Assembly (NCBI GenBank): GCA_026399475.1
Contig: JAPLQY010000071.1
Coordinates: 62,001-126,000 of the forward strand
Source of the DNA: Rhodocyclales bacterium
GTDB lineage: Bacteria > Pseudomonadota > Gammaproteobacteria > Burkholderiales > Rhodocyclaceae
DNA length: 64,000 nucleotides
Direction of reading: 5' to 3'
In this document: piece after piece, positions 1-64,000 of the stretch
Layout of the letters: every line of letters begins with the position of its first letter
Position numbering within the stretch: the first letter of the stretch is position 1
The notes under the pieces: generated by a model
What the model was told of the DNA's origin: nothing
Databases searched by the model: none
Seen by the model: the letters and a program-made list of their open reading frames with translations, nothing else
Position numbers and translations under genes: made by a program

Positions 1-810
1 CAGTTCAAGGCGGCGCTGCGGCCCGATACCGTGGTTGCATCGGTGATGGCGGTGAACAACGAGATCGGTGTGATACAGCCTCTGGCCGAGATTGGCGAAA
101 TCTGCCGCGAGAAGGGCGTGATCTTTCACGTCGATGCGGCGCAGGCCACCGGCAAGATGCCCATCGATTTGAGCAGGCTGAAGGTTGACCTGATGTCCTT
201 TTGCGCGCACAAGACCTATGGCCCCAAGGGCATCGGTGCGCTGTATGTGCGGCGCAAGCCGCGCATCCGGCTGGAAGCGCAGATGCACGGCGGCGGCCAT
301 GAGCGCGGCATGCGCTCGGGCACCCTGGCGACTCACCAGATCATCGGCATGGGCGAGTGTTTCCGTCTGGCGCGCGAGGAAATGGCGACCGAAAATGAGC
401 GCATCCGCATGCTGCGCGACAGGTTGCTCAAGGGTTTGCTCGACATCGAGGAAACCTATGTCAATGGCGACATCGAGCAGCGCGTGCCGCACAACCTCAA
501 CGTCAGCTTCAACTTTGTCGAAGGCGAGTCGCTTATCATGGCGATCAAGGACATTGCCGTGTCGAGCGGTTCGGCGTGCACCTCGGCCAGCCTCGAGCCT
601 TCCTATGTGTTGCGCTCGCTGGGACGCTCGGATGAGTTGGCGCACAGTTCAATTCGTTTTACTCTCGGCCGTTTCACGACGGAAGAAGAGATCGATTTCA
701 CCATCAAGCTTCTGCACGACAAACTGGGCAAGTTGCGCGAACTGTCCCCGCTCTGGGAAATGTACAAGGATGGCGTTGATCTCAGCACCGTCCATTGGGC
801 AGCACATTGA
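1..810 (+). CDS. iscS: Cysteine desulfurase IscS (C-terminal part, 5' end outside window)
   Basis: PLP-dependent desulfurase that takes sulfur from cysteine and passes it as a persulfide to the IscU scaffold. The reading frame is open from the first base, so the start lies upstream of the window. The visible 269 residues contain the PLP-lysine context [12 protein letters not shown] and the mobile active-site cysteine loop [21 protein letters not shown] (residues quoted in two overlapping parts of the same loop), both diagnostic of IscS. It is followed 94 bp later by iscU and then iscA, hscB, hscA, fdx and iscX, the standard isc order. Any iscR would lie upstream, outside the window. Confidence 0.96.
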
Positions 811-904
811 CGCGGCTTGCTGCATCAATGTGCTGCCCTTTGGGCACAATGGACTACCTTCCAGCCCCGCCCCGAGGGCGGGGGTGACTAGACGGAGAAA
901 CATC

Positions 905-1288
905 ATGGCATACAGCGAAAAAGTTCTGGATCACTACGAAAACCCGCGCAACGTCGGCTCCTTCGGCAAGGACGACGAAGGTGTCGCGACCGGCATGGTC
1001 GGCGCACCGGCTTGCGGCGACGTGATGAAACTGCAGATCAAGGTCGGCAAGGATGGCGTGATCGAAGATGCCAAGTTCAAGACCTATGGCTGCGGCTCGG
1101 CGATTGCATCTTCTTCGCTGGTGACCGAATGGGTCAAGGGCAAGACGCTGGATCAGGCACTGGACATCAAGAATACCCAGATTGCCGAAGAACTCGCGCT
1201 GCCGCCGGTCAAGATCCACTGCTCGATCCTCGCCGAGGATGCGATCAAGGCCGCCGTGGCCGACTACCGAAAGAAACAGGGAGCCTGA
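905..1288 (+). CDS. iscU: Fe-S cluster scaffold protein IscU
   Basis: Scaffold on which [2Fe-2S] and [4Fe-4S] clusters are built before transfer to apoproteins. It has 127 aa, the usual size. The three conserved cluster-binding cysteines are visible in [18 protein letters not shown] and [11 protein letters not shown]. The ATG at 905 begins [18 protein letters not shown], the canonical IscU start; upstream in-frame codons belong to a shadow frame across iscS. A GC-rich palindromic stretch (about 863-882) lies in the 94-bp gap after iscS. Confidence 0.97.
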
Positions 1289-1290
1289 TC

Positions 1291-1614
1291 ATGCCCGTAA
1301 CACTTTCCGAACCGGCGGCCAAACACGTCGCCAACTTTATTGCCAAGCGTGGCAAGGGCGTCGGCATTCGCCTCGGGGTCAAGACCTCGGGCTGTTCGGG
1401 GATGGCTTACAAGCTGGAATTCGCCGATGCGTCGGAGCCGGAAGATCACATTTTTGAAAGCCATGGCGTCAAGGTTCTGGTCGATCCGAAGAGCCTGCCC
1501 TACCTGGAAGGCACGGAGCTTGACTACACCAGGGAGGGCTTGAACGAAGGTTTCAAGTTCAACAACCCGAACGTCAAGGATGCCTGCGGTTGCGGCGAGT
1601 CGTTCAATACCTGA
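1291..1614 (+). CDS. iscA: Fe-S assembly A-type carrier IscA
   Basis: A-type carrier that relays Fe-S clusters, mainly [4Fe-4S], to targets. It has 107 aa with the three conserved cysteines in TSGCSGMAY and the terminal CGCGESF motif. The ATG at 1291 follows the iscU stop after 2 nt, consistent with one transcript. The start was chosen because it gives the canonical [13 protein letters not shown] opening. Confidence 0.97.
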
Positions 1615-1621
1615 ATCCCTG

Positions 1622-2164
1622 ATGACTACGTTTGACCTGAATTTCGCTGCTGACTATTTCACTCTGTTTGGCCTGCCGCAAGCGCAGTCGCTTGACCTGG
1701 GGAGTCTCGAGAACTGCTTTCGCGCGGTGCAGAGCCGGGTGCATCCGGACAAGCACGCGCATGCGTCCGATGCTGACCGGCGGCTCGCCATGCAATGGGC
1801 GACACGGATCAACGAGGCATTCCAGACCCTGAAGTCGCCCGGCCGGCGCGCCCGTTATCTGTTGCAACTGCTCGGTCACGATCCGCAGATCGAAAGCAAT
1901 ACGGCGATGCCTGCGGAGTTTCTGATGAGCCAGATGGAATTGCGGGAAGCGGTGGAGGAAGCCCGATCGGCGGCCAACGAAGATGCGCTGGATGCGATTC
2001 GCGTGCTTCTGTTGAAAGAGATCAAGGTCGACTACGAACGGCTGGCCGGTTTGATTGACGTGACACGCGATCTGGACGCGGCGGCCAATCTGGTGCGACA
2101 ACTGATGTTCCAGGAAAAACTGCTGACTGAAATCGACGACGCGCTCGAAGCCGTCACTGCATAA
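1622..2164 (+). CDS. hscB: Co-chaperone HscB (J-domain)
   Basis: J-domain partner that brings IscU to the HscA chaperone and stimulates its ATPase. It has 180 aa. The HPD tripeptide appears in VHPDKHA (about residue 40) inside an N-terminal J-domain, followed by a helical C-terminal domain that binds IscU. The ATG at 1622 begins MTTFDLNFAADYFTLFGLP, the usual family opening. An upstream in-frame start at 1580 would overlap iscA and is less likely. Confidence 0.95.
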   Translation: MTTFDLNFAADYFTLFGLPQAQSLDLGSLENCFRAVQSRVHPDKHAHASDADRRLAMQWATRINEAFQTLKSPGRRARYLLQLLGHDPQIESNTAMPAEFLMSQMELREAVEEARSAANEDALDAIRVLLLKEIKVDYERLAGLIDVTRDLDAAANLVRQLMFQEKLLTEIDDALEAVTA

Positions 2165-2194
2165 CGCTCATGGCAGCAAGCTCCTCCCGCAGAA

Positions 2195-2394
2195 GATGAA
2201 ACACGCGAAAGGCCAATTGAAGGCCCGCCCCCCCACCGCTACGCGGCCCACGGCTGGCTTTGCACAGCCAGCCGGCTGCGGCGGCGCAACGCATGCGTTG
2301 CGAATTCCCGCCTCGCCCCCTCGCAGGGGGCTGCTGATCGGCTCGCTTCGCTCGACTATCACTACTCGCTCCGAACGAGTTATTTCACGCTAAA
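2195..2394 (+). repeat. Intergenic repeat element, longest copy (family A)
   Basis: The gap between hscB and hscA holds a 200-bp element running from GATGAAACACGCGAAAGG to TTATTTCACGCTAAA, with an internal GCTCGCTTCGCTCGACTATCAC core. The same ends and core recur at 43810-43939, 44464-44590 and, reversed, at 41237-41338; a decayed copy is at 51780-51917. This copy carries an extra internal part with a palindromic GGCTGGCTTTGCACAGCCAGCC hairpin at 2248-2281, quoted here only in part, which recurs inverted at 25732-25765. No protein of its own is apparent; probably a non-autonomous mobile or REP-like element. Confidence 0.75.
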
Positions 2395-2399
2395 TCACT

Positions 2400-4268
2400 A
2401 TGGCACTTCTTCAAATTGCGGAGCCGGGAGAATCCGCGGCGCCCCACGAGCATCGTCTCGCCGTGGGCATCGACCTCGGTACCACCAACTCGCTGGTCGC
2501 CACGGTCCGCAGCGGCATGAGCGTGGTGCTAAATGACGTCCAGGGACGGTCGTTGCTGCCCTCGGTGGTCAGCTATGCTGCTGACGGACGTGTCGAGGTG
2601 GGTTACAGCGCGGAAGCGAAACAGTTCATCGATCCCAAGAACACCATTGTTTCGGTCAAACGCTTCATGGGCCGCGGTCGGCGCGATATCGCCCATATCG
2701 AAACCCTGCCCTATGACTTCCTTGATGCAGAAGGCATGGTCAAGCTGAAGACCATTGCCGGCATCAAGAGTCCGGTCGAGATCTCGGCGGAGATCCTGAA
2801 GACCGTGCGCAATCGGGCCGAAGCGTCGCTGGGCGGCGAACTCACCGGTGCCGTGATCACCGTGCCGGCCTATTTCGACGATGCCCAGCGGCAGGCCACC
2901 AAGGATGCGGCACGCCTCGCCGGCCTGAACGTGTTGCGCCTGCTGAATGAACCGACCGCCGCCGCCATCGCCTATGGCCTGGACAATTCGGTCGAAGGTA
3001 TCTACGCCGTGTTCGACCTGGGTGGCGGCACCTTCGACATTTCCATCCTGCGCCTGTCGAAAGGAGTCTTCGAGGTCATGGCGACGGGCGGCGACTCTGC
3101 CCTCGGGGGCGACGATTTCGATCATCGCGTGTTCTGCTGGATCATTGAACAGGCGAAACTAGCGCCTCTCTCTCTGCAGGACGCGCGGCTGCTGCAAATG
3201 CGTGCCCGTGAAGCCAAGGAACAACTGTCGCAGCATGGGCAGGCGCCGATCACGGTCAAACTGGGCAGTGGCGAGTATGTTGATCTGGTGCTGACGACCG
3301 AAGTATTTAAGGACATCTCCCGCACCCTGGTGCAGAAGACCATTGCGCCGACCAAGAAGGCTTTGCGTGATGCCGGCCTCACGGTGGCCGATGTACGGGG
3401 TGTCGTGATGGTCGGTGGTTCGACGCGCATGCCTCAGGTCCAGCATGCAGTCGCCGAGCTTTTCAAGCAGGAGCCGCTCAACAACCTCGATCCCGAGAAG
3501 GTGGTGGCGCTCGGTGCCGCGATCCAGGCCAACCTGCTCGCGGGCAACCGCGCGGCCGGCGATGACTGGCTGCTGCTCGACGTGATCCCGCTGTCGCTGG
3601 GGCTGGAGACCATGGGCGGCCTGGTGGAAAAGGTCATCCCGCGCAATTCGACGATTCCGGTTGCGCGCGCGCAGGAATTCACGACCTTCAAGGACGGCCA
3701 GACGGCGATGGTGATCCATGTCGTGCAGGGCGAGCGCGAGTTGGTCTCCGACTGCCGCAGTCTGGCGCGGTTTGAACTGCGCGGCATACCGCCCATGGTC
3801 GCCGGTGCCGCACGCATCCGGGTCACCTTTCAGGTTGATGCGGACGGCCTGCTCTCGGTCACCGCGCGAGAGCAGAACAGCGGCCGCGAGGCGCGCATCG
3901 AGGTCAAGCCCTCCTACGGACTTTCCGACGACGAAATTGCTGGCATGCTCAAGGACAGTTTCAGCCATGCCGGTGATGACGCTTTCCGCCGTGCACTGCG
4001 CGAAGCGCAGGTGGAGGCACAGCGCTTGATCGAGGCCACCCAGTCGGCGCTGCAAAATGACGCGGATCTGCTGTCGACCCTGGAACGTGCGCATATCGAC
4101 GCGGCCATGACCCGGCTGCAAAACGTGATGATTGGCGATGATCGCCGCGCTATCGATCAAGCCATGCAAGCCCTGGGCGCAGCCACTAACGAATTCGCGG
4201 CGCGGCGCATGAACCAGAGCGTGCAGCGCGCGCTCACCGGCCGGAAGGTTGATCAGATATCACTATGA
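2400..4268 (+). CDS. hscA: Fe-S assembly chaperone HscA (Hsp70 family)
   Basis: Specialised Hsp70 that, with HscB, drives cluster release from IscU. It has 622 aa: an N-terminal ATPase domain with the phosphate-binding motif [12 protein letters not shown] (about residues 23-34), [13 protein letters not shown] and [12 protein letters not shown], then a substrate-binding domain. The ATG at 2400 overlaps the end of the repeat-bearing spacer after hscB. The 3' end overlaps fdx by 4 nt (ATGA), implying translational coupling. Confidence 0.97.
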
Positions 4269-4612
4269 CCCAGATAATCATTCTTCCCCATGTCGAGCTG
4301 TGTCCGGATGGAGCGGTAATTGATGTGCCGCCAGGGACTTCGATCTGCGACGGGCTGCTCGGCAACGATATCGATATCGAGCACGCCTGTGAAAAGTCCT
4401 GCGCTTGCACCACATGCCATGTCGTGGTGCGCGAAGGCTTCAATTCGCTCGCCGCGGCTGAGGAAATCGAGGAGGATCTGCTGGACAAGGCCTGGGGTCT
4501 GGAGCCCAACTCGCGCCTTTCATGTCAGGCACTTGTCGGCAAGACACCACTCGTGATCGAAATTCCCAAGTACACCATCAACATGGTCAAGGAAGGGCAT
4601 TCCAAGAAATGA
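4265..4612 (+). CDS. fdx: [2Fe-2S] ferredoxin, ISC type
   Basis: Adrenodoxin-type ferredoxin that supplies electrons during Fe-S assembly. It has 115 aa. The cluster ligands are visible in [14 protein letters not shown] (C-x5-C-x2-C pattern) and a distal cysteine in RLSCQAL. The start overlaps the hscA stop and the end overlaps the iscX start, so the three are tightly coupled. Confidence 0.96.
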
Positions 4613-4803
4613 AGTGGACCGACAGTCTTGAAATTGCCATCGCGCTTGCCGAATTGCATCCGGAAGTCGATCCGACCCGGATCAATTTTGTCGACCTCAT
4701 GGACTGGGTGATGTCTTTGCCTGAGTTTGAGGAAGACCAGAGCCACTGCGGTGAGAAGAAGCTTGAAGCCATACAGCAAGCCTGGATCGACGAAGTCGAG
4801 TGA
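4609..4803 (+). CDS. iscX: Fe-S assembly adaptor IscX
   Basis: Small acidic protein (64 aa) that binds IscS and tunes desulfurase activity with iron. The opening [15 protein letters not shown] and the ending QAWIDEVE match the family. The ATG at 4609 overlaps the fdx stop by 4 nt. Longer in-frame starts would run back into fdx and were rejected. Confidence 0.93.
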   Translation: MKWTDSLEIAIALAELHPEVDPTRINFVDLMDWVMSLPEFEEDQSHCGEKKLEAIQQAWIDEVE

Positions 4804-4806
4804 GCC

Positions 4807-5637
4807 ATGCTGGTCGACACCCATTGCCATCTGGATGCCGCCGAGTTTGATGGCGATCGGGCAGCGGTGGCCGATGCAGCGATGCAGGCAGGGGTTGGCC
4901 TGATCGTGGTACCCGCGGTGGACAGGGCCAACTTCGGTGCCGTGGCCTCGGTCTGTCGCGACTATTCAGGCTGCCGTGCGGCGTACGGCATTCATCCGAT
5001 GTATGTCGAGCACGCCCGCGAAACGGACCTCGACGCCCTGCGTGCAACCGTCCTGCGCGAACATCCCCTGGCAATTGGCGAAATCGGTCTCGATCATTTC
5101 GTCGAGCCGCGTGACGAGGCGCAGCAGGACTTTTTTTTCAGTGCGCAGTTGCAGATCGCGCGCGATGCCGGCTTGCCGGTGCTGCTGCATGTCCGTCGTG
5201 CCATCGATCCGGTGCTCAAGCAACTGCGACTTCGTCGCGTGCCTGGCGGGATTGCGCATGCTTTCAATGGCAGCCGGCAGCAGGCCGACGAGTTCATCAG
5301 GCTCGGCTTCAAGCTTGGCTTTGGCGGGGCAATGACTTTTCCGCGCGCCAGCCGCATCCGCGAACTCGCCGCGACGCTGCCGCTCGACGCCATCGTGCTG
5401 GAAACCGATGCACCGGATATTCCGCCCGAGTGGAAAGTTTCGCAGGCCGCAGGGCGTCGCGCGCGCAATACGCCCGATCAACTGCCGCGCTTTGCGCAAA
5501 TACTTGCCGACTTGCGCGGCATTTCAGTGCAGGAGGTTGCCGAGGCCACGACGGCCAATGCCACCGCCGTGCTTCCCGGGCTAGCCCGGAGCTATCCAGA
5601 TTTTTCCCAACCAACCTCAATCAGGAGCTACTCATGA
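4807..5637 (+). CDS. tatD: TatD family metal-dependent hydrolase/DNase
   Basis: TIM-barrel amidohydrolase-superfamily nuclease. It has 276 aa with metal-ligand motifs VDTHCHLD at the N-terminus, [24 protein letters not shown] and [10 protein letters not shown]. It starts 3 nt after iscX and its stop overlaps the start of tpx (ATGA), so it is probably cotranscribed with them. Physiological substrate within the cell is uncertain (DNA repair or D-aminoacyl deacylase roles are known in relatives). Confidence 0.9.
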
Positions 5638-6137
5638 GTACAACGATAAGCCTGCGCGGCACCCCCGTTCACGTTGATGGCGATCTTCCCGCCGCTGGCG
5701 CCAAGGCACCGGACTTCAGACTGACCAGCGCGGCGCTGGCCGATGTTTCGCTCAAGGACTTTGCTGGCAAGCGCAAGGTCTTGAACATTGTCCCCAGCCT
5801 CGATACGCCGACGTGCGCTACCTCCACGCGCAAGTTCAACGAATCGGCCGGCGACCTGGCCAATACCACGGTACTGGTGGTTTCTGCCGATCTGCCCTTT
5901 GCCGCCAAGCGTTTCTGCGAACTCGAAGGCCTGAAGAATGTTGCGCACCTGTCCACATTCCGCCATCCGGAGTTTCTCAAGGCCTGGGGTGTGGCCATGG
6001 CCGACGGCCCGCTGGCCGGTCTCACTGCCCGTGCCGTTGTGGTGCTGGATGAGAACGACAAGGTGATTCACAGCGAAATGGTGCCTGAGATCGCGCAGGA
6101 ACCCGACTACGCTGCAGCGCTAAAGTCGCTCGGCTAA
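5634..6137 (+). CDS. tpx: Thiol peroxidase Tpx (atypical 2-Cys peroxiredoxin)
   Basis: Thioredoxin-dependent reduction of lipid and alkyl hydroperoxides. It has 167 aa, the standard length. The peroxidatic cysteine sits in [14 protein letters not shown] and the resolving cysteine in [10 protein letters not shown]. The ATG at 5634 overlaps the tatD stop and is preceded by a good ribosome site (AGGAGCTACTC). It ends at a bidirectional hairpin shared with typA. Confidence 0.96.
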
Positions 6138-6166
6138 GTTCGCAGCGGCGCCGACTCGTGAACGAA

Positions 6167-6192
6167 GAAACGGGAGCCGCGGCTCCCGTTTC
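6167..6192. terminator. Bidirectional hairpin terminator between tpx and typA
   Basis: A perfect inverted repeat GAAACGGGAGCC/GGCTCCCGTTTC with a 2-nt centre lies exactly between two convergent genes, with an A-run on one side and a T-run on the other. It can terminate transcription from both directions. Confidence 0.85.
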
Positions 6193-6195
6193 TAC

Positions 6196-8013
6196 TTACG
6201 TCGTCGCTTCGCGGCTTGCGCGCTTGCGCTCGTGCTCCTTGAGCAAGCGTTTGCGCAGACGGATAGACTTGGGCGTGATTTCGACCAGTTCGTCATCGGC
6301 GATGAATTCGACCGCAGATTCGAGCGTCATCAGGATCGGTGGCACCAGACGCACGGCTTCGTCTGTTCCCGACGACCGCACATTGGTCAGTTGCTTGCCC
6401 TTGATCGGGTTTACCACGAGATCGTTGTCGCGGCTATGGATGCCGATAATGATGCCTTCGTACAGAGGGTCGCCGTGACTGACAAACATGCGACCACGAT
6501 CCTGTAACTTCCAGAGTGCATAGGCTACGGCGGCACCGTCATCCTGGGAAATCAGGACGCCGTTGCGGCGTTCGGCCATGACGCCCGCCATCGGGCCATA
6601 GTCGTCGAAAATATGGCTGGCCATGCCGGTGCCGCGGGTCGCTGTCAGGAATTCGCCCTGAAAGCCGATCAGGCCGCGGGCAGGGATGCGGTATTCGAGC
6701 CGGACCCGGCCTTTGCTGTCCGATTCCATGTTGAGCAATTCGCCACGCCGGCGGCCAAGTTCTTCCATGACGCCGCCCTGATGCTCATTCTCGATATCGA
6801 CGGTGAGCAGTTCATAGGGTTCGCACTTCTCACCGTTGATTTCCTTGAACAGCACGCGCGGACGCGATACCGCCAGTTCGTAGCCTTCGCGGCGCATGGT
6901 TTCGAGCAGGATGGTCAGGTGCAACTCGCCACGGCCGGAGACCAGGAATACGTCTGCGTCCTCGGTCTCCTCGACGCGCAAGGCCACGTTGGCCAGAAGC
7001 TCCTTTTGCAGGCGCTCGCGGATCTGGCGGCTGGTGACGTATTTCCCTTCCTTGCCGGCCAGAGGTGAGGTGTTAACCTGGAAGTTCATGGTTAGCGTCG
7101 GCTCATCCACCACCAGCGGAGGCATGCCGACAGGCGCGGCCGGATCGCAGATGGTGACGCCGATGCCGACCTGCTCGATGCCGGTGACCAGGACGATGTC
7201 GCCGGCTTCCGCTTCGGTCGCCTGTTCGCGTTCCAGCCCGGTGAACATCATGATCTGGGCAATTTTTGACTTGCCCTTGGCCTCGTCGCCGTACATCACG
7301 GCGACTTCCTGACCTGCCTTCATGCGGCCCTGCTTGATGCGGCCAATGCCGATACGGCCCACATAGCTGTTGTAGTCGATGGAGCAGATCTGCAGCTGCA
7401 GGGGCTGCTCCGCGTCCACGTCGGGCTGCGGCGTGTGCTTGATGATGGCTTCATAGAGCGGGCGCATGTCGGTGCCGGGCTTGCTGGCATCGAGCATCGC
7501 GAAGCCGTTCAGCGCCGAGGCGAAAACCACGGGGAAATCGAGTTGCTCTTCGGTGGCGCCGAGCTTGTCGAACAGATCGAAGGTGTGGCTGATGACCCAG
7601 TCGGGCCGTGCGCCGGGGCGGTCGATCTTGTTGACCACCACGATCGGCTTGAGGCCCAGCGCCAGGGCCTTGCGCGTGACGAAGCGGGTTTGCGGCATTG
7701 GCCCTTCGACCGCGTCGACCAGGAGCAGGACGCCATCGACCATCGACAGGACGCGCTCCACCTCGCCACCGAAGTCGGCGTGTCCGGGAGTGTCGACGAT
7801 GTTGATGTGGGTGCCTTCATAGTCGATTGCACAGTTCTTCGACAGAATGGTGATTCCGCGCTCTTTTTCGAGATCGTTGGAATCCATGACCCGCTCGGTG
7901 ACGGCCTGGTGGGCGGCGAAGGTGCCGGATTGGCGGAGCAACTGGTCGACGAGGGTGGTCTTGCCGTGGTCAACGTGGGCGATAATGGCGATGTTTCTGA
8001 GGGCGCGGGACAT
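6196..8013 (-). CDS. typA: Ribosome-associated GTPase TypA/BipA
   Basis: Translation-factor GTPase that acts in ribosome assembly and stress responses. It has 605 aa. The G-domain motifs [10 protein letters not shown] (G1, near residue 12), DTPGHADF (G3) and NKIDR (G4) are present, followed by EF-G-like domains III and V and a TypA-specific C-terminus. The ATG at 8013 begins [17 protein letters not shown], as in homologues. Monocistronic, convergent with tpx. Confidence 0.97.
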
Positions 8014-8102
8014 AGGGGCGGTTGGCGTTGTTGCGATGCGGAATAACCCAATATTATATCACCCATCGGTTTCAGTTCCGATTGAATTTTCAGGGGATTT
8101 TT

Positions 8103-8840
8103 ATGCTTGGAATCATAGGCGGCAGCGGCTTGACCCAGCTGGCGAACCTTGATGTATCGCACCGTGAGGTAGTCCGCACGCCTTATGGCGAGCCTTCCGG
8201 CCCGCTGACCTTTGGCCGCCTGGGCTGCCAGGATGTGGTTTTTGTCGCTCGCCATGGCTACGGACACACCATTCCACCGCATCTGGTGAATTACCGCGCC
8301 AACATTCATGCTCTGGAAACTTCGGGCGTGACGCAAGTCATCTCGGTAGCATCGGTGGGCGGCATTCGCCACGATCTCGGGCCCGGCACCCTGGTTGCGC
8401 CGCACCAGATCATCGATTACACATGGGGTCGCGAGATGACCTTTCAGTCCGGGGGTGACGGCCCGGTGGTGCATGTCGACTTCACCGACCCCTACGATGC
8501 GGCGGTGCGCAAGTTGCTGCTGGAAGTCGCGCGCCGGGTCGGTGAAGATGTGTTTGACGGTGCTGTATATGCCACGACGCAAGGGCCCCGGCTGGAAACG
8601 GCGGCCGAAATCGACCGCATGCAGGGTGACGGTGCTGACATCGTCGGCATGACCGGAATGCCCGAGGCAGGGCTGGCGCGGGAACTGGGACTGCCCTATG
8701 CGGCGCTTTGCGTGGTTTCCAACTGGGCAGCGGGACGCGTCGATTCTGCGCACGGGATCAAGTTCGACAGCCTCGAAGCGGTGCTGCACCTGGCCATGGC
8801 TCGCGTCCGCCGGATCATCGAAGGAGTTTGTGAGGCATGA
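8103..8840 (+). CDS. S-methyl-5'-thioinosine / methylthioadenosine phosphorylase
   Basis: Purine nucleoside phosphorylase of the MTAP subfamily, recycling methylthio-nucleosides from polyamine synthesis. It has 245 aa. The start [10 protein letters not shown] carries the phosphate loop, and the family signature around [18 protein letters not shown] is present; later ASVGGI and [14 protein letters not shown] fit the substrate site. In pseudomonads and betaproteobacteria this subgroup prefers methylthioinosine (MtiP), but the residues deciding adenine versus hypoxanthine cannot be settled by eye. The ATG at 8103 has an AGGGG ribosome site 7 nt upstream; it leads into def. Confidence 0.88.
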
Positions 8841-8847
8841 GGCTGCA

Positions 8848-9375
8848 ATGATCCGCGAAGTCCTGCGCATGGGCGATCCGCGGCTGCTGCGCGTGGCGCA
8901 GCCGGTCACCAAATTCGCTACGCAGCAGCTTGCGGAATTGCTGCAGGACATGCGCGACACCATGGCGCATCTCGACGGCGCCGGACTGGCAGCGCCGCAG
9001 ATTGGCGTCGATTTGCGCGTAGTGATCTTTGGCGGTATGTCGAACCCGCGTTACCCGGATGCGCCGGCCGTACCCGACACGGTGCTGATCAACCCGGAAC
9101 TGGTTCCGCTTTCCAGCGTTGAGGATGATGGATGGGAAGGTTGTCTGTCGGTTCCCGGCCTGCGCGGCTGGGTGCCGCGCTGGACTCATCTGCGCTACGC
9201 CGGCTACGCTCAAACCGGGCAGCGCTTCGAGCGCGTGGTCGAGGGCTTCCATGCCCGGGTCGTGCAGCATGAGTGCGACCACCTGAACGGCATACTGTAC
9301 CCGATGCGAATCAGGGACTTCAGTCGCTTCGGGTTTACCGACGTCCTGAATATCCCCGGCATCGCCGACGAATAG
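8848..9375 (+). CDS. def: Peptide deformylase
   Basis: Metalloenzyme that removes the formyl group from nascent protein N-termini. It has 175 aa and all three motifs: [18 protein letters not shown] and QHECDHLNG (metal ligands Cys and two His). The ATG at 8848 lies 7 nt after the phosphorylase gene, suggesting cotranscription. It is not next to fmt, so it may be a second deformylase copy. Confidence 0.95.
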
Positions 9376-9397
9376 CGGCGGCCCCCGACACTCGCCG

Positions 9398-9799
9398 TCA
9401 ACTTGCCCTGGCGAGCTTGGCCTTGAGCCTTTGTGCCGTCTTCTCGACGCCGACAATGAATCGGTTGTGTTTGCCGCGCGCCACGACTTCAACCGAGTCG
9501 CGTGCGGTAAAGTCAAAGGAGACGGCGGCACCATTCACCTCGGCAAGCGTCACTGTTATTTCCACCCACATGCCCATCAGTGTGGCGCCGATGTGATCCA
9601 GCTCGATTCTCGTGCCGACCGAGTCCTTGCCCGGTTCGGTGTGCTCCAGCAACAGGTCTCGACAGGCCATTTCGATGTCGTAGAGCAGCTTGGGAGTCGA
9701 GTAGACCCTGCAATCATCCCCCATGAAGCTGATGGTGCGATCGTGGTCGATTTGCACGCGGCGGGTGGCCGAGAGGCCGGCTTTAAGTGTTTCGCTCAT
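9398..9799 (-). CDS. FlK-like hotdog-fold acyl-CoA thioesterase
   Basis: It has 133 aa and resembles fluoroacetyl-CoA thioesterase FlK and related small hotdog thioesterases. The family catalytic positions appear as Thr in VYSTPKLLYDIE, Glu/Asp in the following helix, and His in LDHIGATLMG. The ATG at 9799 begins MSETLKAGLSATRRV. It sits 23 bp downstream of an NDP-forming acyl-CoA synthetase homologue, so it probably hydrolyses an acyl- or aryl-CoA of the same pathway, for example to release trapped CoA. The substrate is not known. Confidence 0.75.
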   Translation of the reverse strand: MSETLKAGLSATRRVQIDHDRTISFMGDDCRVYSTPKLLYDIEMACRDLLLEHTEPGKDSVGTRIELDHIGATLMGMWVEITVTLAEVNGAAVSFDFTARDSVEVVARGKHNRFIVGVEKTAQRLKAKLARAS

Positions 9800-9822
9800 T
9801 GTTTGTCCTCGAGTGATGTGTT

Positions 9823-11925
9823 TCAGTGGCGGTTCTTGAGTGACTCCGCATACAGGCGTGCCTCGACGTAGCGCACCAGGGCACGGGTGCCGCGCGCGCA
9901 GTTGCGGAACACGCAGACGCCCTGGTCCATCAGTCCCGCGCACATGGCATCGTAGAGTTGCCCGCCATCAACTATTCCGACGACGGGTTTGTCATTGCGA
10001 TTGACCAGGGGCGGCATGAGATGCACCGTGCTCTTCGGGTCCGTGATATCGAAGCCGGGTCGCAGGGCACTGTGTTCCAGCGCCCGCACCGAGGGTGCGG
10101 TCGGGTCGAGTCCGACTACGACGGCGTCGACGTTGGGGTCCTGCAGAAAGGCCTCGACGATTTGCAGGTGCGCTTCGTCATCGGCGCCAGGGTTGATGTC
10201 GATCGGGTTTCTGACTTCGACCAGGGCATTGAGTTTCTTGGCGAGCAGAATCTCTTCGAGGTGCTTGACGGTGCCAGGTTCCAGAGCGCCCATCTCCATG
10301 GCGAAGTTGTCCGACTCGATGAAGTCGGCCATGCCGACCGCCTCAAACCCTGCTCCGCTGATGGCACCCAGCCGCTTGCCGCCGATTTTCTTGTTGTGCA
10401 GCGCGCCAGCCATGTAAAAAAGGTCGTCGAAGCTGTTGAAGTCTTCGGCGACGATCGCTCCAGCCTGGCGTACGACAGACTCAAACAGGGTCGGGCCGCC
10501 CGCAATCGATGCGGTATGGCCCATGACGCCGCCCATGCCGGGGGCTGTCCTGCCTGATTTGTAGACCACGACCTGCTTGCCCTTGAGCACCGCCTTGCGC
10601 ACCGCCCTGGCGAAGCTGAGTCCGTCCAGGTCCTTGAAGCCTTCGATGTAGATGCCAAGGGTTTCGATTTCCGGCATTTCTGCAAAGTAGCTGAGCATGT
10701 CGCCGTGGGTGAGATCCGTCTGGTTGCCCAGGGCCAGCATGTAGCGCGGATCAAGCCAGGGGTTCTGACTCAGGCGCGTGATCATGAATGCGCCGCTCTG
10801 GCTCAGCATGACGGAGTTTCGTTCCGGCTTCTTCTGCGGCTTCGGCAGCCGTTCAAGGGGGATGAACCATGAGTCGTACGATCCGGGATGGGAAACCACG
10901 CCGAGGCAGTTGGCGCCGAGAAAGATCGGTCCGCCCCCCGGCTTGCCGTGGGCCGTGTTGATGCGTCCGGCCAGTGCGGCAGCGGGCTCCCGGCTGGCCC
11001 TGGTTTCGCCCAGGCTGCCGGGAATCAGCATGACCGATTCCACTGCGTCGGTTTCGATGATTTCATCGACCAGGTCGTAGACGGCGCTGGCGGCCACCGC
11101 AACGATCAGCAGGTCGAGCTTGTGGTCGAGTGCCTTCAAACTCTCGACGCACTTGACGCCATCGATCTCTGTTTCTCCCTCGCGAATGATGGTCATGCGC
11201 TCCTTGCTGTAGCCGCTGCCCATCAGGTTGCGCAGAATGATCCGGCCGAAATTCATGTTGCTGGCGGAGACGCCGATGATGCCGATCGAGCCCGGATGGA
11301 TCAGCTTGTCGATTTTGCTTATGGGGCGGGGCAGGCGGGCTGCAGGCGGTGCGCTGAATTCGCAATGAGCGGCCTGAACCGTCAACTGAGTACCACCGAC
11401 GTACACCGGATTCAGTTCCAGGCTCCGCAGCACGAATGCAGCTTCGGGATCACCCGGCGAATTCCGGTTCGCCAGCGCCAGCATTTGTTCGAAGCAAGCC
11501 TCGAGTTGTTCCTCAGGAAGGTGCAGACCGTCGAGTGCGGCGATGCCGGCGAGTCTTTGAAAGGCCAGTGTGCGCTTGAACAGACCCAGAAAGTCTGTTG
11601 CGTCGGTCAGTTCCGTCGCGGCGTAGACCGATGCCCGATCTTTCTTGAAATTGCTCTCATCCAGTTCCGCATCGAGTCCGCCCATTCCGGCGCTGATGAC
11701 CATGCCGAATTCCCGGGTGTTGTTCAGGCTGATACGCAGTTCGGCAGCGGAAGGACGCTGCGTTGGCGACGCCTCCGGAGCGAATGTCATGCCCAGACCG
11801 GACAGCAGATTGACGAGTTCGGCCGGGTTCAGTGTGTTGCGCCCGGCGGCTGCGGCCTGCCGAAACAATGCTGCTGCCGAGTTCCGTTCAGCTGCGTTGG
11901 TCTTGGACGGTGACGGACTCTGCAT
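9823..11925 (-). CDS. NDP-forming acyl-CoA synthetase-like protein, rearranged and apparently lacking an ATP-grasp lobe
   Basis: It has 700 aa. Residues about 30-190 resemble the beginning and end of an ATP-grasp (beta-type) domain, with FGMVISAGMGGLDAEL and LELNPVYV. Residues about 206-330 are a CoA-binding Rossmann domain (SIGIIGVSASNMNFGRI), and 370-690 are succinyl-CoA-synthetase-like domains with SQSGAF and a probable phospho-histidine, His470, in MGHTASIAGG. In ADP-forming acetyl-CoA synthetases the usual order is CoA-binding first and ATP-grasp last. Here it is swapped, and the lobe that normally carries the HKSD-type segment seems to be missing. The neighbours (thioesterase, PaaX repressor, pad genes) suggest aromatic acyl-CoA metabolism. 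Function inferred only. Confidence 0.7.
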   Translation of the reverse strand: MQSPSPSKTNAAERNSAAALFRQAAAAGRNTLNPAELVNLLSGLGMTFAPEASPTQRPSAAELRISLNNTREFGMVISAGMGGLDAELDESNFKKDRASVYAATELTDATDFLGLFKRTLAFQRLAGIAALDGLHLPEEQLEACFEQMLALANRNSPGDPEAAFVLRSLELNPVYVGGTQLTVQAAHCEFSAPPAARLPRPISKIDKLIHPGSIGIIGVSASNMNFGRIILRNLMGSGYSKERMTIIREGETEIDGVKCVESLKALDHKLDLLIVAVAASAVYDLVDEIIETDAVESVMLIPGSLGETRASREPAAALAGRINTAHGKPGGGPIFLGANCLGVVSHPGSYDSWFIPLERLPKPQKKPERNSVMLSQSGAFMITRLSQNPWLDPRYMLALGNQTDLTHGDMLSYFAEMPEIETLGIYIEGFKDLDGLSFARAVRKAVLKGKQVVVYKSGRTAPGMGGVMGHTASIAGGPTLFESVVRQAGAIVAEDFNSFDDLFYMAGALHNKKIGGKRLGAISGAGFEAVGMADFIESDNFAMEMGALEPGTVKHLEEILLAKKLNALVEVRNPIDINPGADDEAHLQIVEAFLQDPNVDAVVVGLDPTAPSVRALEHSALRPGFDITDPKSTVHLMPPLVNRNDKPVVGIVDGGQLYDAMCAGLMDQGVCVFRNCARGTRALVRYVEARLYAESLKNRH

Positions 11926-11985
11926 TGCATTGACTCCCTTGGTGCGGCTCGATCAACGGGGTAGTGCCGGGAAACAACTATAACA

Positions 11986-12023
11986 GATACAAAATCATCA
12001 ATAAATTTAAATAGAACTGTATC
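11986..12023. promoter_or_regulatory. Candidate regulator-binding region upstream of the acyl-CoA synthetase gene
   Basis: The 125-bp AT-rich gap between paaX and the synthetase gene contains the hexamer GATACA at 11986-11991 and its complement TGTATC at 12018-12023, 32 bp apart. The same hexamer occurs twice upstream of paaX, 33 bp apart. This is a possible operator pair for the PaaX-family protein; inference only. Confidence 0.35.
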
Positions 12024-12050
12024 GATTGATATCCATCAATTTATGCTTTG

Positions 12051-12998
12051 TCAGGAATTGCGCCCTGCTGCTGCGACGTCCAGTCCGCCGAAGCGCTCGT
12101 AGAAATACGGGGCAGCAGCGGGGAGCGGGCCGTTCGCGGTCTCGCAGACCGAGAGCAGATGCTCCTGGGCGAGGGGGTAGGTGATCCTGTAAAGGTCGCG
12201 GCAAAGCTGGCGGGCGACGCCGCCGCTCCAGTTGGCTGGGAGCAGCTGCGACGGCAGTTGCGGATCGTGCAGCAGCACCCGCCGGAAGTAGTGCATGAGC
12301 AGTGTTTGAACCAGGAAGCACTGTTCGGGATCGAGGCTGCCGGCGGCGCGCATGGTGCGCAATACGGGACGAAACAGCTCGATGAAGTCGAGGTACTTGG
12401 CCGCGAGGGCGTCGAGATTCCAGCATTCATGCACCAGTTCCTGCAGCGGCTTGCTGGTCAGGGCGCTGATATTGAGGGCTTTCATGGCGACAACCTTGTC
12501 GTGCGCTCCTGTTTCCTGAAGGATGTCGAGCAGGGCATCGGTATCGGCGGAGGGATGGGCGAGTATGCCCGAGGCCAGCGCGCCGTAGCCCGCCCAGGCC
12601 AGTTCCTTGCGCAGGGCATCCCGTTGCGCGCCGCCCAGTGACGTGGGGATCATGACCAGTTGCCACTCTCCGGTCCAGGTGTCCTGTGGCGCGAAATAGA
12701 TCCGGCGATAGGCGTGTTCAAAGCGGCGCCGGCCGGAGGTGGTCAGGCTGTAATAGCTCTTGCGTCCGAGCTGTTCGGATACCAGCCACTTTTCCTGCGA
12801 CAGGCGATAGACACTGGTGCGCACCATGCGCTCGTTGAGTCCAAGCGGGCTTACCAGTCGAATGAAGCTGCCCAGCCAGACCGTGCCGCCATGGGCGGCG
12901 ATGAAGTCGCCGTAGATCGTGATGATCAGCGAGTTGGCGCGGGTCGGATGCTGGTCAAGGAAGTCCTTGATCCACTGGCTGATATGTCGGCTCTTCAC
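12051..12998 (-). CDS. PaaX-family transcriptional repressor
   Basis: It has 315 aa: an N-terminal winged-helix DNA-binding domain (about residues 20-95, with LGLNERMVRTSVYRLSQEKWL) and the PaaX-like effector domain (TWTGEWQLVMIPTS onward). PaaX of E. coli represses the phenylacetate operon and is released by phenylacetyl-CoA. Here the gene lies between a CoA-ligase/thioesterase pair on its own strand and the anaerobic phenylacetate cluster across fdhD, so an aryl-CoA effector is likely. The ATG at 12998 begins MKSRHISQWIKDFL. Confidence 0.9.
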   Translation of the reverse strand: MKSRHISQWIKDFLDQHPTRANSLIITIYGDFIAAHGGTVWLGSFIRLVSPLGLNERMVRTSVYRLSQEKWLVSEQLGRKSYYSLTTSGRRRFEHAYRRIYFAPQDTWTGEWQLVMIPTSLGGAQRDALRKELAWAGYGALASGILAHPSADTDALLDILQETGAHDKVVAMKALNISALTSKPLQELVHECWNLDALAAKYLDFIELFRPVLRTMRAAGSLDPEQCFLVQTLLMHYFRRVLLHDPQLPSQLLPANWSGGVARQLCRDLYRITYPLAQEHLLSVCETANGPLPAAAPYFYERFGGLDVAAAGRNS

Positions 12999-13098
12999 AT
13001 TTTTCCTGCTATTTGAAATCCTCGCCCTTAGGGCAAGGCGCGGTACGGCTGGATATTAAAACCGATCCGGCGCTATCGCGATGATGGATGCTGGACTG

Positions 13099-13137
13099 GA
13101 TACAGTATGCAGTATAAGACAATTCTAATGTGATACA
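13099..13137. promoter_or_regulatory. Divergent paaX-fdhD intergenic region with paired GATACA motifs
   Basis: The 222-bp gap between paaX (minus strand) and fdhD (plus strand) is AT-rich near 13098-13150, in contrast to its surroundings. GATACA occurs at 13099-13104 and 13132-13137, 33 bp apart, matching the spacing of the pair at 11986-12023. It probably holds the promoters of both divergent genes; an autoregulatory operator is an inference. Confidence 0.35.
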
Positions 13138-13220
13138 AATAAGTTGCATTGAAAGTGGCTAAAGTGTATCGTAATTGCAGTAGGGCTAATTTGGTCCTGC
13201 GCTACCAGGCGAGGCGGGGA

Positions 13221-14036
13221 ATGCAACACGAGGCGGGTGTGGGCATCGAAGCACATAACAGGTACGGCGCATCGCGCTGGGTGGATGGCGCTGCCATGCA
13301 TTCGGAAGAGACCGTGGCGGAAGAGGTACCTGTGGCGCTGGTCTATAACGGTATTTCGCACGCCGTGATGCTGGCCACGCCGCTCGATCTGGAAGATTTC
13401 GCCCTCGGGTTCAGCCTGAGCGAATGCATCGTCGGGCGTTCCGGTGAAATTCACGATCTGGACATCATCGAGCGCAGTAACGGCATTGAAGTGCATATGC
13501 AACTCTCCGCAGAGCGCGCGCATGTCCTCAAGCAGCATCGCCGAACACTCGCCGGACGCACCGGTTGCGGCCTCTGCGGCACTGAAAGCCTGGATCAACT
13601 GGCAAAGCGGGCCGCTACCGTTCAGTCTTCATCTGTATTGGCGTCGGGAGCTTTGCCGTATGCCTTGTCCGGATTGCAGGGAATGCAGCACCTGTTTCAT
13701 TTGACGGGCGCTGTTCATGCCGCCGCATGGTGCGATGTGGACGGTCGAATCGATCTGGTGCGTGAGGACGTGGGCCGCCACAACGCGCTCGACAAACTGA
13801 TCGGCGCCCTGGCGTCTGAGCGTCGCGGGTTTGACGACGGCTTCGTCCTCATGACCAGTCGCGCCAGTTACGAAATCGTACAGAAGGCGGCAGCCGTGGG
13901 CATCGCGGTGGTTGCGGCGGTTTCAGCCCCTACCGGCATGGCAGTCAGAGTGGCGATTGACTCCGGGGTAACGCTCATCGGTTTTGTCAGGGGCGAGCGG
14001 CATTGCGTTTATTCACATCCTGAACGCGTTCACTAG
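13221..14036 (+). CDS. fdhD: Molybdoenzyme sulfurtransferase FdhD
   Basis: Transfers sulfur from IscS to the molybdenum cofactor of bis-MGD enzymes such as formate dehydrogenase. It has 271 aa from the ATG at 13221, which follows a purine-rich GGCGGGGA site; an in-frame TTG at 13149 would add 24 residues and is less convincing. The catalytic CxxC motif is seen in TGCGLCGTES, and the C-terminal half has REDVGRHNALDKLIG and MTSRASYEIVQKA typical of FdhD. It lies 9 bp upstream of padB, a molybdopterin oxidoreductase, so a role in maturing PadB is a reasonable inference. Confidence 0.92.
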   Translation: MQHEAGVGIEAHNRYGASRWVDGAAMHSEETVAEEVPVALVYNGISHAVMLATPLDLEDFALGFSLSECIVGRSGEIHDLDIIERSNGIEVHMQLSAERAHVLKQHRRTLAGRTGCGLCGTESLDQLAKRAATVQSSSVLASGALPYALSGLQGMQHLFHLTGAVHAAAWCDVDGRIDLVREDVGRHNALDKLIGALASERRGFDDGFVLMTSRASYEIVQKAAAVGIAVVAAVSAPTGMAVRVAIDSGVTLIGFVRGERHCVYSHPERVH

Positions 14037-14045
14037 TCGAGGGAA

Positions 14046-16814
14046 ATGAGCATGCAGGCAGTCGAACCCAAGTCCGTAAAGCACGTTCCGACCTATTGCT
14101 ACAACTGCGTTTCCGGCCCCGATTTCATGACCGTCAAGGTGGTGGATGGGGTGGCGACGGAGGTCGAACCCAATTTTGCGGCGGAGAAAATTCATCCGGC
14201 CAAGGGCAAGGTTTGCGTCAAGGCCTACGGTCTGGTGCAGAAAACCTACAACCCCAACCGCATTCTGTCGCCGATGAAGCGGACCAATCCGAAGAAGGGG
14301 CGCGACGAGGATCCGGGGTTTGTGCCCATCTCGTGGGACGAGGCGCTGGATCTGGTTGCCGAGAAACTCAAGGCTACGCGCGCCAAGGGTGTGCTGGACG
14401 AGTCCGGAGTCCCTCGCCTGGCCGCCTCGTTCGGTCATGGCGGCACGCCGGCCATGTACATGGGTACCTTCCCGGCCTTTCTTTCGGCCTGGGGGCCGAT
14501 CGACTACAGCTTCGGCTCGGGACAGGGCGTCAAGTGCGTGCATTCTGAACACCTCTATGGCGAGTTCTGGCACCGCGCCTTTACCGTTGCGGCGGATACA
14601 CCCTCGGCACGCTATCTGATTTCGCTGGGCGCGAATGTAGAGTCCTCCGGCGGGCCCTGTGCCGTGACGCGGCACGCCGAAGCGCGCATGCGCGGTTACA
14701 AGCGCGTTCAGGTCGAGCCTCATCTGTCAGTCACCGGAGCCTGTTCGGCCGAGTGGGTGCCGATTCGGCCGAAGACCGATCCGGCCTTCCTGTTCGCCCT
14801 GATCCATGTGTTGCTGATCGAACACAAACCGGATGAACTGGATGTGCCTTTCCTGCGCGACCGGACCTCGTCACCCTATCTGGTCGGACCGGATGGCCTT
14901 TATCTGCGCGATGCGGCGAGCAGGAAGCCGCTGCTCTGGGATACGGTGCTGGGCAAGGCCGTTCCCTTCGATACCGCCGGCGCCGTGCCGGCCCTGTCAG
15001 GAAAATTCCTGGTCAGCGGGGCGGTCAGCGTCGACGCCGATGAAGAAGTGCGGGAGATGGGCAGTGTCGAGGGAGTGACCGCCTTCACCAAGCTGGTCGA
15101 GCACATCGAGAAGTATTCGCCGGAATGGGCGGCAGGGATATGCGACGTTCCGGCTGCGACCATTCGCCGCATAGCCAATGAGTACCTGCAAGCCGCAAGC
15201 ATAGGCGAGACCACGGTGATCGACGGCGTCACGCTGCCTTTGCGGCCGGTCGCGGTGATTCTCGGCAAGTCGGTCAACAACGGCTGGGGCGCCTTCGAAT
15301 GCTGCTGGGCGCGTACCTTGCTGGCGGTGCTGGTCGGCGCGCTGGAGAATCCTGGCGGCACCCTGGGCACCACGGTGCGTCTGAATCGCCCGCATGACAA
15401 CCGCCACAAGAGCGTCCTGCCGGGTGAAGACGGTTTCATGGCACAGAAGTTCAATGCCACGGACAAGGCCAACTGGGCTGTCAAGCCGACCGGTCGCAAC
15501 ATGCACAAGACGTTGGTGCCCATCGTCGGCAATACCGCCTGGAGCCAGGCCTTGGGCCCCACCCAACTGGCCTGGATGTTCCAGCGCGAACAGCCTGCCG
15601 GTTCGGACATGCCGCAGCCGACTCTGCCCGATATCTGGATCATCTATCGCACCAACCCGGCGATTTCCTTCTGGGAAACCCAGACGCTGGTCAAGACCAT
15701 CGCCACCTTCCCGTTTACTGTTGCGTTTGCCTACACGGTCGACGAGACCAACTACATGGCCGACCTGCTGTTGCCGGAAGCCACCGATCTCGAATCGGTG
15801 CAGATGATTCGCGTCGGCGGCACCAAGTTCATGGAACAGTTCTGGGATCACAAGGGTGTGGCCTTGCGTCAGCCGGCGGTGGCGGCGCAGGGCGATACGC
15901 GCGACTTCACCTGGATTACCAACCAATTGGCGAAGCGCACCGGTCTGCTGGAGCAGTACAACGACGCGATCAATCGCGGCGCCGCCGGCGTATCCCCGCT
16001 GAAGGGTGCGAACTACGATTTCAGCCTCGACCCGAAGGGCGAGCATGCACCCGAGGTTGTCTGGGATGCGGTGTGTCGCGCGGCAACTACCGTGCTGTCC
16101 GAGGGCAGGGAAACCCTCGATCTATCCTGGTTCAAGGAGCACGGCTTCTACACGGTGCCCATGTCGCGACTCGAGTGGTATCTGAGTCCGACCATGGAAA
16201 AGCAGGGCCTGCGCTACGAACTGCCCTATCAGGAGCGCCTGCTGCGCGTCGGCCGGGAACTCAGGAATCGCCTGCACGAGAACAAGATGGCCTGGTGGGA
16301 TGAGCAACTTTCCGAATATGCCGCACTGCCGGAATGGCACGATGTGCCGGGACGCTGGGATGCGGCGCTGGTGAATGCCGGGGCGAAAGTGGAAGACTTC
16401 CCGCTCTGGCTGCTGGCCAGCAAGAGCATGCAGTACCACGCCGGCGGCAACGTCGGCATCGAATTGATGAGGGAGGTGTCGCTGAATATCCGCGGTCATG
16501 GCGGCGTCATCATGAACGCGAAGACGGCCGCGCGCTATGGCATCGCCGACGGCGATCGCATCGAAGTCCGTTCGCATATCGGGGCAACCTATGGCGCTGC
16601 GGTCCTGGCGCAAGGGATTCGCCCGGACACGCTGGTGATTCTCGGGCAGTTCGACCATTGGGCCCAGCCCTTTGCCAAGGATCTGGACATGCCCAGCCTG
16701 AATACGATCGCACCGATGTCGCTCGAGTTGACCGATGCCACCGGCTCCGGCTCCGATATCGTCAAGGTTCAGGTGCGCAAGATGGAAGGAACTATGGAAG
16801 GAGCACCGGCATGA
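14046..16814 (+). CDS. padB: Phenylacetyl-CoA:acceptor oxidoreductase, molybdopterin subunit PadB
   Basis: Catalytic subunit of the membrane-bound enzyme that oxidises phenylacetyl-CoA at the alpha carbon to phenylglyoxylate in denitrifying aromatic degraders. It has 922 aa of DMSO-reductase superfamily type: an N-terminal Fe-S motif (Cys18, Cys21, Cys57), molybdopterin domains (AYTVDETNYMADLLLPEATDLES) and a C-terminal dinucleotide-binding domain (NAKTAARYGIADGDRIEV). The third cysteine of the usual CxxCxxxC is absent (Pro25/Asp26 there), so one cluster ligand may not be cysteine. No Tat signal is visible. It is followed by padC and padD. Assignment rests on the cluster context with padEFGHIJ. 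Confidence 0.85.
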   Translation: MSMQAVEPKSVKHVPTYCYNCVSGPDFMTVKVVDGVATEVEPNFAAEKIHPAKGKVCVKAYGLVQKTYNPNRILSPMKRTNPKKGRDEDPGFVPISWDEALDLVAEKLKATRAKGVLDESGVPRLAASFGHGGTPAMYMGTFPAFLSAWGPIDYSFGSGQGVKCVHSEHLYGEFWHRAFTVAADTPSARYLISLGANVESSGGPCAVTRHAEARMRGYKRVQVEPHLSVTGACSAEWVPIRPKTDPAFLFALIHVLLIEHKPDELDVPFLRDRTSSPYLVGPDGLYLRDAASRKPLLWDTVLGKAVPFDTAGAVPALSGKFLVSGAVSVDADEEVREMGSVEGVTAFTKLVEHIEKYSPEWAAGICDVPAATIRRIANEYLQAASIGETTVIDGVTLPLRPVAVILGKSVNNGWGAFECCWARTLLAVLVGALENPGGTLGTTVRLNRPHDNRHKSVLPGEDGFMAQKFNATDKANWAVKPTGRNMHKTLVPIVGNTAWSQALGPTQLAWMFQREQPAGSDMPQPTLPDIWIIYRTNPAISFWETQTLVKTIATFPFTVAFAYTVDETNYMADLLLPEATDLESVQMIRVGGTKFMEQFWDHKGVALRQPAVAAQGDTRDFTWITNQLAKRTGLLEQYNDAINRGAAGVSPLKGANYDFSLDPKGEHAPEVVWDAVCRAATTVLSEGRETLDLSWFKEHGFYTVPMSRLEWYLSPTMEKQGLRYELPYQERLLRVGRELRNRLHENKMAWWDEQLSEYAALPEWHDVPGRWDAALVNAGAKVEDFPLWLLASKSMQYHAGGNVGIELMREVSLNIRGHGGVIMNAKTAARYGIADGDRIEVRSHIGATYGAAVLAQGIRPDTLVILGQFDHWAQPFAKDLDMPSLNTIAPMSLELTDATGSGSDIVKVQVRKMEGTMEGAPA

Positions 16815-16926
16815 GCAGCGGAGGGGGACCCGTGAGCGTAGCGAGCGGGGGCGTAGCGGCCGCGAAAGCCGCCGGTCGCCGACAGGATGGTCGTCGAACT
16901 GGGTGCATAGATTCGGAGGCGACGGT
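16815..16926. repeat. GC-rich inserted spacer between padB and padC
   Basis: The neighbouring pad genes overlap or nearly touch, but padB and padC are separated by 112 bp of GC-rich sequence with the motif GAGCGTAGCGAGCGGGGGCG and a GGCGGC/GCCGCC hairpin. It looks like an inserted repeat element of the type seen elsewhere in the window, though it is not a clear copy of family A. An open frame through it (ATG 16811 to 16930) lacks coding character. Confidence 0.5.
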
Positions 16927-17574
16927 ATGACGCGCTATGTGACCACCATCGACCTGCGTCGCTGCGTCGGCTGCCAGACCTGCACCGCGGCCTGCAAGCA
17001 CGCCAATGCGACACCGCCTGGAATCCAGTGGCGACGCGTGCTCGACCTGGAAACCGGCGAGTTTCCCGACGTGCGCCGGACCTTTCTGCCCATGGCCTGC
17101 ATGCATTGCGGCAATCCTCCCTGCGAAGAAGTGTGCCCGACCAAGGCGACCACCAAGCGCGCCGATGGTCTGGTGGCGATCGACTATGATCTTTGCATCG
17201 GCTGCGCCAACTGCGTGATGGCCTGCCCCTATGACGCCCGCTCGATCGTGCATGCCTCGACTTTCTCCTATGGCGATCAGCCGCTGCCGTCGGAGGCCAT
17301 ACGCTTCGATCCGGCGCGAATCGCGGTGTCGATGAAGTGCACATTCTGCGTCGATCGGATCGATGAAGCCGCGGTCACCGGGCGCACGCCCGGTGTGCAT
17401 CCCGAGGTGACGCCGGCCTGCGTCAATTCCTGCATTTCGGGTGCCATGGAATTCGGCGACATCGACGATCCCGGAAGCAATGTCAGCCGGTTGCTGGGAC
17501 AAACCCAACATTTCCGCATGCACGAGGAACTCGGAACCGAGCCGGGTGTGTATTACATATGGGACCAGCCATGA
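16927..17574 (+). CDS. padC: Phenylacetyl-CoA:acceptor oxidoreductase, Fe-S subunit PadC
   Basis: Polyferredoxin electron-transfer subunit of DmsB/NrfC type. It has 215 aa with four cysteine clusters: CVGCQTCTAACK, CMHCGNPPCEEVCPT, CIGCANCVMACP and CTFCVDR with a later CVNSC, giving about four [4Fe-4S] clusters. It carries electrons from PadB to the membrane anchor PadD. The ATG at 16927 begins MTRYVTTIDLRRCVGC. It overlaps padD by 4 nt. Confidence 0.88.
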   Translation: MTRYVTTIDLRRCVGCQTCTAACKHANATPPGIQWRRVLDLETGEFPDVRRTFLPMACMHCGNPPCEEVCPTKATTKRADGLVAIDYDLCIGCANCVMACPYDARSIVHASTFSYGDQPLPSEAIRFDPARIAVSMKCTFCVDRIDEAAVTGRTPGVHPEVTPACVNSCISGAMEFGDIDDPGSNVSRLLGQTQHFRMHEELGTEPGVYYIWDQP

Positions 17575-18491
17575 AGAAGCCGGCCAAAAGAACATCCGAC
17601 CTGGTGTCACCGCGACAGCAGCGCAATTGGGATTGGCGCGCGGCGGCGAATTTCATCGCAGGCGGCGCCGGTGGCGGTCTGTTGCTGTTCGCGTCAGTTG
17701 TCAGTCTTGAGCCGGATGCCGCCCGGACAGCGGTCCTGCTCGCCCTGATCCTGATAGCCAGCGGACTCACCTGCGTCTGGTTCGAGATCGGCCGGCCGTG
17801 GCGCGCCTTGAACGTCTATCGACATTTCTCGACCTCATGGATGACGCGCGAAGCGGTCGTCGCCCTGGTGCTGTTCGCCGCAGGCGGCTTGGCGTTTCTG
17901 TCCCTGCGGCCGGTGTTTGTCATCCTGGCCGGCATTCTGGGTCTGGCCTTCCTCTATAGTCAGGCGCGAATACTGGCGGCCAACAAGGGAATCCCGACGT
18001 GGCGGCATCCACGCAGTGTTACTCTGATGATCGCCACCGGCCTCGCGGAAGGCGCCGGATTCCTGGTCTGCGTGCTGTCGCTCTCGTCCGCGGTGATAGG
18101 CTTCTGGACCCTGGCCGGATTGATCGTGCTGATTGTCGTTCGGGCGCTGGTGTGGAAAATGTATCTCGGGAAACTGGTTGCCGATGGCGCCCCCGAGGGG
18201 GCTTTGAAGGTGCTGCGAGGAATCGACGCCAGGCTAGTGATCTTCGGCCACTTCTTGCCGGCACTTGCTGTTACGGCCGTGCTGGCAGGAATGCCGGGAC
18301 GGGCGGGTCTGCTGTTTGTGGCCGGGATCATGGTGGTTGCCGGCGGCTGGTTCCTGAAGTACACCTTGGTGAGACGCGCCGCATTCACGCAGGGACTCGC
18401 TCTGTTGCACCTGCCTGTGCGCGGATGCGGAATCGCGGGAGCGGCTGCAAAGCCGGGCTGGCGGGGTATACCCGGAGTAAAAGCAGGATAG
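17571..18491 (+). CDS. padD: Phenylacetyl-CoA:acceptor oxidoreductase, membrane anchor PadD
   Basis: Integral membrane subunit of the DmsC/NrfD type that passes electrons to the quinone pool. It has 306 aa with about eight hydrophobic segments, for example AVLLALILIASGLTCVWF and FVILAGILGLAFLY. The ATG at 17571 overlaps the padC stop (ATGA); an in-frame ATG 12 nt upstream is possible. With PadB and PadC it makes a three-subunit membrane complex. The 61-bp gap to padE contains a GGAGGAGA ribosome site. Confidence 0.83.
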   Translation: MKKPAKRTSDLVSPRQQRNWDWRAAANFIAGGAGGGLLLFASVVSLEPDAARTAVLLALILIASGLTCVWFEIGRPWRALNVYRHFSTSWMTREAVVALVLFAAGGLAFLSLRPVFVILAGILGLAFLYSQARILAANKGIPTWRHPRSVTLMIATGLAEGAGFLVCVLSLSSAVIGFWTLAGLIVLIVVRALVWKMYLGKLVADGAPEGALKVLRGIDARLVIFGHFLPALAVTAVLAGMPGRAGLLFVAGIMVVAGGWFLKYTLVRRAAFTQGLALLHLPVRGCGIAGAAAKPGWRGIPGVKAG

Positions 18492-18552
18492 TTGGTTTCA
18501 GGGGAATATACGAGATGGGGCCAAAGAGCCACATCAAACTGGAGGAGACAGG

Positions 18553-19125
18553 ATGTACGAAGTGCGCTTTCATGGCCGTGGCGGTCAGGGTGCCGTTACG
18601 GCGGCAGCGATGCTCGCGGCGGCGCTGCTTGAAGAAGGCAAATACGCGGTGTCGATTCCGTCCTTCGGCTTCGAACGACGCGGTGCGCCCGTGGTCTCCT
18701 TCCTGCGCTGCAGTGATCGCGAGATCCGCCAACTGACCAACATCTATACGCCCGATTGCCTGATCTGCGTCGACCCGACGCTGGCGAAGTCGGTCGATAT
18801 CTTCAGCGGTCTGAAGCCAGGCGGCACACTGGTGCAGGCCACGAACAAGCCGCTCGAAGAGGTCGTGATAGCCAATACGGTCGGGGTGGTTGGCCTGTGC
18901 GACGCCATCGCCATCGCGCTCGAGATTTTCAAGCGCCCGATCACCAATACGCTGATGCTCGGCGCTTTCGCGCGGACTACCGGAATCGTCTCGCTGGACG
19001 CCTTGAGGCGTTCGCTGGAAGACTCCGACTTTCGCGACGCCGGTCTCGCCCAGAATCTCGTCGCGCTGGAACGCGGTTACAACGAGACAACGGTGCATAC
19101 CATCGAGCGGAGGGTTGCGGCATGA
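18553..19125 (+). CDS. padE: Phenylglyoxylate:acceptor oxidoreductase, gamma-domain subunit PadE
   Basis: Subunit of the TPP-dependent 2-oxoacid oxidoreductase that decarboxylates phenylglyoxylate to benzoyl-CoA. It has 190 aa and matches the gamma domain of pyruvate ferredoxin oxidoreductases: the glycine-rich FHGRGGQGAVTAAAML and SFGFERRGAPVVSF motifs. It overlaps padF by 4 nt. The split into five polypeptides with a flavoprotein is the arrangement known from Azoarcus phenylglyoxylate dehydrogenase. Confidence 0.88.
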   Translation: MYEVRFHGRGGQGAVTAAAMLAAALLEEGKYAVSIPSFGFERRGAPVVSFLRCSDREIRQLTNIYTPDCLICVDPTLAKSVDIFSGLKPGGTLVQATNKPLEEVVIANTVGVVGLCDAIAIALEIFKRPITNTLMLGAFARTTGIVSLDALRRSLEDSDFRDAGLAQNLVALERGYNETTVHTIERRVAA

Positions 19126-19421
19126 GCAGGCATGACAGCTATCCGCTGTTCAATCTGAAACAAGCGAATGTGCCCGATGATCTGTGTCCGGTCGCTACCG
19201 AGGTCAGCCCGATGCTGCCCGGTGACTGGCGCAGCATGCGGCCCGTGGTCGACCGCGATAAGTGCGTCAAGTGCGCCGTGTGCTGGCTGTATTGCCCGGT
19301 GCAGTGTGTCGAGGAAAAGCCGGCCTGGTTCGATTTCAACCTGAAGACTTGCAAGGGCTGCGGCATTTGCGCCAACGAATGTCCGCAGCGCGCGATCACG
19401 ATGATCCCGGAGGCAACATGA
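19122..19421 (+). CDS. padF: Phenylglyoxylate:acceptor oxidoreductase, ferredoxin subunit PadF
   Basis: Delta-type subunit of 99 aa with two [4Fe-4S] motifs, CVKCAVCWLYCPVQC and CKGCGICANECPQRA. It passes electrons within the 2-oxoacid oxidoreductase complex. Both ends overlap its neighbours by 4 nt (padE stop, padG start), indicating coupled translation and fixed stoichiometry. Confidence 0.9.
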   Translation: MSRHDSYPLFNLKQANVPDDLCPVATEVSPMLPGDWRSMRPVVDRDKCVKCAVCWLYCPVQCVEEKPAWFDFNLKTCKGCGICANECPQRAITMIPEAT

Positions 19422-20677
19422 CTACCGCCACCCTTGAAACGCCGAGCCAGGCCAAGCGCGCCAAACAGAAGGTCATGCTCATCGAAGGCAACGAGGCCGC
19501 CGCGCTAGGTGTTGCGCTGGCGCGTCCCGACATGGTGGCGGTATATCCGATCACGCCGCAGTCCTCGCTGGTCGAGCACGTCGCCAAGCTGATCGCCGAT
19601 GGCCGCATGGACGCCGACATCGTCGATGCCGAAGGCGAGCATTCGGTGCTCTCGGTGCTGCAGGGCGCCGCGCTGGCCGGCGGGCGGACCTATACCGCGA
19701 CCTGCGGTCCCGGCCTGGCGTTCATGTTCGAGCCCTATTTCCGCACCTCCGGCATGCGCCCGCCGATCGTCATGTCGATCGTGACCCGCGATGGCATCAC
19801 GCCGCAATCGGTCTGGGGCGGGCACCAGGATGCGATGACGGTACGCGAAGTCGGCTGGGTGCAGGTGTATTGCGAGACCGTGCAGGAAGTGCTCGACACC
19901 ACGATCATGGCCTTCAAGATCGCCGAGCACCATGACGTCATGCTGCCGGTCAATGTTTGTCTCGACGGCAACTATTTGTCCTACGGCACTTCCCGCGTCG
20001 AACTGCCCGACCAGGCAGAAGTCGATGCCTTCATGGGCGTCAAGAACGTCAACTGGCACGTAGCGCTGGACCCATTGCGGCCGATGGCCGTCGATCCGCT
20101 GACCGGCGGCTCGGGTGGCAAGGGCCCGTCGACTTTCGTCCGCTATCGCAAGGGGCAGTGCCGCGGCATGCAAAACTCGCTGCGGGTCATCGAGGAGGTG
20201 CACGAGGAATGGGCGCAGCGCTTCGGTCGTCGTTTCGCGCCGCTGGTCGAGGAGTATCGCCTTGACGGCGCCGACTACGCGATCATGACCCTGGGCAGCA
20301 TGACCGGCGCGGCCAAGGATGCAATCGACGAAGCGCGCGACGCCGGCAAGCGGGTCGGGCTGATCAAGCTCAAGACCTTCAGCCCATTCCCGGTCGAGGC
20401 GCTGCTCAAGTCGATGAAGAAGATTCAGGCGCTCGGCGTGGTCGACCGCTCGGTCGGCTTCCGCTGGAACTGCGGGCCGATGTATCAGGAGACCATGGGT
20501 GCCCTGTATCGCCTCGGCGGCGCATCGGGGTCATTTCTGCCGTCGATGAGTTTCATCGGCGGTTTGGCCGGCGCCGACATCACGGTCGGGCATTTTCATC
20601 GCGTCATCGAAGCGACCGAAAAGCTGCTGAGCAGTCCCGCACCGACCGAGCCGATTTGGCTCAACGAGCGCGACTAG
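19418..20677 (+). CDS. padG: Phenylglyoxylate:acceptor oxidoreductase, alpha subunit PadG
   Basis: Alpha subunit (419 aa) of the 2-oxoacid oxidoreductase complex. It shows the domain I motif VAVYPITPQSSLVEHV, the GEHSVLSVLQGAALAGGRTYTAT stretch (given here as one recognisable region near residues 75-100), and a C-terminal transketolase-like domain with KTFSPFPVEAL. It binds 2-oxoacid and CoA together with the TPP-bearing PadI. The ATG at 19418 overlaps the padF stop. Confidence 0.9.
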   Translation: MTTATLETPSQAKRAKQKVMLIEGNEAAALGVALARPDMVAVYPITPQSSLVEHVAKLIADGRMDADIVDAEGEHSVLSVLQGAALAGGRTYTATCGPGLAFMFEPYFRTSGMRPPIVMSIVTRDGITPQSVWGGHQDAMTVREVGWVQVYCETVQEVLDTTIMAFKIAEHHDVMLPVNVCLDGNYLSYGTSRVELPDQAEVDAFMGVKNVNWHVALDPLRPMAVDPLTGGSGGKGPSTFVRYRKGQCRGMQNSLRVIEEVHEEWAQRFGRRFAPLVEEYRLDGADYAIMTLGSMTGAAKDAIDEARDAGKRVGLIKLKTFSPFPVEALLKSMKKIQALGVVDRSVGFRWNCGPMYQETMGALYRLGGASGSFLPSMSFIGGLAGADITVGHFHRVIEATEKLLSSPAPTEPIWLNERD

Positions 20678-20685
20678 GGGAAGCC

Positions 20686-21939
20686 ATGGAACACACAAAA
20701 TACCTTGTGGTCGGCAGCAGCCACGCCGCACTCGAAGCGGTGACCGCGATCCGCATGCATGATCCGGAGGGCAGTCTGACGCTGCTGACCCGCGATCCGC
20801 ACCTGCCTTACTCGCCAACGGTACTGCCCTACGTTGTTTCCGGGCGCTCGGCGCCCGACGGCATCTTCCTGCGCGACGAAAAGTTTTTCGCCGACAACTG
20901 CGTCCAGTTGAAGCGCGGCACGGCGCTCAAGGCCCTGCATGCCGGGCGCAATGCGGCCGAACTCGCCGACGGCAGCGAAATCGCCTACGAGAAAGTTCTG
21001 CTCGCCACTGGCGCCGCACCTGCCATCCCGCCGATTCCCGGCATCGATACGGTGTCGTATCACGTGCTGCGCACGCTCGACGATGCGACCAAGTTGCACG
21101 CTGCAATCAAGCAATCGAAGCAGGCGGTGGTGATGGGAGCGGGGCTGGTAGGAATGCACGCAGCGGAGAATCTGGTCAAGGCCGGTGCCTCGGTCACCAT
21201 CGTGGAAATGGCCGGGCAACTGACCGATGGCTACTTCGATGCAACCGCCGCGCAACTGATCGAAAAGGCCTTCACCGACAACGGTGCGAGGATCCTGACC
21301 GGCAGTCGGGTCATCAAACTGGCGCCATCGGCTATCGGGGCCACTTTGACCCTGGAAAATGGCAACACTCTGGAAGCCGATCTGCTCCTGGTTGCCACCG
21401 GCGTCAAGCCGAATATGGACTTCCTGGCGGATGAGGGTGTCGAGCATGACTGGGGCATCCTGGTCAGTGACACCATGCAGACCAGCGTCGCCAATGTCTG
21501 GGCGGCAGGCGATTGCGCCCAAGCCAAGGGCTTTTTCACCGACGCCAGGGTGATGAACGCGATCCTGCCCGATGCGACCGAGCAGGGGCGTATCGCCGGC
21601 ATGGCCATGGCGGGCGATCCGGGACTGAAGAAATATCCCGGCGGGGTGCCGCTGAACACCTATCACTTCTTCGGCCGTCATGCGATTTCGGTCGGATCGA
21701 GCCGTGTGCCTGAAGGCGCCGAGGTGGTCACGCGCTTCGACGAAACCAGCGGTCGCTACCTGAAGGTGATTTTCAAGGATGGCTGTCTGCTCGGCATCTA
21801 CGGCGTCAATGAGTTCTTCGACGGCGGGGTCATGTGTCAGTTGATCCTGCGCCGCGTCGACCTCACGGCAGTCAAGGATCGCTTCGTCGCCAATCCGCTC
21901 GCGGTCGGCCGCGAGCTGATGTCGAAGTTGTGGAGGTAA
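20686..21939 (+). CDS. padH: Phenylglyoxylate:acceptor oxidoreductase, NAD(H)-linked flavoprotein subunit PadH
   Basis: It has 417 aa and is a pyridine-nucleotide disulfide oxidoreductase-type FAD protein. An N-terminal FAD-binding region (VVGSSHAALEAVTAI) is followed by an NAD-binding region (VVMGAGLVGMHAAENLV) and the FAD motif VWAAGDCAQA. In the Azoarcus enzyme this subunit lets the complex reduce NAD+ with electrons from phenylglyoxylate. The start at 20686 follows a GGGGAAG ribosome site. Confidence 0.87.
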   Translation: MEHTKYLVVGSSHAALEAVTAIRMHDPEGSLTLLTRDPHLPYSPTVLPYVVSGRSAPDGIFLRDEKFFADNCVQLKRGTALKALHAGRNAAELADGSEIAYEKVLLATGAAPAIPPIPGIDTVSYHVLRTLDDATKLHAAIKQSKQAVVMGAGLVGMHAAENLVKAGASVTIVEMAGQLTDGYFDATAAQLIEKAFTDNGARILTGSRVIKLAPSAIGATLTLENGNTLEADLLLVATGVKPNMDFLADEGVEHDWGILVSDTMQTSVANVWAAGDCAQAKGFFTDARVMNAILPDATEQGRIAGMAMAGDPGLKKYPGGVPLNTYHFFGRHAISVGSSRVPEGAEVVTRFDETSGRYLKVIFKDGCLLGIYGVNEFFDGGVMCQLILRRVDLTAVKDRFVANPLAVGRELMSKLWR

Positions 21940-21941
21940 GC

Positions 21942-23285
21942 ATGGGACACGCGTACAACACCATCGCCTTCGATGCCGCCAAGTGCGACGGCTGCGGCGA
22001 CTGCATGACCGCCTGCGCCACGGCCAAGACCGGCACCATCGACCAGACCCGGTCGCGCATCCAGATCGTGGGCGCGGCGGAGGGCGGCTTCGAACTCGCC
22101 TTGTGCCGCCAGTGCGGCGATCCCAAGTGCGTCACGGTCTGCCCGGCGGCGGCGCTGACCAAGAATGGCGACAACGGGGTCATCGAATGGAACGCCGCGA
22201 AATGCGTCGATTGCCTGCTGTGCACTGTCGGTTGCGCCTATGCCGGCATCGCCCTCGATGCCGGTACCGGGCATGTTGCCAAGTGCGACATGTGCGATGG
22301 TGCCCCGTCCTGCGTACCGGTCTGTCCGCACGATGCACTGACCTACATCACCACCTCGCGCATCTACAACGAAGTCGGCGACTGGGAAGATCTCTTTGCG
22401 CCCGGTCTGGCAGGTTGCCAGGGCTGCAATACCGAACTCCTGATGCGCCACACCTTGCGCCGGGTGGGGCCGGATACCGTACTGGCAACCCCGCCGGGTT
22501 GCGTGCCTGGCATGGGTTCGGTCGGCTTCAACGGCACTACCGGCACCAAGATTCCGGTCTTTCATCCTCTGCTGACCAACACCGCGGCCATGCTGGCCGG
22601 CGTCAAGCGTCAGTACAAGCGGGTCGGGCGCGATGTCACGGCGCTGGCGATTGCCGGCGACGGCGGCGCCTCGGATGTGGGCTTTCAGTCATTGTCCGGC
22701 GCGGCCGAACGCAACGAGCAGATACTTTTCATGGTGGTCGATAACGAAGGCTACATGAACACCGGCATGCAGCGTTCGAGTTGCACGCCCTATGGGGCAT
22801 GGACCTCGACCACGCCGATCGGCAAGGGCTCGGGCGGCATGCCCTCGCAGGGCAAGACGCAGGACGCCAAGAACCTGCCGCTGATCATGGTCAACCATCG
22901 CTGCGAGTATGTAGCCACGGCATCCACCGCCTACATGGAGGATCTCTACGACAAGCTCGACAAGGCGATCCAGGCCTCCAAGCGCGGCTTTGCCTACCTG
23001 CACGTGTATTCACCGTGCACCACGGGCTGGCGCTTTCCGACCGACCAGAACATGGAAGTCGCGCGCAAGGCGGTGGAAACCAACTTCGTGATGCTCTGGG
23101 AGTACAACCCGAAGGATGGCCTGCATTTCACCCGGCCGATCGATGATCCGCTGCCGGTCACCGATTACCTCAAGGCCATGGGGCGCTTCCGCCACCTGAG
23201 TCCCGATCAGATTTCACACATTCAGTCCAAGGTCGTGGAAAATCTCGCCTTCGTCAAACAGATGACTCATCGAGCAAGCGCATAG
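21942..23285 (+). CDS. padI: Phenylglyoxylate:acceptor oxidoreductase, TPP-binding beta subunit with ferredoxin domain PadI
   Basis: It has 447 aa. Residues 1-150 are polyferredoxin-like, with cysteine clusters CDGCGDCMTAC, CRQCGDPKCVTVC, CVDCLLCTVGC and CDMCDGAPSCVPVC. The rest is a TPP-binding beta domain with GDGGASDVGFQSL followed by VVDNEGYMNTGMQ. It carries the cofactor that attacks the 2-oxoacid. The start is 2 nt after padH, and it leads to padJ 9 bp later. Confidence 0.9.
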   Translation: MGHAYNTIAFDAAKCDGCGDCMTACATAKTGTIDQTRSRIQIVGAAEGGFELALCRQCGDPKCVTVCPAAALTKNGDNGVIEWNAAKCVDCLLCTVGCAYAGIALDAGTGHVAKCDMCDGAPSCVPVCPHDALTYITTSRIYNEVGDWEDLFAPGLAGCQGCNTELLMRHTLRRVGPDTVLATPPGCVPGMGSVGFNGTTGTKIPVFHPLLTNTAAMLAGVKRQYKRVGRDVTALAIAGDGGASDVGFQSLSGAAERNEQILFMVVDNEGYMNTGMQRSSCTPYGAWTSTTPIGKGSGGMPSQGKTQDAKNLPLIMVNHRCEYVATASTAYMEDLYDKLDKAIQASKRGFAYLHVYSPCTTGWRFPTDQNMEVARKAVETNFVMLWEYNPKDGLHFTRPIDDPLPVTDYLKAMGRFRHLSPDQISHIQSKVVENLAFVKQMTHRASA

Positions 23286-23294
23286 GGGGAGTAA

Positions 23295-24614
23295 ATGAGC
23301 AAGCAGGATTTGCCGGGCAGCGGCCTGGAACCGATCGAAAAGGCAAGCCGGGATGAACTCCAGGCCTTGCAGCTGCGGCGCATGAAGTGGTCGCTGAAGC
23401 ACGCCTACGACAACGTGCCGCACTATCGGCAGAAGTACGATGCAGCGGGTGTGCACCCGGACGACCTCAAGCAACTGTCGGACCTCTCCAGGTTTCCCTT
23501 CACCACCAAGCTCGATTTGCGCGATACCTATCCTTACGGCATGTTTGCGACGCCGATGCGCGATGTGGTGCGGGTTCATGCTTCATCCGGCACGACGGGC
23601 AAGCCGACGGTGGTGGGCTATACCGCGAACGACATCGCGATGTGGGCGCAACTCATGGCCCGTTCGCTGCGCGCCGCAGGCTGCTCGGCCGACGACATCA
23701 TCCTCAACTCCTATGGCTACGGCCTGTTTACCGGTGGCCTCGGCGCCCACTACGGCGGTGAATGCCTGGGCGCCACCGTGATCCCGATGTCGGGCGGCCA
23801 GACCGAAAAGCAGGTGCAGCTGATCCAGGATTTCAAGCCGACGGTAATCCTGTCGACACCCTCATACGTGCTCACCATCGCCGATGAGATGATCAAGCAG
23901 GGACTGCAACCGAACGGGAGCAGTTTGCGTGTCGGTGTTTTTGGCGCCGAGCCATGGACCAACGAAATGCGCCGCGAGATCGAGGAGCGCCTGGGTATCG
24001 ACGCCATCGACATCTACGGCCTGTCCGAGGTCATGGGCCCCGGAGTGTCTTGCGAGTGCATCGAGACCAAGGATGGTCCGCACATCTGGGAAGACCACTT
24101 TTATCCGGAAATCATCAATCCGGAAACGGGCGAAGTGCTGCCGGACGGAGAGATGGGGGAACTCGTCTTCACTTCCCTCTCGAAAGAGGCCTTGCCGATC
24201 ATCCGCTATCGCACGCGCGACCTGACCCGGTTGCTGCCCGGAACGGCGCGCAGCATGCGGCGGATGGAGAAGATCACCGGTCGCAGCGATGACATGCTGA
24301 TCATCCGCGGAGTGAACGTTTTTCCGACGCAAATCGAAGAGATCCTGCTGAAGAACCCCAGCCTGTGCGCCCAGTACCAATTGCAGGTATCGCGCGAGGG
24401 GCACCTCGACCAGCTTGATGTCTACGTCGAGGTCCGCAGCGACCTCTCGGCATCGATCGGCGACGTGAAGCGCCGTGAAATTGGCGCTGACGTGAAGCAC
24501 CATATCAAGGCGCTGGTGGGAGTCACCGCCGACGTTCATGTCGTCGAAACCGACAAGGTCGAAAGAACCCTGATCGGCAAGGCCCGGCGCGTGATCGACC
24601 GGCGGCCGAAATAG
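23295..24614 (+). CDS. padJ: Phenylacetate-CoA ligase, anaerobic type
   Basis: AMP-forming ligase that activates phenylacetate to phenylacetyl-CoA, the PadBCD substrate. It has 439 aa, the standard PaaK-family length. The AMP-binding P-loop SSGTTGKPTVVGYT, the YGLSEVMGPGVS motif and the terminal lysine context KVERTLIGKARRVIDRR are present. The ATG at 23295 follows GGGGGAGTAA. It closes the pad operon and precedes an ABC importer that may bring in the acid. Confidence 0.92.
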   Translation: MSKQDLPGSGLEPIEKASRDELQALQLRRMKWSLKHAYDNVPHYRQKYDAAGVHPDDLKQLSDLSRFPFTTKLDLRDTYPYGMFATPMRDVVRVHASSGTTGKPTVVGYTANDIAMWAQLMARSLRAAGCSADDIILNSYGYGLFTGGLGAHYGGECLGATVIPMSGGQTEKQVQLIQDFKPTVILSTPSYVLTIADEMIKQGLQPNGSSLRVGVFGAEPWTNEMRREIEERLGIDAIDIYGLSEVMGPGVSCECIETKDGPHIWEDHFYPEIINPETGEVLPDGEMGELVFTSLSKEALPIIRYRTRDLTRLLPGTARSMRRMEKITGRSDDMLIIRGVNVFPTQIEEILLKNPSLCAQYQLQVSREGHLDQLDVYVEVRSDLSASIGDVKRREIGADVKHHIKALVGVTADVHVVETDKVERTLIGKARRVIDRRPK

Positions 24615-24626
24615 CGGTTGGTCAAT

Positions 24627-24720
24627 GTGAAACGTGAAACGGGAAACGTGAATAGCGAGACGGCGAGTATGAAATCGTCACTTTTCACTTTTCACCTTTC
24701 ACAGCCGGCTTGTCCGGCTT
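24627..24720. repeat. GTGAAA-rich inverted-repeat spacer between padJ and livH
   Basis: The left half holds three phased GTGAAAC/GGGAAAC units (24627-24652) and the right half their complements TTTCAC (about 24679-24702), forming an imperfect inverted repeat. A short AGCCGG/CCGGCT hairpin follows at 24703-24720, just before the livH ribosome site. No coding potential. It could fold in RNA and modulate read-through from the pad genes into the transporter genes. Confidence 0.5.
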
Positions 24721-24731
24721 AGGGAGGCTCC

Positions 24732-25607
24732 ATGCTGTCGCAGTTCCTTCAGTTCCTGTTTTCGGGCATCACGGTGGGGGCCACCTATGCCCTGGCGGCA
24801 CTGGGGTTCACGCTGATCTACAACGCCAGCAACGTGATCAACTTTGCCCAGGGCGAGTTCATCATGCTCGGCGGCATGCTGGCGTTCTTTTTCATGCAGT
24901 CCGGGCTGCCGATGCCGCTGGCCATTCTGCTGGCGATTGTCATTCCGGCGCTGGTCGGCGTTCTCCTCGACAAGCTGGCGATCGAACCGGCGCGCGATGC
25001 CGAGGTCGTGACGCTGATCATCATCACCATCGGCGCCTCGCTGGTGATTCGCGGCCTGATCCAGATCTGGCTCGGCAAGGGCGCGCACAGCTATCCCGCG
25101 TTTTCAGGCAGCGAACCGATTGAGATCGGCGGCGCCACACTGCTGCCGCAAAGTCTCTGGGTGCTTGGCATCACGGCTCTGGTGGTGGTTGCGCTTTGGT
25201 ACTTTTTCAGCCGCACGCTGGCCGGCAAAGCCATTCTCGCCACCTCGTGCAATCCGCTGGCGGCCCAACTCGTCGGCATCAACACGCAGTGGGTGCTGCT
25301 GGTCAGCTTTGCCCTGTCCGCGGCATTGGGAGCGATTGGCGGCGTGCTGCTGACTCCCATCACGCTGACTTCCTACGACGTCGGGATCATGCTCGGCCTC
25401 AAGGGCTTTGTCGCCGTCGTCGTCGGCGGCCTGGGCAGCGGCCTGGGTGCCGTGGTGGGCGGGCTGCTTGTCGGCATCATCGAGGCCATGGCGGCCGGCT
25501 ACATCTCATCGGCCTACAAGGATGCGATGCCCTTCATCCTCATCCTGTTCATTCTCTTCTTCATGCCGCGCGGCCTCTTTGGCGCACAGGTCACGGAGCG
25601 GGTATGA
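24732..25607 (+). CDS. HAAT-family ABC transporter permease, LivH type
   Basis: Inner-membrane permease (291 aa) of a branched-chain amino acid-type importer, many of which carry aromatic acids. It has about eight hydrophobic helices, with the family motifs GFTLIYNASNVINFAQGEF near the N-terminus and VVVGGLGSGLGAVVGGLLVG near the C-terminus. The ATG at 24732 follows AGGGAGGCTCC. It belongs with the permease, two ATPases and binding protein downstream; its place after padJ suggests phenylacetate or another aromatic acid as substrate. Confidence 0.88.
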   Translation: MLSQFLQFLFSGITVGATYALAALGFTLIYNASNVINFAQGEFIMLGGMLAFFFMQSGLPMPLAILLAIVIPALVGVLLDKLAIEPARDAEVVTLIIITIGASLVIRGLIQIWLGKGAHSYPAFSGSEPIEIGGATLLPQSLWVLGITALVVVALWYFFSRTLAGKAILATSCNPLAAQLVGINTQWVLLVSFALSAALGAIGGVLLTPITLTSYDVGIMLGLKGFVAVVVGGLGSGLGAVVGGLLVGIIEAMAAGYISSAYKDAMPFILILFILFFMPRGLFGAQVTERV

Positions 25608-25788
25608 GCGCCCACCGCCGGCCCGTCCCAAGGGGGCGCAGCCAACTTTATGGAGCCGCCCAGCGGCGAACCGCCATTACCACCGCCCGCGGGGGCGCAG
25701 GCAGGGTTTCGCGGAGCACTGCTCCGCGCTGCCGCAGCCGGCTGGCTGTGCAAAGCCAGCCGTGGAACGGGGCTGGGGGGAGGGTAGT
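25608..25788. repeat. Composite repeat spacer between livH and livM (family B module)
   Basis: A 184-bp gap interrupts an otherwise compact transporter operon. It is GC-rich with several hairpins, including GCGGAGCACTGCTCCGC. Positions 25732-25765 are identical, in inverted orientation, to 34 nt at 2248-2281 in the hscB-hscA spacer. It shows no credible coding capacity and is probably a mobile repeat insertion. Confidence 0.6.
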
Positions 25789-25791
25789 CCA

Positions 25792-26739
25792 ATGAGTGCG
25801 CTGAAGCGGCATTACGCGCTCATGGTTCTGGCCGGCGTGCTGCTGCTCCTGCCGCTGGTGCTGCCCAACAACTATTACTACGACATCGCCATACGCATGG
25901 CGATCAACGCGATCATCGTGCTTGGCTTGAATCTCCTGATCGGTTTTGCCGGCCAGATCAGTCTCGGCCACGCCGGATTCGTCGGCATTGGCGCCTATGC
26001 CTCGGCGATTCTGCCCACGCACTTCGGCTGGCACCCGCTATTCGCCATGGCCGCGGGCGCGGCAATTGCTAGCGCCATCGCCGCGATTGTCGCGCGGCCG
26101 ATCTTTCGCCTGAAAGGACACTATCTCGCCATGGCAACCCTCGGGCTGGGGATCATCATCGCCATTGTGATCAAGAACGAGGGGACCTACACCGGGGGGC
26201 CCGACGGCATGCCGGTTTCTGCACTCGGGCTGATGGGCTTCGAGATTTCAGGCGAAAAACAGTGGTACCGGGTGCTTGCCGTGACGCTGCTGTTCAGTTT
26301 CTGGGCGGCGAAGAACCTGATTGATTCTCCGTTCGGGCGCGCCCTGCGGGCACTCCATGGGTCCGAGGTCGCCTCGCAGGTGATGGGGGTTGATGTGGTT
26401 CGCTACAAGGTCGCCATCTTTGTCCTGTCCGCCTTCTTTGCCAGCCTGATGGGCAGCGTCACCGCGCACTACATCGGTTTCGTCACGCCCAATATCGCCG
26501 ATTTCTTCCATTCCATCGAGCTTGTCACCATGGTCGTGATCGGTGGCATGGCCTCGATTTACGGCTCGCTGATTGGCGCGGTCCTGCTGACCGCCTTGCC
26601 CCAGGCACTGTCGACTTTCGAGGGATGGGAGACGGTGGCCTTCGGCTCCATACTCATGCTTTCCATGATATTCATGCCAAAGGGATTGGTGCCCACGCTG
26701 GCGGCGCGCTTCGGCAGCCAAGACCTGGAAGACCGCTGA
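25792..26739 (+). CDS. HAAT-family ABC transporter permease, LivM type
   Basis: Second permease (315 aa) with the LivM signature GLNLLIGFAGQISLGHAGFVGIGAY (about residues 43-67, quoted partly as GFAGQISLGHAGF) and a C-terminal GGMASIYGSLIGAVLL. The ATG at 25792 begins MSALKRHYALMVLAG; a longer in-frame extension runs back through the repeat spacer and is not supported. Its stop overlaps the livG start. Confidence 0.87.
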   Translation: MSALKRHYALMVLAGVLLLLPLVLPNNYYYDIAIRMAINAIIVLGLNLLIGFAGQISLGHAGFVGIGAYASAILPTHFGWHPLFAMAAGAAIASAIAAIVARPIFRLKGHYLAMATLGLGIIIAIVIKNEGTYTGGPDGMPVSALGLMGFEISGEKQWYRVLAVTLLFSFWAAKNLIDSPFGRALRALHGSEVASQVMGVDVVRYKVAIFVLSAFFASLMGSVTAHYIGFVTPNIADFFHSIELVTMVVIGGMASIYGSLIGAVLLTALPQALSTFEGWETVAFGSILMLSMIFMPKGLVPTLAARFGSQDLEDR

Positions 26740-27500
26740 TGGCACTGCTCGAAGTCGATAATCTTTCCAAGGCCTTTGGCGGCGTCAAGGCCGTGCAGAA
26801 CGTCAGTTTTGCTGTCGATCGCGGCCTGGTGTATTCGGTGATCGGCCCGAACGGCGCCGGCAAGACCACACTGTTCAACCTGATCACCGGCGTCTATACG
26901 CCAACCGAGGGTGACATCCGGCTCGATGGCCAGTCCATTGCCGGCACCGCTCCGCATGATCTGGCCTCGAAAGGGATGGCCAGAACCTTCCAGAATCTGC
27001 AGGTCTGCATGAACATGACGGCGCTGGAAAACGTCATGGTCGGGGCGCATTTGCAGCTTGACCGCAACCTGGTCAAGGCCATGCTGCGTTTCCCCGGCAT
27101 CGCCAGGCGTGACCGCAAGCTGAAGGACGAAGCTCGTGAGCTGATGCGCTTTGTCGGCCTGGAGGGCTACTGGAACCTGGGCGCCAGCTCGATGCCTTAT
27201 GGAGCACTGAAGCGGCTGGAGATCGCCCGGGCGCTCGCCGCCAGGCCGCAGATCCTTTTCCTCGATGAACCGGCGGCCGGACTCAATTCAAAGGAAACCG
27301 CCGAGATCGATGAACTCGTGCGCAAGGTCGCCGACAACGGCGTCACGGTGGTACTGGTCGAGCACGACATGAAAATGGTGATGAACATTTCCGATCGCAT
27401 CCTGGTGCTCGATTACGGAAAGAAGCTGACCGAGGGCACGGCGCAGGAGGTCAGAGAGAATCCCGACGTGATCGCGGCATACCTGGGTAGCAACGTATGA
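26739..27500 (+). CDS. HAAT-family ABC transporter ATPase, LivG type
   Basis: ATP-binding subunit (253 aa). Walker A GPNGAGKTTLFNLITG (about residues 37-52), Walker B QILFLDEPAAGL and the H-loop EHDMKMVM are seen. The signature motif is degenerate (SSMPYGALKRLEIARAL rather than LSGGQ), as is usual for LivG. The start overlaps the livM stop by 1 nt. Confidence 0.88.
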   Translation: MALLEVDNLSKAFGGVKAVQNVSFAVDRGLVYSVIGPNGAGKTTLFNLITGVYTPTEGDIRLDGQSIAGTAPHDLASKGMARTFQNLQVCMNMTALENVMVGAHLQLDRNLVKAMLRFPGIARRDRKLKDEARELMRFVGLEGYWNLGASSMPYGALKRLEIARALAARPQILFLDEPAAGLNSKETAEIDELVRKVADNGVTVVLVEHDMKMVMNISDRILVLDYGKKLTEGTAQEVRENPDVIAAYLGSNV

Positions 27501-27510
27501 GGAAGCTTTC

Positions 27511-28827
27511 GTGAGCGAGGCGCTGCAGACCATCAGCAACGAGCATCGCAGCATGTGGCAGCTGACCGTGGTACTCGACGAGTTGCGCAAGCAGCTCGAC
27601 CAGACGGAGCAGAGGCCTGATGCGGAACTGTTCGACCTGATCCTGGATTACATCGAGCAGTACATCGAACGCGTGCACCAGCCGAAGGAGGAGGCCTACC
27701 TCTACCGGGCCGTGCTCGACAGGACCAGCGAAGGCAACGAGATGATCGCGCAGTTCGAGCGCGAGCATGCGGCCAGCCCCGAGATCGTGGCCACCCTGCG
27801 CCGTCAGGTGAAGCACCTGGTGCGCCACTATCCGGAAGGGAAGGGCGAGTTCCAGGAAGGGCTGGAGAAGTACATCGCGCTGCTGCGCAGCCACATCATG
27901 AGGGAGGAGAATGAACTCTTCCCGCTGGCGCGCAGGATCTTGACCGATGTCGACTGGGATGAGATCGACACCGCGTTCGCCAACAGCGGCGATCCGCAGT
28001 TCGGCTCAGAGTCTCGCGCAGAGTTCCGCGCCCTGATGTCGCGCATCGTCAACCAGGCGCCGGAGCCGGTGGGCTTTGGCATGGCGCGGGATGCGCAGCC
28101 GATCGCCGAAGCCCACCCGGTGCTGCTTTCGGTGCAGGATTTGAGCAGTCACTACGGGCGCATCCAGGCGCTGCGCGGCGTCACCATCGAAGTCAGGCAG
28201 GGGCAACTGGTGGCGCTGGTCGGCGCCAACGGCGCTGGCAAGACCACGCTGCTGCGGGCTATCTCCGGTGTGCAGAAGGTTTCCGGCGGCGCGGTTAATT
28301 TCGCCGGGCAGGACATAACGAATGCCCGTCCGGACCAGCGCGTGCGTCTCGGCATCTGCCAGGTACCCGAAGGGCGCCAGGTCTTCGGGCCTCTAACGGT
28401 GGAGGACAACCTCCGTCTCGGCGCCTACACTCGCAAGGACAAGATTGCGATAGCTGACGACCTGGAACAGATGTACGCCATGTTCCCGATCCTCAAGCAG
28501 AAATTCCGGCAGGCGGCAGGAACCCTGTCCGGCGGTCAGCAGCAGATGCTGGCAATGGCGCGGGCCCTCATGGGCAGGCCGAAACTGCTGTTGCTGGACG
28601 AGCCCTCGATGGGCCTGGCGCCGCTGCTTATCCAGGAGATTTTCAACGCCATCATCAGTCTGCGCGAGCATGGCAAGACCGTCTTCCTGGTCGAGCAGAA
28701 TGCCCAGGCGGCGCTATCCATTGCTGATCGTGCCTATGTGATCGAGACCGGAGAAACCGTCCTTTCGGGTACCGGCAGCGAGTTGCTGGGGAACGAACAG
28801 GTGAAGTCCGCTTACCTGGGTATCTGA
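27511..28827 (+). CDS. Hemerythrin-like domain fused to LivF-type ABC transporter ATPase
   Basis: It has 438 aa from a GTG start preceded by GAGGAAG. Residues 1-150 form a hemerythrin-like HHE helical bundle with the diiron ligand pattern His12, His56-x3-Glu60, His86 and His128-x3-Glu132 (HIMREENELFPLAR). After a linker (about 165-202) comes a complete LivF ATPase: Walker A GANGAGKTTLL (238-248), signature LSGGQQQM, Walker B LLLLDEPSMGLAP and H-loop EQNAQAAL. LivF proteins normally have about 235-240 aa and no such domain. An oxygen, NO or iron-redox sensor acting on uptake is an attractive inference. The frame is continuous with no stop between the domains, so it is not two genes. Confidence 0.88.
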   Translation: MSEALQTISNEHRSMWQLTVVLDELRKQLDQTEQRPDAELFDLILDYIEQYIERVHQPKEEAYLYRAVLDRTSEGNEMIAQFEREHAASPEIVATLRRQVKHLVRHYPEGKGEFQEGLEKYIALLRSHIMREENELFPLARRILTDVDWDEIDTAFANSGDPQFGSESRAEFRALMSRIVNQAPEPVGFGMARDAQPIAEAHPVLLSVQDLSSHYGRIQALRGVTIEVRQGQLVALVGANGAGKTTLLRAISGVQKVSGGAVNFAGQDITNARPDQRVRLGICQVPEGRQVFGPLTVEDNLRLGAYTRKDKIAIADDLEQMYAMFPILKQKFRQAAGTLSGGQQQMLAMARALMGRPKLLLLDEPSMGLAPLLIQEIFNAIISLREHGKTVFLVEQNAQAALSIADRAYVIETGETVLSGTGSELLGNEQVKSAYLGI

Positions 28828-28923
28828 TGTGCTTGGGTGCATTTGCGTGTATGCCTTGCAATGTTCTTTAGAATCACCCCGTAGCAATAGCTGTTATTCA
28901 AAATAAACCAGGAGGAAACAACC

Positions 28924-30075
28924 GTGCTCAAACACACATTACTCAAGATCGTTACTGCCGCTGCGATCACAGTCGGCGCCAGCATCTCGGCGTTTGCTGC
29001 CGATCCGATCAAAATTGGCTCGGTGCTTTCAGTGACCGGCCCGGCCGCTTTCCTTGGCGACCCGGAACTGAAAACCCTGCAACTCTATATCGAGAGGATC
29101 AACAAGGAAGGCGGTGTGCTGGGACGCCAATTGCAGCTGGTGCATTACGACGATGGCAGCGATGCCGCCAAGGCCAATGGCTTTGCCAAGCGTTTGATCG
29201 ACGACGACAAGGTAGACATCATCGTCGGCGGCACCGTCACGGGCTCCACCATGTCCATGATCCCGCTGGTCGAGAAAGCGGAACTGCCCTTCATCTCGCT
29301 GGCCGGCGCAGTCGTCATCGTCGAGCCGGTCAAGAAGTGGGTGTTCAAGACGCCGCATACCGATCGCATGGCGGCCGAGAAGGTGTTCGACGACATGAAG
29401 AAGCGCAACCTGACCAAGGTTGCACTGTTCTCCGAGACCAGCGGTTTCGGCGCCTCGGGAAAAAAGGAAACCGAGGCCATGGCCGCCAAGATGGGCATCA
29501 CCCTGGTGGCCAATGAAACCTATGGACCCAAGGACACCGACATGACGCCGCAACTGACCAAGATCAAGAACACGGCCGGCGTGCAGGCCGTATTCGTCTT
29601 CGGTCTCGGCCAGGGTCCCGCCGTGGTCAACAAGAACTACAAGCAGCTCGGACTCACCCTGCCGCTGTACCACGCGCATGGCGTAGCCTCGGAAGAGTTC
29701 ATCAAGCTCTCAGGCCCCGCCGCAGAAGGCGTTCGCCTGCCGGCCGCTGCCTTGCTGGTGGCTGACAAGCTGGCGGCCAACGATCCGCAAAAGCCGGTGG
29801 CCACCGGCTACCGCAAAGCCTACAGTGATCGCTACAAGGAGGATGTCTCGACTTTCGGCGGTCACGCCTACGATGGCCTGATGATCGCAGTCGAGGCCTT
29901 CAAGCGTGCCGGTTCCACCGACAAGGCCAAGGTCCGCGATGCCATCGAGGCCACCAAGGGCTACATCGGCACCGGCGGCAAGGTCAATATGTCGGCAACG
30001 GATCACATGGGCCTGGATCAGTCGGCCTTCCGCATGCTGGAAATCAAGAACGGAGACTGGGCGCTGGCGAACTAA
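28924..30075 (+). CDS. HAAT-family ABC transporter periplasmic substrate-binding protein
   Basis: It has 383 aa from a GTG start after a strong AGGAGGAAA site. A Sec signal peptide is visible (positively charged start, hydrophobic AAAITVGASISAFA, cleavage after AFAA-like residues about 25). The mature part, beginning DPIKIGSVLSVTGPAAFLGD, is a type I periplasmic binding fold (Peripla_BP_6). It is the last gene of the transporter operon and ends before a strong terminator. Binding of phenylacetate or another aromatic acid is inferred from the neighbouring pad genes. Confidence 0.88.
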   Translation: MLKHTLLKIVTAAAITVGASISAFAADPIKIGSVLSVTGPAAFLGDPELKTLQLYIERINKEGGVLGRQLQLVHYDDGSDAAKANGFAKRLIDDDKVDIIVGGTVTGSTMSMIPLVEKAELPFISLAGAVVIVEPVKKWVFKTPHTDRMAAEKVFDDMKKRNLTKVALFSETSGFGASGKKETEAMAAKMGITLVANETYGPKDTDMTPQLTKIKNTAGVQAVFVFGLGQGPAVVNKNYKQLGLTLPLYHAHGVASEEFIKLSGPAAEGVRLPAAALLVADKLAANDPQKPVATGYRKAYSDRYKEDVSTFGGHAYDGLMIAVEAFKRAGSTDKAKVRDAIEATKGYIGTGGKVNMSATDHMGLDQSAFRMLEIKNGDWALAN

Positions 30076-30114
30076 GCCCGTCTGATTGAAGATAGAAGCC
30101 CGCTTCGCGCGGTA

Positions 30115-30150
30115 ATGCCGTTCAGTTAGCGCTGAACGGCATTTTTATTT
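30115..30150 (+). terminator. Rho-independent terminator after the pad-linked transporter operon
   Basis: The stem ATGCCGTTCAG/CTGAACGGCAT with a 6-nt loop is followed by TTTTATTT. It lies 40 bp after the binding-protein stop codon. Confidence 0.9.
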
Positions 30151-30343
30151 GTTGCACAAGCTATTACTTGTAAACCCTCTTAACGTTTGACTCGATGCTA
30201 TCGAGTCAACTTCACGTAACAGCGGATGTTTTACCCCTCGCCGGTCTTGATCGGTTGGCGGAACACCTGGGAGAGCGCCACAATTCGTTGGTGAGCCCGT
30301 ACCCCCAATTGAACCGGAGAACGCTTAGTGAGCCGCAATGCTG

Positions 30344-30413
30344 GGCTAACCCGGCGGTGCAGGGGACGCTGCGCGATAAAGCCGTGCAGATCGCCTGACC
30401 TTGAACGTTGGGC
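30344..30413 (+). repeat. attC-like recombination site (candidate integron cassette boundary)
   Basis: A 70-bp segment opens with GGCTAAC (30344-30350) and closes with TTGAAC followed by GTTGGGC (30407-30413). The latter fits the attC core GTTRRRY. In between are an imperfect inner inverted repeat (CAGGGGAC against GACCTTG) and a GATAAA loop region, as in many attC sites. The first core deviates from RYYYAAC at one position. No integrase gene is present in the window. The 415 bp from 30076 to 30490 otherwise holds only the upstream terminator and the antitoxin promoter. Confidence 0.5.
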
Positions 30414-30437
30414 CTCTTGAAGCGCTCGCATAGCCGC

Positions 30438-30465
30438 TTGACAAGCGTACGTGTTAGCGTACCAT
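30438..30465 (+). promoter_or_regulatory. Probable sigma70 promoter and operator of the yefM-yoeB pair
   Basis: A consensus -35 TTGACA (30438-30443) is followed after 16 bp by TACCAT. The spacer contains two direct AGCGTAC copies 5 bp apart, a plausible binding site for the antitoxin, since such operons are autoregulated. It is 25 bp upstream of the yefM start, with GTAGGAG as the ribosome site. Confidence 0.6.
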
Positions 30466-30490
30466 TGAGGCTTCTTTGTAGGAGCACGAA

Positions 30491-30733
30491 ATGAACACAC
30501 TTACCGCCAGTGAAGCCCGCGCAAATCTTTACCGGCTCATTGATCAAACAGCAGAGTCTCATGAGCCAATCATCATTTCCGGTAAACGCAGCAGTGCCGT
30601 GCTTCTCTCTGCGGAAGATTGGAGCGCAATTCAAGAAACCTTGTACCTACTGGCCGTGCCTGGCATGCGCGAGTCCATCAAAGCTGGTATGGCCGAGCCC
30701 CTCGCAAAAGGTTCGAAGGCGCTTAAGTGGTGA
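30491..30733 (+). CDS. yefM: YefM/Phd-family antitoxin
   Basis: It has 80 aa and opens MNTLTASEARANLYRLIDQ, typical of the Phd/YefM fold, with IISGKRSSAVLLSAEDWSAIQETLYLL as the conserved core (about residues 28-54, cited in outline). It binds DNA and neutralises the YoeB toxin. It overlaps the toxin gene. Base composition is clearly lower in GC than the flanking metabolic operons, consistent with transfer. Confidence 0.92.
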   Translation: MNTLTASEARANLYRLIDQTAESHEPIIISGKRSSAVLLSAEDWSAIQETLYLLAVPGMRESIKAGMAEPLAKGSKALKW

Positions 30734-30993
30734 GTTGGGAAATTGTTTATGCCAAGCAAGCATTGAAGGACGCAAAGAAGCTTGCTGCAAGCGGTCTCAA
30801 ACCAAAGGCACAAGAACTGCTAGCGGTTCTTGCCGATGACCCATTTCAAAATCCGCCACCCTTTGAAAAGTTGGTCGGTGATCTTGCCGGCGCATACTCT
30901 CGCCGCATCAATATTCAGCACCGCATTGTGTACGAAGTCTTTAGCAAAGAGAAAACGGTTCGTGTCCTACGTATGTGGACACACTATGAGTGA
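30727..30993 (+). CDS. yoeB: YoeB-family mRNA interferase toxin
   Basis: Ribosome-dependent RNase toxin of the RelE superfamily, 88 aa. The C-terminal active-site region is visible: YSRRINIQHRIVYEV and the terminal MWTHYE, matching the YoeB Arg and His catalytic positions. It starts with tandem GTG codons (30727 or 30730) overlapping the yefM stop, so the toxin is translated after its antitoxin. It ends 3 bp before a perfect inverted repeat. Confidence 0.9.
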   Translation: MVSWEIVYAKQALKDAKKLAASGLKPKAQELLAVLADDPFQNPPPFEKLVGDLAGAYSRRINIQHRIVYEVFSKEKTVRVLRMWTHYE

Positions 30994-30996
30994 ACA

Positions 30997-31058
30997 GAGG
31001 GCTAACGAATAAGCTTAGATCGTGGCTTCGCACGATCTAAGCTTATTCGTTAGCCCTC
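30997..31058. repeat. Perfect 28-bp inverted repeat after yoeB
   Basis: Two perfectly complementary 28-nt arms (30997-31024 and 31031-31058) flank the loop GCTTCG. The outer ends read GGCTAAC and GTTAGCC, echoing the first core of the attC-like site at 30344. There is no T-run, so it is not a typical Rho-independent terminator, although it may stop convergent transcripts. It may be the downstream boundary of a mobile cassette. Confidence 0.7.
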
Positions 31059-31239
31059 AATTCGTAGGCTCCTGAACCGAAGACTGCGGATTGAGCCTGC
31101 ACCCGCAATGCTTGCAAACACGACTCTCCATTGGGATGATGCTCTGACAGTCGGGGCAACGAATGTGGGTTTTCGGTGAAGGTCCTCTGGCAATTCTTTC
31201 GCGATTATGTTTCTCGCTGCCAGAGGTGAGTCTCCGCAT
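31057..31239 (-). CDS. Small zinc-ribbon protein, function unknown
   Basis: It has 60 aa with a double CxxC pattern, CPDCQSIIPMESRVCKHCG, typical of a zinc ribbon found in many small regulatory or RNA-related proteins. The ATG at 31239 is the only in-frame start before an upstream stop. A GGTGG/GAAGAG purine stretch precedes it, though very close. The stop codon lies at the edge of the perfect inverted repeat. I cannot assign a function; it may be a fragment brought in with the cassette. Confidence 0.5.
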   Translation of the reverse strand: MRRLTSGSEKHNRERIARGPSPKTHIRCPDCQSIIPMESRVCKHCGCRLNPQSSVQEPTN

Positions 31240-31509
31240 CTCTTCGCCACCGTGAATGACAGGCGGGCTTCATTGCTGGTCGAGGCGTCCGCCATGGAGA
31301 AAAATCCAGATCGGCGGCTCCTGGCCTCCAGGCGCCTATTGGCATCCCGGCCAAAATCGACGGGCTGTCTGGAATCCTGTCGAGAACCGGTTGAGGCGCG
31401 CACTGTGGTATACCTTGACGCGCGGAACATCCTGGCCGTCACCTGCAGGGCATCTGTCGTGAAACCCGTTTTGATCCGAACACACTGTGGCGGCCTGGAG
31501 GATTAGTGC

Positions 31510-32619
31510 ATGAAAGTGAAGCGAATCGCCGTCATCCCCGGCGACGGCATCGGCAAGGAGGTGGTTCCCGAAGGGCTGCGGGTATTGCAGGCGGCGGCCA
31601 GCCGCTTCGACATTGCCTGCCAGTGGGACGAGTTCGACTGGAGCAGCGACTACTACCTGAAGCATGGCCGCATGATGCCGGAGAACTGGAAGGAGGCCAT
31701 CGGGCAGCACGATGCGATCTTCTTTGGCGCCATCGGATGGCCGGAGAAGGTACCCGACCACATCTCGCTTTGGGGTTTATTGCTGAAATTCCGCCGCGAA
31801 TTCGATCAGTACGTGAACCTGCGCCCGGTGCGTCTGATGCCGGGCGTCCCGACACCGCTTGCCGGGCGCAAGGTGGGCGATATCGACTTCTATGTCGTGC
31901 GCGAGAATACCGAGGGTGAATATTCAAGTGTCGGCGGCCGGATGTTTGAAGGCACCGACCAGGAAACCGTGCTCCAGGAAAGCGTCTTCACCCGCCGCGG
32001 CGTTGATCGCATCATGAAGTTCGCCTTCGAACTTGCCGGCACACGGCCGAAGAGGCATGTCACTTCGGCCACCAAGTCGAACGGAATATCGATCTCGATG
32101 CCGTATTGGGACGAGCGCTTTGCCATCATGGCAGCGCACTATCCCGACATTCGCAGCGACAAGTATCACATCGACATTCTCACGGCCCATTTCGTGCGAA
32201 ATCCGGATTGGTTCGATGTGGTGGTTGCCTCCAACCTGTTCGGCGATATTCTTTCGGACCTCGGGCCTGCCTGTACCGGCACCATCGGCATCGCTCCCTC
32301 GGCCAATCTGAATCCGGAACGCCGCTTTCCTTCCCTGTTCGAGCCGGTGCATGGCTCGGCGCCTGACATCTACGGCAAGGGCATTGCCAATCCGATCGGG
32401 CAGATATGGTCTGGCGCCATGATGCTCGACCACCTTGGGCATCCGGATGCAGCCGCTACCGTGATGCAGGCGATCGAGACGGTTCTCGCGGAAGGCCCGC
32501 GCACGCCGGATATGGGCGGCAAAGCAAAGACGGCAGATGTCGGAAGAGCCGTTGCAGAGCTGGTTGGCTCGGCCGGACGCGGCAGCATCGGCAGCCAGAC
32601 TCTGTCGAACAGTTCATGA
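31510..32619 (+). CDS. Tartrate/D-malate dehydrogenase-type beta-decarboxylating dehydrogenase
   Basis: It has 369 aa of the isopropylmalate/isocitrate dehydrogenase family, closest in pattern to TtuC/DmlA: IAVIPGDGIGKEVVPEGL at the N-terminus, FYVVRENTEGEYSSVGGR, and the cofactor/metal region NLFGDILSDLGPACTGTIG with FEPVHGSAPDIYGKG. It would oxidise and decarboxylate a 2-hydroxy diacid with NAD+ and Mn2+. Its substrate here is unknown; the neighbours (box, bzd) suggest an accessory role or chance placement. The 270 bp upstream (31240-31509) shows no recognisable feature. It overlaps the next small gene by 4 nt. Confidence 0.85.
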   Translation: MKVKRIAVIPGDGIGKEVVPEGLRVLQAAASRFDIACQWDEFDWSSDYYLKHGRMMPENWKEAIGQHDAIFFGAIGWPEKVPDHISLWGLLLKFRREFDQYVNLRPVRLMPGVPTPLAGRKVGDIDFYVVRENTEGEYSSVGGRMFEGTDQETVLQESVFTRRGVDRIMKFAFELAGTRPKRHVTSATKSNGISISMPYWDERFAIMAAHYPDIRSDKYHIDILTAHFVRNPDWFDVVVASNLFGDILSDLGPACTGTIGIAPSANLNPERRFPSLFEPVHGSAPDIYGKGIANPIGQIWSGAMMLDHLGHPDAAATVMQAIETVLAEGPRTPDMGGKAKTADVGRAVAELVGSAGRGSIGSQTLSNSS

Positions 32620-32942
32620 TCGCCTCCGGCAACACTCCGATCCCAAACCGGGCCGAGACCTTGAAGGTGCTTCGGCTCATGGGTGACTATGCGCCCATGC
32701 TGATGCTCGGCGCTGATGTGGACGGCTACGGCGTTCGCTGGACGATTGACGGGCAGCCGATTCAGCCGGCTATTGCCAGGTACCTGATGGAATCAGCTTA
32801 TGTTGCCGACTCGGGCAAAACCGAACTGGGTGCCAGAAAGCTCGCTTTGACAGAATCCGGCACGCAATTCAGGAAGGACGGCTTGATCTGGTGGACCGGC
32901 CTCAGCCTTGTCCAGAAGCTGAAAATCATGGTCTTTGGCTGA
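32616..32942 (+). CDS. Conserved-looking small protein, function unknown
   Basis: It has 108 aa from the ATG at 32616, overlapping the dehydrogenase stop (ATGA), which argues that it is a genuine coupled gene. The sequence has no signal peptide or membrane helix; it contains a compact central part (VRWTIDGQPIQPAIARYLMESAYVAD, residues about 36-61, described in outline) and ends GLSLVQKLKIMVFG. I do not recognise the family. Confidence 0.6.
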   Translation: MIASGNTPIPNRAETLKVLRLMGDYAPMLMLGADVDGYGVRWTIDGQPIQPAIARYLMESAYVADSGKTELGARKLALTESGTQFRKDGLIWWTGLSLVQKLKIMVFG

Positions 32943-32951
32943 CGCAGACGG

Positions 32952-34184
32952 TCAATAGGTTTCGACATGGTAACGGCCCTGCTGGAGCAGGCTTGGCTGA
33001 AGGGTTTTCCAGTCGAGGCCATGGTGTGAACAGATGTCGCTGAAGGCGTCGTCAACGCCTTTTTCCATGCCCTTCAAGCCGCACAGATACAAATAGGTGT
33101 TGTCGTCGCGCAGCAGGCGCACAACCTCGTCTGCGCGTGCGCGAATGAGATCCTGAACATACTGCCTGGGCTCGCCGGGCACTCTCGAAAAAGCGAAGTT
33201 GATGTCGATGAATTCCTTCGGCAGCCGGGTCAGCGGGCCGAAGTAGGGTAGCTCGGCAGCGGTGCGGGCGCCAAAGAACAGCATCAGCTTGCCGTCCTCG
33301 CTGGCAACCGATTTCCGCCGGCGGCGCTCCGTCATCGCCCTCATGGGCGCGGACCCGGTGCCGGTGCAGATCATCAGCAGATTGCTGCCGGGATGATTCG
33401 GCATCAGGAAGCTGGTGCCGTACGGGCCGACGACATTGACCTTGTCGCCCTTATTCAGGTCGCAGAGGAAATTCGACGCCACGCCGCGAACCGCTGCGCC
33501 CTCGTGATCGGCGGTGACCCGCTTCACGGTCAGCGACAGGTTGTTGTAGCGCGGACGTTCGCCGTCGCGCGGGCTGGCCACCGAGTAGAGGCGCACATGA
33601 TGATGTTTGCCGTTGGCATCCAGCCCCGGCGCCAGGATGCCGATGGTTTGCCCTTCGAGCACCGGAAACGAGGCATTGCCGAAGTCGAGCACGATGTGGC
33701 GGATATCGCTCGATGCGTCTTCGGCCGTCAGGCGAAAGTTACCGCTGACGGTCGCCACAACAGGTTTCTGGATCGAGTAGAGATTGACGTAGGGATGCGC
33801 GGCTGACCAGGGGGGAGGGGCGGTGCCGCCCTGTCCGGCGGTGGACGCCGCGGCAATCCGCTCCACGTCATCGGGCAGTGCGGCGGATGAATTGCCGGTC
33901 GCGGCCGGATTGCCGTCTTCGAGGGCGACCTGTCCCGGCAGCGTATCCCAAAGGAGTTGTTCGGCCAGCGGATAGGCGCTCTCCGCCGCAACATGGCGCC
34001 AGTTGTCGATGGCGCCGGTCGGGCAGGGCGATATGCAGTTGTAGCAATACTTGCACTTGGCCGCATCGACCACGTAATTGCGCGAGTCGTGGCTGATAGC
34101 GTCAACCGGGCAGGTTTCTTCGCAGGTGTTGCAGCGAATGCAGATCTCGGGGTCGATCAGGTGCTGGCGCATGATCGTGGTCAT
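32952..34184 (-). CDS. boxA: Benzoyl-CoA 2,3-epoxidase reductase subunit BoxA
   Basis: FAD/Fe-S reductase that passes electrons from NADPH to the diiron oxygenase BoxB. It has 410 aa: an N-terminal ferredoxin part with two [4Fe-4S] motifs ([15 protein letters not shown] and [15 protein letters not shown]), then a ferredoxin-NADP reductase-like module with [34 protein letters not shown] and the C-terminal [17 protein letters not shown]. It is the distal gene of boxR-C-B-A and is separated from boxB by a REP-like palindrome. Confidence 0.95.
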
Positions 34185-34253
34185 GTCGTTTCCTCGTTGG
34201 CTGACAACTGGATGCTAGCGCAGAAACCCGCTGAAGAGCGTCGCGCGCCCTGT

Positions 34254-34310
34254 GTAGGAGCGAGCTTGCTCGCGATGGCAACCTTTTCGCCAGCAAGCTG
34301 GCTCCTGCAG
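34254..34310. repeat. REP-like palindrome between boxB and boxA
   Basis: GTAGGAGCGAGCTTGCTCGC at 34254-34273 faces an imperfect complement ending GGCTCCTGCAG at 34310. The same 20-nt unit is present at 50907. It resembles the REP sequences well known in Pseudomonas. It may stabilise or attenuate the boxB-boxA transcript. Confidence 0.75.
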
Positions 34311-34336
34311 ATGCGGCGAATCCGTCCGAATCGGTA

Positions 34337-35782
<1,446 letters not shown>

Positions 35783-35828
35783 GGCATTCTCCTGATTGGG
35801 GTTGGGGTGCTCTATATTCTTGGGGCGC

Positions 35829-37499
35829 TCAAACGCGTTCCCAGTTGAACTTGGCCTTGTTGCCGCTGCCGAAAACTTTCAGTGCGCCGGTTTCGCCGAC
35901 GGCATTGGGGCGGATGAAAATCCAGTTCTGCCAGGCGGAGAGGCGGCCGAAGACGCGGGTTTCCATGGTTTCGCCGGGGCCGAAGCGCAGGTTGGCTTCC
36001 ATCGCGGTGAGTGCATCGGGCGAGAGGCTGGCGCGCTCTTCGAGGACGAGGCGAATCTCGTCTTCCCAGTCGAGGTCGTCGGGGGTAGCCGTTACCAGGC
36101 CCAGTTCCAGTGCCGCGGCGGCGCCCAGCGGCTTGCCGCTGGCGGCCCTGGCGGCGGCAATCGGAGCTTCCTCACCGTAGAAGCGCGCTGCAATGCGGTA
36201 CTGGCCGTTAACCATCGGGTAGCTGCCGAAATTCATTGCAGACAGCGTGACTTTGGCTTCGGCCTGTTCGTCGTCAGGCAGCGACAGCATGTAACTGCGG
36301 TCCGCGGCCAGCAGCAGTTCCGCCAGCGTTCCGGCGAAACAGGCGCCGCGGTCGGCAATGGCAATCAGGGTGCGTGAGGTAACGTCCAGGCGCGCCAGTG
36401 TCCGCCGCAGCATGCCGATCGTTTCACGGACGAACCAGTGCTGTTTGTGCTGAGCCAGCGCTGCATCGGCGGCAAGGACATGCTGTGCGTCGCCGCTGGT
36501 TTTCAGTACCCAGGTGCCGATCTCGAGGTCGTTGGTGCGCAGCATCAGGATCGCATCGTCGAGTTCGCGCGCCATCAGCAGCGGCCACCAGGCAGCACCT
36601 GCGGCGATGATTCCGTCAATGCTGCCGGCGACCGCGGCGGAGGGTGCGGCGACCGTCAATGTGGCACGACGTGCCTTGCGGTCGATGACTACATCGACGG
36701 TTTCATAGTGATAGCCAGCCTCGTCGATCGTGCGTTTGACGGTGGGCAAGGTGACGCCCCTGGCATCGGCCGGGCGATCGCTTTGGGCCGCCAACTGTTC
36801 GGCACGCTGCTGCACTTTTTCGGCAAATTGCTGCGGCTTGGCGTAGTCGTCGATCAGGCGCCATTCCTTGGCGCGCTGCGCGCGTATGCCTTCGGTCAGG
36901 GTACAGAATATATCGGCGTGGTCGCGCCTGACGTGGCGTTTGTCGGTGACGCGAGTGAGGCCGCCTGTGCCGGGCAGCACGCCGAGGAGGGGGACCTCGG
37001 GCAGGCTCACGGCGGACGAGCGGTCATCGACCAGAATGATTTCATCGCAGGCGAGGGCCAGCTCGTAGCCGCCGCCGGCAGTGGTGCCGTTGCAGGCGGC
37101 GATGAACTTGAGCCCCGAGTGGCGGCTGGAATCTTCGATGCCGTTGCGTGTCTCGTTGGTGAATTTGCAGAAATTCACTTTCCAGGCGTGGGTCGACAGG
37201 CCCAGCATGAAGATGTTGGCGCCGGAGCAGAAAATGCGTTCGCGGGCAGAGGTGACGACAACGCTCCTGACTTCGGGATGCTCGAAGCGGATGCGCTGTA
37301 GCGCGTCGTGGAGTTCGATGTCGACACCCAGGTCGTAGGAATTGAGCTTGAGTTTGTAGCCGGGCTTGATGCCGCCGTCTTCGTCGATATTCAGATGGAG
37401 CGTGGCTACCGGTCCGGCGCAAACCAGGCGCCAGTGCTTGTACTGATCGGGGTGAGTGTCATAGGTGATGGTCTGCCGGGGGGCGTCGGGATAAGTCAT
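35829..37499 (-). CDS. boxC: 2,3-epoxybenzoyl-CoA dihydrolase BoxC
   Basis: Ring-cleaving crotonase-superfamily enzyme that converts the benzoyl-CoA epoxide to 3,4-dehydroadipyl-CoA semialdehyde and formate. It has 556 aa, about twice a simple crotonase. The oxyanion-hole regions ERIFCSGANIFMLG and CNGTTAGGGYELALACDE are visible in the N-terminal half. No boxD-type aldehyde dehydrogenase lies in the window for the next step. Confidence 0.95.
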   Translation of the reverse strand: MTYPDAPRQTITYDTHPDQYKHWRLVCAGPVATLHLNIDEDGGIKPGYKLKLNSYDLGVDIELHDALQRIRFEHPEVRSVVVTSARERIFCSGANIFMLGLSTHAWKVNFCKFTNETRNGIEDSSRHSGLKFIAACNGTTAGGGYELALACDEIILVDDRSSAVSLPEVPLLGVLPGTGGLTRVTDKRHVRRDHADIFCTLTEGIRAQRAKEWRLIDDYAKPQQFAEKVQQRAEQLAAQSDRPADARGVTLPTVKRTIDEAGYHYETVDVVIDRKARRATLTVAAPSAAVAGSIDGIIAAGAAWWPLLMARELDDAILMLRTNDLEIGTWVLKTSGDAQHVLAADAALAQHKQHWFVRETIGMLRRTLARLDVTSRTLIAIADRGACFAGTLAELLLAADRSYMLSLPDDEQAEAKVTLSAMNFGSYPMVNGQYRIAARFYGEEAPIAAARAASGKPLGAAAALELGLVTATPDDLDWEDEIRLVLEERASLSPDALTAMEANLRFGPGETMETRVFGRLSAWQNWIFIRPNAVGETGALKVFGSGNKAKFNWERV

Positions 37500-37524
37500 T
37501 TGCTTCTCCGTATAGTGTTTTGGT

Positions 37525-38427
37525 TTACTTCAGTGTTGTGACGGCTTGACGCAACTGCATGAGGCATTCTTCCGGTTGCCGGCCGGTGGTGTCGAGAGTG
37601 AAATCCGCTTTCGAATACAGGGATTCGCGCGCGACGAGGATGCGGCGCATGTCTTCCATGGCTTCCGTATTGCCTTCCATGGGACGCAAGTCGCCCTGGG
37701 CGACAACGCGCGACATGTGTTCTTCCGGGCTTGCTTTTACCCAGACGGTAAAGCAGTTCATGAGCAGCAGATTGAAAGTTTCCGCTTCGGAAACGATGCC
37801 GCCGCCGACGGTGATGACGGCGCTTTCATGCTGGGCAATGAAACTTTCCAGGCAGCGTCGCTCGAGGCGGCGAAAGCCGGGCTGGCCGTAGAGCATGAAA
37901 ACCTCATTGAGACTCATGCCGGCTTCAGCCTCGATGGCGCCGTTCAGTTCAACGAAGGGCAGGGACAATTCGCCGGCCAGCGCGCGGCCGAGAGTCGACT
38001 TGCCTGCACCGCGCAGGCCGACCAGTGCGATGCGCTTTCTGCGCGACGCGTCTTCGTTGCCGAAATCGCGCATCAGGCGCAGCAGGGCTTCTTCGAGTCG
38101 ATTGGGGGATAGCTGTTCGAGGAAGCGGGAGATCAGCCGATACTCCGGTGAACTGTGTTGCGGCTCCAGCAGCTCGATCAGGGATATACCAAGAGCATTA
38201 GAGACATGGCGCAATACCATGATCGATGGATTGGTTTCACCGCTCTCCACCTGGGCCAGATAACGCTCGGAAACATCGGCAGTCAGCGCCAGCGCCTTGC
38301 GCGACATGCCGCGCCGCGCGCGCGATTCGCGGACGCGAATGCCCATCGCCTGAACGAACTCCGCATCTGCGGTTTCATCGACGAAATGCAGGGACTCGGG
38401 TGTTTCGATTTTTTCGCTTGATTCCAT
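37525..38427 (-). CDS. boxR: BoxR/BzdR-type regulator: HTH plus shikimate kinase-like domain
   Basis: Benzoyl-CoA-responsive repressor family. It has 300 aa from the ATG at 38427: an XRE-type helix-turn-helix (RGMSRKALALTADVSERYLAQVESG, about residues 40-64, in outline), a linker, and a C-terminal shikimate kinase-like domain with P-loop GLRGAGKSTLGRALA and GGGIVSEAETF. A longer start at 38490 lies upstream of the likely -10 box and was rejected. It is transcribed with boxCBA and diverges from bzdN, and no second copy is in the window, so it may control both the aerobic and anaerobic branches. BoxR versus BzdR cannot be separated by eye. Confidence 0.88.
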   Translation of the reverse strand: MESSEKIETPESLHFVDETADAEFVQAMGIRVRESRARRGMSRKALALTADVSERYLAQVESGETNPSIMVLRHVSNALGISLIELLEPQHSSPEYRLISRFLEQLSPNRLEEALLRLMRDFGNEDASRRKRIALVGLRGAGKSTLGRALAGELSLPFVELNGAIEAEAGMSLNEVFMLYGQPGFRRLERRCLESFIAQHESAVITVGGGIVSEAETFNLLLMNCFTVWVKASPEEHMSRVVAQGDLRPMEGNTEAMEDMRRILVARESLYSKADFTLDTTGRQPEECLMQLRQAVTTLK

Positions 38428-38481
38428 CTTTGTCACCAATTGGCTTGTGGCCACTGTGAGTGCTAATCGAGTGCCTGAACT

Positions 38482-38509
38482 ATAGTACATGTTTTACGGG
38501 AATGTGAAA
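38482..38509 (-). promoter_or_regulatory. Probable promoter of boxR-boxCBA
   Basis: On the minus strand a TTTCAC -35-like box (38509-38504) is followed after 16 bp by TACTAT (38487-38482). Transcription would start near 38475, leaving a leader of about 48 nt before the ATG at 38427. Confidence 0.5.
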
Positions 38510-38617
38510 AATATTTTTTAGACCTAATATAAAAATGGTCTTAAACATCAGCTAATAGACTGATAGAAAAGCACTTATATAGATTGCTCGAGTATAGAAA
38601 AATATTTCATGTCGTTG

Positions 38618-38692
38618 TTGACGGGAGGGTTTTTTTGACTCATACTTCGATCCAGATTGTGCAGTATGGTTCATCGATGGAACAATAGTTCC
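38618..38692 (+). promoter_or_regulatory. Candidate bzdN promoter and downstream inverted-repeat operator
   Basis: The 330-bp boxR-bzdN gap is strikingly AT-rich for this genome. TTGACG (38618-38623) followed after 17 bp by CATACT (38641-38646) is the best sigma70-like match. Downstream, at 38669-38692, GGTTC-ATCGAT-GGAAC-AATA-GTTCC forms overlapping inverted repeats that could bind a regulator. I could not find a clear FNR box (TTGAT-N4-ATCAA). Inference only. Confidence 0.4.
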
Positions 38693-38757
38693 GAGTCTAA
38701 TGAATGCCGCATCCAGAGCACAACAACGCTGTGGATAGCTGATAAAAGGAGGCACCA

Positions 38758-39897
38758 ATGGCTGATGGTTTGTTCGACCAGTTCCAGAACTGGTATGAGA
38801 AGCGCCACGACTATGCACGTGATTGGAAGCTGCGGACCGGTGGTCAGGTCGTAGCGACGATGTGCACCTATACCGCGGAAGAATTGCTGATCGCCGCCGG
38901 CATGCTGCCGGTGCGTGTGCTTGGCGCACATGAGCCGCAGAACGTGACCGAGCCGCACATCTTCGGCATGTTCTGTCCCTTCTGCCGCGATTCGCTGGCA
39001 CAGGGCCTGCTCGGTCGCTTTGATTACTGCGAGGGCGTGACGCTGACCCAGTCGTGCATCCAGTATCGGCAGACCTTCAGCTCCTGGCGCAGCAACGTGC
39101 CCAGCGTGCAGTGGGACTACTATGTGCCGATGCCGAACGACGTGCAGTCACCGCATGCACGCAAGGCTCACCACGCTGAACTGCAATCCTTCCGCACCTT
39201 CCTCCAGGCACTGACCGGCAAGGAACTGACGGATGCGATGCTGAAGGAGGCGCTGGCTGTGGTCGACGAAAACCGTCGCCTGCTGCGCGAACTGTTTGAA
39301 TACCGCAAGGCCGAAAATCCCCAGGTCACCGGTGTCGAGGCGCTCTACGCTTCAATCACTGCCCAGTTCGTAGACAAGCGCGAGCACAACGAGATGCTGA
39401 AGAAGGTACTCGCCGCTCTGCCGTCGCGTCAGTTGAATCGCAAGGAAGGCGTGCGTTTCATGACCATCGGCTCGGAAAACGACGACCTGGCTTTCATGGC
39501 CATGGTGGAGTCGGTGGGTTCCACGATCGTGATCGACGACCAGTGTTCCGGCACCCGCTACTTCTGGAATCAGTCGAAGCCCGAGGATGACGTGATCAAG
39601 GCCATCGCTGACCGTTATTGCGACCGCCCGGCCTGTCCGACCAAGGATTACCCGACCCACACGCGTTTCGACCATGTGCTCGGCCTGGCCAAGGAATTCA
39701 ACGCGCGCGCGGCGATCTTCCTGCAGCAGAAGTTCTGCGATCCGCACGAGGGCGACTATCCGGACCTCAAGGAGCACCTGGAAAAGAACGGCATCCCGAC
39801 GCTGTTCCTCGAGTTCGACATTACCAACCCCATCGGCCCCTTCCGCATCCGTATCGAGGCTTTCCTCGAAACGATGAGCGACGAAGAGCTGTTCTAA
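38758..39897 (+). CDS. bzdN: ATP-dependent benzoyl-CoA reductase subunit BzdN/BcrC type
   Basis: One of the two substrate/cluster-binding subunits of class I benzoyl-CoA reductase, which reduces benzoyl-CoA to cyclohexa-1,5-diene-1-carbonyl-CoA. It has 379 aa of the 2-hydroxyglutaryl-CoA dehydratase D-component family. Conserved cysteines occur in MFCPFCRDSLAQG and DDQCSGTRYFW, with a later FCDPHEGDYP. The ATG at 38758 follows AAAGGAGGCACC. It is the first gene of the long bzd operon. Confidence 0.93.
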   Translation: MADGLFDQFQNWYEKRHDYARDWKLRTGGQVVATMCTYTAEELLIAAGMLPVRVLGAHEPQNVTEPHIFGMFCPFCRDSLAQGLLGRFDYCEGVTLTQSCIQYRQTFSSWRSNVPSVQWDYYVPMPNDVQSPHARKAHHAELQSFRTFLQALTGKELTDAMLKEALAVVDENRRLLRELFEYRKAENPQVTGVEALYASITAQFVDKREHNEMLKKVLAALPSRQLNRKEGVRFMTIGSENDDLAFMAMVESVGSTIVIDDQCSGTRYFWNQSKPEDDVIKAIADRYCDRPACPTKDYPTHTRFDHVLGLAKEFNARAAIFLQQKFCDPHEGDYPDLKEHLEKNGIPTLFLEFDITNPIGPFRIRIEAFLETMSDEELF

Positions 39898-39915
39898 ATC
39901 TGACGGGAGAGAACG

Positions 39916-41226
39916 ATGAATGCACCAAACAAGTATCCGACCGAATCCCTCAAGCTGTGGGGCAAGGCCAAGCAGCTGCGCGAGCAGTACTACCAGAACT
40001 ATGCCACGGCCAAGGACAACGGCGGCCTGCGCTGGTCCGGTTCGGCCTGGGCGCTGGATGCCCTGCCGGCGGGTCTCGGCGATGACGTTTATTCGCTGAC
40101 CGGCGAGCCCTATGCGGCCGCCGTGGCGCATGACAAGAAGTTTGCCAAGGAATGCATGGATGCCGCCGAGTCGGTAGGCTTTGCCCGCGACCTGTGCTCC
40201 TACATGCGTATTTACTGGGGTGGAATGCACCTCGACAAGTACCTGTATGGCGGCAAGTTTCCCAAGCCCGACTTCATTTTCCAGACGCAGATCTGCTGCT
40301 CGCACTCCAAGTGGTACCAGCACGTCGCCAAGGAAGAGAAGGTGCCGCAGTTCTACGTGGACGTCGGCGTCGGTCCCTACAAGGACATGAACGCGGCGCG
40401 CCTCGACTACGTCACCAACCAGTTGCATGACGGCATCGAGTTCCTCGAGAAGTCGACCGGCCGCACCTTCGACGACGAGAAGTTCCTCAAGGCCGTCAAG
40501 AATGAAATGCGCTCGACCAGCCGCTGGGCCGACATCTGCGCCCTGAACAAGGTCAAGCCGGCGCCGCTCGACGAAAAGACCATGTATTCGCTGTACGTGC
40601 TGGCAACGCTGTCGAAGTCCTCGCAGTGGTGCGCCGACTTCTACGACGAGCTGTATGAAGAAGTGAAAGACCGCGTCGCGCGTGGCATCGCCGCCGTGCC
40701 GAACGAGAAGTGCCGCATGATGTCCGACACGCAGCCGCCCTGGTCCTTCCTCAAGATCTTCCGCTACCTCGAAACCTATGGCGCGGTGTCGATCGGTTCG
40801 CTCTACACCTTTGCCCTCGAAGGCATCTGGGAAGACAAACCGGATGGCAGCTGGGGCGGTCGTTCGCTGCCCTGGGAAAAAGGCATCGAGATGAACACCC
40901 GCGACCAGATACTGCGCCTTTACGCCGACTGGAACCTGTCCAAGCCGCAGTGGCAGCACTTCTTCGATCCGCGCCTGAAGACCGAGATGATGCTGCGCAT
41001 CGTCAAGGAATGGCAGGTCGATGGCGTCATGCTGCACCTGAATCGCGGTTGCGAAGGCCTCAGCCTGGGCATCATGGAAAACCGCGGCGGCATCGCCAAG
41101 GCGGGCGTGCCGATCATGACCTTCGAAGGCAACATGGGTGACGAACGCGAGTTCGACGAAGTGCGCACGCAGGCACGGGTCGACGCCTTCATGGAACAGC
41201 TCGGCTTGCGTCGTCAAGCAGCGTAA
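39916..41226 (+). CDS. bzdO: ATP-dependent benzoyl-CoA reductase subunit BzdO/BcrB type
   Basis: Second D-component-like subunit, 436 aa, which forms the active-site heterodimer with BzdN. Cysteines sit in [13 protein letters not shown] and [16 protein letters not shown]. The ATG at 39916 follows a GGGAGAGAA site. The subunit sizes of the four reductase genes (379, 436, 269, 306 aa) fit the Azoarcus bzd type, whose two activator subunits are both small, rather than the Thauera bcr type. Confidence 0.93.
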
Positions 41227-41236
41227 CCGGATTACC

Positions 41237-41338
41237 GTGAAATACCTCGTTCGGAGCGACGGGTGATAGTCGAGCGAAGCGAGCTGGTCAGAAGCCTCCC
41301 CGTGAGGGGAGGATGGGAGGGGCGGGCGTTCAATTGCC
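41237..41338 (-). repeat. Family A repeat, reverse orientation, between bzdO and bzdP
   Basis: Read on the minus strand it shows the family core GCTCGCTTCGCTCGACTATCAC, the CCTCCCC/GGGGAGG hairpin and the GTATTTCAC end. It occupies most of the 175-bp gap between two subunits of the same enzyme and is the only copy in the reverse orientation. Confidence 0.8.
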
Positions 41339-41401
41339 CTTGTGCAATTTCATGGTCTGCGGGTGGTATCTGCGACCATGCACGTTAGGAAAGGACACAA
41401 G

Positions 41402-42211
41402 ATGATTACCGCTGGAATCGATATGGGCTCGCGCAGCATCAAGGTAGTGCTGCTTGAGGAGCTTAATGTGGACGGTGCGCCGCAACTGAAATACGGTGTG
41501 AAGAAGGTTCACATCATGATGCCGGGCGATCTGGATCAGGACGTGGCGGCCGACAAGGCCTATGACGAGATCCTGGCCTCGGCCGGTCTGAAGCGTGAGG
41601 ATGTGAAGGTGGTTTTCGCCACCGGTGCCGGCCGCAAGCAGGTAAGTTTTGCCGCCGAGGGCATCACCGAAATGACCGCCGGTGCCAAGGGTGCGGTATT
41701 CATGTACCCGCAGGCGCGCACCGTGGTCGATGTCGGTGCCGAAGAAGGTCGCGGCATGAAGACCGACGCCGAAGGTCGCGCGATCGACTTTGCCGGCAAC
41801 GAGAAATGCGCGGCAGGTGCAGGATCGTTTGCCGAGGCGATGTCGCGGGCTTTGCAGATGACGCTCAAGGAGTTTGGCGACGCCAGCCTCAAGTCGGACA
41901 AGTCGATCCCGATGAATGCGCAGTGCACGGTGTTTGCCGAGTCCGAGGTGGTTTCGCTGATTCATTCGGCCACACCCAAGAACGACATTGCCAAGGCCGT
42001 GCTCGACGCCGTCGCCAGCCGTGTCTGTGCGATGGTGCGTCGCGTCGGCATTGAAGGCGAGGTGGTCCTGATCGGTGGCATGGTGCATAACGCCGGCTTC
42101 GTCCAGTCGCTGAAAGTGGCGATGGGTGTCGATACGATTTCCCTGCCTGACATGCCGGAGTACATCAGCGCGCTGGGATGCGCGATGATCGCGGCTGAAC
42201 GCCAGCATTGA
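41402..42211 (+). CDS. bzdP: Benzoyl-CoA reductase ATPase/activator subunit BzdP
   Basis: ASKHA-fold ATPase subunit (BadF/BadG/BcrA/BcrD family), 269 aa, which couples ATP hydrolysis to electron transfer through a bridging [4Fe-4S] cluster. ATP-site motifs GIDMGSRSIKVVL and VVDVGAEEGRG are visible, and the cluster cysteines lie in GNEKCAAGAGSF and NAQCTVFAESEV. The ATG at 41402 follows AGGAAAGGACACA; an earlier in-frame start would begin in the repeat-bearing gap. Confidence 0.92.
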   Translation: MITAGIDMGSRSIKVVLLEELNVDGAPQLKYGVKKVHIMMPGDLDQDVAADKAYDEILASAGLKREDVKVVFATGAGRKQVSFAAEGITEMTAGAKGAVFMYPQARTVVDVGAEEGRGMKTDAEGRAIDFAGNEKCAAGAGSFAEAMSRALQMTLKEFGDASLKSDKSIPMNAQCTVFAESEVVSLIHSATPKNDIAKAVLDAVASRVCAMVRRVGIEGEVVLIGGMVHNAGFVQSLKVAMGVDTISLPDMPEYISALGCAMIAAERQH

Positions 42212-42236
42212 ACCCCCACGGATAAGGAGCGAAAAC

Positions 42237-43157
42237 ATGAATGCAGAAATGACAGCAGCCCCCGTGGTTGCCGAAACGGTCCCGGAGAAGAAGGAATTCT
42301 GGCGCTGGCAGGAAAACGTCTGGGTCGATGAGACCAAGGACTGGAAGACCGCGAAGATCATTACTTGCGGTATCGACGTCGGATCGGTGTCGTCCCAGGC
42401 GGTGCTTGTAGTCGACGGCGAACTGTACGGCTTCAACAGCATGCGCACCGGCAACAATTCGCCGGATTCGGCGACCAACGCCCTGGCCGGCGTCATGGAA
42501 AAGTGCGGCATGAAGCTGGAAGACATCCACTACGTCGTCGGCACCGGTTACGGTCGTGTCAATGTGCCATTTGCGCACAAGGCGATTACCGAAATTGCCT
42601 GCCATGCCCGTGGCGCCAACTACATGGGCGGCAACAGCGTGCGCACCATTCTCGACATGGGCGGCCAGGACTGCAAGGCCATCCACTGTGACGAAAAAGG
42701 CAAGGTCACCAACTTCCTGATGAACGACAAGTGCGCGGCCGGAACCGGGCGTGGCATGGAAGTGATTTCCGACCTGATGCAGATCCCGATTGCCGAACTC
42801 GGCCCGCGTTCCTTCGACGTCGATGTCGAGCCGTCAGCGGTTTCGTCGGTGTGTGTGGTGTTCGCCAAGTCGGAGGCGCTGGGTTTGCTCAAGGCCGGCT
42901 ACACCAAGAACAAGGTAATTGCGGCCTACTGTCAGGCCATGGCCGAGCGCGTTGTGTCGCTGCTGGAACGGATCGGCGTCGAGGAAGGCTTCTTCATTAC
43001 CGGCGGCATCGCCAAGAATCCTGGCGTCGTCAAGCGCATCGAAAAGATTCTCGGCATCAAGGCGATGGAAACCAAGGTCGACAGCCAGATCGCCGGTGCG
43101 TTGGGTGCGGCGCTGTTTGGCTACACCTTGATGTCGAAGAAAGCAGCGGCTGCCTGA
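42237..43157 (+). CDS. bzdQ: Benzoyl-CoA reductase ATPase/activator subunit BzdQ
   Basis: Second ASKHA ATPase subunit, 306 aa, partner of BzdP. The motifs CGIDVGSVSSQAVLV, LDMGGQDCKAIH, NDKCAAGTGRGMEV and CVVFAKSEALGLL mark the nucleotide site and the [4Fe-4S] bridge. The start MNAEMTAAPVVAETV gives a short N-terminal extension before the core. RBS AAGGAG. Confidence 0.93.
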   Translation: MNAEMTAAPVVAETVPEKKEFWRWQENVWVDETKDWKTAKIITCGIDVGSVSSQAVLVVDGELYGFNSMRTGNNSPDSATNALAGVMEKCGMKLEDIHYVVGTGYGRVNVPFAHKAITEIACHARGANYMGGNSVRTILDMGGQDCKAIHCDEKGKVTNFLMNDKCAAGTGRGMEVISDLMQIPIAELGPRSFDVDVEPSAVSSVCVVFAKSEALGLLKAGYTKNKVIAAYCQAMAERVVSLLERIGVEEGFFITGGIAKNPGVVKRIEKILGIKAMETKVDSQIAGALGAALFGYTLMSKKAAAA

Positions 43158-43194
43158 TAGCTTCCCGCGGCGCACTGACTAGAAGGAGCAAGAC

Positions 43195-43479
43195 ATGATC
43201 GCCAACTACGGTTACAAGGACGGTTCGGGTGAGTACTACATCAGCATCGACACCGACAAGTGCATCGGATGCGCTGCAGAGCGCGCCTGCCTGACGGCGT
43301 GTCCGAAGCAGATGTTCGAAATCATCACCGATGACTACGACGACGAAGTGGCCTGGATCAAGAAGCCCAACTGCCGCACCCTGTCGTATGACTGCGCGGA
43401 CTGCAAGCCGTCCGGTGGTTACAGCAGCCTGCCCTGCATCGCCGCCTGCACGCCGGGCGCGATCAAGCACTCGTGGTGA
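43195..43479 (+). CDS. bzdM: Ferredoxin BzdM, electron donor to benzoyl-CoA reductase
   Basis: It has 94 aa with a CIGCAAERACLTACP cluster motif and a second cysteine set in YDCADCKPSGGYSSLPCIAACTPGA (residues about 65-89, outlined). The unusual spacing is typical of ferredoxins in benzoyl-CoA pathways. It would take low-potential electrons from BzdV or a 2-oxoacid oxidoreductase such as PadEFGHI to the reductase. Confidence 0.88.
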   Translation: MIANYGYKDGSGEYYISIDTDKCIGCAAERACLTACPKQMFEIITDDYDDEVAWIKKPNCRTLSYDCADCKPSGGYSSLPCIAACTPGAIKHSW

Positions 43480-43493
43480 GCGAGGTGATTCCC

Positions 43494-43784
43494 ATGGCAG
43501 AGACACGGCGCGTGATCCCGATTGCCCAGGCCAAGGTGCTCAGTCCCGAGGACGCCCTGCTCAAGGAGGGCTGGGTGCGTCAGACCACCATCGGCGAGCC
43601 GCGGCTGACCGAGATCGTCAACAACTACAAGGCCATGGGCTTCGAGGTCCATGTCGAGGAGTTCAAGACGGACGGCGACGGCTGCAATACCTGTTTCGAT
43701 GCCGGCCAGGAAATGGGCTTCATGTATGGCACGGTCTATGTTCGCAAGCACAGCGAACCGACCGGCGAAGACGAACTGTTCTAA
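43494..43784 (+). CDS. bzdS: BzdS-like protein of unknown function
   Basis: It has 96 aa from the ATG at 43494, preceded by GAGGTGA. It contains two cysteines in GDGCNTCFDAGQE and ends with GEDELF, like the C-terminus of BzdN (DEELF). It is positioned where the Azoarcus bzd cluster has bzdS. It may be metal-binding; no function is established from the sequence. Confidence 0.65.
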   Translation: MAETRRVIPIAQAKVLSPEDALLKEGWVRQTTIGEPRLTEIVNNYKAMGFEVHVEEFKTDGDGCNTCFDAGQEMGFMYGTVYVRKHSEPTGEDELF

Positions 43785-43809
43785 CTTTCATGCGGAGCTC
43801 GGCACCCCT

Positions 43810-43939
43810 GATGATGAAACACGCGAAAGGCGAATGGAAGGCCCCCCACCCCCATCCCCGCCCCAGGGCGGGGCTACCCATCCGCTCGCTTCGCTCGATC
43901 ATCACCTGTGACTTCGTAAGCGGCTGTATTTCACGTTAA
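43810..43939 (+). repeat. Family A repeat between bzdS and bzdT
   Basis: It runs from GATGATGAAACACGCGAAAGG to TATTTCACGTTAA (quoted by its ends), with the GCTCGCTTCGCTCGATCATCAC core and a CCCCGCC/GGCGGGG hairpin. It fills most of the 199-bp gap. Confidence 0.8.
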
Positions 43940-43983
43940 GGATTGGCGCCCGAGGCGCTGTCGACTAAACAAGGAGGAATGAA

Positions 43984-44436
43984 ATGGCTGATCAGAAAAG
44001 AGTAATGCGCGTGTTGCGCCAGGGGGACCTGGACGCCATCGTGGCAATTGATGCATTTGCTTCGAAAGAACCGCGCCGCGAATATTACGAGCGCAAGATT
44101 GCCGGCATCCTGAACAGGAACGCCAACATCAACACCTCGATCGTCTGCGAAGTGGAAGGCAAGGTCGTCGGCTTCGTCATGGGCTACGTCTTCTTCGGCG
44201 AATTCGGCATCAGCGATGCGACCGCGACCATCGACACGCTGGGTGTGCATCCTGATTTTCGCAAGCACGGTGTCGCGGCCGAAATGCTCGACCAATTCAT
44301 GATGAACATGAAGGCCGCCAGCGTGAAGAAGGTCTATACGCTGGTGAATTGGGATGATTTTGCCCTCGAAAAGTTCTTCTCGGCGAACAAGTTCGTGCCC
44401 TCGAAGCGAATCAACCTCGAGTGCGAGCTTCCCTGA
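43984..44436 (+). CDS. bzdT: BzdT-like GNAT-family N-acetyltransferase
   Basis: It has 150 aa with the GNAT fold: VVGFVMGYVFFGEFG and the acetyl-CoA-binding stretch IDTLGVHPDFRKHGVAAEML. The ATG follows AAGGAGGAATGAA. Its place in the cluster matches bzdT of Azoarcus. The substrate (small molecule or a protein lysine or N-terminus) is unknown; control of CoA ligase activity by acetylation is a speculative possibility. Confidence 0.75.
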   Translation: MADQKRVMRVLRQGDLDAIVAIDAFASKEPRREYYERKIAGILNRNANINTSIVCEVEGKVVGFVMGYVFFGEFGISDATATIDTLGVHPDFRKHGVAAEMLDQFMMNMKAASVKKVYTLVNWDDFALEKFFSANKFVPSKRINLECELP

Positions 44437-44463
44437 CTTTCATGCCAGTTAGGATCAACCGTC

Positions 44464-44590
44464 GATGATGAAACACGCGAAAGGCGAATTAGTGGCCCGC
44501 CTCTCCCATCCTCCCCTCGCGGGGAGGCTTCTGGTCAGCTCGCTTCGCTCGACTATCACCAGTCGCTTCGAACGAGTTGTTTCACGCTAA
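44464..44590 (+). repeat. Family A repeat between bzdT and bzdU
   Basis: A clean copy bounded by GATGATGAAACACGCGAAAG and GTTTCACGCTAA, with the CCTCCCCTCGCGGGGAGG hairpin and the GCTCGCTTCGCTCGACTATC core. It is tandem, in the same orientation, with the copy 525 bp upstream, so bzdT is bracketed by two direct repeats. Confidence 0.82.
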
Positions 44591-44613
44591 ACCGCTCAGC
44601 CGGCCGACGGGTC

Positions 44614-45246
44614 ATGTGGATCGACACCCACTGTCATACGAAATACTCGTACGACAACTGGCTTGAGCCGCTTGACCTGATCCGGCGCGCCAAGGCTCTT
44701 GGTCTGGATGGGGTTTGCATCACGGAACACTATTCCTACGAGGCTTCGGAGCCGGTGGAGCGCATTGGGCGCGAGGAAGGACTGCTGATCCTGCGCGGAG
44801 TTGAAATCGCAACCGACCGAGGTCACCTGCTGGCCTACGGCGTGGTGGATGATGGCTGGAACGTGTGGGGTCGCGACAGCTATCTGCCGCTGGATGAGGT
44901 GATCGAGCACATCAACGATCTGGGCGGGATTTGTGTTCCGGCCCACCCGTTCCGCGAAGTCGGACTGGCCAGTCTGCTCGATGGTTTGCTCGAGTTGCAG
45001 GGAATCGCGGCGGTTGAAACGCATAACGGCAGCAACAGCCAGAGCGACAACGAACTGGCGATCACGGCCTCTGCGCACATGGAACTGCCGACGCTGGGGG
45101 GCAGTGATTGCCACAAGACGGTAGCGGTCGGGCGTTGCGCGACAGAGTTTTTCGAGCCGGTAAGGGATATGGCGGGTTTCATCGCCGCAGTCAAGGCCGG
45201 AGCCTGCCGTGGCGCCTACTACCCGCCCTACATGGCGGCCGCGTAG
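44614..45246 (+). CDS. bzdU: BzdU-like PHP-domain metal-dependent phosphoesterase
   Basis: It has 210 aa with the PHP metal-binding motifs DTHCHTKYS, ITEHYSY, CVPAHPFRE and GGSDCHK. PHP proteins hydrolyse phosphoesters or act in nucleases. It sits where bzdU occurs in Azoarcus clusters; its role in the benzoyl-CoA pathway is not known. The ribosome site before the ATG at 44614 is weak (GACGGG). Confidence 0.75.
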   Translation: MWIDTHCHTKYSYDNWLEPLDLIRRAKALGLDGVCITEHYSYEASEPVERIGREEGLLILRGVEIATDRGHLLAYGVVDDGWNVWGRDSYLPLDEVIEHINDLGGICVPAHPFREVGLASLLDGLLELQGIAAVETHNGSNSQSDNELAITASAHMELPTLGGSDCHKTVAVGRCATEFFEPVRDMAGFIAAVKAGACRGAYYPPYMAAA

Positions 45247-45327
45247 GGCAGAGCAGTACCGCATCAGAAAGTGCGAGGCCGTAAAGGCATTCGCACCATA
45301 AACAGACGTGGTATCGAGGAGGAAGCA

Positions 45328-47877
45328 ATGCAAGCCGCACAGACGTCCGAGATCAGGTGGTACAAGACCCGGCAGGCGCCACGCGCAGCCGACTTCGGCG
45401 TCATGGTCAGCATTACCATCGACGGCAGGCAGGTCGATGCGCCCGAGGGCGTGTCGCTGCTGTCCGCGGCGAGCGCCGCCGGAATCTATATTCCCGCCCT
45501 GTGCGCCCATCCGGATTTGCCGCCCAGCGCCCAGCGCGGAGCCGCGGACAGCGGCTGCAATCTGTGTGTGGTTGAAATCGCCGGCCAGACCGGAATGCGT
45601 ACCTCCTGCTCGATTCCGGTCGAGGCCGGAATGGTCGTCACCACTACATCACCCGCAATCGACAAGCTGCGCAAGGAACGCATCGCCAGGACGCTGGGCA
45701 CCCACCCGCATGTCTGCCTGACCTGTCCGCAGCGCGACGGCTGCAGCCGCACCACCTGCTCTTTCGGCAACCCGGTCGAGCAGCGCTGCTGTTCGATCTT
45801 CAACAGCTGCGAATTGCGCAAGGTGTCCGATTACGTTGGCATTCCAGCGACGACGCCCAATTACAAGCACGTCGAGCTGCCGGTGATCAGGGACGAACCG
45901 TTTTACGACCGTGACTACAATCTGTGCATCGACTGCCGGCGCTGCCTGGTGGCCTGCAACGAGGTGCGCGGTGTCGGCTGCCTCGAAGTCAAGAACACGG
46001 ATGGCCGCAGCTGGGTCGGCACGATTGCGCCGACCTTGCTCGAATCCGGCTGCAAGTTCTGCAGCGCCTGCGTCACCGTTTGTCCCACCGGTGCCCTGAT
46101 GGACCGCACGCTCGACCCGGCGCGCAAGGAAGAAACACAGGTGCCGTGCAAGGCAACCTGTCCCGCCGGCATCGACGTGCCACGATACGTGCAACTGGTG
46201 GGCCTGGGCATGTACGGCGAGGCCGTGGCCGTGGTCCGCGAAAAACTGCCCTTCCCCGGCATACTCGGTCGTGCCTGTTTCAGCCCCTGCGAGTCGGCCT
46301 GCCGGCGCAAGGATCTCGACGATCCGCTGTCGATCCGCAGCCTGAAGCGGATCGCCGCCGACAACGATACCGGCCTGTGGCGCAAGCATTCTAAGCAGTT
46401 GCCGCCATCGGGCAAGCGGGTGGCGGTGGTCGGCGCTGGCCCGGGAGGACTGACCGCCGCCTACTACCTGGCCAAGAAGGGCCATGCCGTCACCGTGTTC
46501 GATGCCTTGCCCGCTGCCGGCGGCATGGCGCGCTATGGCATTCCGTCCTACCGCGTGCCGCTGGACGTGATCGACCAGGAAGTGTCCGAGGTCGAAAAGC
46601 TGGGTGTTGCATTCCGCTTCCATACCCGTATTGAAAGCATCGACGACTTGCTGGCACAGGGTTTTGATACCGTCTTTCTCGGTATCGGTGCGCAAAGCGG
46701 CGATACGCTCGGCATTCCCGGCGATACGCTGCCCAATGTGGTCGATAGCCCGACCTTCCTGCGTGCGGCGACCATGGGCAAGGTCGGCAGCCCGGAAACG
46801 GGCATCGTCATCGGCAAGCGCGTGGCGGTGATTGGCGGCGGCAACGTCGCGACCGACAATGCCCGTTCCGCCCGGCGACTGGGCGCCGAGGTGGTGGACA
46901 TGGTGTATCGCCGCACCCGGGCGGAAATGCCTGCCCGCGATGATGAAGTACAGGGCTGCGTCGAAGAACAGGTGAACCTTCGCTTCCTGCTGGCGCCGAA
47001 GAAGATCGAACTCAACGACAGCGGCAGTTCGCGGCTGAAGATCACCTACGTCAAGATGGCGCTCGGCGAGCCCGATGCGTCGGGTCGGCGCCGACCGATG
47101 GAAATCGCCGGTAGCGAGTTTGTCGAGGATGTCGATCTGGTCATCTCCGCCATCGGCCAGCGCCCCGAGGAAATTTCCGGCTATGGCGTGCAACTGGCAA
47201 AGAACAGCCGCGTCCAGGTGCGCGAAGACAACATGCTCACCAGTCGCCCCGGCGTCTATGCAGGTGGCGACTGCGTACTCGGCCCCTCGACGCTGATCGA
47301 GTCCGTGGCTCAGGGTCGCAAGGCGGCCGCGGCAATGGATGCCTTCCTGGGTGGCGACGGCGATATCGAAGAAAATCTGCTGCCGGACTGGGATACCGAT
47401 CCGCATATCGGGCGCGAGGACGGTTTCAACACCAGGAAACGCCTGCATCCGATCTTCATCGATCCGGTCAAGCGCAACAACTGGGACGAAGTCGAACTCG
47501 GCTTTGACGACGCGACAGCTCGCGCCGAAGCCCTGCGCTGCCTCAAATGCAATCTGGCGGCGAAGATCGAGGGCATGGTCTTGCCGCCGGAAGCATGGCT
47601 GGAATTCACGGCAGAAAATGTCGCCGGCGTGCCCACGGATGCCTGCGTGTTCCAGTTGCTCGATGCCGACAAGAAGGTACTGCTGATCAAGGGTGTGGAG
47701 AATCTGCGCGAGGGCCTCGAGGCCATGCTCGACAAGGCGGATATCGCCAGGTTCTTCGTGTTCGAGGATGCTCCTTTCTTCAGCCAGCGCGAGAACCAGA
47801 TAGTGCAGGCCTACATGCAACAGTACGGCAGCATGCCTCCGGGCGTTGGCGCCGACGAGATGGACGATCTTTTCTAA
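45328..47877 (+). CDS. bzdV: BzdV-type NAD(P)H:ferredoxin oxidoreductase-like fusion protein
   Basis: It has 849 aa. Residues about 25-110 are a NuoG-like [2Fe-2S] ferredoxin domain; next come further cysteine motifs (CLTCPQRDGCSRTTC and CIDCRRCLVAC, CKFCSACVTVCP). From about 270 onward it is a GltD-like flavoprotein with CKATCPAGIDVPRYV, FAD motif VAVVGAGPGGLTAAYYL and NAD(P) motif VAVIGGGNVATDNARSA. It is inferred to pass electrons between NAD(P)H and ferredoxin for the reductase. The ATG at 45328 follows GAGGAGGAAGC; a GTG 57 nt upstream is less likely. Confidence 0.85.
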   Translation: MQAAQTSEIRWYKTRQAPRAADFGVMVSITIDGRQVDAPEGVSLLSAASAAGIYIPALCAHPDLPPSAQRGAADSGCNLCVVEIAGQTGMRTSCSIPVEAGMVVTTTSPAIDKLRKERIARTLGTHPHVCLTCPQRDGCSRTTCSFGNPVEQRCCSIFNSCELRKVSDYVGIPATTPNYKHVELPVIRDEPFYDRDYNLCIDCRRCLVACNEVRGVGCLEVKNTDGRSWVGTIAPTLLESGCKFCSACVTVCPTGALMDRTLDPARKEETQVPCKATCPAGIDVPRYVQLVGLGMYGEAVAVVREKLPFPGILGRACFSPCESACRRKDLDDPLSIRSLKRIAADNDTGLWRKHSKQLPPSGKRVAVVGAGPGGLTAAYYLAKKGHAVTVFDALPAAGGMARYGIPSYRVPLDVIDQEVSEVEKLGVAFRFHTRIESIDDLLAQGFDTVFLGIGAQSGDTLGIPGDTLPNVVDSPTFLRAATMGKVGSPETGIVIGKRVAVIGGGNVATDNARSARRLGAEVVDMVYRRTRAEMPARDDEVQGCVEEQVNLRFLLAPKKIELNDSGSSRLKITYVKMALGEPDASGRRRPMEIAGSEFVEDVDLVISAIGQRPEEISGYGVQLAKNSRVQVREDNMLTSRPGVYAGGDCVLGPSTLIESVAQGRKAAAAMDAFLGGDGDIEENLLPDWDTDPHIGREDGFNTRKRLHPIFIDPVKRNNWDEVELGFDDATARAEALRCLKCNLAAKIEGMVLPPEAWLEFTAENVAGVPTDACVFQLLDADKKVLLIKGVENLREGLEAMLDKADIARFFVFEDAPFFSQRENQIVQAYMQQYGSMPPGVGADEMDDLF

Positions 47878-47886
47878 GGGACAGTC

Positions 47887-48660
47887 ATGTCAGATTTCAA
47901 GTTCATATCCTACGAAGATCAGGGCGAGGTTTTGCGCCTCGCGATCAACCGTCCGCCCTACAACGTGCTGGACATCGCCACCATGGAGGAGATGAACACC
48001 GCGCTCGACCTGGCGATGGAAAACACAACGGCCAAGGTCCTGGTCATCGCCGGCAATGGCGACAAGACCTTCTCCTCCGGCGTCGACGTGGTTGACCACA
48101 CCCCTGACAAGGTAGTGAAGATGATCGAGGTGTTTCACGGCATATTGAAGCGCCTGATGCAGGTGTCGATACCCACCGTGGCAGCCGTCAACGGTGCTGC
48201 ACTGGGCGGCGGCTGCGAACTTGCCATCGCCTGCGACATGGTGGTGGCTTCGGAGAGCGCCAAGCTCGGTCAGCCGGAAATCAAGCTGGGCGTGTTTCCG
48301 CCCATCGCAGCGATTCTGCTGCCGCGCCAGATACCGATGACCAAGGTGATGGAGTTGCTGCTCGGCGGCGGCATTATCGATGCGCAGGAAGCGCATCGCA
48401 TCGGCTTGGTGAACCGCGTGTTTCCGAAAGAGAGTTTCGCCGCCGACACGGCAAAATTCCTCGAACAATTCACCTCGCTTTCGCGTGTCGCACTGATCCA
48501 TACCAAGAAGGCCGTCAAGGAAGCCGCGACGCGGCCCTTCTACGAGGCCTTGTTCCACATCGAGCAGCACTATCTCAAGGATCTGATGGCCACCGAAGAT
48601 GCCAAGGAGGGCTTGAACTCCTTCATCGAAAAGCGCAAGCCGGTCTGGAAAAACAAATAA
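47887..48660 (+). CDS. bzdW: Cyclohexa-1,5-diene-1-carbonyl-CoA hydratase
   Basis: Crotonase-family dienoyl-CoA hydratase (257 aa) that adds water to the benzoyl-CoA reductase product to give 6-hydroxycyclohex-1-ene-1-carbonyl-CoA. Crotonase regions KTFSSGVDVVDHT and NGAALGGGCELAIACD are seen, with PEIKLGVFPP. It is followed by bzdX and bzdY, the next enzymes. Confidence 0.92.
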   Translation: MSDFKFISYEDQGEVLRLAINRPPYNVLDIATMEEMNTALDLAMENTTAKVLVIAGNGDKTFSSGVDVVDHTPDKVVKMIEVFHGILKRLMQVSIPTVAAVNGAALGGGCELAIACDMVVASESAKLGQPEIKLGVFPPIAAILLPRQIPMTKVMELLLGGGIIDAQEAHRIGLVNRVFPKESFAADTAKFLEQFTSLSRVALIHTKKAVKEAATRPFYEALFHIEQHYLKDLMATEDAKEGLNSFIEKRKPVWKNK

Positions 48661-48678
48661 TTCACTCAGGGGAAAAGC

Positions 48679-49746
48679 ATGATTCCTAGCACTATCAAGA
48701 CGTGGCAGATGACCGTACCGGGGACGCTGACCAGGACCGAAATCCCGGTGCCGCAACTTCAGCCGGGCGAGGCGCTGGTCGAGATTCGCGGCTGCGGCGT
48801 TTGCCACACCGATCTCTCGTATTTCTACATGGGCGTGCGCACCGAGCAACCCCCCCCTTTGTCGCTCGGTCACGAGATTTCCGGTGTCGTTGTAGCCGGT
48901 GATGCGCGGGTGCTGGGCAAGGAAGTCATCATCCCCGCCGTATTGCCTTGCAACAAGTGCGAGCTGTGCAAGACAGGTCGTGGCAACCGTTGCTTGGCCC
49001 AGAAAATGCCGGGCAATTCGATGGGCATCTACGGCGGCTTTTCCAGCCATATCCCGGTACCGGCAGCGGACCTGTGCATCGTCGGCAATCGCGGCGACAT
49101 TCCCCTTGAACACCTGTCGGTGATTGCCGATGCGGTGACCACCCCCTACCAGGCCGGCCTGCGTGCCCGCCTGCAGCCGGGAGATCGGGTCATCATCGTC
49201 GGCGCCGCCGGCGGCGTAGGCAGCTTCATGACCCAGGTGGCCAAGGGCATGGGTGCCAGCACGGTCATCGGCATCGACATCAACGAGGAAAAACTTGAAT
49301 TCATGAAGGGCTATGGCGCCGACTTCACGATCAATCCGAAGGGCAAGAGTCCGAAGGAAGTGAAGGAGTTGTTCAAGGCCTACTGCAAGGAAAAAGGCAT
49401 TCCTTCGAACTACGGCTGGAAGATATTCGAAGTCACCGGCACCAAGCCGGGGCAGGAACTTGCGCTGGCCCTGCTGTCCTTTACCGGACTGCTGATGGTG
49501 GTCGGTTACGGCACCGACGAGACCTCCTACATGCTGTCCAAGCTGATGGCTTTCGACGCCGAACTGATTGGCACCTGGGGCTGCTTGCCCGAGCACTATT
49601 CGAAGGTGCTCGACATGTGCGTCGATGGGCGGATTACGCTAGGCCCCTTCGTCGAGACACGGCCCATGAGCCAGATCGCGCAGGTGTTCGACGAAGCCCA
49701 TCACGGCAAGCTCAAGCGACGCGTGATCCTGACCCCGGATTTCTGA
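48679..49746 (+). CDS. bzdX: 6-hydroxycyclohex-1-ene-1-carbonyl-CoA dehydrogenase
   Basis: Zinc-containing MDR alcohol dehydrogenase (355 aa) that forms the 6-oxo compound with NAD+. Catalytic zinc ligands appear in GCGVCHTDLSY and LGHEISG, structural zinc in LPCNKCELCKTGRGNRC, and the cofactor loop in VGAAGGVGSFMTQVA. It precedes the ring-cleaving hydrolase. Confidence 0.92.
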   Translation: MIPSTIKTWQMTVPGTLTRTEIPVPQLQPGEALVEIRGCGVCHTDLSYFYMGVRTEQPPPLSLGHEISGVVVAGDARVLGKEVIIPAVLPCNKCELCKTGRGNRCLAQKMPGNSMGIYGGFSSHIPVPAADLCIVGNRGDIPLEHLSVIADAVTTPYQAGLRARLQPGDRVIIVGAAGGVGSFMTQVAKGMGASTVIGIDINEEKLEFMKGYGADFTINPKGKSPKEVKELFKAYCKEKGIPSNYGWKIFEVTGTKPGQELALALLSFTGLLMVVGYGTDETSYMLSKLMAFDAELIGTWGCLPEHYSKVLDMCVDGRITLGPFVETRPMSQIAQVFDEAHHGKLKRRVILTPDF

Positions 49747-49800
49747 AGCAGAATTTATACATCCACGAACCAACCACCGAATTCAACGAGGAGAAACACC

Positions 49801-50901
49801 ATGGCACTGGAATGGCTACGCAGGGAAAACGATCTCAAGGATCACCAGCTTATCGACAACAGCCACTTCGGCACCGCATCCCCCGATGATGCGCCGACGG
49901 TGATCTACGAGGAGCGTCCGGTGCTGGACGACAAGGGCGCAACGGTGCAGGGCCTGTTCTCTGCCTGGATCTGGCTGAACAATCCGAGCCAGTACAACTC
50001 CTATACGACTGACATGGTCAAGGGCGTGATCGCCGGAATGCAGCGTGCCTCCAGCGATCGCAAGATCGTCGCCGTGGTATTCACCGCCGTCGGCGACAAG
50101 GCCTTCTGTACCGGCGGCAACACCGCGGAATACGCCTCCTACTACTCAAAGCGTCCCAATGAGTACGGCGAGTACATGGACCTGTTCAACGCCATGGTGG
50201 ACGGCATCCTCAATTGCAAGAAGCCGGTCATCTGTCGCGTCAATGGCATGCGCGTCGCCGGCGGCCAGGAAATCGGCATGGCGACCGACATCACGGTATC
50301 TTCCGACCTGGCAATCTACGGCCAGGCCGGCCCCAAGCACGGCTCTGCGCCGGTCGGCGGCTCGACCGACTTCCTGCCGTGGTTCCTCTCGATGGAAGAT
50401 GCGATGTACAACTGCATCTCCTGCGAGACATGGAGCGCCTACAAGATGAAGTCCAAGGGCCTCGTCACCAAGGTGGTGCCGGTGCTGAAGAAGGACGTCG
50501 ATGATGGCGAAATCGTTTACGGCGAAGCCGTGGCCGGCGACAAGATCGCGGCGGCGAAGGCGCTGATGGCCGAGTGCAAAACCGATTTCGAACTGCTCGA
50601 TGCCGAAGTCAATCGCCTGGTGTGGAAGTTCGCCAACCTGTTCCCCAACTGCCTGATCAATTCCATCGACGGCATCCGCGGCAAGAAGAAATTCTTCTGG
50701 GACCAGATGAAGCTGCCGAATCGCCATTGGCTGGCGGCCAACATGAACCACGAGGCCTGGCTCGGCTTCAATGCCTTCGACGCCAAGAAGGTCACCGGCA
50801 AGGACGTCATAGACTTTGTCCGCTTCCGCCAACTGGTGGCCGAAGGCGCGCTGTTCGACGACAAGTTCGCCGAGCAGGTAATGGCGAAGCCGAAGGGCTG
50901 A
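49801..50901 (+). CDS. bzdY: 6-oxocyclohex-1-ene-1-carbonyl-CoA hydrolase (ring-opening)
   Basis: Crotonase-superfamily hydrolase (366 aa) that hydrates and cleaves the alicyclic ring to 3-hydroxypimeloyl-CoA. Motifs KAFCTGGNTAEYAS and VNGMRVAGGQEIGMATD mark the oxyanion hole. Length and start (MALEWLRRENDLKDHQL) match Oah/BzdY proteins. A REP palindrome follows the stop codon. Confidence 0.93.
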   Translation: MALEWLRRENDLKDHQLIDNSHFGTASPDDAPTVIYEERPVLDDKGATVQGLFSAWIWLNNPSQYNSYTTDMVKGVIAGMQRASSDRKIVAVVFTAVGDKAFCTGGNTAEYASYYSKRPNEYGEYMDLFNAMVDGILNCKKPVICRVNGMRVAGGQEIGMATDITVSSDLAIYGQAGPKHGSAPVGGSTDFLPWFLSMEDAMYNCISCETWSAYKMKSKGLVTKVVPVLKKDVDDGEIVYGEAVAGDKIAAAKALMAECKTDFELLDAEVNRLVWKFANLFPNCLINSIDGIRGKKKFFWDQMKLPNRHWLAANMNHEAWLGFNAFDAKKVTGKDVIDFVRFRQLVAEGALFDDKFAEQVMAKPKG

Positions 50902-50906
50902 AAGGC

Positions 50907-50960
50907 GTAGGAGCGAGCTTGCTCGCGAATATGACTGATTGCGAGCAAGCTCGCTCCTAC
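50907..50960. repeat. REP palindrome between bzdY and bzdZ
   Basis: Two perfect 20-nt arms, GTAGGAGCGAGCTTGCTCGC and its complement, flank a 14-nt centre. The left arm is identical to the unit at 34254 in the box operon. REP-type structure, able to form a strong RNA hairpin within the operon transcript. Confidence 0.88.
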
Positions 50961-51002
50961 AGGAAACCCAATGGATTCATCAATCGCTAACAAGGGATCA
51001 CC

Positions 51003-51749
51003 ATGCAGCTAAAGGATAGGGTGGCCATCGTCACGGGCGCGGGGCAGGGCATCGGCGCCTCGGTGGCGCAGGCCTATGCCCGTGAGGGTGCCAAGGTGGC
51101 GGTGGTCGACATGAACGGCGAGGCGGCCGACAAGGTCGCTGCCGCCATTGTTGGCGCCGGCGGCAGCGCGATTGGCGTTGCCTGCGACGTTTCGAATCGC
51201 GAACAGGTCGAGGCCATGGCGGCGAAGGTCAATGCCGCTTGGGGTCGCATCGACATCCTGGTGAACAACGCCGGCATCACGCGCACTGCGATGCTTCACA
51301 AGATGACGCCGGAACAGTGGAACCAGGTGATCGCGGTGCATCTGACGGGCGCCTTCAATTGCCTGCAAGCGGTGGTGGGCGGCATGATAGAGCGCAAGTA
51401 CGGCCGCATCATCTACGTGACATCGGCGGCGGGCGTGCTCGGCACCATCGGCCAGATCAACTACAGCGCGGCCAAGGCCGGCATCCTCGGCATGACCAAG
51501 AGCACGGCCAAGGAACTGGCGCGCTACAACATCACCGCCAACGCCATCGCCCCCGGTGCCGCGACGCCGATGACCGAAGTCATCCGCACCGACGAGAAAT
51601 TCAAGGACAAGTACCTGGATCGCATTCCCCTGGGTCGCTGGGCCGAGCCCGATGAAATTGCGCCGGTATTCCTGTTCTTCGCGTCCGACGCATCGGCCTA
51701 TGTCACCGGCCAAATACTTGCCGCCGATGGCGGTATGACGATTCACTGA
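51003..51749 (+). CDS. bzdZ: Short-chain dehydrogenase BzdZ (3-hydroxyacyl-CoA dehydrogenase role)
   Basis: SDR-family protein (248 aa) with cofactor motif TGAGQGIG, NNAG motif VNNAGITR and catalytic YSAAKAG. It is similar in type to FabG-like 3-oxoacyl reductases. In bzd clusters it is proposed to oxidise 3-hydroxypimeloyl-CoA to the oxo compound. The 3-ketothiolase that would follow is not in the window. Confidence 0.83.
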   Translation: MQLKDRVAIVTGAGQGIGASVAQAYAREGAKVAVVDMNGEAADKVAAAIVGAGGSAIGVACDVSNREQVEAMAAKVNAAWGRIDILVNNAGITRTAMLHKMTPEQWNQVIAVHLTGAFNCLQAVVGGMIERKYGRIIYVTSAAGVLGTIGQINYSAAKAGILGMTKSTAKELARYNITANAIAPGAATPMTEVIRTDEKFKDKYLDRIPLGRWAEPDEIAPVFLFFASDASAYVTGQILAADGGMTIH

Positions 51750-51779
51750 CGCTTATGGCTCCGACAACTCGCTCAGCAT

Positions 51780-51917
51780 CATGAAAGTTTGCAACTTCGC
51801 CGGGCCTCAAGCTGGCAAATTGACCCGCCCCTCCCGTCCTCCCCTCACGGGGAGGCTACTAATCGGCTCGCTGCGCTCGATATTTGGCAAGCACGCCGCC
51901 TAGATATTTCACATTAA
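51780..51917 (+). repeat. Degenerate family A repeat between bzdZ and gcdH
   Basis: It retains the ATGAAAG start, CCTCCCCTCACGGGGAGG hairpin, GGCTCGCTGCGCTCGAT core and ATATTTCACATTAA end, but with several changes from other copies, so it is an older insertion. Confidence 0.65.
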
Positions 51918-51927
51918 GGACGATTGC

Positions 51928-53109
51928 ATGAGCAGCCAACCGAGATTCAACTGGGAAGACCCGCTACTGCTGAACCAGCAGCTGACTGATGACGAACGCA
52001 TGGTACGTGACACGGCCGCTGCGTATTCGCAGGACAAGCTGGCGCCGCGTGTGCTCGAAGCCTTCCGCCATGAAAAGACCGACCCGTCGATTTTTCGCGA
52101 GATGGGCGAACTTGGGCTGCTCGGTACGACCATCCCCGAAGAATACGGCGGCGCAGGCATGAACTATGTCTGCTATGGCCTCGCGGCGCGCGAAGTCGAG
52201 CGCGTCGACTCCGGTTATCGGTCGATGATGAGCGTGCAGAGTTCTCTGGTCATGGTGCCGATTTACGAGTTCGGCAACGAAGCCACCCGGCGCAAGTACC
52301 TGCCCAAGCTGGCCACCGGCGAGCTGATCGGCTGCTTCGGCCTGACCGAGCCCAACCACGGATCGGACCCCGGCAGCATGATCACCCGCGCCCGTGCCGT
52401 CGATGGTGGTTACAGCATCTCGGGTTCGAAGATGTGGATTACCAACAGCCCGATTGCCGACGTATTCGTTGTCTGGGCCAAGGATGACGGTGGCCAGATC
52501 CGTGGTTTCGTGCTCGAGAAGGGCTGGAAGGGACTGACCGCTCCGGCCATTCACGGCAAGGTGGGTCTGCGCTCCTCGATCACCGGCGAGATCGTCATGG
52601 ACGAGGTCTTTTGCCCCGAAGAAAATGCCTTTCCCGAGGTGCGCGGCCTCAAGGGACCCTTCACCTGCCTCAACTCGGCGCGCTTCGGTATTGCCTGGGG
52701 CGCGCTCGGCGCTGCCGAGTACTGCTGGCATGCGGCACGCCAATACACGCTCGACCGCAAGCAGTTCGGCCGGCCGCTGGCCGCCAATCAATTGATCCAG
52801 CTGAAGCTCGCGAACATGCAGACCGAGATCACCATGGCTCTGCAAGGCTGCCTGCGCCTGGGGCGGATGAAGGACGAAGGCACGGCCGCGGTCGAGATCA
52901 CCTCGATCATGAAGCGCAACTCCTGCGGCAAGTCGCTGGAGATTGCCCGCATGGCGCGCGACATGCTCGGTGGCAATGGCATCTCCGACGAGTTCGGCGT
53001 GATCCGCCACGTGGTCAATCTGGAGGTGGTCAACACCTACGAAGGGACTCACGACATTCATGCCCTGATTCTGGGTCGCGCACAGACGGGCATACAGGCT
53101 TTCAGCTGA
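51928..53109 (+). CDS. gcdH: Glutaryl-CoA dehydrogenase (decarboxylating)
   Basis: FAD acyl-CoA dehydrogenase (393 aa) that converts glutaryl-CoA to crotonyl-CoA and CO2, the lower step of the benzoyl-CoA pathway. Family motifs [17 protein letters not shown] and [12 protein letters not shown] are present, and the catalytic glutamate is in [16 protein letters not shown]. The ATG at 51928 follows the repeat and AAGGACG. It lies with bzd genes and the benzoate-CoA ligase. Confidence 0.93.
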
Positions 53110-53190
53110 CAGGTGCAGCATCCGCAGCATGAAAAAACGATCTACTTGTTTTGATAAGTCGCCCGCCGCAGAGCGGAGGAGGATAAAGTC

Positions 53191-54771
53191 ATGCCAGAAC
53201 TGAGCACTGCCGATCACGGCACTTCGCCACCGCGAGTAAGGATTCCGCGCCACTACAACGCGGCGTACGACCTGATCCAGAGAAATCTCCTGGCCGGGCG
53301 GGCGCAGAAGATCGCCTACATAGACGACCATGGAAGCTATTCCTACGGCGACCTTGCAGAGCGGGTAAATCGCTTTGGCAACGTCCTCACCGGTATCGGC
53401 CTGGAAGCCGAGACCCGCGTGCTCCTGTGCCTTCTCGATACCATTGATTTCCCGACGGCATTTCTTGGCAGCATTCAGGCCGGCATCGTCCCGATTGCCG
53501 CCAATACGCTGCTGACCACGGCTGACTATGACTTCATGCTCGGAGATTCCCGGGCCAAGGCCCTGGTGGTTTCGGAAGCATTGTGGCCAGCTTTCGCGCC
53601 CGTCGTGGCGAAGCACAGGACGCTGCGACATGTCATCATCTCAGGCAAGGATGGCAAGGGCTATCCTTGCCTGAGCGACCTGATGAAGGGCGTCAGTCCC
53701 AACTTCGAGCCCGCGCCGACCACCTGCGATGACTTCTGCTTCTGGCTGTACTCCTCGGGGTCGACGGGTACTCCGAAGGGCACGGTGCACCTGCATTCGC
53801 ATCTGATCCAGACGGCGGAACTCTACGGCAAGCCGATACTGGGAATCCTTGAGGATGACTTGGTGTTTTCGGCGGCGAAACTGTTTTTCGCCTATGGCCT
53901 GGGCAACGGACTTTCGTTTCCGCTTTCGGTCGGAGCGACCACCGTGCTCATGGCCGAGCGGCCCACGCCCCAGGCCGTTTTCAAGAGATTGCGTGAGCAT
54001 CAGCCGACGATATTCTATGGGGTGCCGACGCTGTATGCCGCCCTTCTCGCCAGCCCCGACATGCTCAAGCGCGAGGAGGTGCAGGGCTTGCGCATCTGCG
54101 CTTCCGCCGGGGAAGCTCTGCCGGCGGATATTGGTCGGCGCTGGACCGAACTGCTCGGGGTCGAGATTCTCGATGGCATCGGCTCCACTGAAATGCTGCA
54201 TATCTTTCTTTCCAACCGCAGCGGTGAAGTACGTTACGGCACCACCGGCAAACCTGTGCCGGGCTATGCGGTGCGCCTGATCGGTGAGGATGGCAACCCG
54301 GTGCCGCCGGGCGAAATCGGCGAACTGCAGATCAACGGTCCCAGTTCCGCCGTCATGTACTGGAACAACCGCGAGAAGTCGCGCAATACCTTCATGGGTG
54401 AATGGACGCGCAGTGGCGACAAGTACATCGAAACGGCCGACGGCTACTTCCAGTACTGCGGTCGTTCCGATGACATGCTGAAAGTGTCCGGTATCTACGT
54501 TTCGCCCTTCGAAGTGGAGGGGGCGTTGATGACCCACGAAGCGGTTCTCGAGGCTGCCGTGGTAGCGCACGCCGACTCCGACGAACTGATCAAACCCAAG
54601 GCCTACGTCGTTCTGAAAGAAGGATTCGAGCCGTCCGCAGCGCTGGCTGAGCAGATGAAGCAGCACGTCAAGGACAAGCTGGCTCCCTACAAGTATCCGC
54701 GCTGGCTCGATTTCGTCACCGAGTTGCCGAAGACGGCCACCGGCAAGATCCAGCGTTTCAAGCTGCGCTGA
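53191..54771 (+). CDS. bzdA: Benzoate-CoA ligase
   Basis: AMP-forming ligase (526 aa) that makes benzoyl-CoA, entry point of both the bzd and box routes. The P-loop YSSGSTGTPKGTVHLHSH, the IGSTEMLHIF motif, GRSDDMLKVSGIYVSPFEVE and the terminal catalytic lysine in PKTATGKIQRFKLR fit benzoate-CoA ligases. The ATG at 53191 follows GGAGGAGGATAAAG. It may be cotranscribed with the importer that follows. Confidence 0.92.
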   Translation: MPELSTADHGTSPPRVRIPRHYNAAYDLIQRNLLAGRAQKIAYIDDHGSYSYGDLAERVNRFGNVLTGIGLEAETRVLLCLLDTIDFPTAFLGSIQAGIVPIAANTLLTTADYDFMLGDSRAKALVVSEALWPAFAPVVAKHRTLRHVIISGKDGKGYPCLSDLMKGVSPNFEPAPTTCDDFCFWLYSSGSTGTPKGTVHLHSHLIQTAELYGKPILGILEDDLVFSAAKLFFAYGLGNGLSFPLSVGATTVLMAERPTPQAVFKRLREHQPTIFYGVPTLYAALLASPDMLKREEVQGLRICASAGEALPADIGRRWTELLGVEILDGIGSTEMLHIFLSNRSGEVRYGTTGKPVPGYAVRLIGEDGNPVPPGEIGELQINGPSSAVMYWNNREKSRNTFMGEWTRSGDKYIETADGYFQYCGRSDDMLKVSGIYVSPFEVEGALMTHEAVLEAAVVAHADSDELIKPKAYVVLKEGFEPSAALAEQMKQHVKDKLAPYKYPRWLDFVTELPKTATGKIQRFKLR

Positions 54772-54906
54772 GCGTGCTGGAGGCGGGCGTACGGTGTCAT
54801 TCGGCTTGACGTGCCAGCAGGGAAGTGTTGTGATTACAGGTCTAAAAACCGCATCGGGCGCGAACGCCTTTGCGTCCTTGAAAAAAAACTGAGTGAGGAG
54901 AACACA

Positions 54907-56109
54907 ATGCAAAAAAAATCAAATTACGACCGCCGCGGATTCCTGCTGGGCAGCAGCGCCATTGCCGGCGCGACGGCAGCGGGCAGCTTGTTGCCGGCCG
55001 GTATGGCTTTGGCACAGCAGGGAAAGCTGAAAGTCGGTCTGATGCTGCCCTATACGGGTACGTTCGCGCAACTCGGCGTTGCCATCACCAACGGCTTCAA
55101 GCTGGCAGTCGAAGAGCGCGGTGGCAAGCTCGGCGGGCGCGAGATCGAGTATTTCACGGTGGATGACGAGTCCAACCCGGCCAAGGCGCCGGAGAACGTC
55201 AGCAAGCTGGTGCAACGCGACAAGGTCGATGTTGTGATCGGCACCGTCCATTCGGGCGTGGTGATGGGCATGGCCAAAGTCTTGAAGGAATCCGGCACCC
55301 TGTGGATCAATCCCAACGGTGGTGCCGGTGCCATGACGGGTGCCGCGTGCGCGCCCAACTTCTTTCGCACTTCCTTCTCCAACTGGCAGACCACGCATGC
55401 GCTGGGCAAGGTGCTCAAGGCCAAGGGCCATAAGAATGCCGTCTTCATCACCTGGAAATATGCCGCCGGCGAGGAGATGATGGAGGGTTTCAAGGAGGGC
55501 TTCGAAAAGGAAGGCGGCAAGCTGACCAAGGAGCTCTATGTGCCCTTCCCGCAGGTGGAATTCCAGGCCTTGCTGACAGAAATCGCCAGCATCAAGCCCG
55601 ATGCCGTGGTGGCCTTCTTTGCCGGTGGCGGTGCGGCCAAGTTCCTCAAGGACTACCAGGCAGCCGGCCTCAAAGGCAAGATTCCGCTGTATGGATCGGG
55701 CTTTCTCACCGATGGCGTGCTCGATGCGGTGGGCGATGCCGGCGAAGGCGTCGAGACCACGCTGCACTATGCCGACGGACTGGACACGAAGAAGGACAAG
55801 GCCTTCCGCCTGGCCTATGCCAAGACCTTCAAGTTGCAGCCCGACGTCTATGCGGTGCAGGGCTACGACGCCGGCCAGTTGCTGGCCGCCGGTCTCGAAG
55901 GCGCCAAGGGCAATATCGGCGACAAGGTCGGCGTGATCAAGGCCATGGAAGCCGCCAAGATCGACAGCCCACGGGGTCAGTGGACTCTTTCCAAGGCGCA
56001 CAATCCGGTGCAGGACATGTATCTGCGCAAGGTGGTCGGCAAGGAGAACAAGGTTCAGGGCGTGGCCTGGAAAGCCCTGGCCGACCCGGCTCGCGGCTGC
56101 AAGGCGTAG
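54907..56109 (+). CDS. bzdB1: ABC transporter substrate-binding protein with twin-arginine signal
   Basis: Periplasmic binding protein (400 aa, Peripla_BP_6 type) of the second HAAT importer, placed like bzdB1 in Azoarcus. The signal has the Tat motif YDRRGFLLGSS, then a hydrophobic stretch and cleavage near ALAQQG. The mature start KLKVGLMLPYTGTFAQLG is typical. The ATG at 54907 follows GTGAGGAGAACACA. Uptake of benzoate or a related aromatic acid is inferred from context. Confidence 0.87.
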   Translation: MQKKSNYDRRGFLLGSSAIAGATAAGSLLPAGMALAQQGKLKVGLMLPYTGTFAQLGVAITNGFKLAVEERGGKLGGREIEYFTVDDESNPAKAPENVSKLVQRDKVDVVIGTVHSGVVMGMAKVLKESGTLWINPNGGAGAMTGAACAPNFFRTSFSNWQTTHALGKVLKAKGHKNAVFITWKYAAGEEMMEGFKEGFEKEGGKLTKELYVPFPQVEFQALLTEIASIKPDAVVAFFAGGGAAKFLKDYQAAGLKGKIPLYGSGFLTDGVLDAVGDAGEGVETTLHYADGLDTKKDKAFRLAYAKTFKLQPDVYAVQGYDAGQLLAAGLEGAKGNIGDKVGVIKAMEAAKIDSPRGQWTLSKAHNPVQDMYLRKVVGKENKVQGVAWKALADPARGCKA

Positions 56110-56120
56110 CAATTCGCGGC

Positions 56121-56152
56121 AAAAAGGGCGGCAGGTGTCTGCCGCCCTTTTT
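56121..56152 (+). terminator. Hairpin terminator/attenuator after the binding-protein gene
   Basis: A 14-bp stem AAAAAGGGCGGCAG/CTGCCGCCCTTTTT with a GTGT loop and T-rich tail lies between the binding protein and the permease genes, so it probably lowers expression of the membrane and ATPase genes relative to the binding protein. Confidence 0.88.
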
Positions 56153-56220
56153 GCGCCTCCGAACATGCTCACGGCACGGCTTGCCGTTCCGCCAGCACCG
56201 ACTCCCATGCGTCCGCCCCA

Positions 56221-57087
56221 ATGGATTTCGCTTTTTTCCTGATTCAATTGCTCAACGGCCTGCAATACGGCCTGTTGCTGTTCCTGGTCGCCAGCGGCCT
56301 GACGCTGGTATTCGGCATCATGGGCATCATCAATCTGGCCCACGGCAGCTTCTACATGGTGGGAGCCTATCTCGCCTGGTCGCTGTCCAGCATGACCGGA
56401 AGCCTGACCGCAGCGATCCTGCTGGCGATCCCCTTGACGGTGATCCTCGGCATGGCGCTGGAACGCCTGCTGTTCCGCCATCTGTATCAGCGCGACCACC
56501 TCTACCAGGTGCTGCTGACCTACGGCCTGATCCTGGTGTTCGAAGAACTGCGCAGCCTGATCTGGGGTGACGACGTGCATGGCGTTGCCGTGCCGGCCCT
56601 GCTCAATGCCTCGATACCGCTGACCGACAACCTGTCCTATCCGGTCTATCGGCTCGCCATCTCGGGAGTTTGCCTGTTGCTGGCAGCGGCCCTTTATTTC
56701 CTGATCCAGAAGACCCGCATCGGCATGATGATTCGCGCGGGGGCCAGCAATCGCGACATGGTCCAGTCGCTCGGTATCGACATCAAGCTGATCTACACGC
56801 TGGTATTCGCCCTGGGTATCGCGCTGGCGGCCTTTGCCGGCATGATCAATGCGCCGCTGTCCTCGGTGTTTCCCAACATGGGCGGCCAGGTGCTGATCGT
56901 CTGCTTCGTGGTCGTCGTCATCGGTGGCATCGGTTCCGTCAAGGGTGCCATGGCGGCCTCGCTGATGATCGGACTGGCCGAGACCTTGGGCCAGGTGCTG
57001 GTGCCGGAAGTGGCGGGCATGATTGTCTATGTGCTGATGGCCATCGTGCTCGTGTGGCGGCCGGAAGGCCTCTTTGGGCGGGCCTGA
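56221..57087 (+). CDS. HAAT-family ABC transporter permease, LivH type (second importer)
   Basis: Permease of 288 aa with about eight membrane segments; motifs GLTLVFGIMGIINLAHGSFYMVGAY (about residues 29-53, outlined) and VVVIGGIGSVKGAMAASLMIG. The ATG at 56221 lies after the terminator, and the ribosome site is poor. It works with the following permease and two ATPases. Confidence 0.88.
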   Translation: MDFAFFLIQLLNGLQYGLLLFLVASGLTLVFGIMGIINLAHGSFYMVGAYLAWSLSSMTGSLTAAILLAIPLTVILGMALERLLFRHLYQRDHLYQVLLTYGLILVFEELRSLIWGDDVHGVAVPALLNASIPLTDNLSYPVYRLAISGVCLLLAAALYFLIQKTRIGMMIRAGASNRDMVQSLGIDIKLIYTLVFALGIALAAFAGMINAPLSSVFPNMGGQVLIVCFVVVVIGGIGSVKGAMAASLMIGLAETLGQVLVPEVAGMIVYVLMAIVLVWRPEGLFGRA

Positions 57088-57091
57088 GCGC

Positions 57092-58081
57092 ATGCAGAAT
57101 TCCCGCCTGGTGCAATACCTGCCGTATCTCGTGGTCGGCCTGCTCGCCCTGTTTCCGCTGGTCGAGAGCACCTTCTACATGCAGTTGCTGACCAAGGTCC
57201 TGATCATGGCCATCTTCGCCATGAGCCTCGATCTGCTGGTCGGCTATACGGGCCTCGTCAGCTTCGGCCACGCGGCCTACTTCGGCCTGGCAGGCTATGC
57301 CCTGGCGCTGATGGCGCCGAAGTACGAGACGGTCAGCCTGTGGTGGTCGCTGCCGGCGTCGATCGGTGTCTGCGCGCTGTTTGCGCTGATCACCGGCATG
57401 CTGGTGCTGCGCACTCGCGGCATCTACTTCATCATGGTCACGCTGGCCTTCGCGCAGATGCTGTTCTTCATTTTTCATGACACCAAGATCGGCGGCGGAT
57501 CGGACGGCATTTATATTTACGCCAAGCCGGTGATGAAGCTGGGTGAGACAGACCTCGTCAACCTCGAAAAGCCGGAGAACTTCTATTGGCTGGCGCTGAT
57601 CCTGATGGCTGGCGTATTTCTGCTGTTGCGTCGCGTGCTCGGGTCGCCTTTCGGACGCGCCCTGCTCGGCATCAAGGTCAATGAACATCGCATGCGCGCG
57701 CTGGGCTTTCCGGTATTTCGCTACCAGCTGGCGAGCTTCACGCTCTCCGGCGCGCTGGCCGGCGTGGCCGGCTATCTGGCTGCCGTGCAGTACGGCTTCG
57801 TCAATCCGGAAATCCTGTCCTGGCACCAGTCGGGAGCGGTGCTCATGATGGTGATCCTGGGCGGCATGGGCACCCTTTACGGATCGGTGATCGGGGCCTT
57901 TGCTTTCGTCATCCTGCAGGAAGTGCTGTCGAACCAGGCCTGGTTCGGCCCCTCGGCCAAGCATTGGCAATTGGCCATGGGCATCTTCATCATGCTGGTG
58001 GCGCTCTATCTGCCGCAGGGCCTTGCCGGGCTGGCGCAGAAATTCCGCCGCGAGCCGGCGGCGGAGGCCGGTGATGAATGA
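57092..58081 (+). CDS. HAAT-family ABC transporter permease, LivM type (second importer)
   Basis: Permease of 329 aa with LivM features SLDLLVGYTGLVSFGHAAYFGLAGY (about residues 46-70, outlined) and GGMGTLYGSVIGAFAF. The ATG at 57092 is 4 nt after the previous stop; a TTG 18 nt upstream is possible but less likely. Its end overlaps the livG start by 8 nt. Confidence 0.87.
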   Translation: MQNSRLVQYLPYLVVGLLALFPLVESTFYMQLLTKVLIMAIFAMSLDLLVGYTGLVSFGHAAYFGLAGYALALMAPKYETVSLWWSLPASIGVCALFALITGMLVLRTRGIYFIMVTLAFAQMLFFIFHDTKIGGGSDGIYIYAKPVMKLGETDLVNLEKPENFYWLALILMAGVFLLLRRVLGSPFGRALLGIKVNEHRMRALGFPVFRYQLASFTLSGALAGVAGYLAAVQYGFVNPEILSWHQSGAVLMMVILGGMGTLYGSVIGAFAFVILQEVLSNQAWFGPSAKHWQLAMGIFIMLVALYLPQGLAGLAQKFRREPAAEAGDE

Positions 58082-58856
58082 GCCGGATTCCATGAACAAG
58101 ACGCCAATTCTCAGCACGCGTGGATTGACCAAGCGTTTCGGCGGACTGGTCGCCGTCAGCGATGTGTCGCTCGATCTTTTTGTCGGCGAAGTCCATGTCG
58201 TGATCGGCCCCAATGGCGCCGGCAAGTCGACGCTGACCAACCTGCTTTCGGGTGATCTGCCGCCGACCTCGGGCGAGGTGATGTTCGAGGGTCGTGACAT
58301 CGCCGGCTGCACTTCCGACCACATCTCGCGCCTCGGCATTGGCCGCAGCTACCAGAAGACCAACATCTTCCTGCCCTTCACGGTATTCGAGAACTGCCGC
58401 CTCGCCGCACAGTCGCGCACGCCGCACGCCTTGCACGTTTTCAGCCGGGCCGAGGCCTACGGCGAGATCAATCGCCTGGCCGAGGAGGCGATGGCGGCGG
58501 CGGGCCTCACGCATCGCGCCCAGCGTGTCGCGGCCACCCTGTCGCATGGCGAACAGCGCCAGCTGGAAATTGCCATGTGCGTGGCAACGCAACCGCGGAT
58601 ATTGCTGCTGGACGAACCTCTCGCCGGCATGGGGCCGCATGAGTCGCAGCGCATGGTGGAACTGATCAAGAAACTGACCGCCGATCATGCCATCATGCTG
58701 ATCGAGCACGACATGGACGCGGTGTTTGCCCTGGCACACCGGCTCACGGTGATGGTCAACGGCGAGGTCCTCGAATCCGGAACGCCGGAAGCCGTCCGCT
58801 CCAGTCCCGCGGTGCAACTGGCCTATCTCGGCGGCGAGGAGCTTCTCCATGAATGA
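58074..58856 (+). CDS. HAAT-family ABC transporter ATPase, LivG type (second importer)
   Basis: ATPase of 260 aa with Walker A GPNGAGKSTLTNLL, signature-like LSHGEQRQLEIAM, Walker B ILLLDEPLAGMGP and H-loop EHDMDAVF. The ATG at 58074 has GGAGG upstream; a second in-frame ATG is at 58092. It overlaps both neighbouring genes. Confidence 0.88.
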   Translation: MNEPDSMNKTPILSTRGLTKRFGGLVAVSDVSLDLFVGEVHVVIGPNGAGKSTLTNLLSGDLPPTSGEVMFEGRDIAGCTSDHISRLGIGRSYQKTNIFLPFTVFENCRLAAQSRTPHALHVFSRAEAYGEINRLAEEAMAAAGLTHRAQRVAATLSHGEQRQLEIAMCVATQPRILLLDEPLAGMGPHESQRMVELIKKLTADHAIMLIEHDMDAVFALAHRLTVMVNGEVLESGTPEAVRSSPAVQLAYLGGEELLHE

Positions 58857-59667
58857 GAATAGGGGCCTTCCCCCCAGCCCCCTCCCCATGGGCGGGGGTG
58901 ACGAAGGCTCGCTGCGCTCGCAGCCAAACGATTCTCAGCCTAGGGGCGGCCCGTCGGCTGAGGTGCTGCTGCAGGCCAGCGGCCTGCATACCTTTTACGG
59001 CGTCAGCCACATCCTTCATGGCGTGGATTTTTCGGTGGGCAAGGGTGAAACCATCGGCCTGATGGGGCGCAATGGCATGGGCAAGACCACCCTGATCAAG
59101 ACCATGCTCGGTCTGGTGCGCCCGCGCGAAGGAACGGTCAAGGTGCGTGGCGCCGACATGACCCAGGCCGCGACACACACCATTGCCCGCCGCGGTATCG
59201 CCTACGTACCGGAAGGCCGCGGCATTTTTCCCAATCTTTCGGTACGCGAGAACCTGGTGATGGCGGCGCGCGCAGGTGTCGACGGTCGTCGCGAGTGGGA
59301 CTTCGATCGCGTCATACAGACTTTTCCGCGCCTCGGCGAGCGCCTGGCCAACGGTGGCGCGCAGTTGTCAGGCGGCGAGCAGCAAATGCTGACCATCGGC
59401 CGCGCGCTGATGACCAATCCCGACCTGCTGATCCTCGACGAAGCCACCGAGGGCCTGGCGCCGCTGATCGCGCGGGAAATCTGGAGCATCATCAAGGCCA
59501 TTCGTGCCTCCGGCATCGCCACCGTGATCGTGGACAAGAACTACGCGGCCGTCATGGCGCTGGCGGATCGCAGCGTAGTGCTGGTGAAGGGCAGGGTGGT
59601 GTTTGCCGGCGCGTCCAGGGAGCTTTCCGGCAACACGGAGCTGATGCATCGCTTTCTTGGAGTTTGA
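58849..59667 (+). CDS. HAAT-family ABC transporter ATPase, LivF type, with repeat-derived N-terminal extension
   Basis: ATPase of 272 aa with Walker A GRNGMGKTTLIKTM, signature LSGGEQQMLTIGRAL, Walker B LLILDEATEGLAP. LivF proteins normally begin close to the LHTFYG motif. Here about 40 extra residues rich in Pro, Gly and Ser precede it, encoded by a GC-rich repeat at 58861-58955 that kept the frame open. The ATG at 58849 has GAGGAG upstream and overlaps livG. No internal ATG with a ribosome site is evident before the core. Confidence 0.85.
   Translation: MNENRGLPPSPLPMGGGDEGSLRSQPNDSQPRGGPSAEVLLQASGLHTFYGVSHILHGVDFSVGKGETIGLMGRNGMGKTTLIKTMLGLVRPREGTVKVRGADMTQAATHTIARRGIAYVPEGRGIFPNLSVRENLVMAARAGVDGRREWDFDRVIQTFPRLGERLANGGAQLSGGEQQMLTIGRALMTNPDLLILDEATEGLAPLIAREIWSIIKAIRASGIATVIVDKNYAAVMALADRSVVLVKGRVVFAGASRELSGNTELMHRFLGV
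58861..58955. repeat. Repeat element inserted into the 5' end of livF
   Basis: The segment has CCCCCAGCCCCCTCCCCATGGGCGGGGG-type hairpin sequence (about 58873-58899, outlined) and the GGCTCGCTGCGCTCG core shared with the family A elements, especially the copy at 51780. It lies in frame within a coding sequence. Confidence 0.6.
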
Positions 59668-59671
59668 GGTA

Positions 59672-60442
59672 ATGCAGAGCGGTTTCATCAAGGCCGCCGG
59701 CCGCAATCTCGAATACCAACTGATCCCGGCCCACCAGATCAACCGGCCGACCTTGGTGCTGCTGCATGAAGGTCTCGGCTCGGTGGCGATGTGGCGCGAT
59801 TTTCCGGCTCGTCTCGCGGCTGCGACGGGTTGCAGAACCCTGGTCTACTCGCGCTATGGCTATGGCCAGTCGGATGTCCTCGAACAGCCATTCAAGCCCG
59901 ATTTCATGCACCGTGAGGCGCGCGAGGCCTTGCCCGAAGTCCTCGCGGCGCTGGATATCGAAAACCCGGTTCTGGTCGGACATTCCGACGGCGCCTCGAT
60001 CGCCCTGCTGAATGCGGGCAGCGCTTACCCGACGGCCGGTCTGGTAGTCATGGCGCCGCACTGCTTTGTCGAAGACATCTCGATTCGCAGCATAGCCGCG
60101 GCCAAAGTCGCCTTCGAGGCCACCGACCTGCCGGCCAAACTGGGCAAGTATCACCGCGATGTCAATCGCACGTTCTATGGCTGGAATGACATCTGGCTGA
60201 ACCCGGATTTCCGGTCATGGAACATCGAAGATTGCCTGCCGCATATCAATTGTCCCATCCTCGCGATCCAGGGCGAGGACGATGAATACGGCACCATGAT
60301 GCAGATCGAGGCGATTGCGGCACATGCATCGGGCTCGCCTGATGTCGAACTGCTGAAACTCGCTGATTGCCGGCACTCTCCGCATCGGGATCAGACGGCG
60401 GCCGTGATTGATGCGATAGCGCGCTTCACCGACATCGTATAG
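59672..60442 (+). CDS. Alpha/beta-fold hydrolase
   Basis: It has 256 aa with the nucleophile elbow VGHSDGAS, an oxyanion region LLHEGLGSVAMW and a likely catalytic histidine in DCRHSPHRDQ. Such hydrolases next to aromatic clusters often act on esters, lactones or thioesters. The start at 59672 is 4 nt after livF, so it is probably part of the same operon. Substrate unknown. Confidence 0.78.
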   Translation: MQSGFIKAAGRNLEYQLIPAHQINRPTLVLLHEGLGSVAMWRDFPARLAAATGCRTLVYSRYGYGQSDVLEQPFKPDFMHREAREALPEVLAALDIENPVLVGHSDGASIALLNAGSAYPTAGLVVMAPHCFVEDISIRSIAAAKVAFEATDLPAKLGKYHRDVNRTFYGWNDIWLNPDFRSWNIEDCLPHINCPILAIQGEDDEYGTMMQIEAIAAHASGSPDVELLKLADCRHSPHRDQTAAVIDAIARFTDIV

Positions 60443-60468
60443 ATCGCCGTCCGGCCAGCGCCGACTTT

Positions 60469-61371
60469 CTAGGCTGAAAACAATTCCGCGAACTGCTGCC
60501 GCAGCCAGCGGTTGCCCTTGTCGTCGTGGAAGCGTTCCTGCCAGCATTGCTTGATGTCGAACGCCGGGATCGCGATCGGCAGCGGCAGCAGCTTGACGTC
60601 GTTATGCTGCGACAACTGGCTGCCGACGCTGTGCGGAACGATGGCGACCATGTCCGTGGTGGCGACGATGCTCGCCAGCACCAGGAAGTTCTGCATGCGC
60701 AAAGTGATGCGCTGTTCCAGGCCGTGCTCGACCAGCGTGCGCTCGATGATGCCGTGACCCCATCCGCCCGGCGTAACGATCGCATGGGATGCCGCGGCGA
60801 ACTGGCGCGCCGTGATGCGTTCGCCTATGACCGGATGGCCCTTGCGCACGACGCAGACGTAGCGGTCGCGGAACAGCCGCTGCATGAAGAAACCGGCTCC
60901 CAGGTCGGGCAGGTTGCCGATTGCCAGGTCGACCTCCCCGTTGCGCAAGGCATCCTCCGCCGACTCGGACGGCATGGGCAGGGTGCTGATGCGCACTCCG
61001 GGAGCCGCGCGGTGCAGGCGCGCCAGCAGTCGCGGCAGGAAGTAGGCTTCGCCGAGGTCGGTGAGATAAATCGCGAAGCTGCGCTGCGAGGTGGCGGGGT
61101 CGAACTCCTGGCTGGTACCGAGCGAGACGCGAATGCTGGCGAGCGCCTGCCGGATCGGATCGGCGATCGTCTGGGCATAGGGCGTTGGCACCATGGCATT
61201 GGCGAGGCGGACGAAGAGTCGGTCTCCCGTGGCTTTGCGCATGCGCGCCAGGGCGTTGCTGGCCGCCGGTTGCGACAGCTTGAGGCGGTCGGCGGCGCGG
61301 CTGATCGAACCTTCCGCGAGCACTGCATCGAAGACCACCAGCAGGTTCAGATCGAATTCTGAAATATTCAT
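60469..61371 (-). CDS. LysR-family transcriptional regulator
   Basis: It has 300 aa: an N-terminal winged HTH (FDLNLLVVFDAVLAEGSISRAADRL, about residues 6-30, outlined; then QPAASNALARMRK) and a periplasmic-binding-like effector domain. It diverges from the aryl-AMP ligase gene across a 123-bp gap, the classic layout for a LysR activator of the adjacent operon. It is convergent with the hydrolase. Confidence 0.9.
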   Translation of the reverse strand: MNISEFDLNLLVVFDAVLAEGSISRAADRLKLSQPAASNALARMRKATGDRLFVRLANAMVPTPYAQTIADPIRQALASIRVSLGTSQEFDPATSQRSFAIYLTDLGEAYFLPRLLARLHRAAPGVRISTLPMPSESAEDALRNGEVDLAIGNLPDLGAGFFMQRLFRDRYVCVVRKGHPVIGERITARQFAAASHAIVTPGGWGHGIIERTLVEHGLEQRITLRMQNFLVLASIVATTDMVAIVPHSVGSQLSQHNDVKLLPLPIAIPAFDIKQCWQERFHDDKGNRWLRQQFAELFSA

Positions 61372-61494
61372 GGCGTGAATGAACTGTATTGATTCTATTC
61401 GCTACAAGTAGATAGTGTTTTGCTCTAGAGTGCAAGTTGCGATGAGGCTCTTGTCGTGACAGATCGGGAAAACCGACGACAAAAGGAGGAGAAC

Positions 61495-63144
61495 ATGCTC
61501 GAAGGCTGTGTGCCCTGGCCTGCCGACTTGGCAGAAGCCTATCGTTCCCGCGGCTGGTGGGAAGGCGTCACCATTCCGGAAATGCTCGCCCGCAGTGCCC
61601 TGCGACACCCGCAGAAGACGGCCCTGATCTGTGGCGAATTGCGGCTGAGCTACGCCGACCTGGTGGAAACCTCTGATCGGCTCGCCTGCAGCTTCATTGA
61701 TGCAGGAATCCGGCCCTTCGACCGGGTCGTGGTGCAATTGCCGAACGGGCCCGAGTTCGTCCATACCTACTTCGCCTTGACGCGCATCGGCGCGGTCCCC
61801 GTGATGGCCTTGCGCGCGCATCGGCACACAGAGATCCGTCACTTCGTCCGCGCATCCGGTGCCGTCGCCTATGTCATACCGGACCGCATCGGCAGCTTCG
61901 ATTACCGCGTCATGGCGGCCGAGGTAAGCGCCGATTTTCCCACCCTGCGTGCCGTGTTCGTGGCCGGTGAACCTGGCGCCGGGCAACTCGACCTGCGCCA
62001 GATGATTGCCGCGCCGATGGCGGATGCGGCGGTGCGTGCAGCGCTGGCGCCGGTGCGTCCCGATCCATCCGAGGTGGCGACGATGCTGCTGTCGGGCGGC
62101 ACGACGTCGCTGTCCAAGCTGATTCCGCGTACCCACGACGATTACGTGCTGAACGCCCGGCTATGCGGCCGTGCCGGTGGCTTCAATGATGCCACGGTGT
62201 TCATGGCCATCCTGCCACTGGGCCACAACTACAACCTGGCCTCGCCGGGCATGCTCGGCACCTGGTATCACGGCGGCACCGTGGTGCTGGCACCCTCGGG
62301 CGATGCGGCCGAGGTGTTTTCACTGGTCGAGCGCGAGAAGGTGACGACGATTGCGGCGGTCGTACCGCTTATCTCGAACTGGCTCAACTCGACGGTTCCC
62401 GACAACTACGATCTGTCGTCATTGAAGGTGATCCAGAACGGTGGCGCCCGTCTCGCGCCGGAACTGCGCAGCCGTCTGCGAGCCCGCTTCGGCTGCACAC
62501 CGCAGGAAATCTACGGCACGGCCGAAGGCCTGATCAACATGGTGCCCCTCGACGCGCCCGAGGAAATGCTGCTCAACAGCTCCGGCGTGCCGGTCTGCGA
62601 AGACGACGAGATCAAGGTGCTCGACGACGAGGGTCGCGAAGTGCCGGACGGCGAACCGGGCGAACTGGCGACGCGCGGGCCCTACACCATCCACGGCTAC
62701 TACAAGGCGCCGGAAAAGAATGCCGAGGCCTTCACGCCCGACGGCTTCTACCGCATGGGCGACATCGTGCGCAAGGAGGGCCGCCATGTGTTCACCGAAG
62801 GGCGCAAGAAGGACTTGATCAATCGCGGCGGCGAGAAGATCAGCTGCGAGGAAGTGGAGAACCTGATCTTCGGCCATCCGCGCGTCAAGGCGGTCACGCT
62901 GGTGGCGATGCCCGACCCGGTGTTCGGCGAGAAGGCCTGCGCCTTCGTCATTACCAGGGACGGGCAGGGCCTCGAGTTCGGCGAACTGATCGCTTTTCTG
63001 AAACGGCAGAACATCGCCAGCTTCAAGTTGCCGGAGCGGCTGGAGGTCGTCAGCGAATTTCCCCTGAGCCCGGTGGGCAAGATCCTCAAGCGCCAGTTGC
63101 GTGAGGCCATTGCTGAAAAGATGGATCGGGAGAGGACAGCATGA
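61495..63144 (+). CDS. DhbE/SdgA-like aryl acid AMP ligase (salicylate, dihydroxybenzoate or 2-aminobenzoate)
   Basis: It has 549 aa and resembles 2,3-dihydroxybenzoate-AMP ligases throughout: opening MLEGCVPWPADLAEAYR, LSGGTTSLSKLIPRTHDDYV (quoted as the P-loop region), GTAEGLINM, RGPYTIHGYYKAPEKN and GRKKDLINRGGEKISCEEVEN. The ATG at 61495 follows AAAGGAGGAGAAC. No siderophore genes are nearby. The next gene is a salicylyl-CoA/2-aminobenzoyl-CoA-type monooxygenase and overlaps it, so it probably activates an ortho-substituted benzoate for CoA-linked degradation. Confidence 0.82.
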   Translation: MLEGCVPWPADLAEAYRSRGWWEGVTIPEMLARSALRHPQKTALICGELRLSYADLVETSDRLACSFIDAGIRPFDRVVVQLPNGPEFVHTYFALTRIGAVPVMALRAHRHTEIRHFVRASGAVAYVIPDRIGSFDYRVMAAEVSADFPTLRAVFVAGEPGAGQLDLRQMIAAPMADAAVRAALAPVRPDPSEVATMLLSGGTTSLSKLIPRTHDDYVLNARLCGRAGGFNDATVFMAILPLGHNYNLASPGMLGTWYHGGTVVLAPSGDAAEVFSLVEREKVTTIAAVVPLISNWLNSTVPDNYDLSSLKVIQNGGARLAPELRSRLRARFGCTPQEIYGTAEGLINMVPLDAPEEMLLNSSGVPVCEDDEIKVLDDEGREVPDGEPGELATRGPYTIHGYYKAPEKNAEAFTPDGFYRMGDIVRKEGRHVFTEGRKKDLINRGGEKISCEEVENLIFGHPRVKAVTLVAMPDPVFGEKACAFVITRDGQGLEFGELIAFLKRQNIASFKLPERLEVVSEFPLSPVGKILKRQLREAIAEKMDRERTA

Positions 63145-64000
63145 AGATACGCATCATCGGCGGCGGCCCGGCCGGACTCTACTTCGCGTCCCTGATGAAA
63201 CGCGAGGATCCATCGCACGACATCGTGATCTACGAGCGCGGGCCGCGCAACGCGACCTGGGGCTTCGGCGTGGTGTTTTCCGATCGTGCGCTGGAATTCC
63301 TCCGCGCCGACGACGAAGCCATGTATCAAAAGCTGACGCCGCTCATGCAGACCTGGCCGAACCTCACCATCATGCACAACGACACCCGCGTTCCCATCGC
63401 CGGCAACGGCTTTGCCGCGGTCGGCCGCCTGGAACTGCTGTCCCTGTTCTACGCCCATGCCGAGGCCCTGGGCGTGCGGATCGAGTTCGACAGCGAGGTG
63501 ACGGCCCTGGATCAGCCTGCGCTGGCCGGTGCCGATCTCGTGGTCGCTGCCAATGGCGCCTTCTCCTGGGTCCGCAACGAGAACGCGGACAAGTTCGGCA
63601 CGACCAGCGACCTGCGCCGCAACCGCTTCATCTGGTTCGGCACCAGCAAGGCTTTCGACAGCCTGTCGCTGACTTTCCGTGAAACCGGGCATGGCGTCTT
63701 CTGCGCCCATCACTACCGTTACAGCCCGCGCATGAGCACCTTCCTGGTCGAGGTCACGGACGCTACCTGGCAGCGGGTCGGGTTCGCCGACATGAGCGAG
63801 GAGGATACGATCCGCCACTGCGAACAGGTTTTCGCCAAGGACCTGGATGGCGAGCCGATACTTTCCAACAAGTCTTGCTGGCGCCAGTTTCCTGCGGTCT
63901 CGAACCGGCAATGGAGCGTCGGCAATGTCGTGCTGATGGGCGATGCCCTGCGTACGGCACATTTTTCGATTGGTTCCGGCACCCGGCTGGCCATGGAGGA
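63141..64000 (+). CDS. FAD monooxygenase, salicylyl-CoA 5-hydroxylase / 2-aminobenzoyl-CoA monooxygenase type (3' end outside window)
   Basis: The frame opens with ATG at 63141, overlapping the ligase stop by 4 nt, and remains open to the window edge (286 residues visible). FAD-binding GxGxxG is seen in IRIIGGGPAGLYFASLM, then WGFGVVFSDRALEF, and the second FAD motif GNVVLMGDALRTAHFSIGSG. The family includes SdgC and the long bifunctional AbmA-like proteins; which one it is depends on whether a C-terminal oxidoreductase domain follows beyond the window. Confidence 0.85.
   Translation, partial: MKIRIIGGGPAGLYFASLMKREDPSHDIVIYERGPRNATWGFGVVFSDRALEFLRADDEAMYQKLTPLMQTWPNLTIMHNDTRVPIAGNGFAAVGRLELLSLFYAHAEALGVRIEFDSEVTALDQPALAGADLVVAANGAFSWVRNENADKFGTTSDLRRNRFIWFGTSKAFDSLSLTFRETGHGVFCAHHYRYSPRMSTFLVEVTDATWQRVGFADMSEEDTIRHCEQVFAKDLDGEPILSNKSCWRQFPAVSNRQWSVGNVVLMGDALRTAHFSIGSGTRLAME

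Follow-up and report, generated by a model that had tools for sequence, protein, structure and literature searches.

Can a hemerythrin-like (HHE) domain that is built into an ATPase subunit of an ABC importer adjust the uptake of an aromatic acid to the gases or the redox state that the cell meets? The question is raised by one gene of a Rhodocyclales bacterium (assembly GCA_026399475.1), located in the 64,000 nucleotides of contig JAPLQY010000071.1 that were analysed (the window), in which an HHE domain runs directly into a LivF-type ATPase (Table 1). The LivF of LivFGHMK (HAAT) importers has no N-terminal domain, whereas the fusion carries the HHE domain in that position. The reading we judge most likely, though our confidence in it is evenly divided, is a diiron module by which the importer would be adjusted to O2, NO or redox state; a functional-looking diiron domain on an importer ATPase in a phenylacetate cluster makes gas or redox gating plausible, and repeated pairs of HHE and liv genes elsewhere make the link between HHE and importer stronger.

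Table 1. Positions of the fused gene, its parts and the neighbouring genes in the window.
Feature	Position	Strand	Basis
HHE-LivF fusion ORF	27511-28827	+	GTG start, 438 aa, zero internal stops
HHE domain, aa 1-145	27511..27945	+	PF01814, conservation, predicted helical bundle
C-terminal HHE helices and linker, aa 146-202	27946..28116	+	alignment of fused and standalone HHE, model
LivF-type ABC ATPase, aa 203-438	28117..28827	+	Pfam, NCBIfam, alignment, structure match
LivH-type permease	24732..25607	+	ORF; same order in related loci
LivM-type permease	25792..26739	+	start inferred from orthologue length; order in related loci
LivG-type ATPase	26739..27500	+	PRK11300 LivG 285 bits, under cut-off 362
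LivK-type periplasmic substrate-binding protein	28924..30075	+	Pfam Peripla_BP_6, 216 bits
padJ, phenylacetate-CoA ligase	23295..24614	+	TIGR02155 709.2 bits, cut-off 646.3
pad genes (padBCD, padE-I)	14046..23285	+	ORFs; padC Fe-S domains; order in related loci

The single uninterrupted frame joining HHE to ATPase, as described in the initial annotation, was borne out, and both domains score in Pfam: PF01814 (Hemerythrin) matches aa 21-140 with 52.6 bits against a cut-off of 25.3, and ABC_tran matches aa 221-366 with 110 bits. All six of the other fused or liv-adjacent HHE proteins that were scanned also pass the PF01814 cut-off. Further helices are found at 146-157 and 166-182 in the predicted structure of the HHE unit, and the first ~45 residues of aa 146-202 can be aligned with free-standing HHE proteins, which indicates that a whole HHE gene was fused. 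In the ATPase part the motifs GANGAGKTT, LSGGQQQ and LLLDEP, which we take to be Walker A, the signature and Walker B, are intact, and the nearest solved chain is 1ji0 of Thermotoga maritima (E 9.7e-79). The LivF equivalog NF008626 is the top-scoring NCBIfam family but reaches only 271.7 bits, under its curated cut-off of 441, so the earlier description as a complete LivF ATPase holds for the full set of ABC motifs and for LivF as the best family, while the protein is to be called LivF-like and not an E. coli-type equivalog. Other LivF-like paralogues of the same genome are up to 50% identical to this domain.

A four-helix bundle was obtained in the predicted model of the HHE domain, for which the best Foldseek row was 3cax (E 0.02), with FBXL5 and YtfE at E ~1.8; YtfE is missing among the 50 VIA matches listed, which excludes nothing. 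The full-length AF2 model, with a mean pLDDT of 60, is too poor to show contact between HHE and ATPase and was not used, and the Foldseek search made with it is dominated by ABC ATPases.

The fused gene starts 10 bases past the livG stop in an operon with the order livHMG-[HHE-livF]-livK, placed after padJ. The names LivH and LivM were assigned by us from context, and padBCD and padE-I are likewise presumed from sequence and gene order. With the ligase and the pathway genes as neighbours, phenylacetate is most likely the substrate of the importer, and PaaK, paa or pad markers are found in many of the orthologous loci. A second livMGF set is located at 57074-59667 of the window, where an ORF read as alpha/beta-hydrolase-like, and not an HHE gene, stands behind livF; other genomes (L275-L277) have HHE immediately behind a LivF of this second-set type (57-69% identity).

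In all, 54 fused loci, the window included, were extracted from 51 genomes of 8 families and from one Azospirillum plasmid. When 200 relatives were searched with the HHE part, fused copies were 67-82% identical within the same genus and 37-57% identical in other genera; absence of the fusion from close relatives had been named as a refutation in the initial annotation. Wider searches used a profile of 14 fusion rows and a threshold of E <= 1e-100, with the own genome counted in each set: the whole fusion was matched by 34 of 297 family genomes (11 genera), by 10 of 399 in the order (five belong to four other families), by 4 of 369 in the class and by 4 of 398 in the phylum. The plasmid of Azospirillum lipoferum 4B carries the fusion at 47% identity, and two genomes (G020 and G1046) have two fused HHE-LivF copies each.

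The ligand positions named earlier in the HHE domain of the window, H12, H56/E60, H86 and H128/E132, are correct, and E133 is also invariant. Of the 145 residues of the HHE part, 20 are invariant across 22 distinct full-length fusions, all six ligands included, and M1, one of the 20, was set by the script; L022 (a duplicate of L069) and L051 (a contig-end fragment) were left out of this count and of the 54. The chance of six invariant ligands is ~3e-6 by a hypergeometric calculation that ignores relatedness. The canonical O2-binding hemerythrin motif includes a fifth histidine, according to the available part of PMC9388753; this residue is absent here, position 90 being proline in 48 of 54 fusions, that of the window among them, and histidine in three. 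The claim of a full set of diiron ligands therefore stands for a site of YtfE/RIC type (four His, two Glu) but not for the fifth histidine of hemerythrin. YtfE is also the best sequence-profile match among solved structures, with five of the six ligands aligning to it, and judged by its residues the ligand set is YtfE/RIC-like rather than that of a reversible O2 carrier.

No report of an HHE-LivF fusion was found in the open-licence literature searched, and hemerythrin is not mentioned in the available part of PMC9765128. The nearest precedent is offered by the P1B-5 transport ATPases, in which, as in the fusion, a cytoplasmic HHE domain is placed on the ATP-hydrolysing protein of a transporter, and whose hemerythrin-like domain may have a role in O2/redox or iron sensing (PMC9388753, in the part available). 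They are P-type metal transporters with the motif H-HxxxE-HxE-HxxxxD, whereas the fusion belongs to an ABC importer for an organic acid and has its HHE at the N-terminus with the motif H-HxxxE-H-HxxxE. DcrH, Bhr-DGC and Bhr-HD-GYP, described in the same part of PMC9388753, resemble the fusion in joining an HHE-type regulatory input to an output domain; they have the canonical O2-binding motif and signalling outputs, in contrast to the six-ligand site and the transporter of the fusion.

Genes for free-standing HHE proteins in aromatic catabolism have been treated before, in a study by Suvorova and Gelfand. Its available part (PMC6449761) places COG3945 HHE genes in benzoate clusters of Rhodocyclales (BoxR, BenR and AphS regulons), some of them together with a benzoate ABC transporter, and suggests an oxygen store or scavenger as their function. 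These genes are like the fusion in being encoded with aromatic catabolism and an ABC importer but are separate genes, fusion to LivF not being mentioned in that part of PMC6449761. Free-standing HHE genes in benzoate clusters are thus already published, whereas the HHE-LivF fusion was not found reported.

Whether the fusion goes with a particular pathway can be judged from the fetched stretches, which contain an aromatic-pathway marker in 41 of the 54 fused loci. Aerobic paa markers (PaaN, PaaE, PaaH or PaaZ) were present in 20 loci and pad markers in nine; 11 loci, four of which have paa as well, show a PRK08132 hydroxylase and/or metallo-hydrolase, and five have phenylacetate-CoA ligase or box genes alone; the 13 loci without a marker include short stretches with little room as well as others of 12-21 kb. 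The check proposed initially, whether HHE plus LivF clusters with pad, bzd or box genes, is answered positively for aromatic genes in general, but pad is outnumbered by aerobic paa. With the enzyme of the window as query and a threshold of 1e-60, at which reductases of other types could escape, a BcrC-type benzoyl-CoA reductase turned up in 15 of the 51 fused and 3 of the 18 unfused genomes; for PaaA the numbers are 23 of 51 and 8 of 18. Both comparisons are phylogenetically confounded and give no clear difference. We therefore rejected an exclusive tie between the fusion and anaerobic growth, and the suggested link to the anaerobic pathway is not supported. With markers of both routes near it, the importer goes with phenylacetate-type catabolism, whether aerobic or anaerobic. 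Unfused orthologous loci have an aromatic marker about as often as fused ones (14 of 18) and there are lineages without HHE, so the domain is not needed for the pathway and singles none out.

At one of the paa-type loci (L075:4387-5523) a protein of 378 residues is encoded between paaN and a paaE-like reductase, with a weak match to AurF (19.6 bits, cut-off 29.6); it is possibly an alternative oxygenase, and no PaaA passed the search in the genome of this locus, G091.

Other evidence may be obtained from HHE genes that are not fused. The surroundings of 54 standalone HHE loci, mostly the higher-scoring ones out of roughly 120 standalone rows from the search of 200 relatives, were read after removal of six duplicate rows and of L030, which is the fused G091 copy and a duplicate of L075. 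In nine loci HHE is located 33-208 bases behind livF on the same strand, the kinds of livF differing, and in one it follows livM; six have boxA at a distance of 0.05-1.75 kb from HHE and show no liv match in the stretches read. The link between HHE and importer thus recurs behind livF or near boxA, and the 38 loci with no liv or box gene directly beside HHE (L078, L246 and L256 among them having a more distant liv-like match) indicate that the HHE family also has other jobs. A binomial value of 3.6e-13 for the neighbour counts assumes ~14 livF per 4000 genes and independent loci and is not relied on. On the HHE tree the liv-adjacent state requires four gains or losses, at least two of which are forced by well-supported branches.

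In five of the nine livF-adjacent loci the cluster goes on with livKHM(G) together with a reductase resembling PaaE (25-27% identity), a PaaA-like ORF being present in four of these stretches, thiolase-like and TetR-like ORFs in four and a PaaK match in two; ORF names beyond the blast labels were assigned by reading the sequences. The paaABCDE-like clusters show the order livKHMGF-HHE. One of the nine loci belongs to the own genome, which contains a separate HHE gene ~33 bases behind livF (G000:C61, L076:9995-10561), in a gentisate/3-hydroxybenzoate operon with livKHMGF, and the same order is found on a plasmid of Azospirillum oryzae (L081), where the gene is annotated as 'hemerythrin domain-containing protein'. 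Among 190 genomes of the order, eight, the own included, match this gentisate-type HHE at E <= 1e-40, the other matches being 41-46% identical; no livF match was found in their short flanks, only one weak LivG-type match (L230), so the pairing, seen in the own genome and on the A. oryzae plasmid, is not shown to be common. The nearest kin of the gentisate-type HHEs in the tree is L263 (L277), whose neighbourhood was read from its ORFs as meta-cleavage-like.

Standalone HHE genes occur in other company as well. Another one of the own genome (L077) stands beside a UspA-like gene, near genes that we read as presumably encoding a cbb3 oxidase and an FNR-type protein, and on a plasmid of Azoarcus sp. 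KH32C (NC_020548.1 665500-666525, L083) a gene annotated as universal stress protein has a second part that matches HHE.

When two genes are joined in certain genomes and neighbours in others, this is a usual sign that their proteins are functionally linked, and with the fusion here and the gene pairs elsewhere, such a link between HHE and LivF is the simplest reading. In our best explanation the gene encodes an ATPase subunit of an ABC importer for an aromatic acid of phenylacetate type, with a whole YtfE/RIC-type HHE at its N-terminus, the diiron site of which would change state with O2, NO or cell redox; since the domain is tied to one of the two ATPases, this could change ATP hydrolysis or assembly, and uptake might be matched to whether the pathway is able to proceed, either through oxidation by PadBCD without O2 or, where O2 is present, through a ring oxygenase. 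A stricter version, in which the diiron centre reads O2, NO or redox and directly sets the ATP hydrolysis of the importer, in trans where HHE follows livF, is held by us tentatively and at rather less than even confidence; if it were true, uptake itself, and not only gene expression, would be switched with the electron acceptor. Control of ABC importers is usually ascribed to expression, substrate or partner proteins; gating, if it occurs, would let O2, NO or redox act on aromatic acid uptake directly and after translation, in bacteria possibly alternating between oxygen and other electron acceptors. For the HHE genes of benzoate and phenylacetate operons, noticed before but left unexplained, the fusion and the pairs with livF also suggest the importer as a partner that can be tested.

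A tethered scavenger or oxygen store, which would leave the ATPase unaffected and remove O2, NO or peroxide or hold O2 at the membrane where the substrate enters, thereby protecting PadBCD/Bcr or serving ring oxygenases, is an unlikely alternative but one to be taken seriously: this function has already been proposed for the HHE gene of benzoate clusters (PMC6449761, in the part available), the HHE genes near boxA have no liv match in the stretches read there, and a YtfE-like site would suit reacting with either NO or O2. As a sink, however, a single diiron site for each importer subunit would be poor, and fusion to the ATPase and placement right behind livF are left unexplained.

Gating through the diiron site must also be weighed against a role in iron metabolism, in which the domain would repair or supply iron centres (the Fe-S enzymes of pad, diiron oxygenases) or report iron status, and fusion to LivF would serve co-expression or location. 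The domain has the ligand pattern of four His and two Glu in common with YtfE/RIC; YtfE has a ScdA domain, whereas the fused HHE is attached to an ABC ATPase and no ScdA-type N-terminal domain was found among its Pfam matches at E <= 0.001. Nor would repair readily explain why HHE is linked to importers of gentisate or catechol pathways, and we regard this role as distinctly improbable.

In an HHE tree of 75 rows one branch splits the 54 fused from 21 standalone sequences (support 100/99; 200/200 bootstraps), and the same split is recovered with 21 fused and 57 standalone sequences (99/98), which fits a single fusion event. The LivF tree has three well-supported places where unfused LivFs fall among fused ones: G896 (L203, in a pad operon), G226 (L143) and G1006/G877 (L201, L202). 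If HHE joined once, these are read as losses of HHE, and three or more lineages appear to have lost the domain and kept the importer. Taken alone, the LivF tree requires eight gains or losses, of which four or more are forced; among the related LivFs examined, 18 carry no HHE. Since unfused LivFs are found within fused clades, one of them in a pad operon, HHE is an accessory, and the importer appears able to work without it.

That the losses are tolerated would also suit a module for structure or solubility, in which a helical bundle stabilises LivF or makes it dimerise and metal binding is no longer important, as would the three fused loci (of 54) in which the domain is kept with two ligands changed. 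These loci, L140-L142 from three genomes of one gammaproteobacterial genus, have E60T and H86Y with histidine at position 90, adjoin an aerobic PaaZ and provide a natural test of the need for the metal site. Against such a module, the six ligands are complete in 51 of 54 fusions, with HHE identity to the window falling to 28%, and in 57 of 57 standalone HHEs; this conservation indicates that the metal site matters, and a purely structural role seems to us quite improbable, even a little more so than one in iron metabolism. An artefact in which a sequencing or assembly error merged two genes is next to impossible and was rejected, as the same fusion is present in 54 loci from many assemblies and in single-contig genomes such as G071, G333 and G420, by which the error at the junction that the initial annotation had warned of is excluded.

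Concerning LivF after loss of HHE, an acceleration specific to this subunit was considered from branch lengths and rejected, LivH, LivM and LivG being similarly diverged in the L201, L202 and L203 operons. LivF residue 379 (window 28645-28647), which headed a scan of every LivF position and partly tracks phylogeny, is asparagine in 50 of the 54 fused proteins and in one of the 18 unfused; it is alanine in two HHE-loss lineages (L201/L202 and L203) and still asparagine in the third (L143), and could mark a contact with HHE or only phylogeny.
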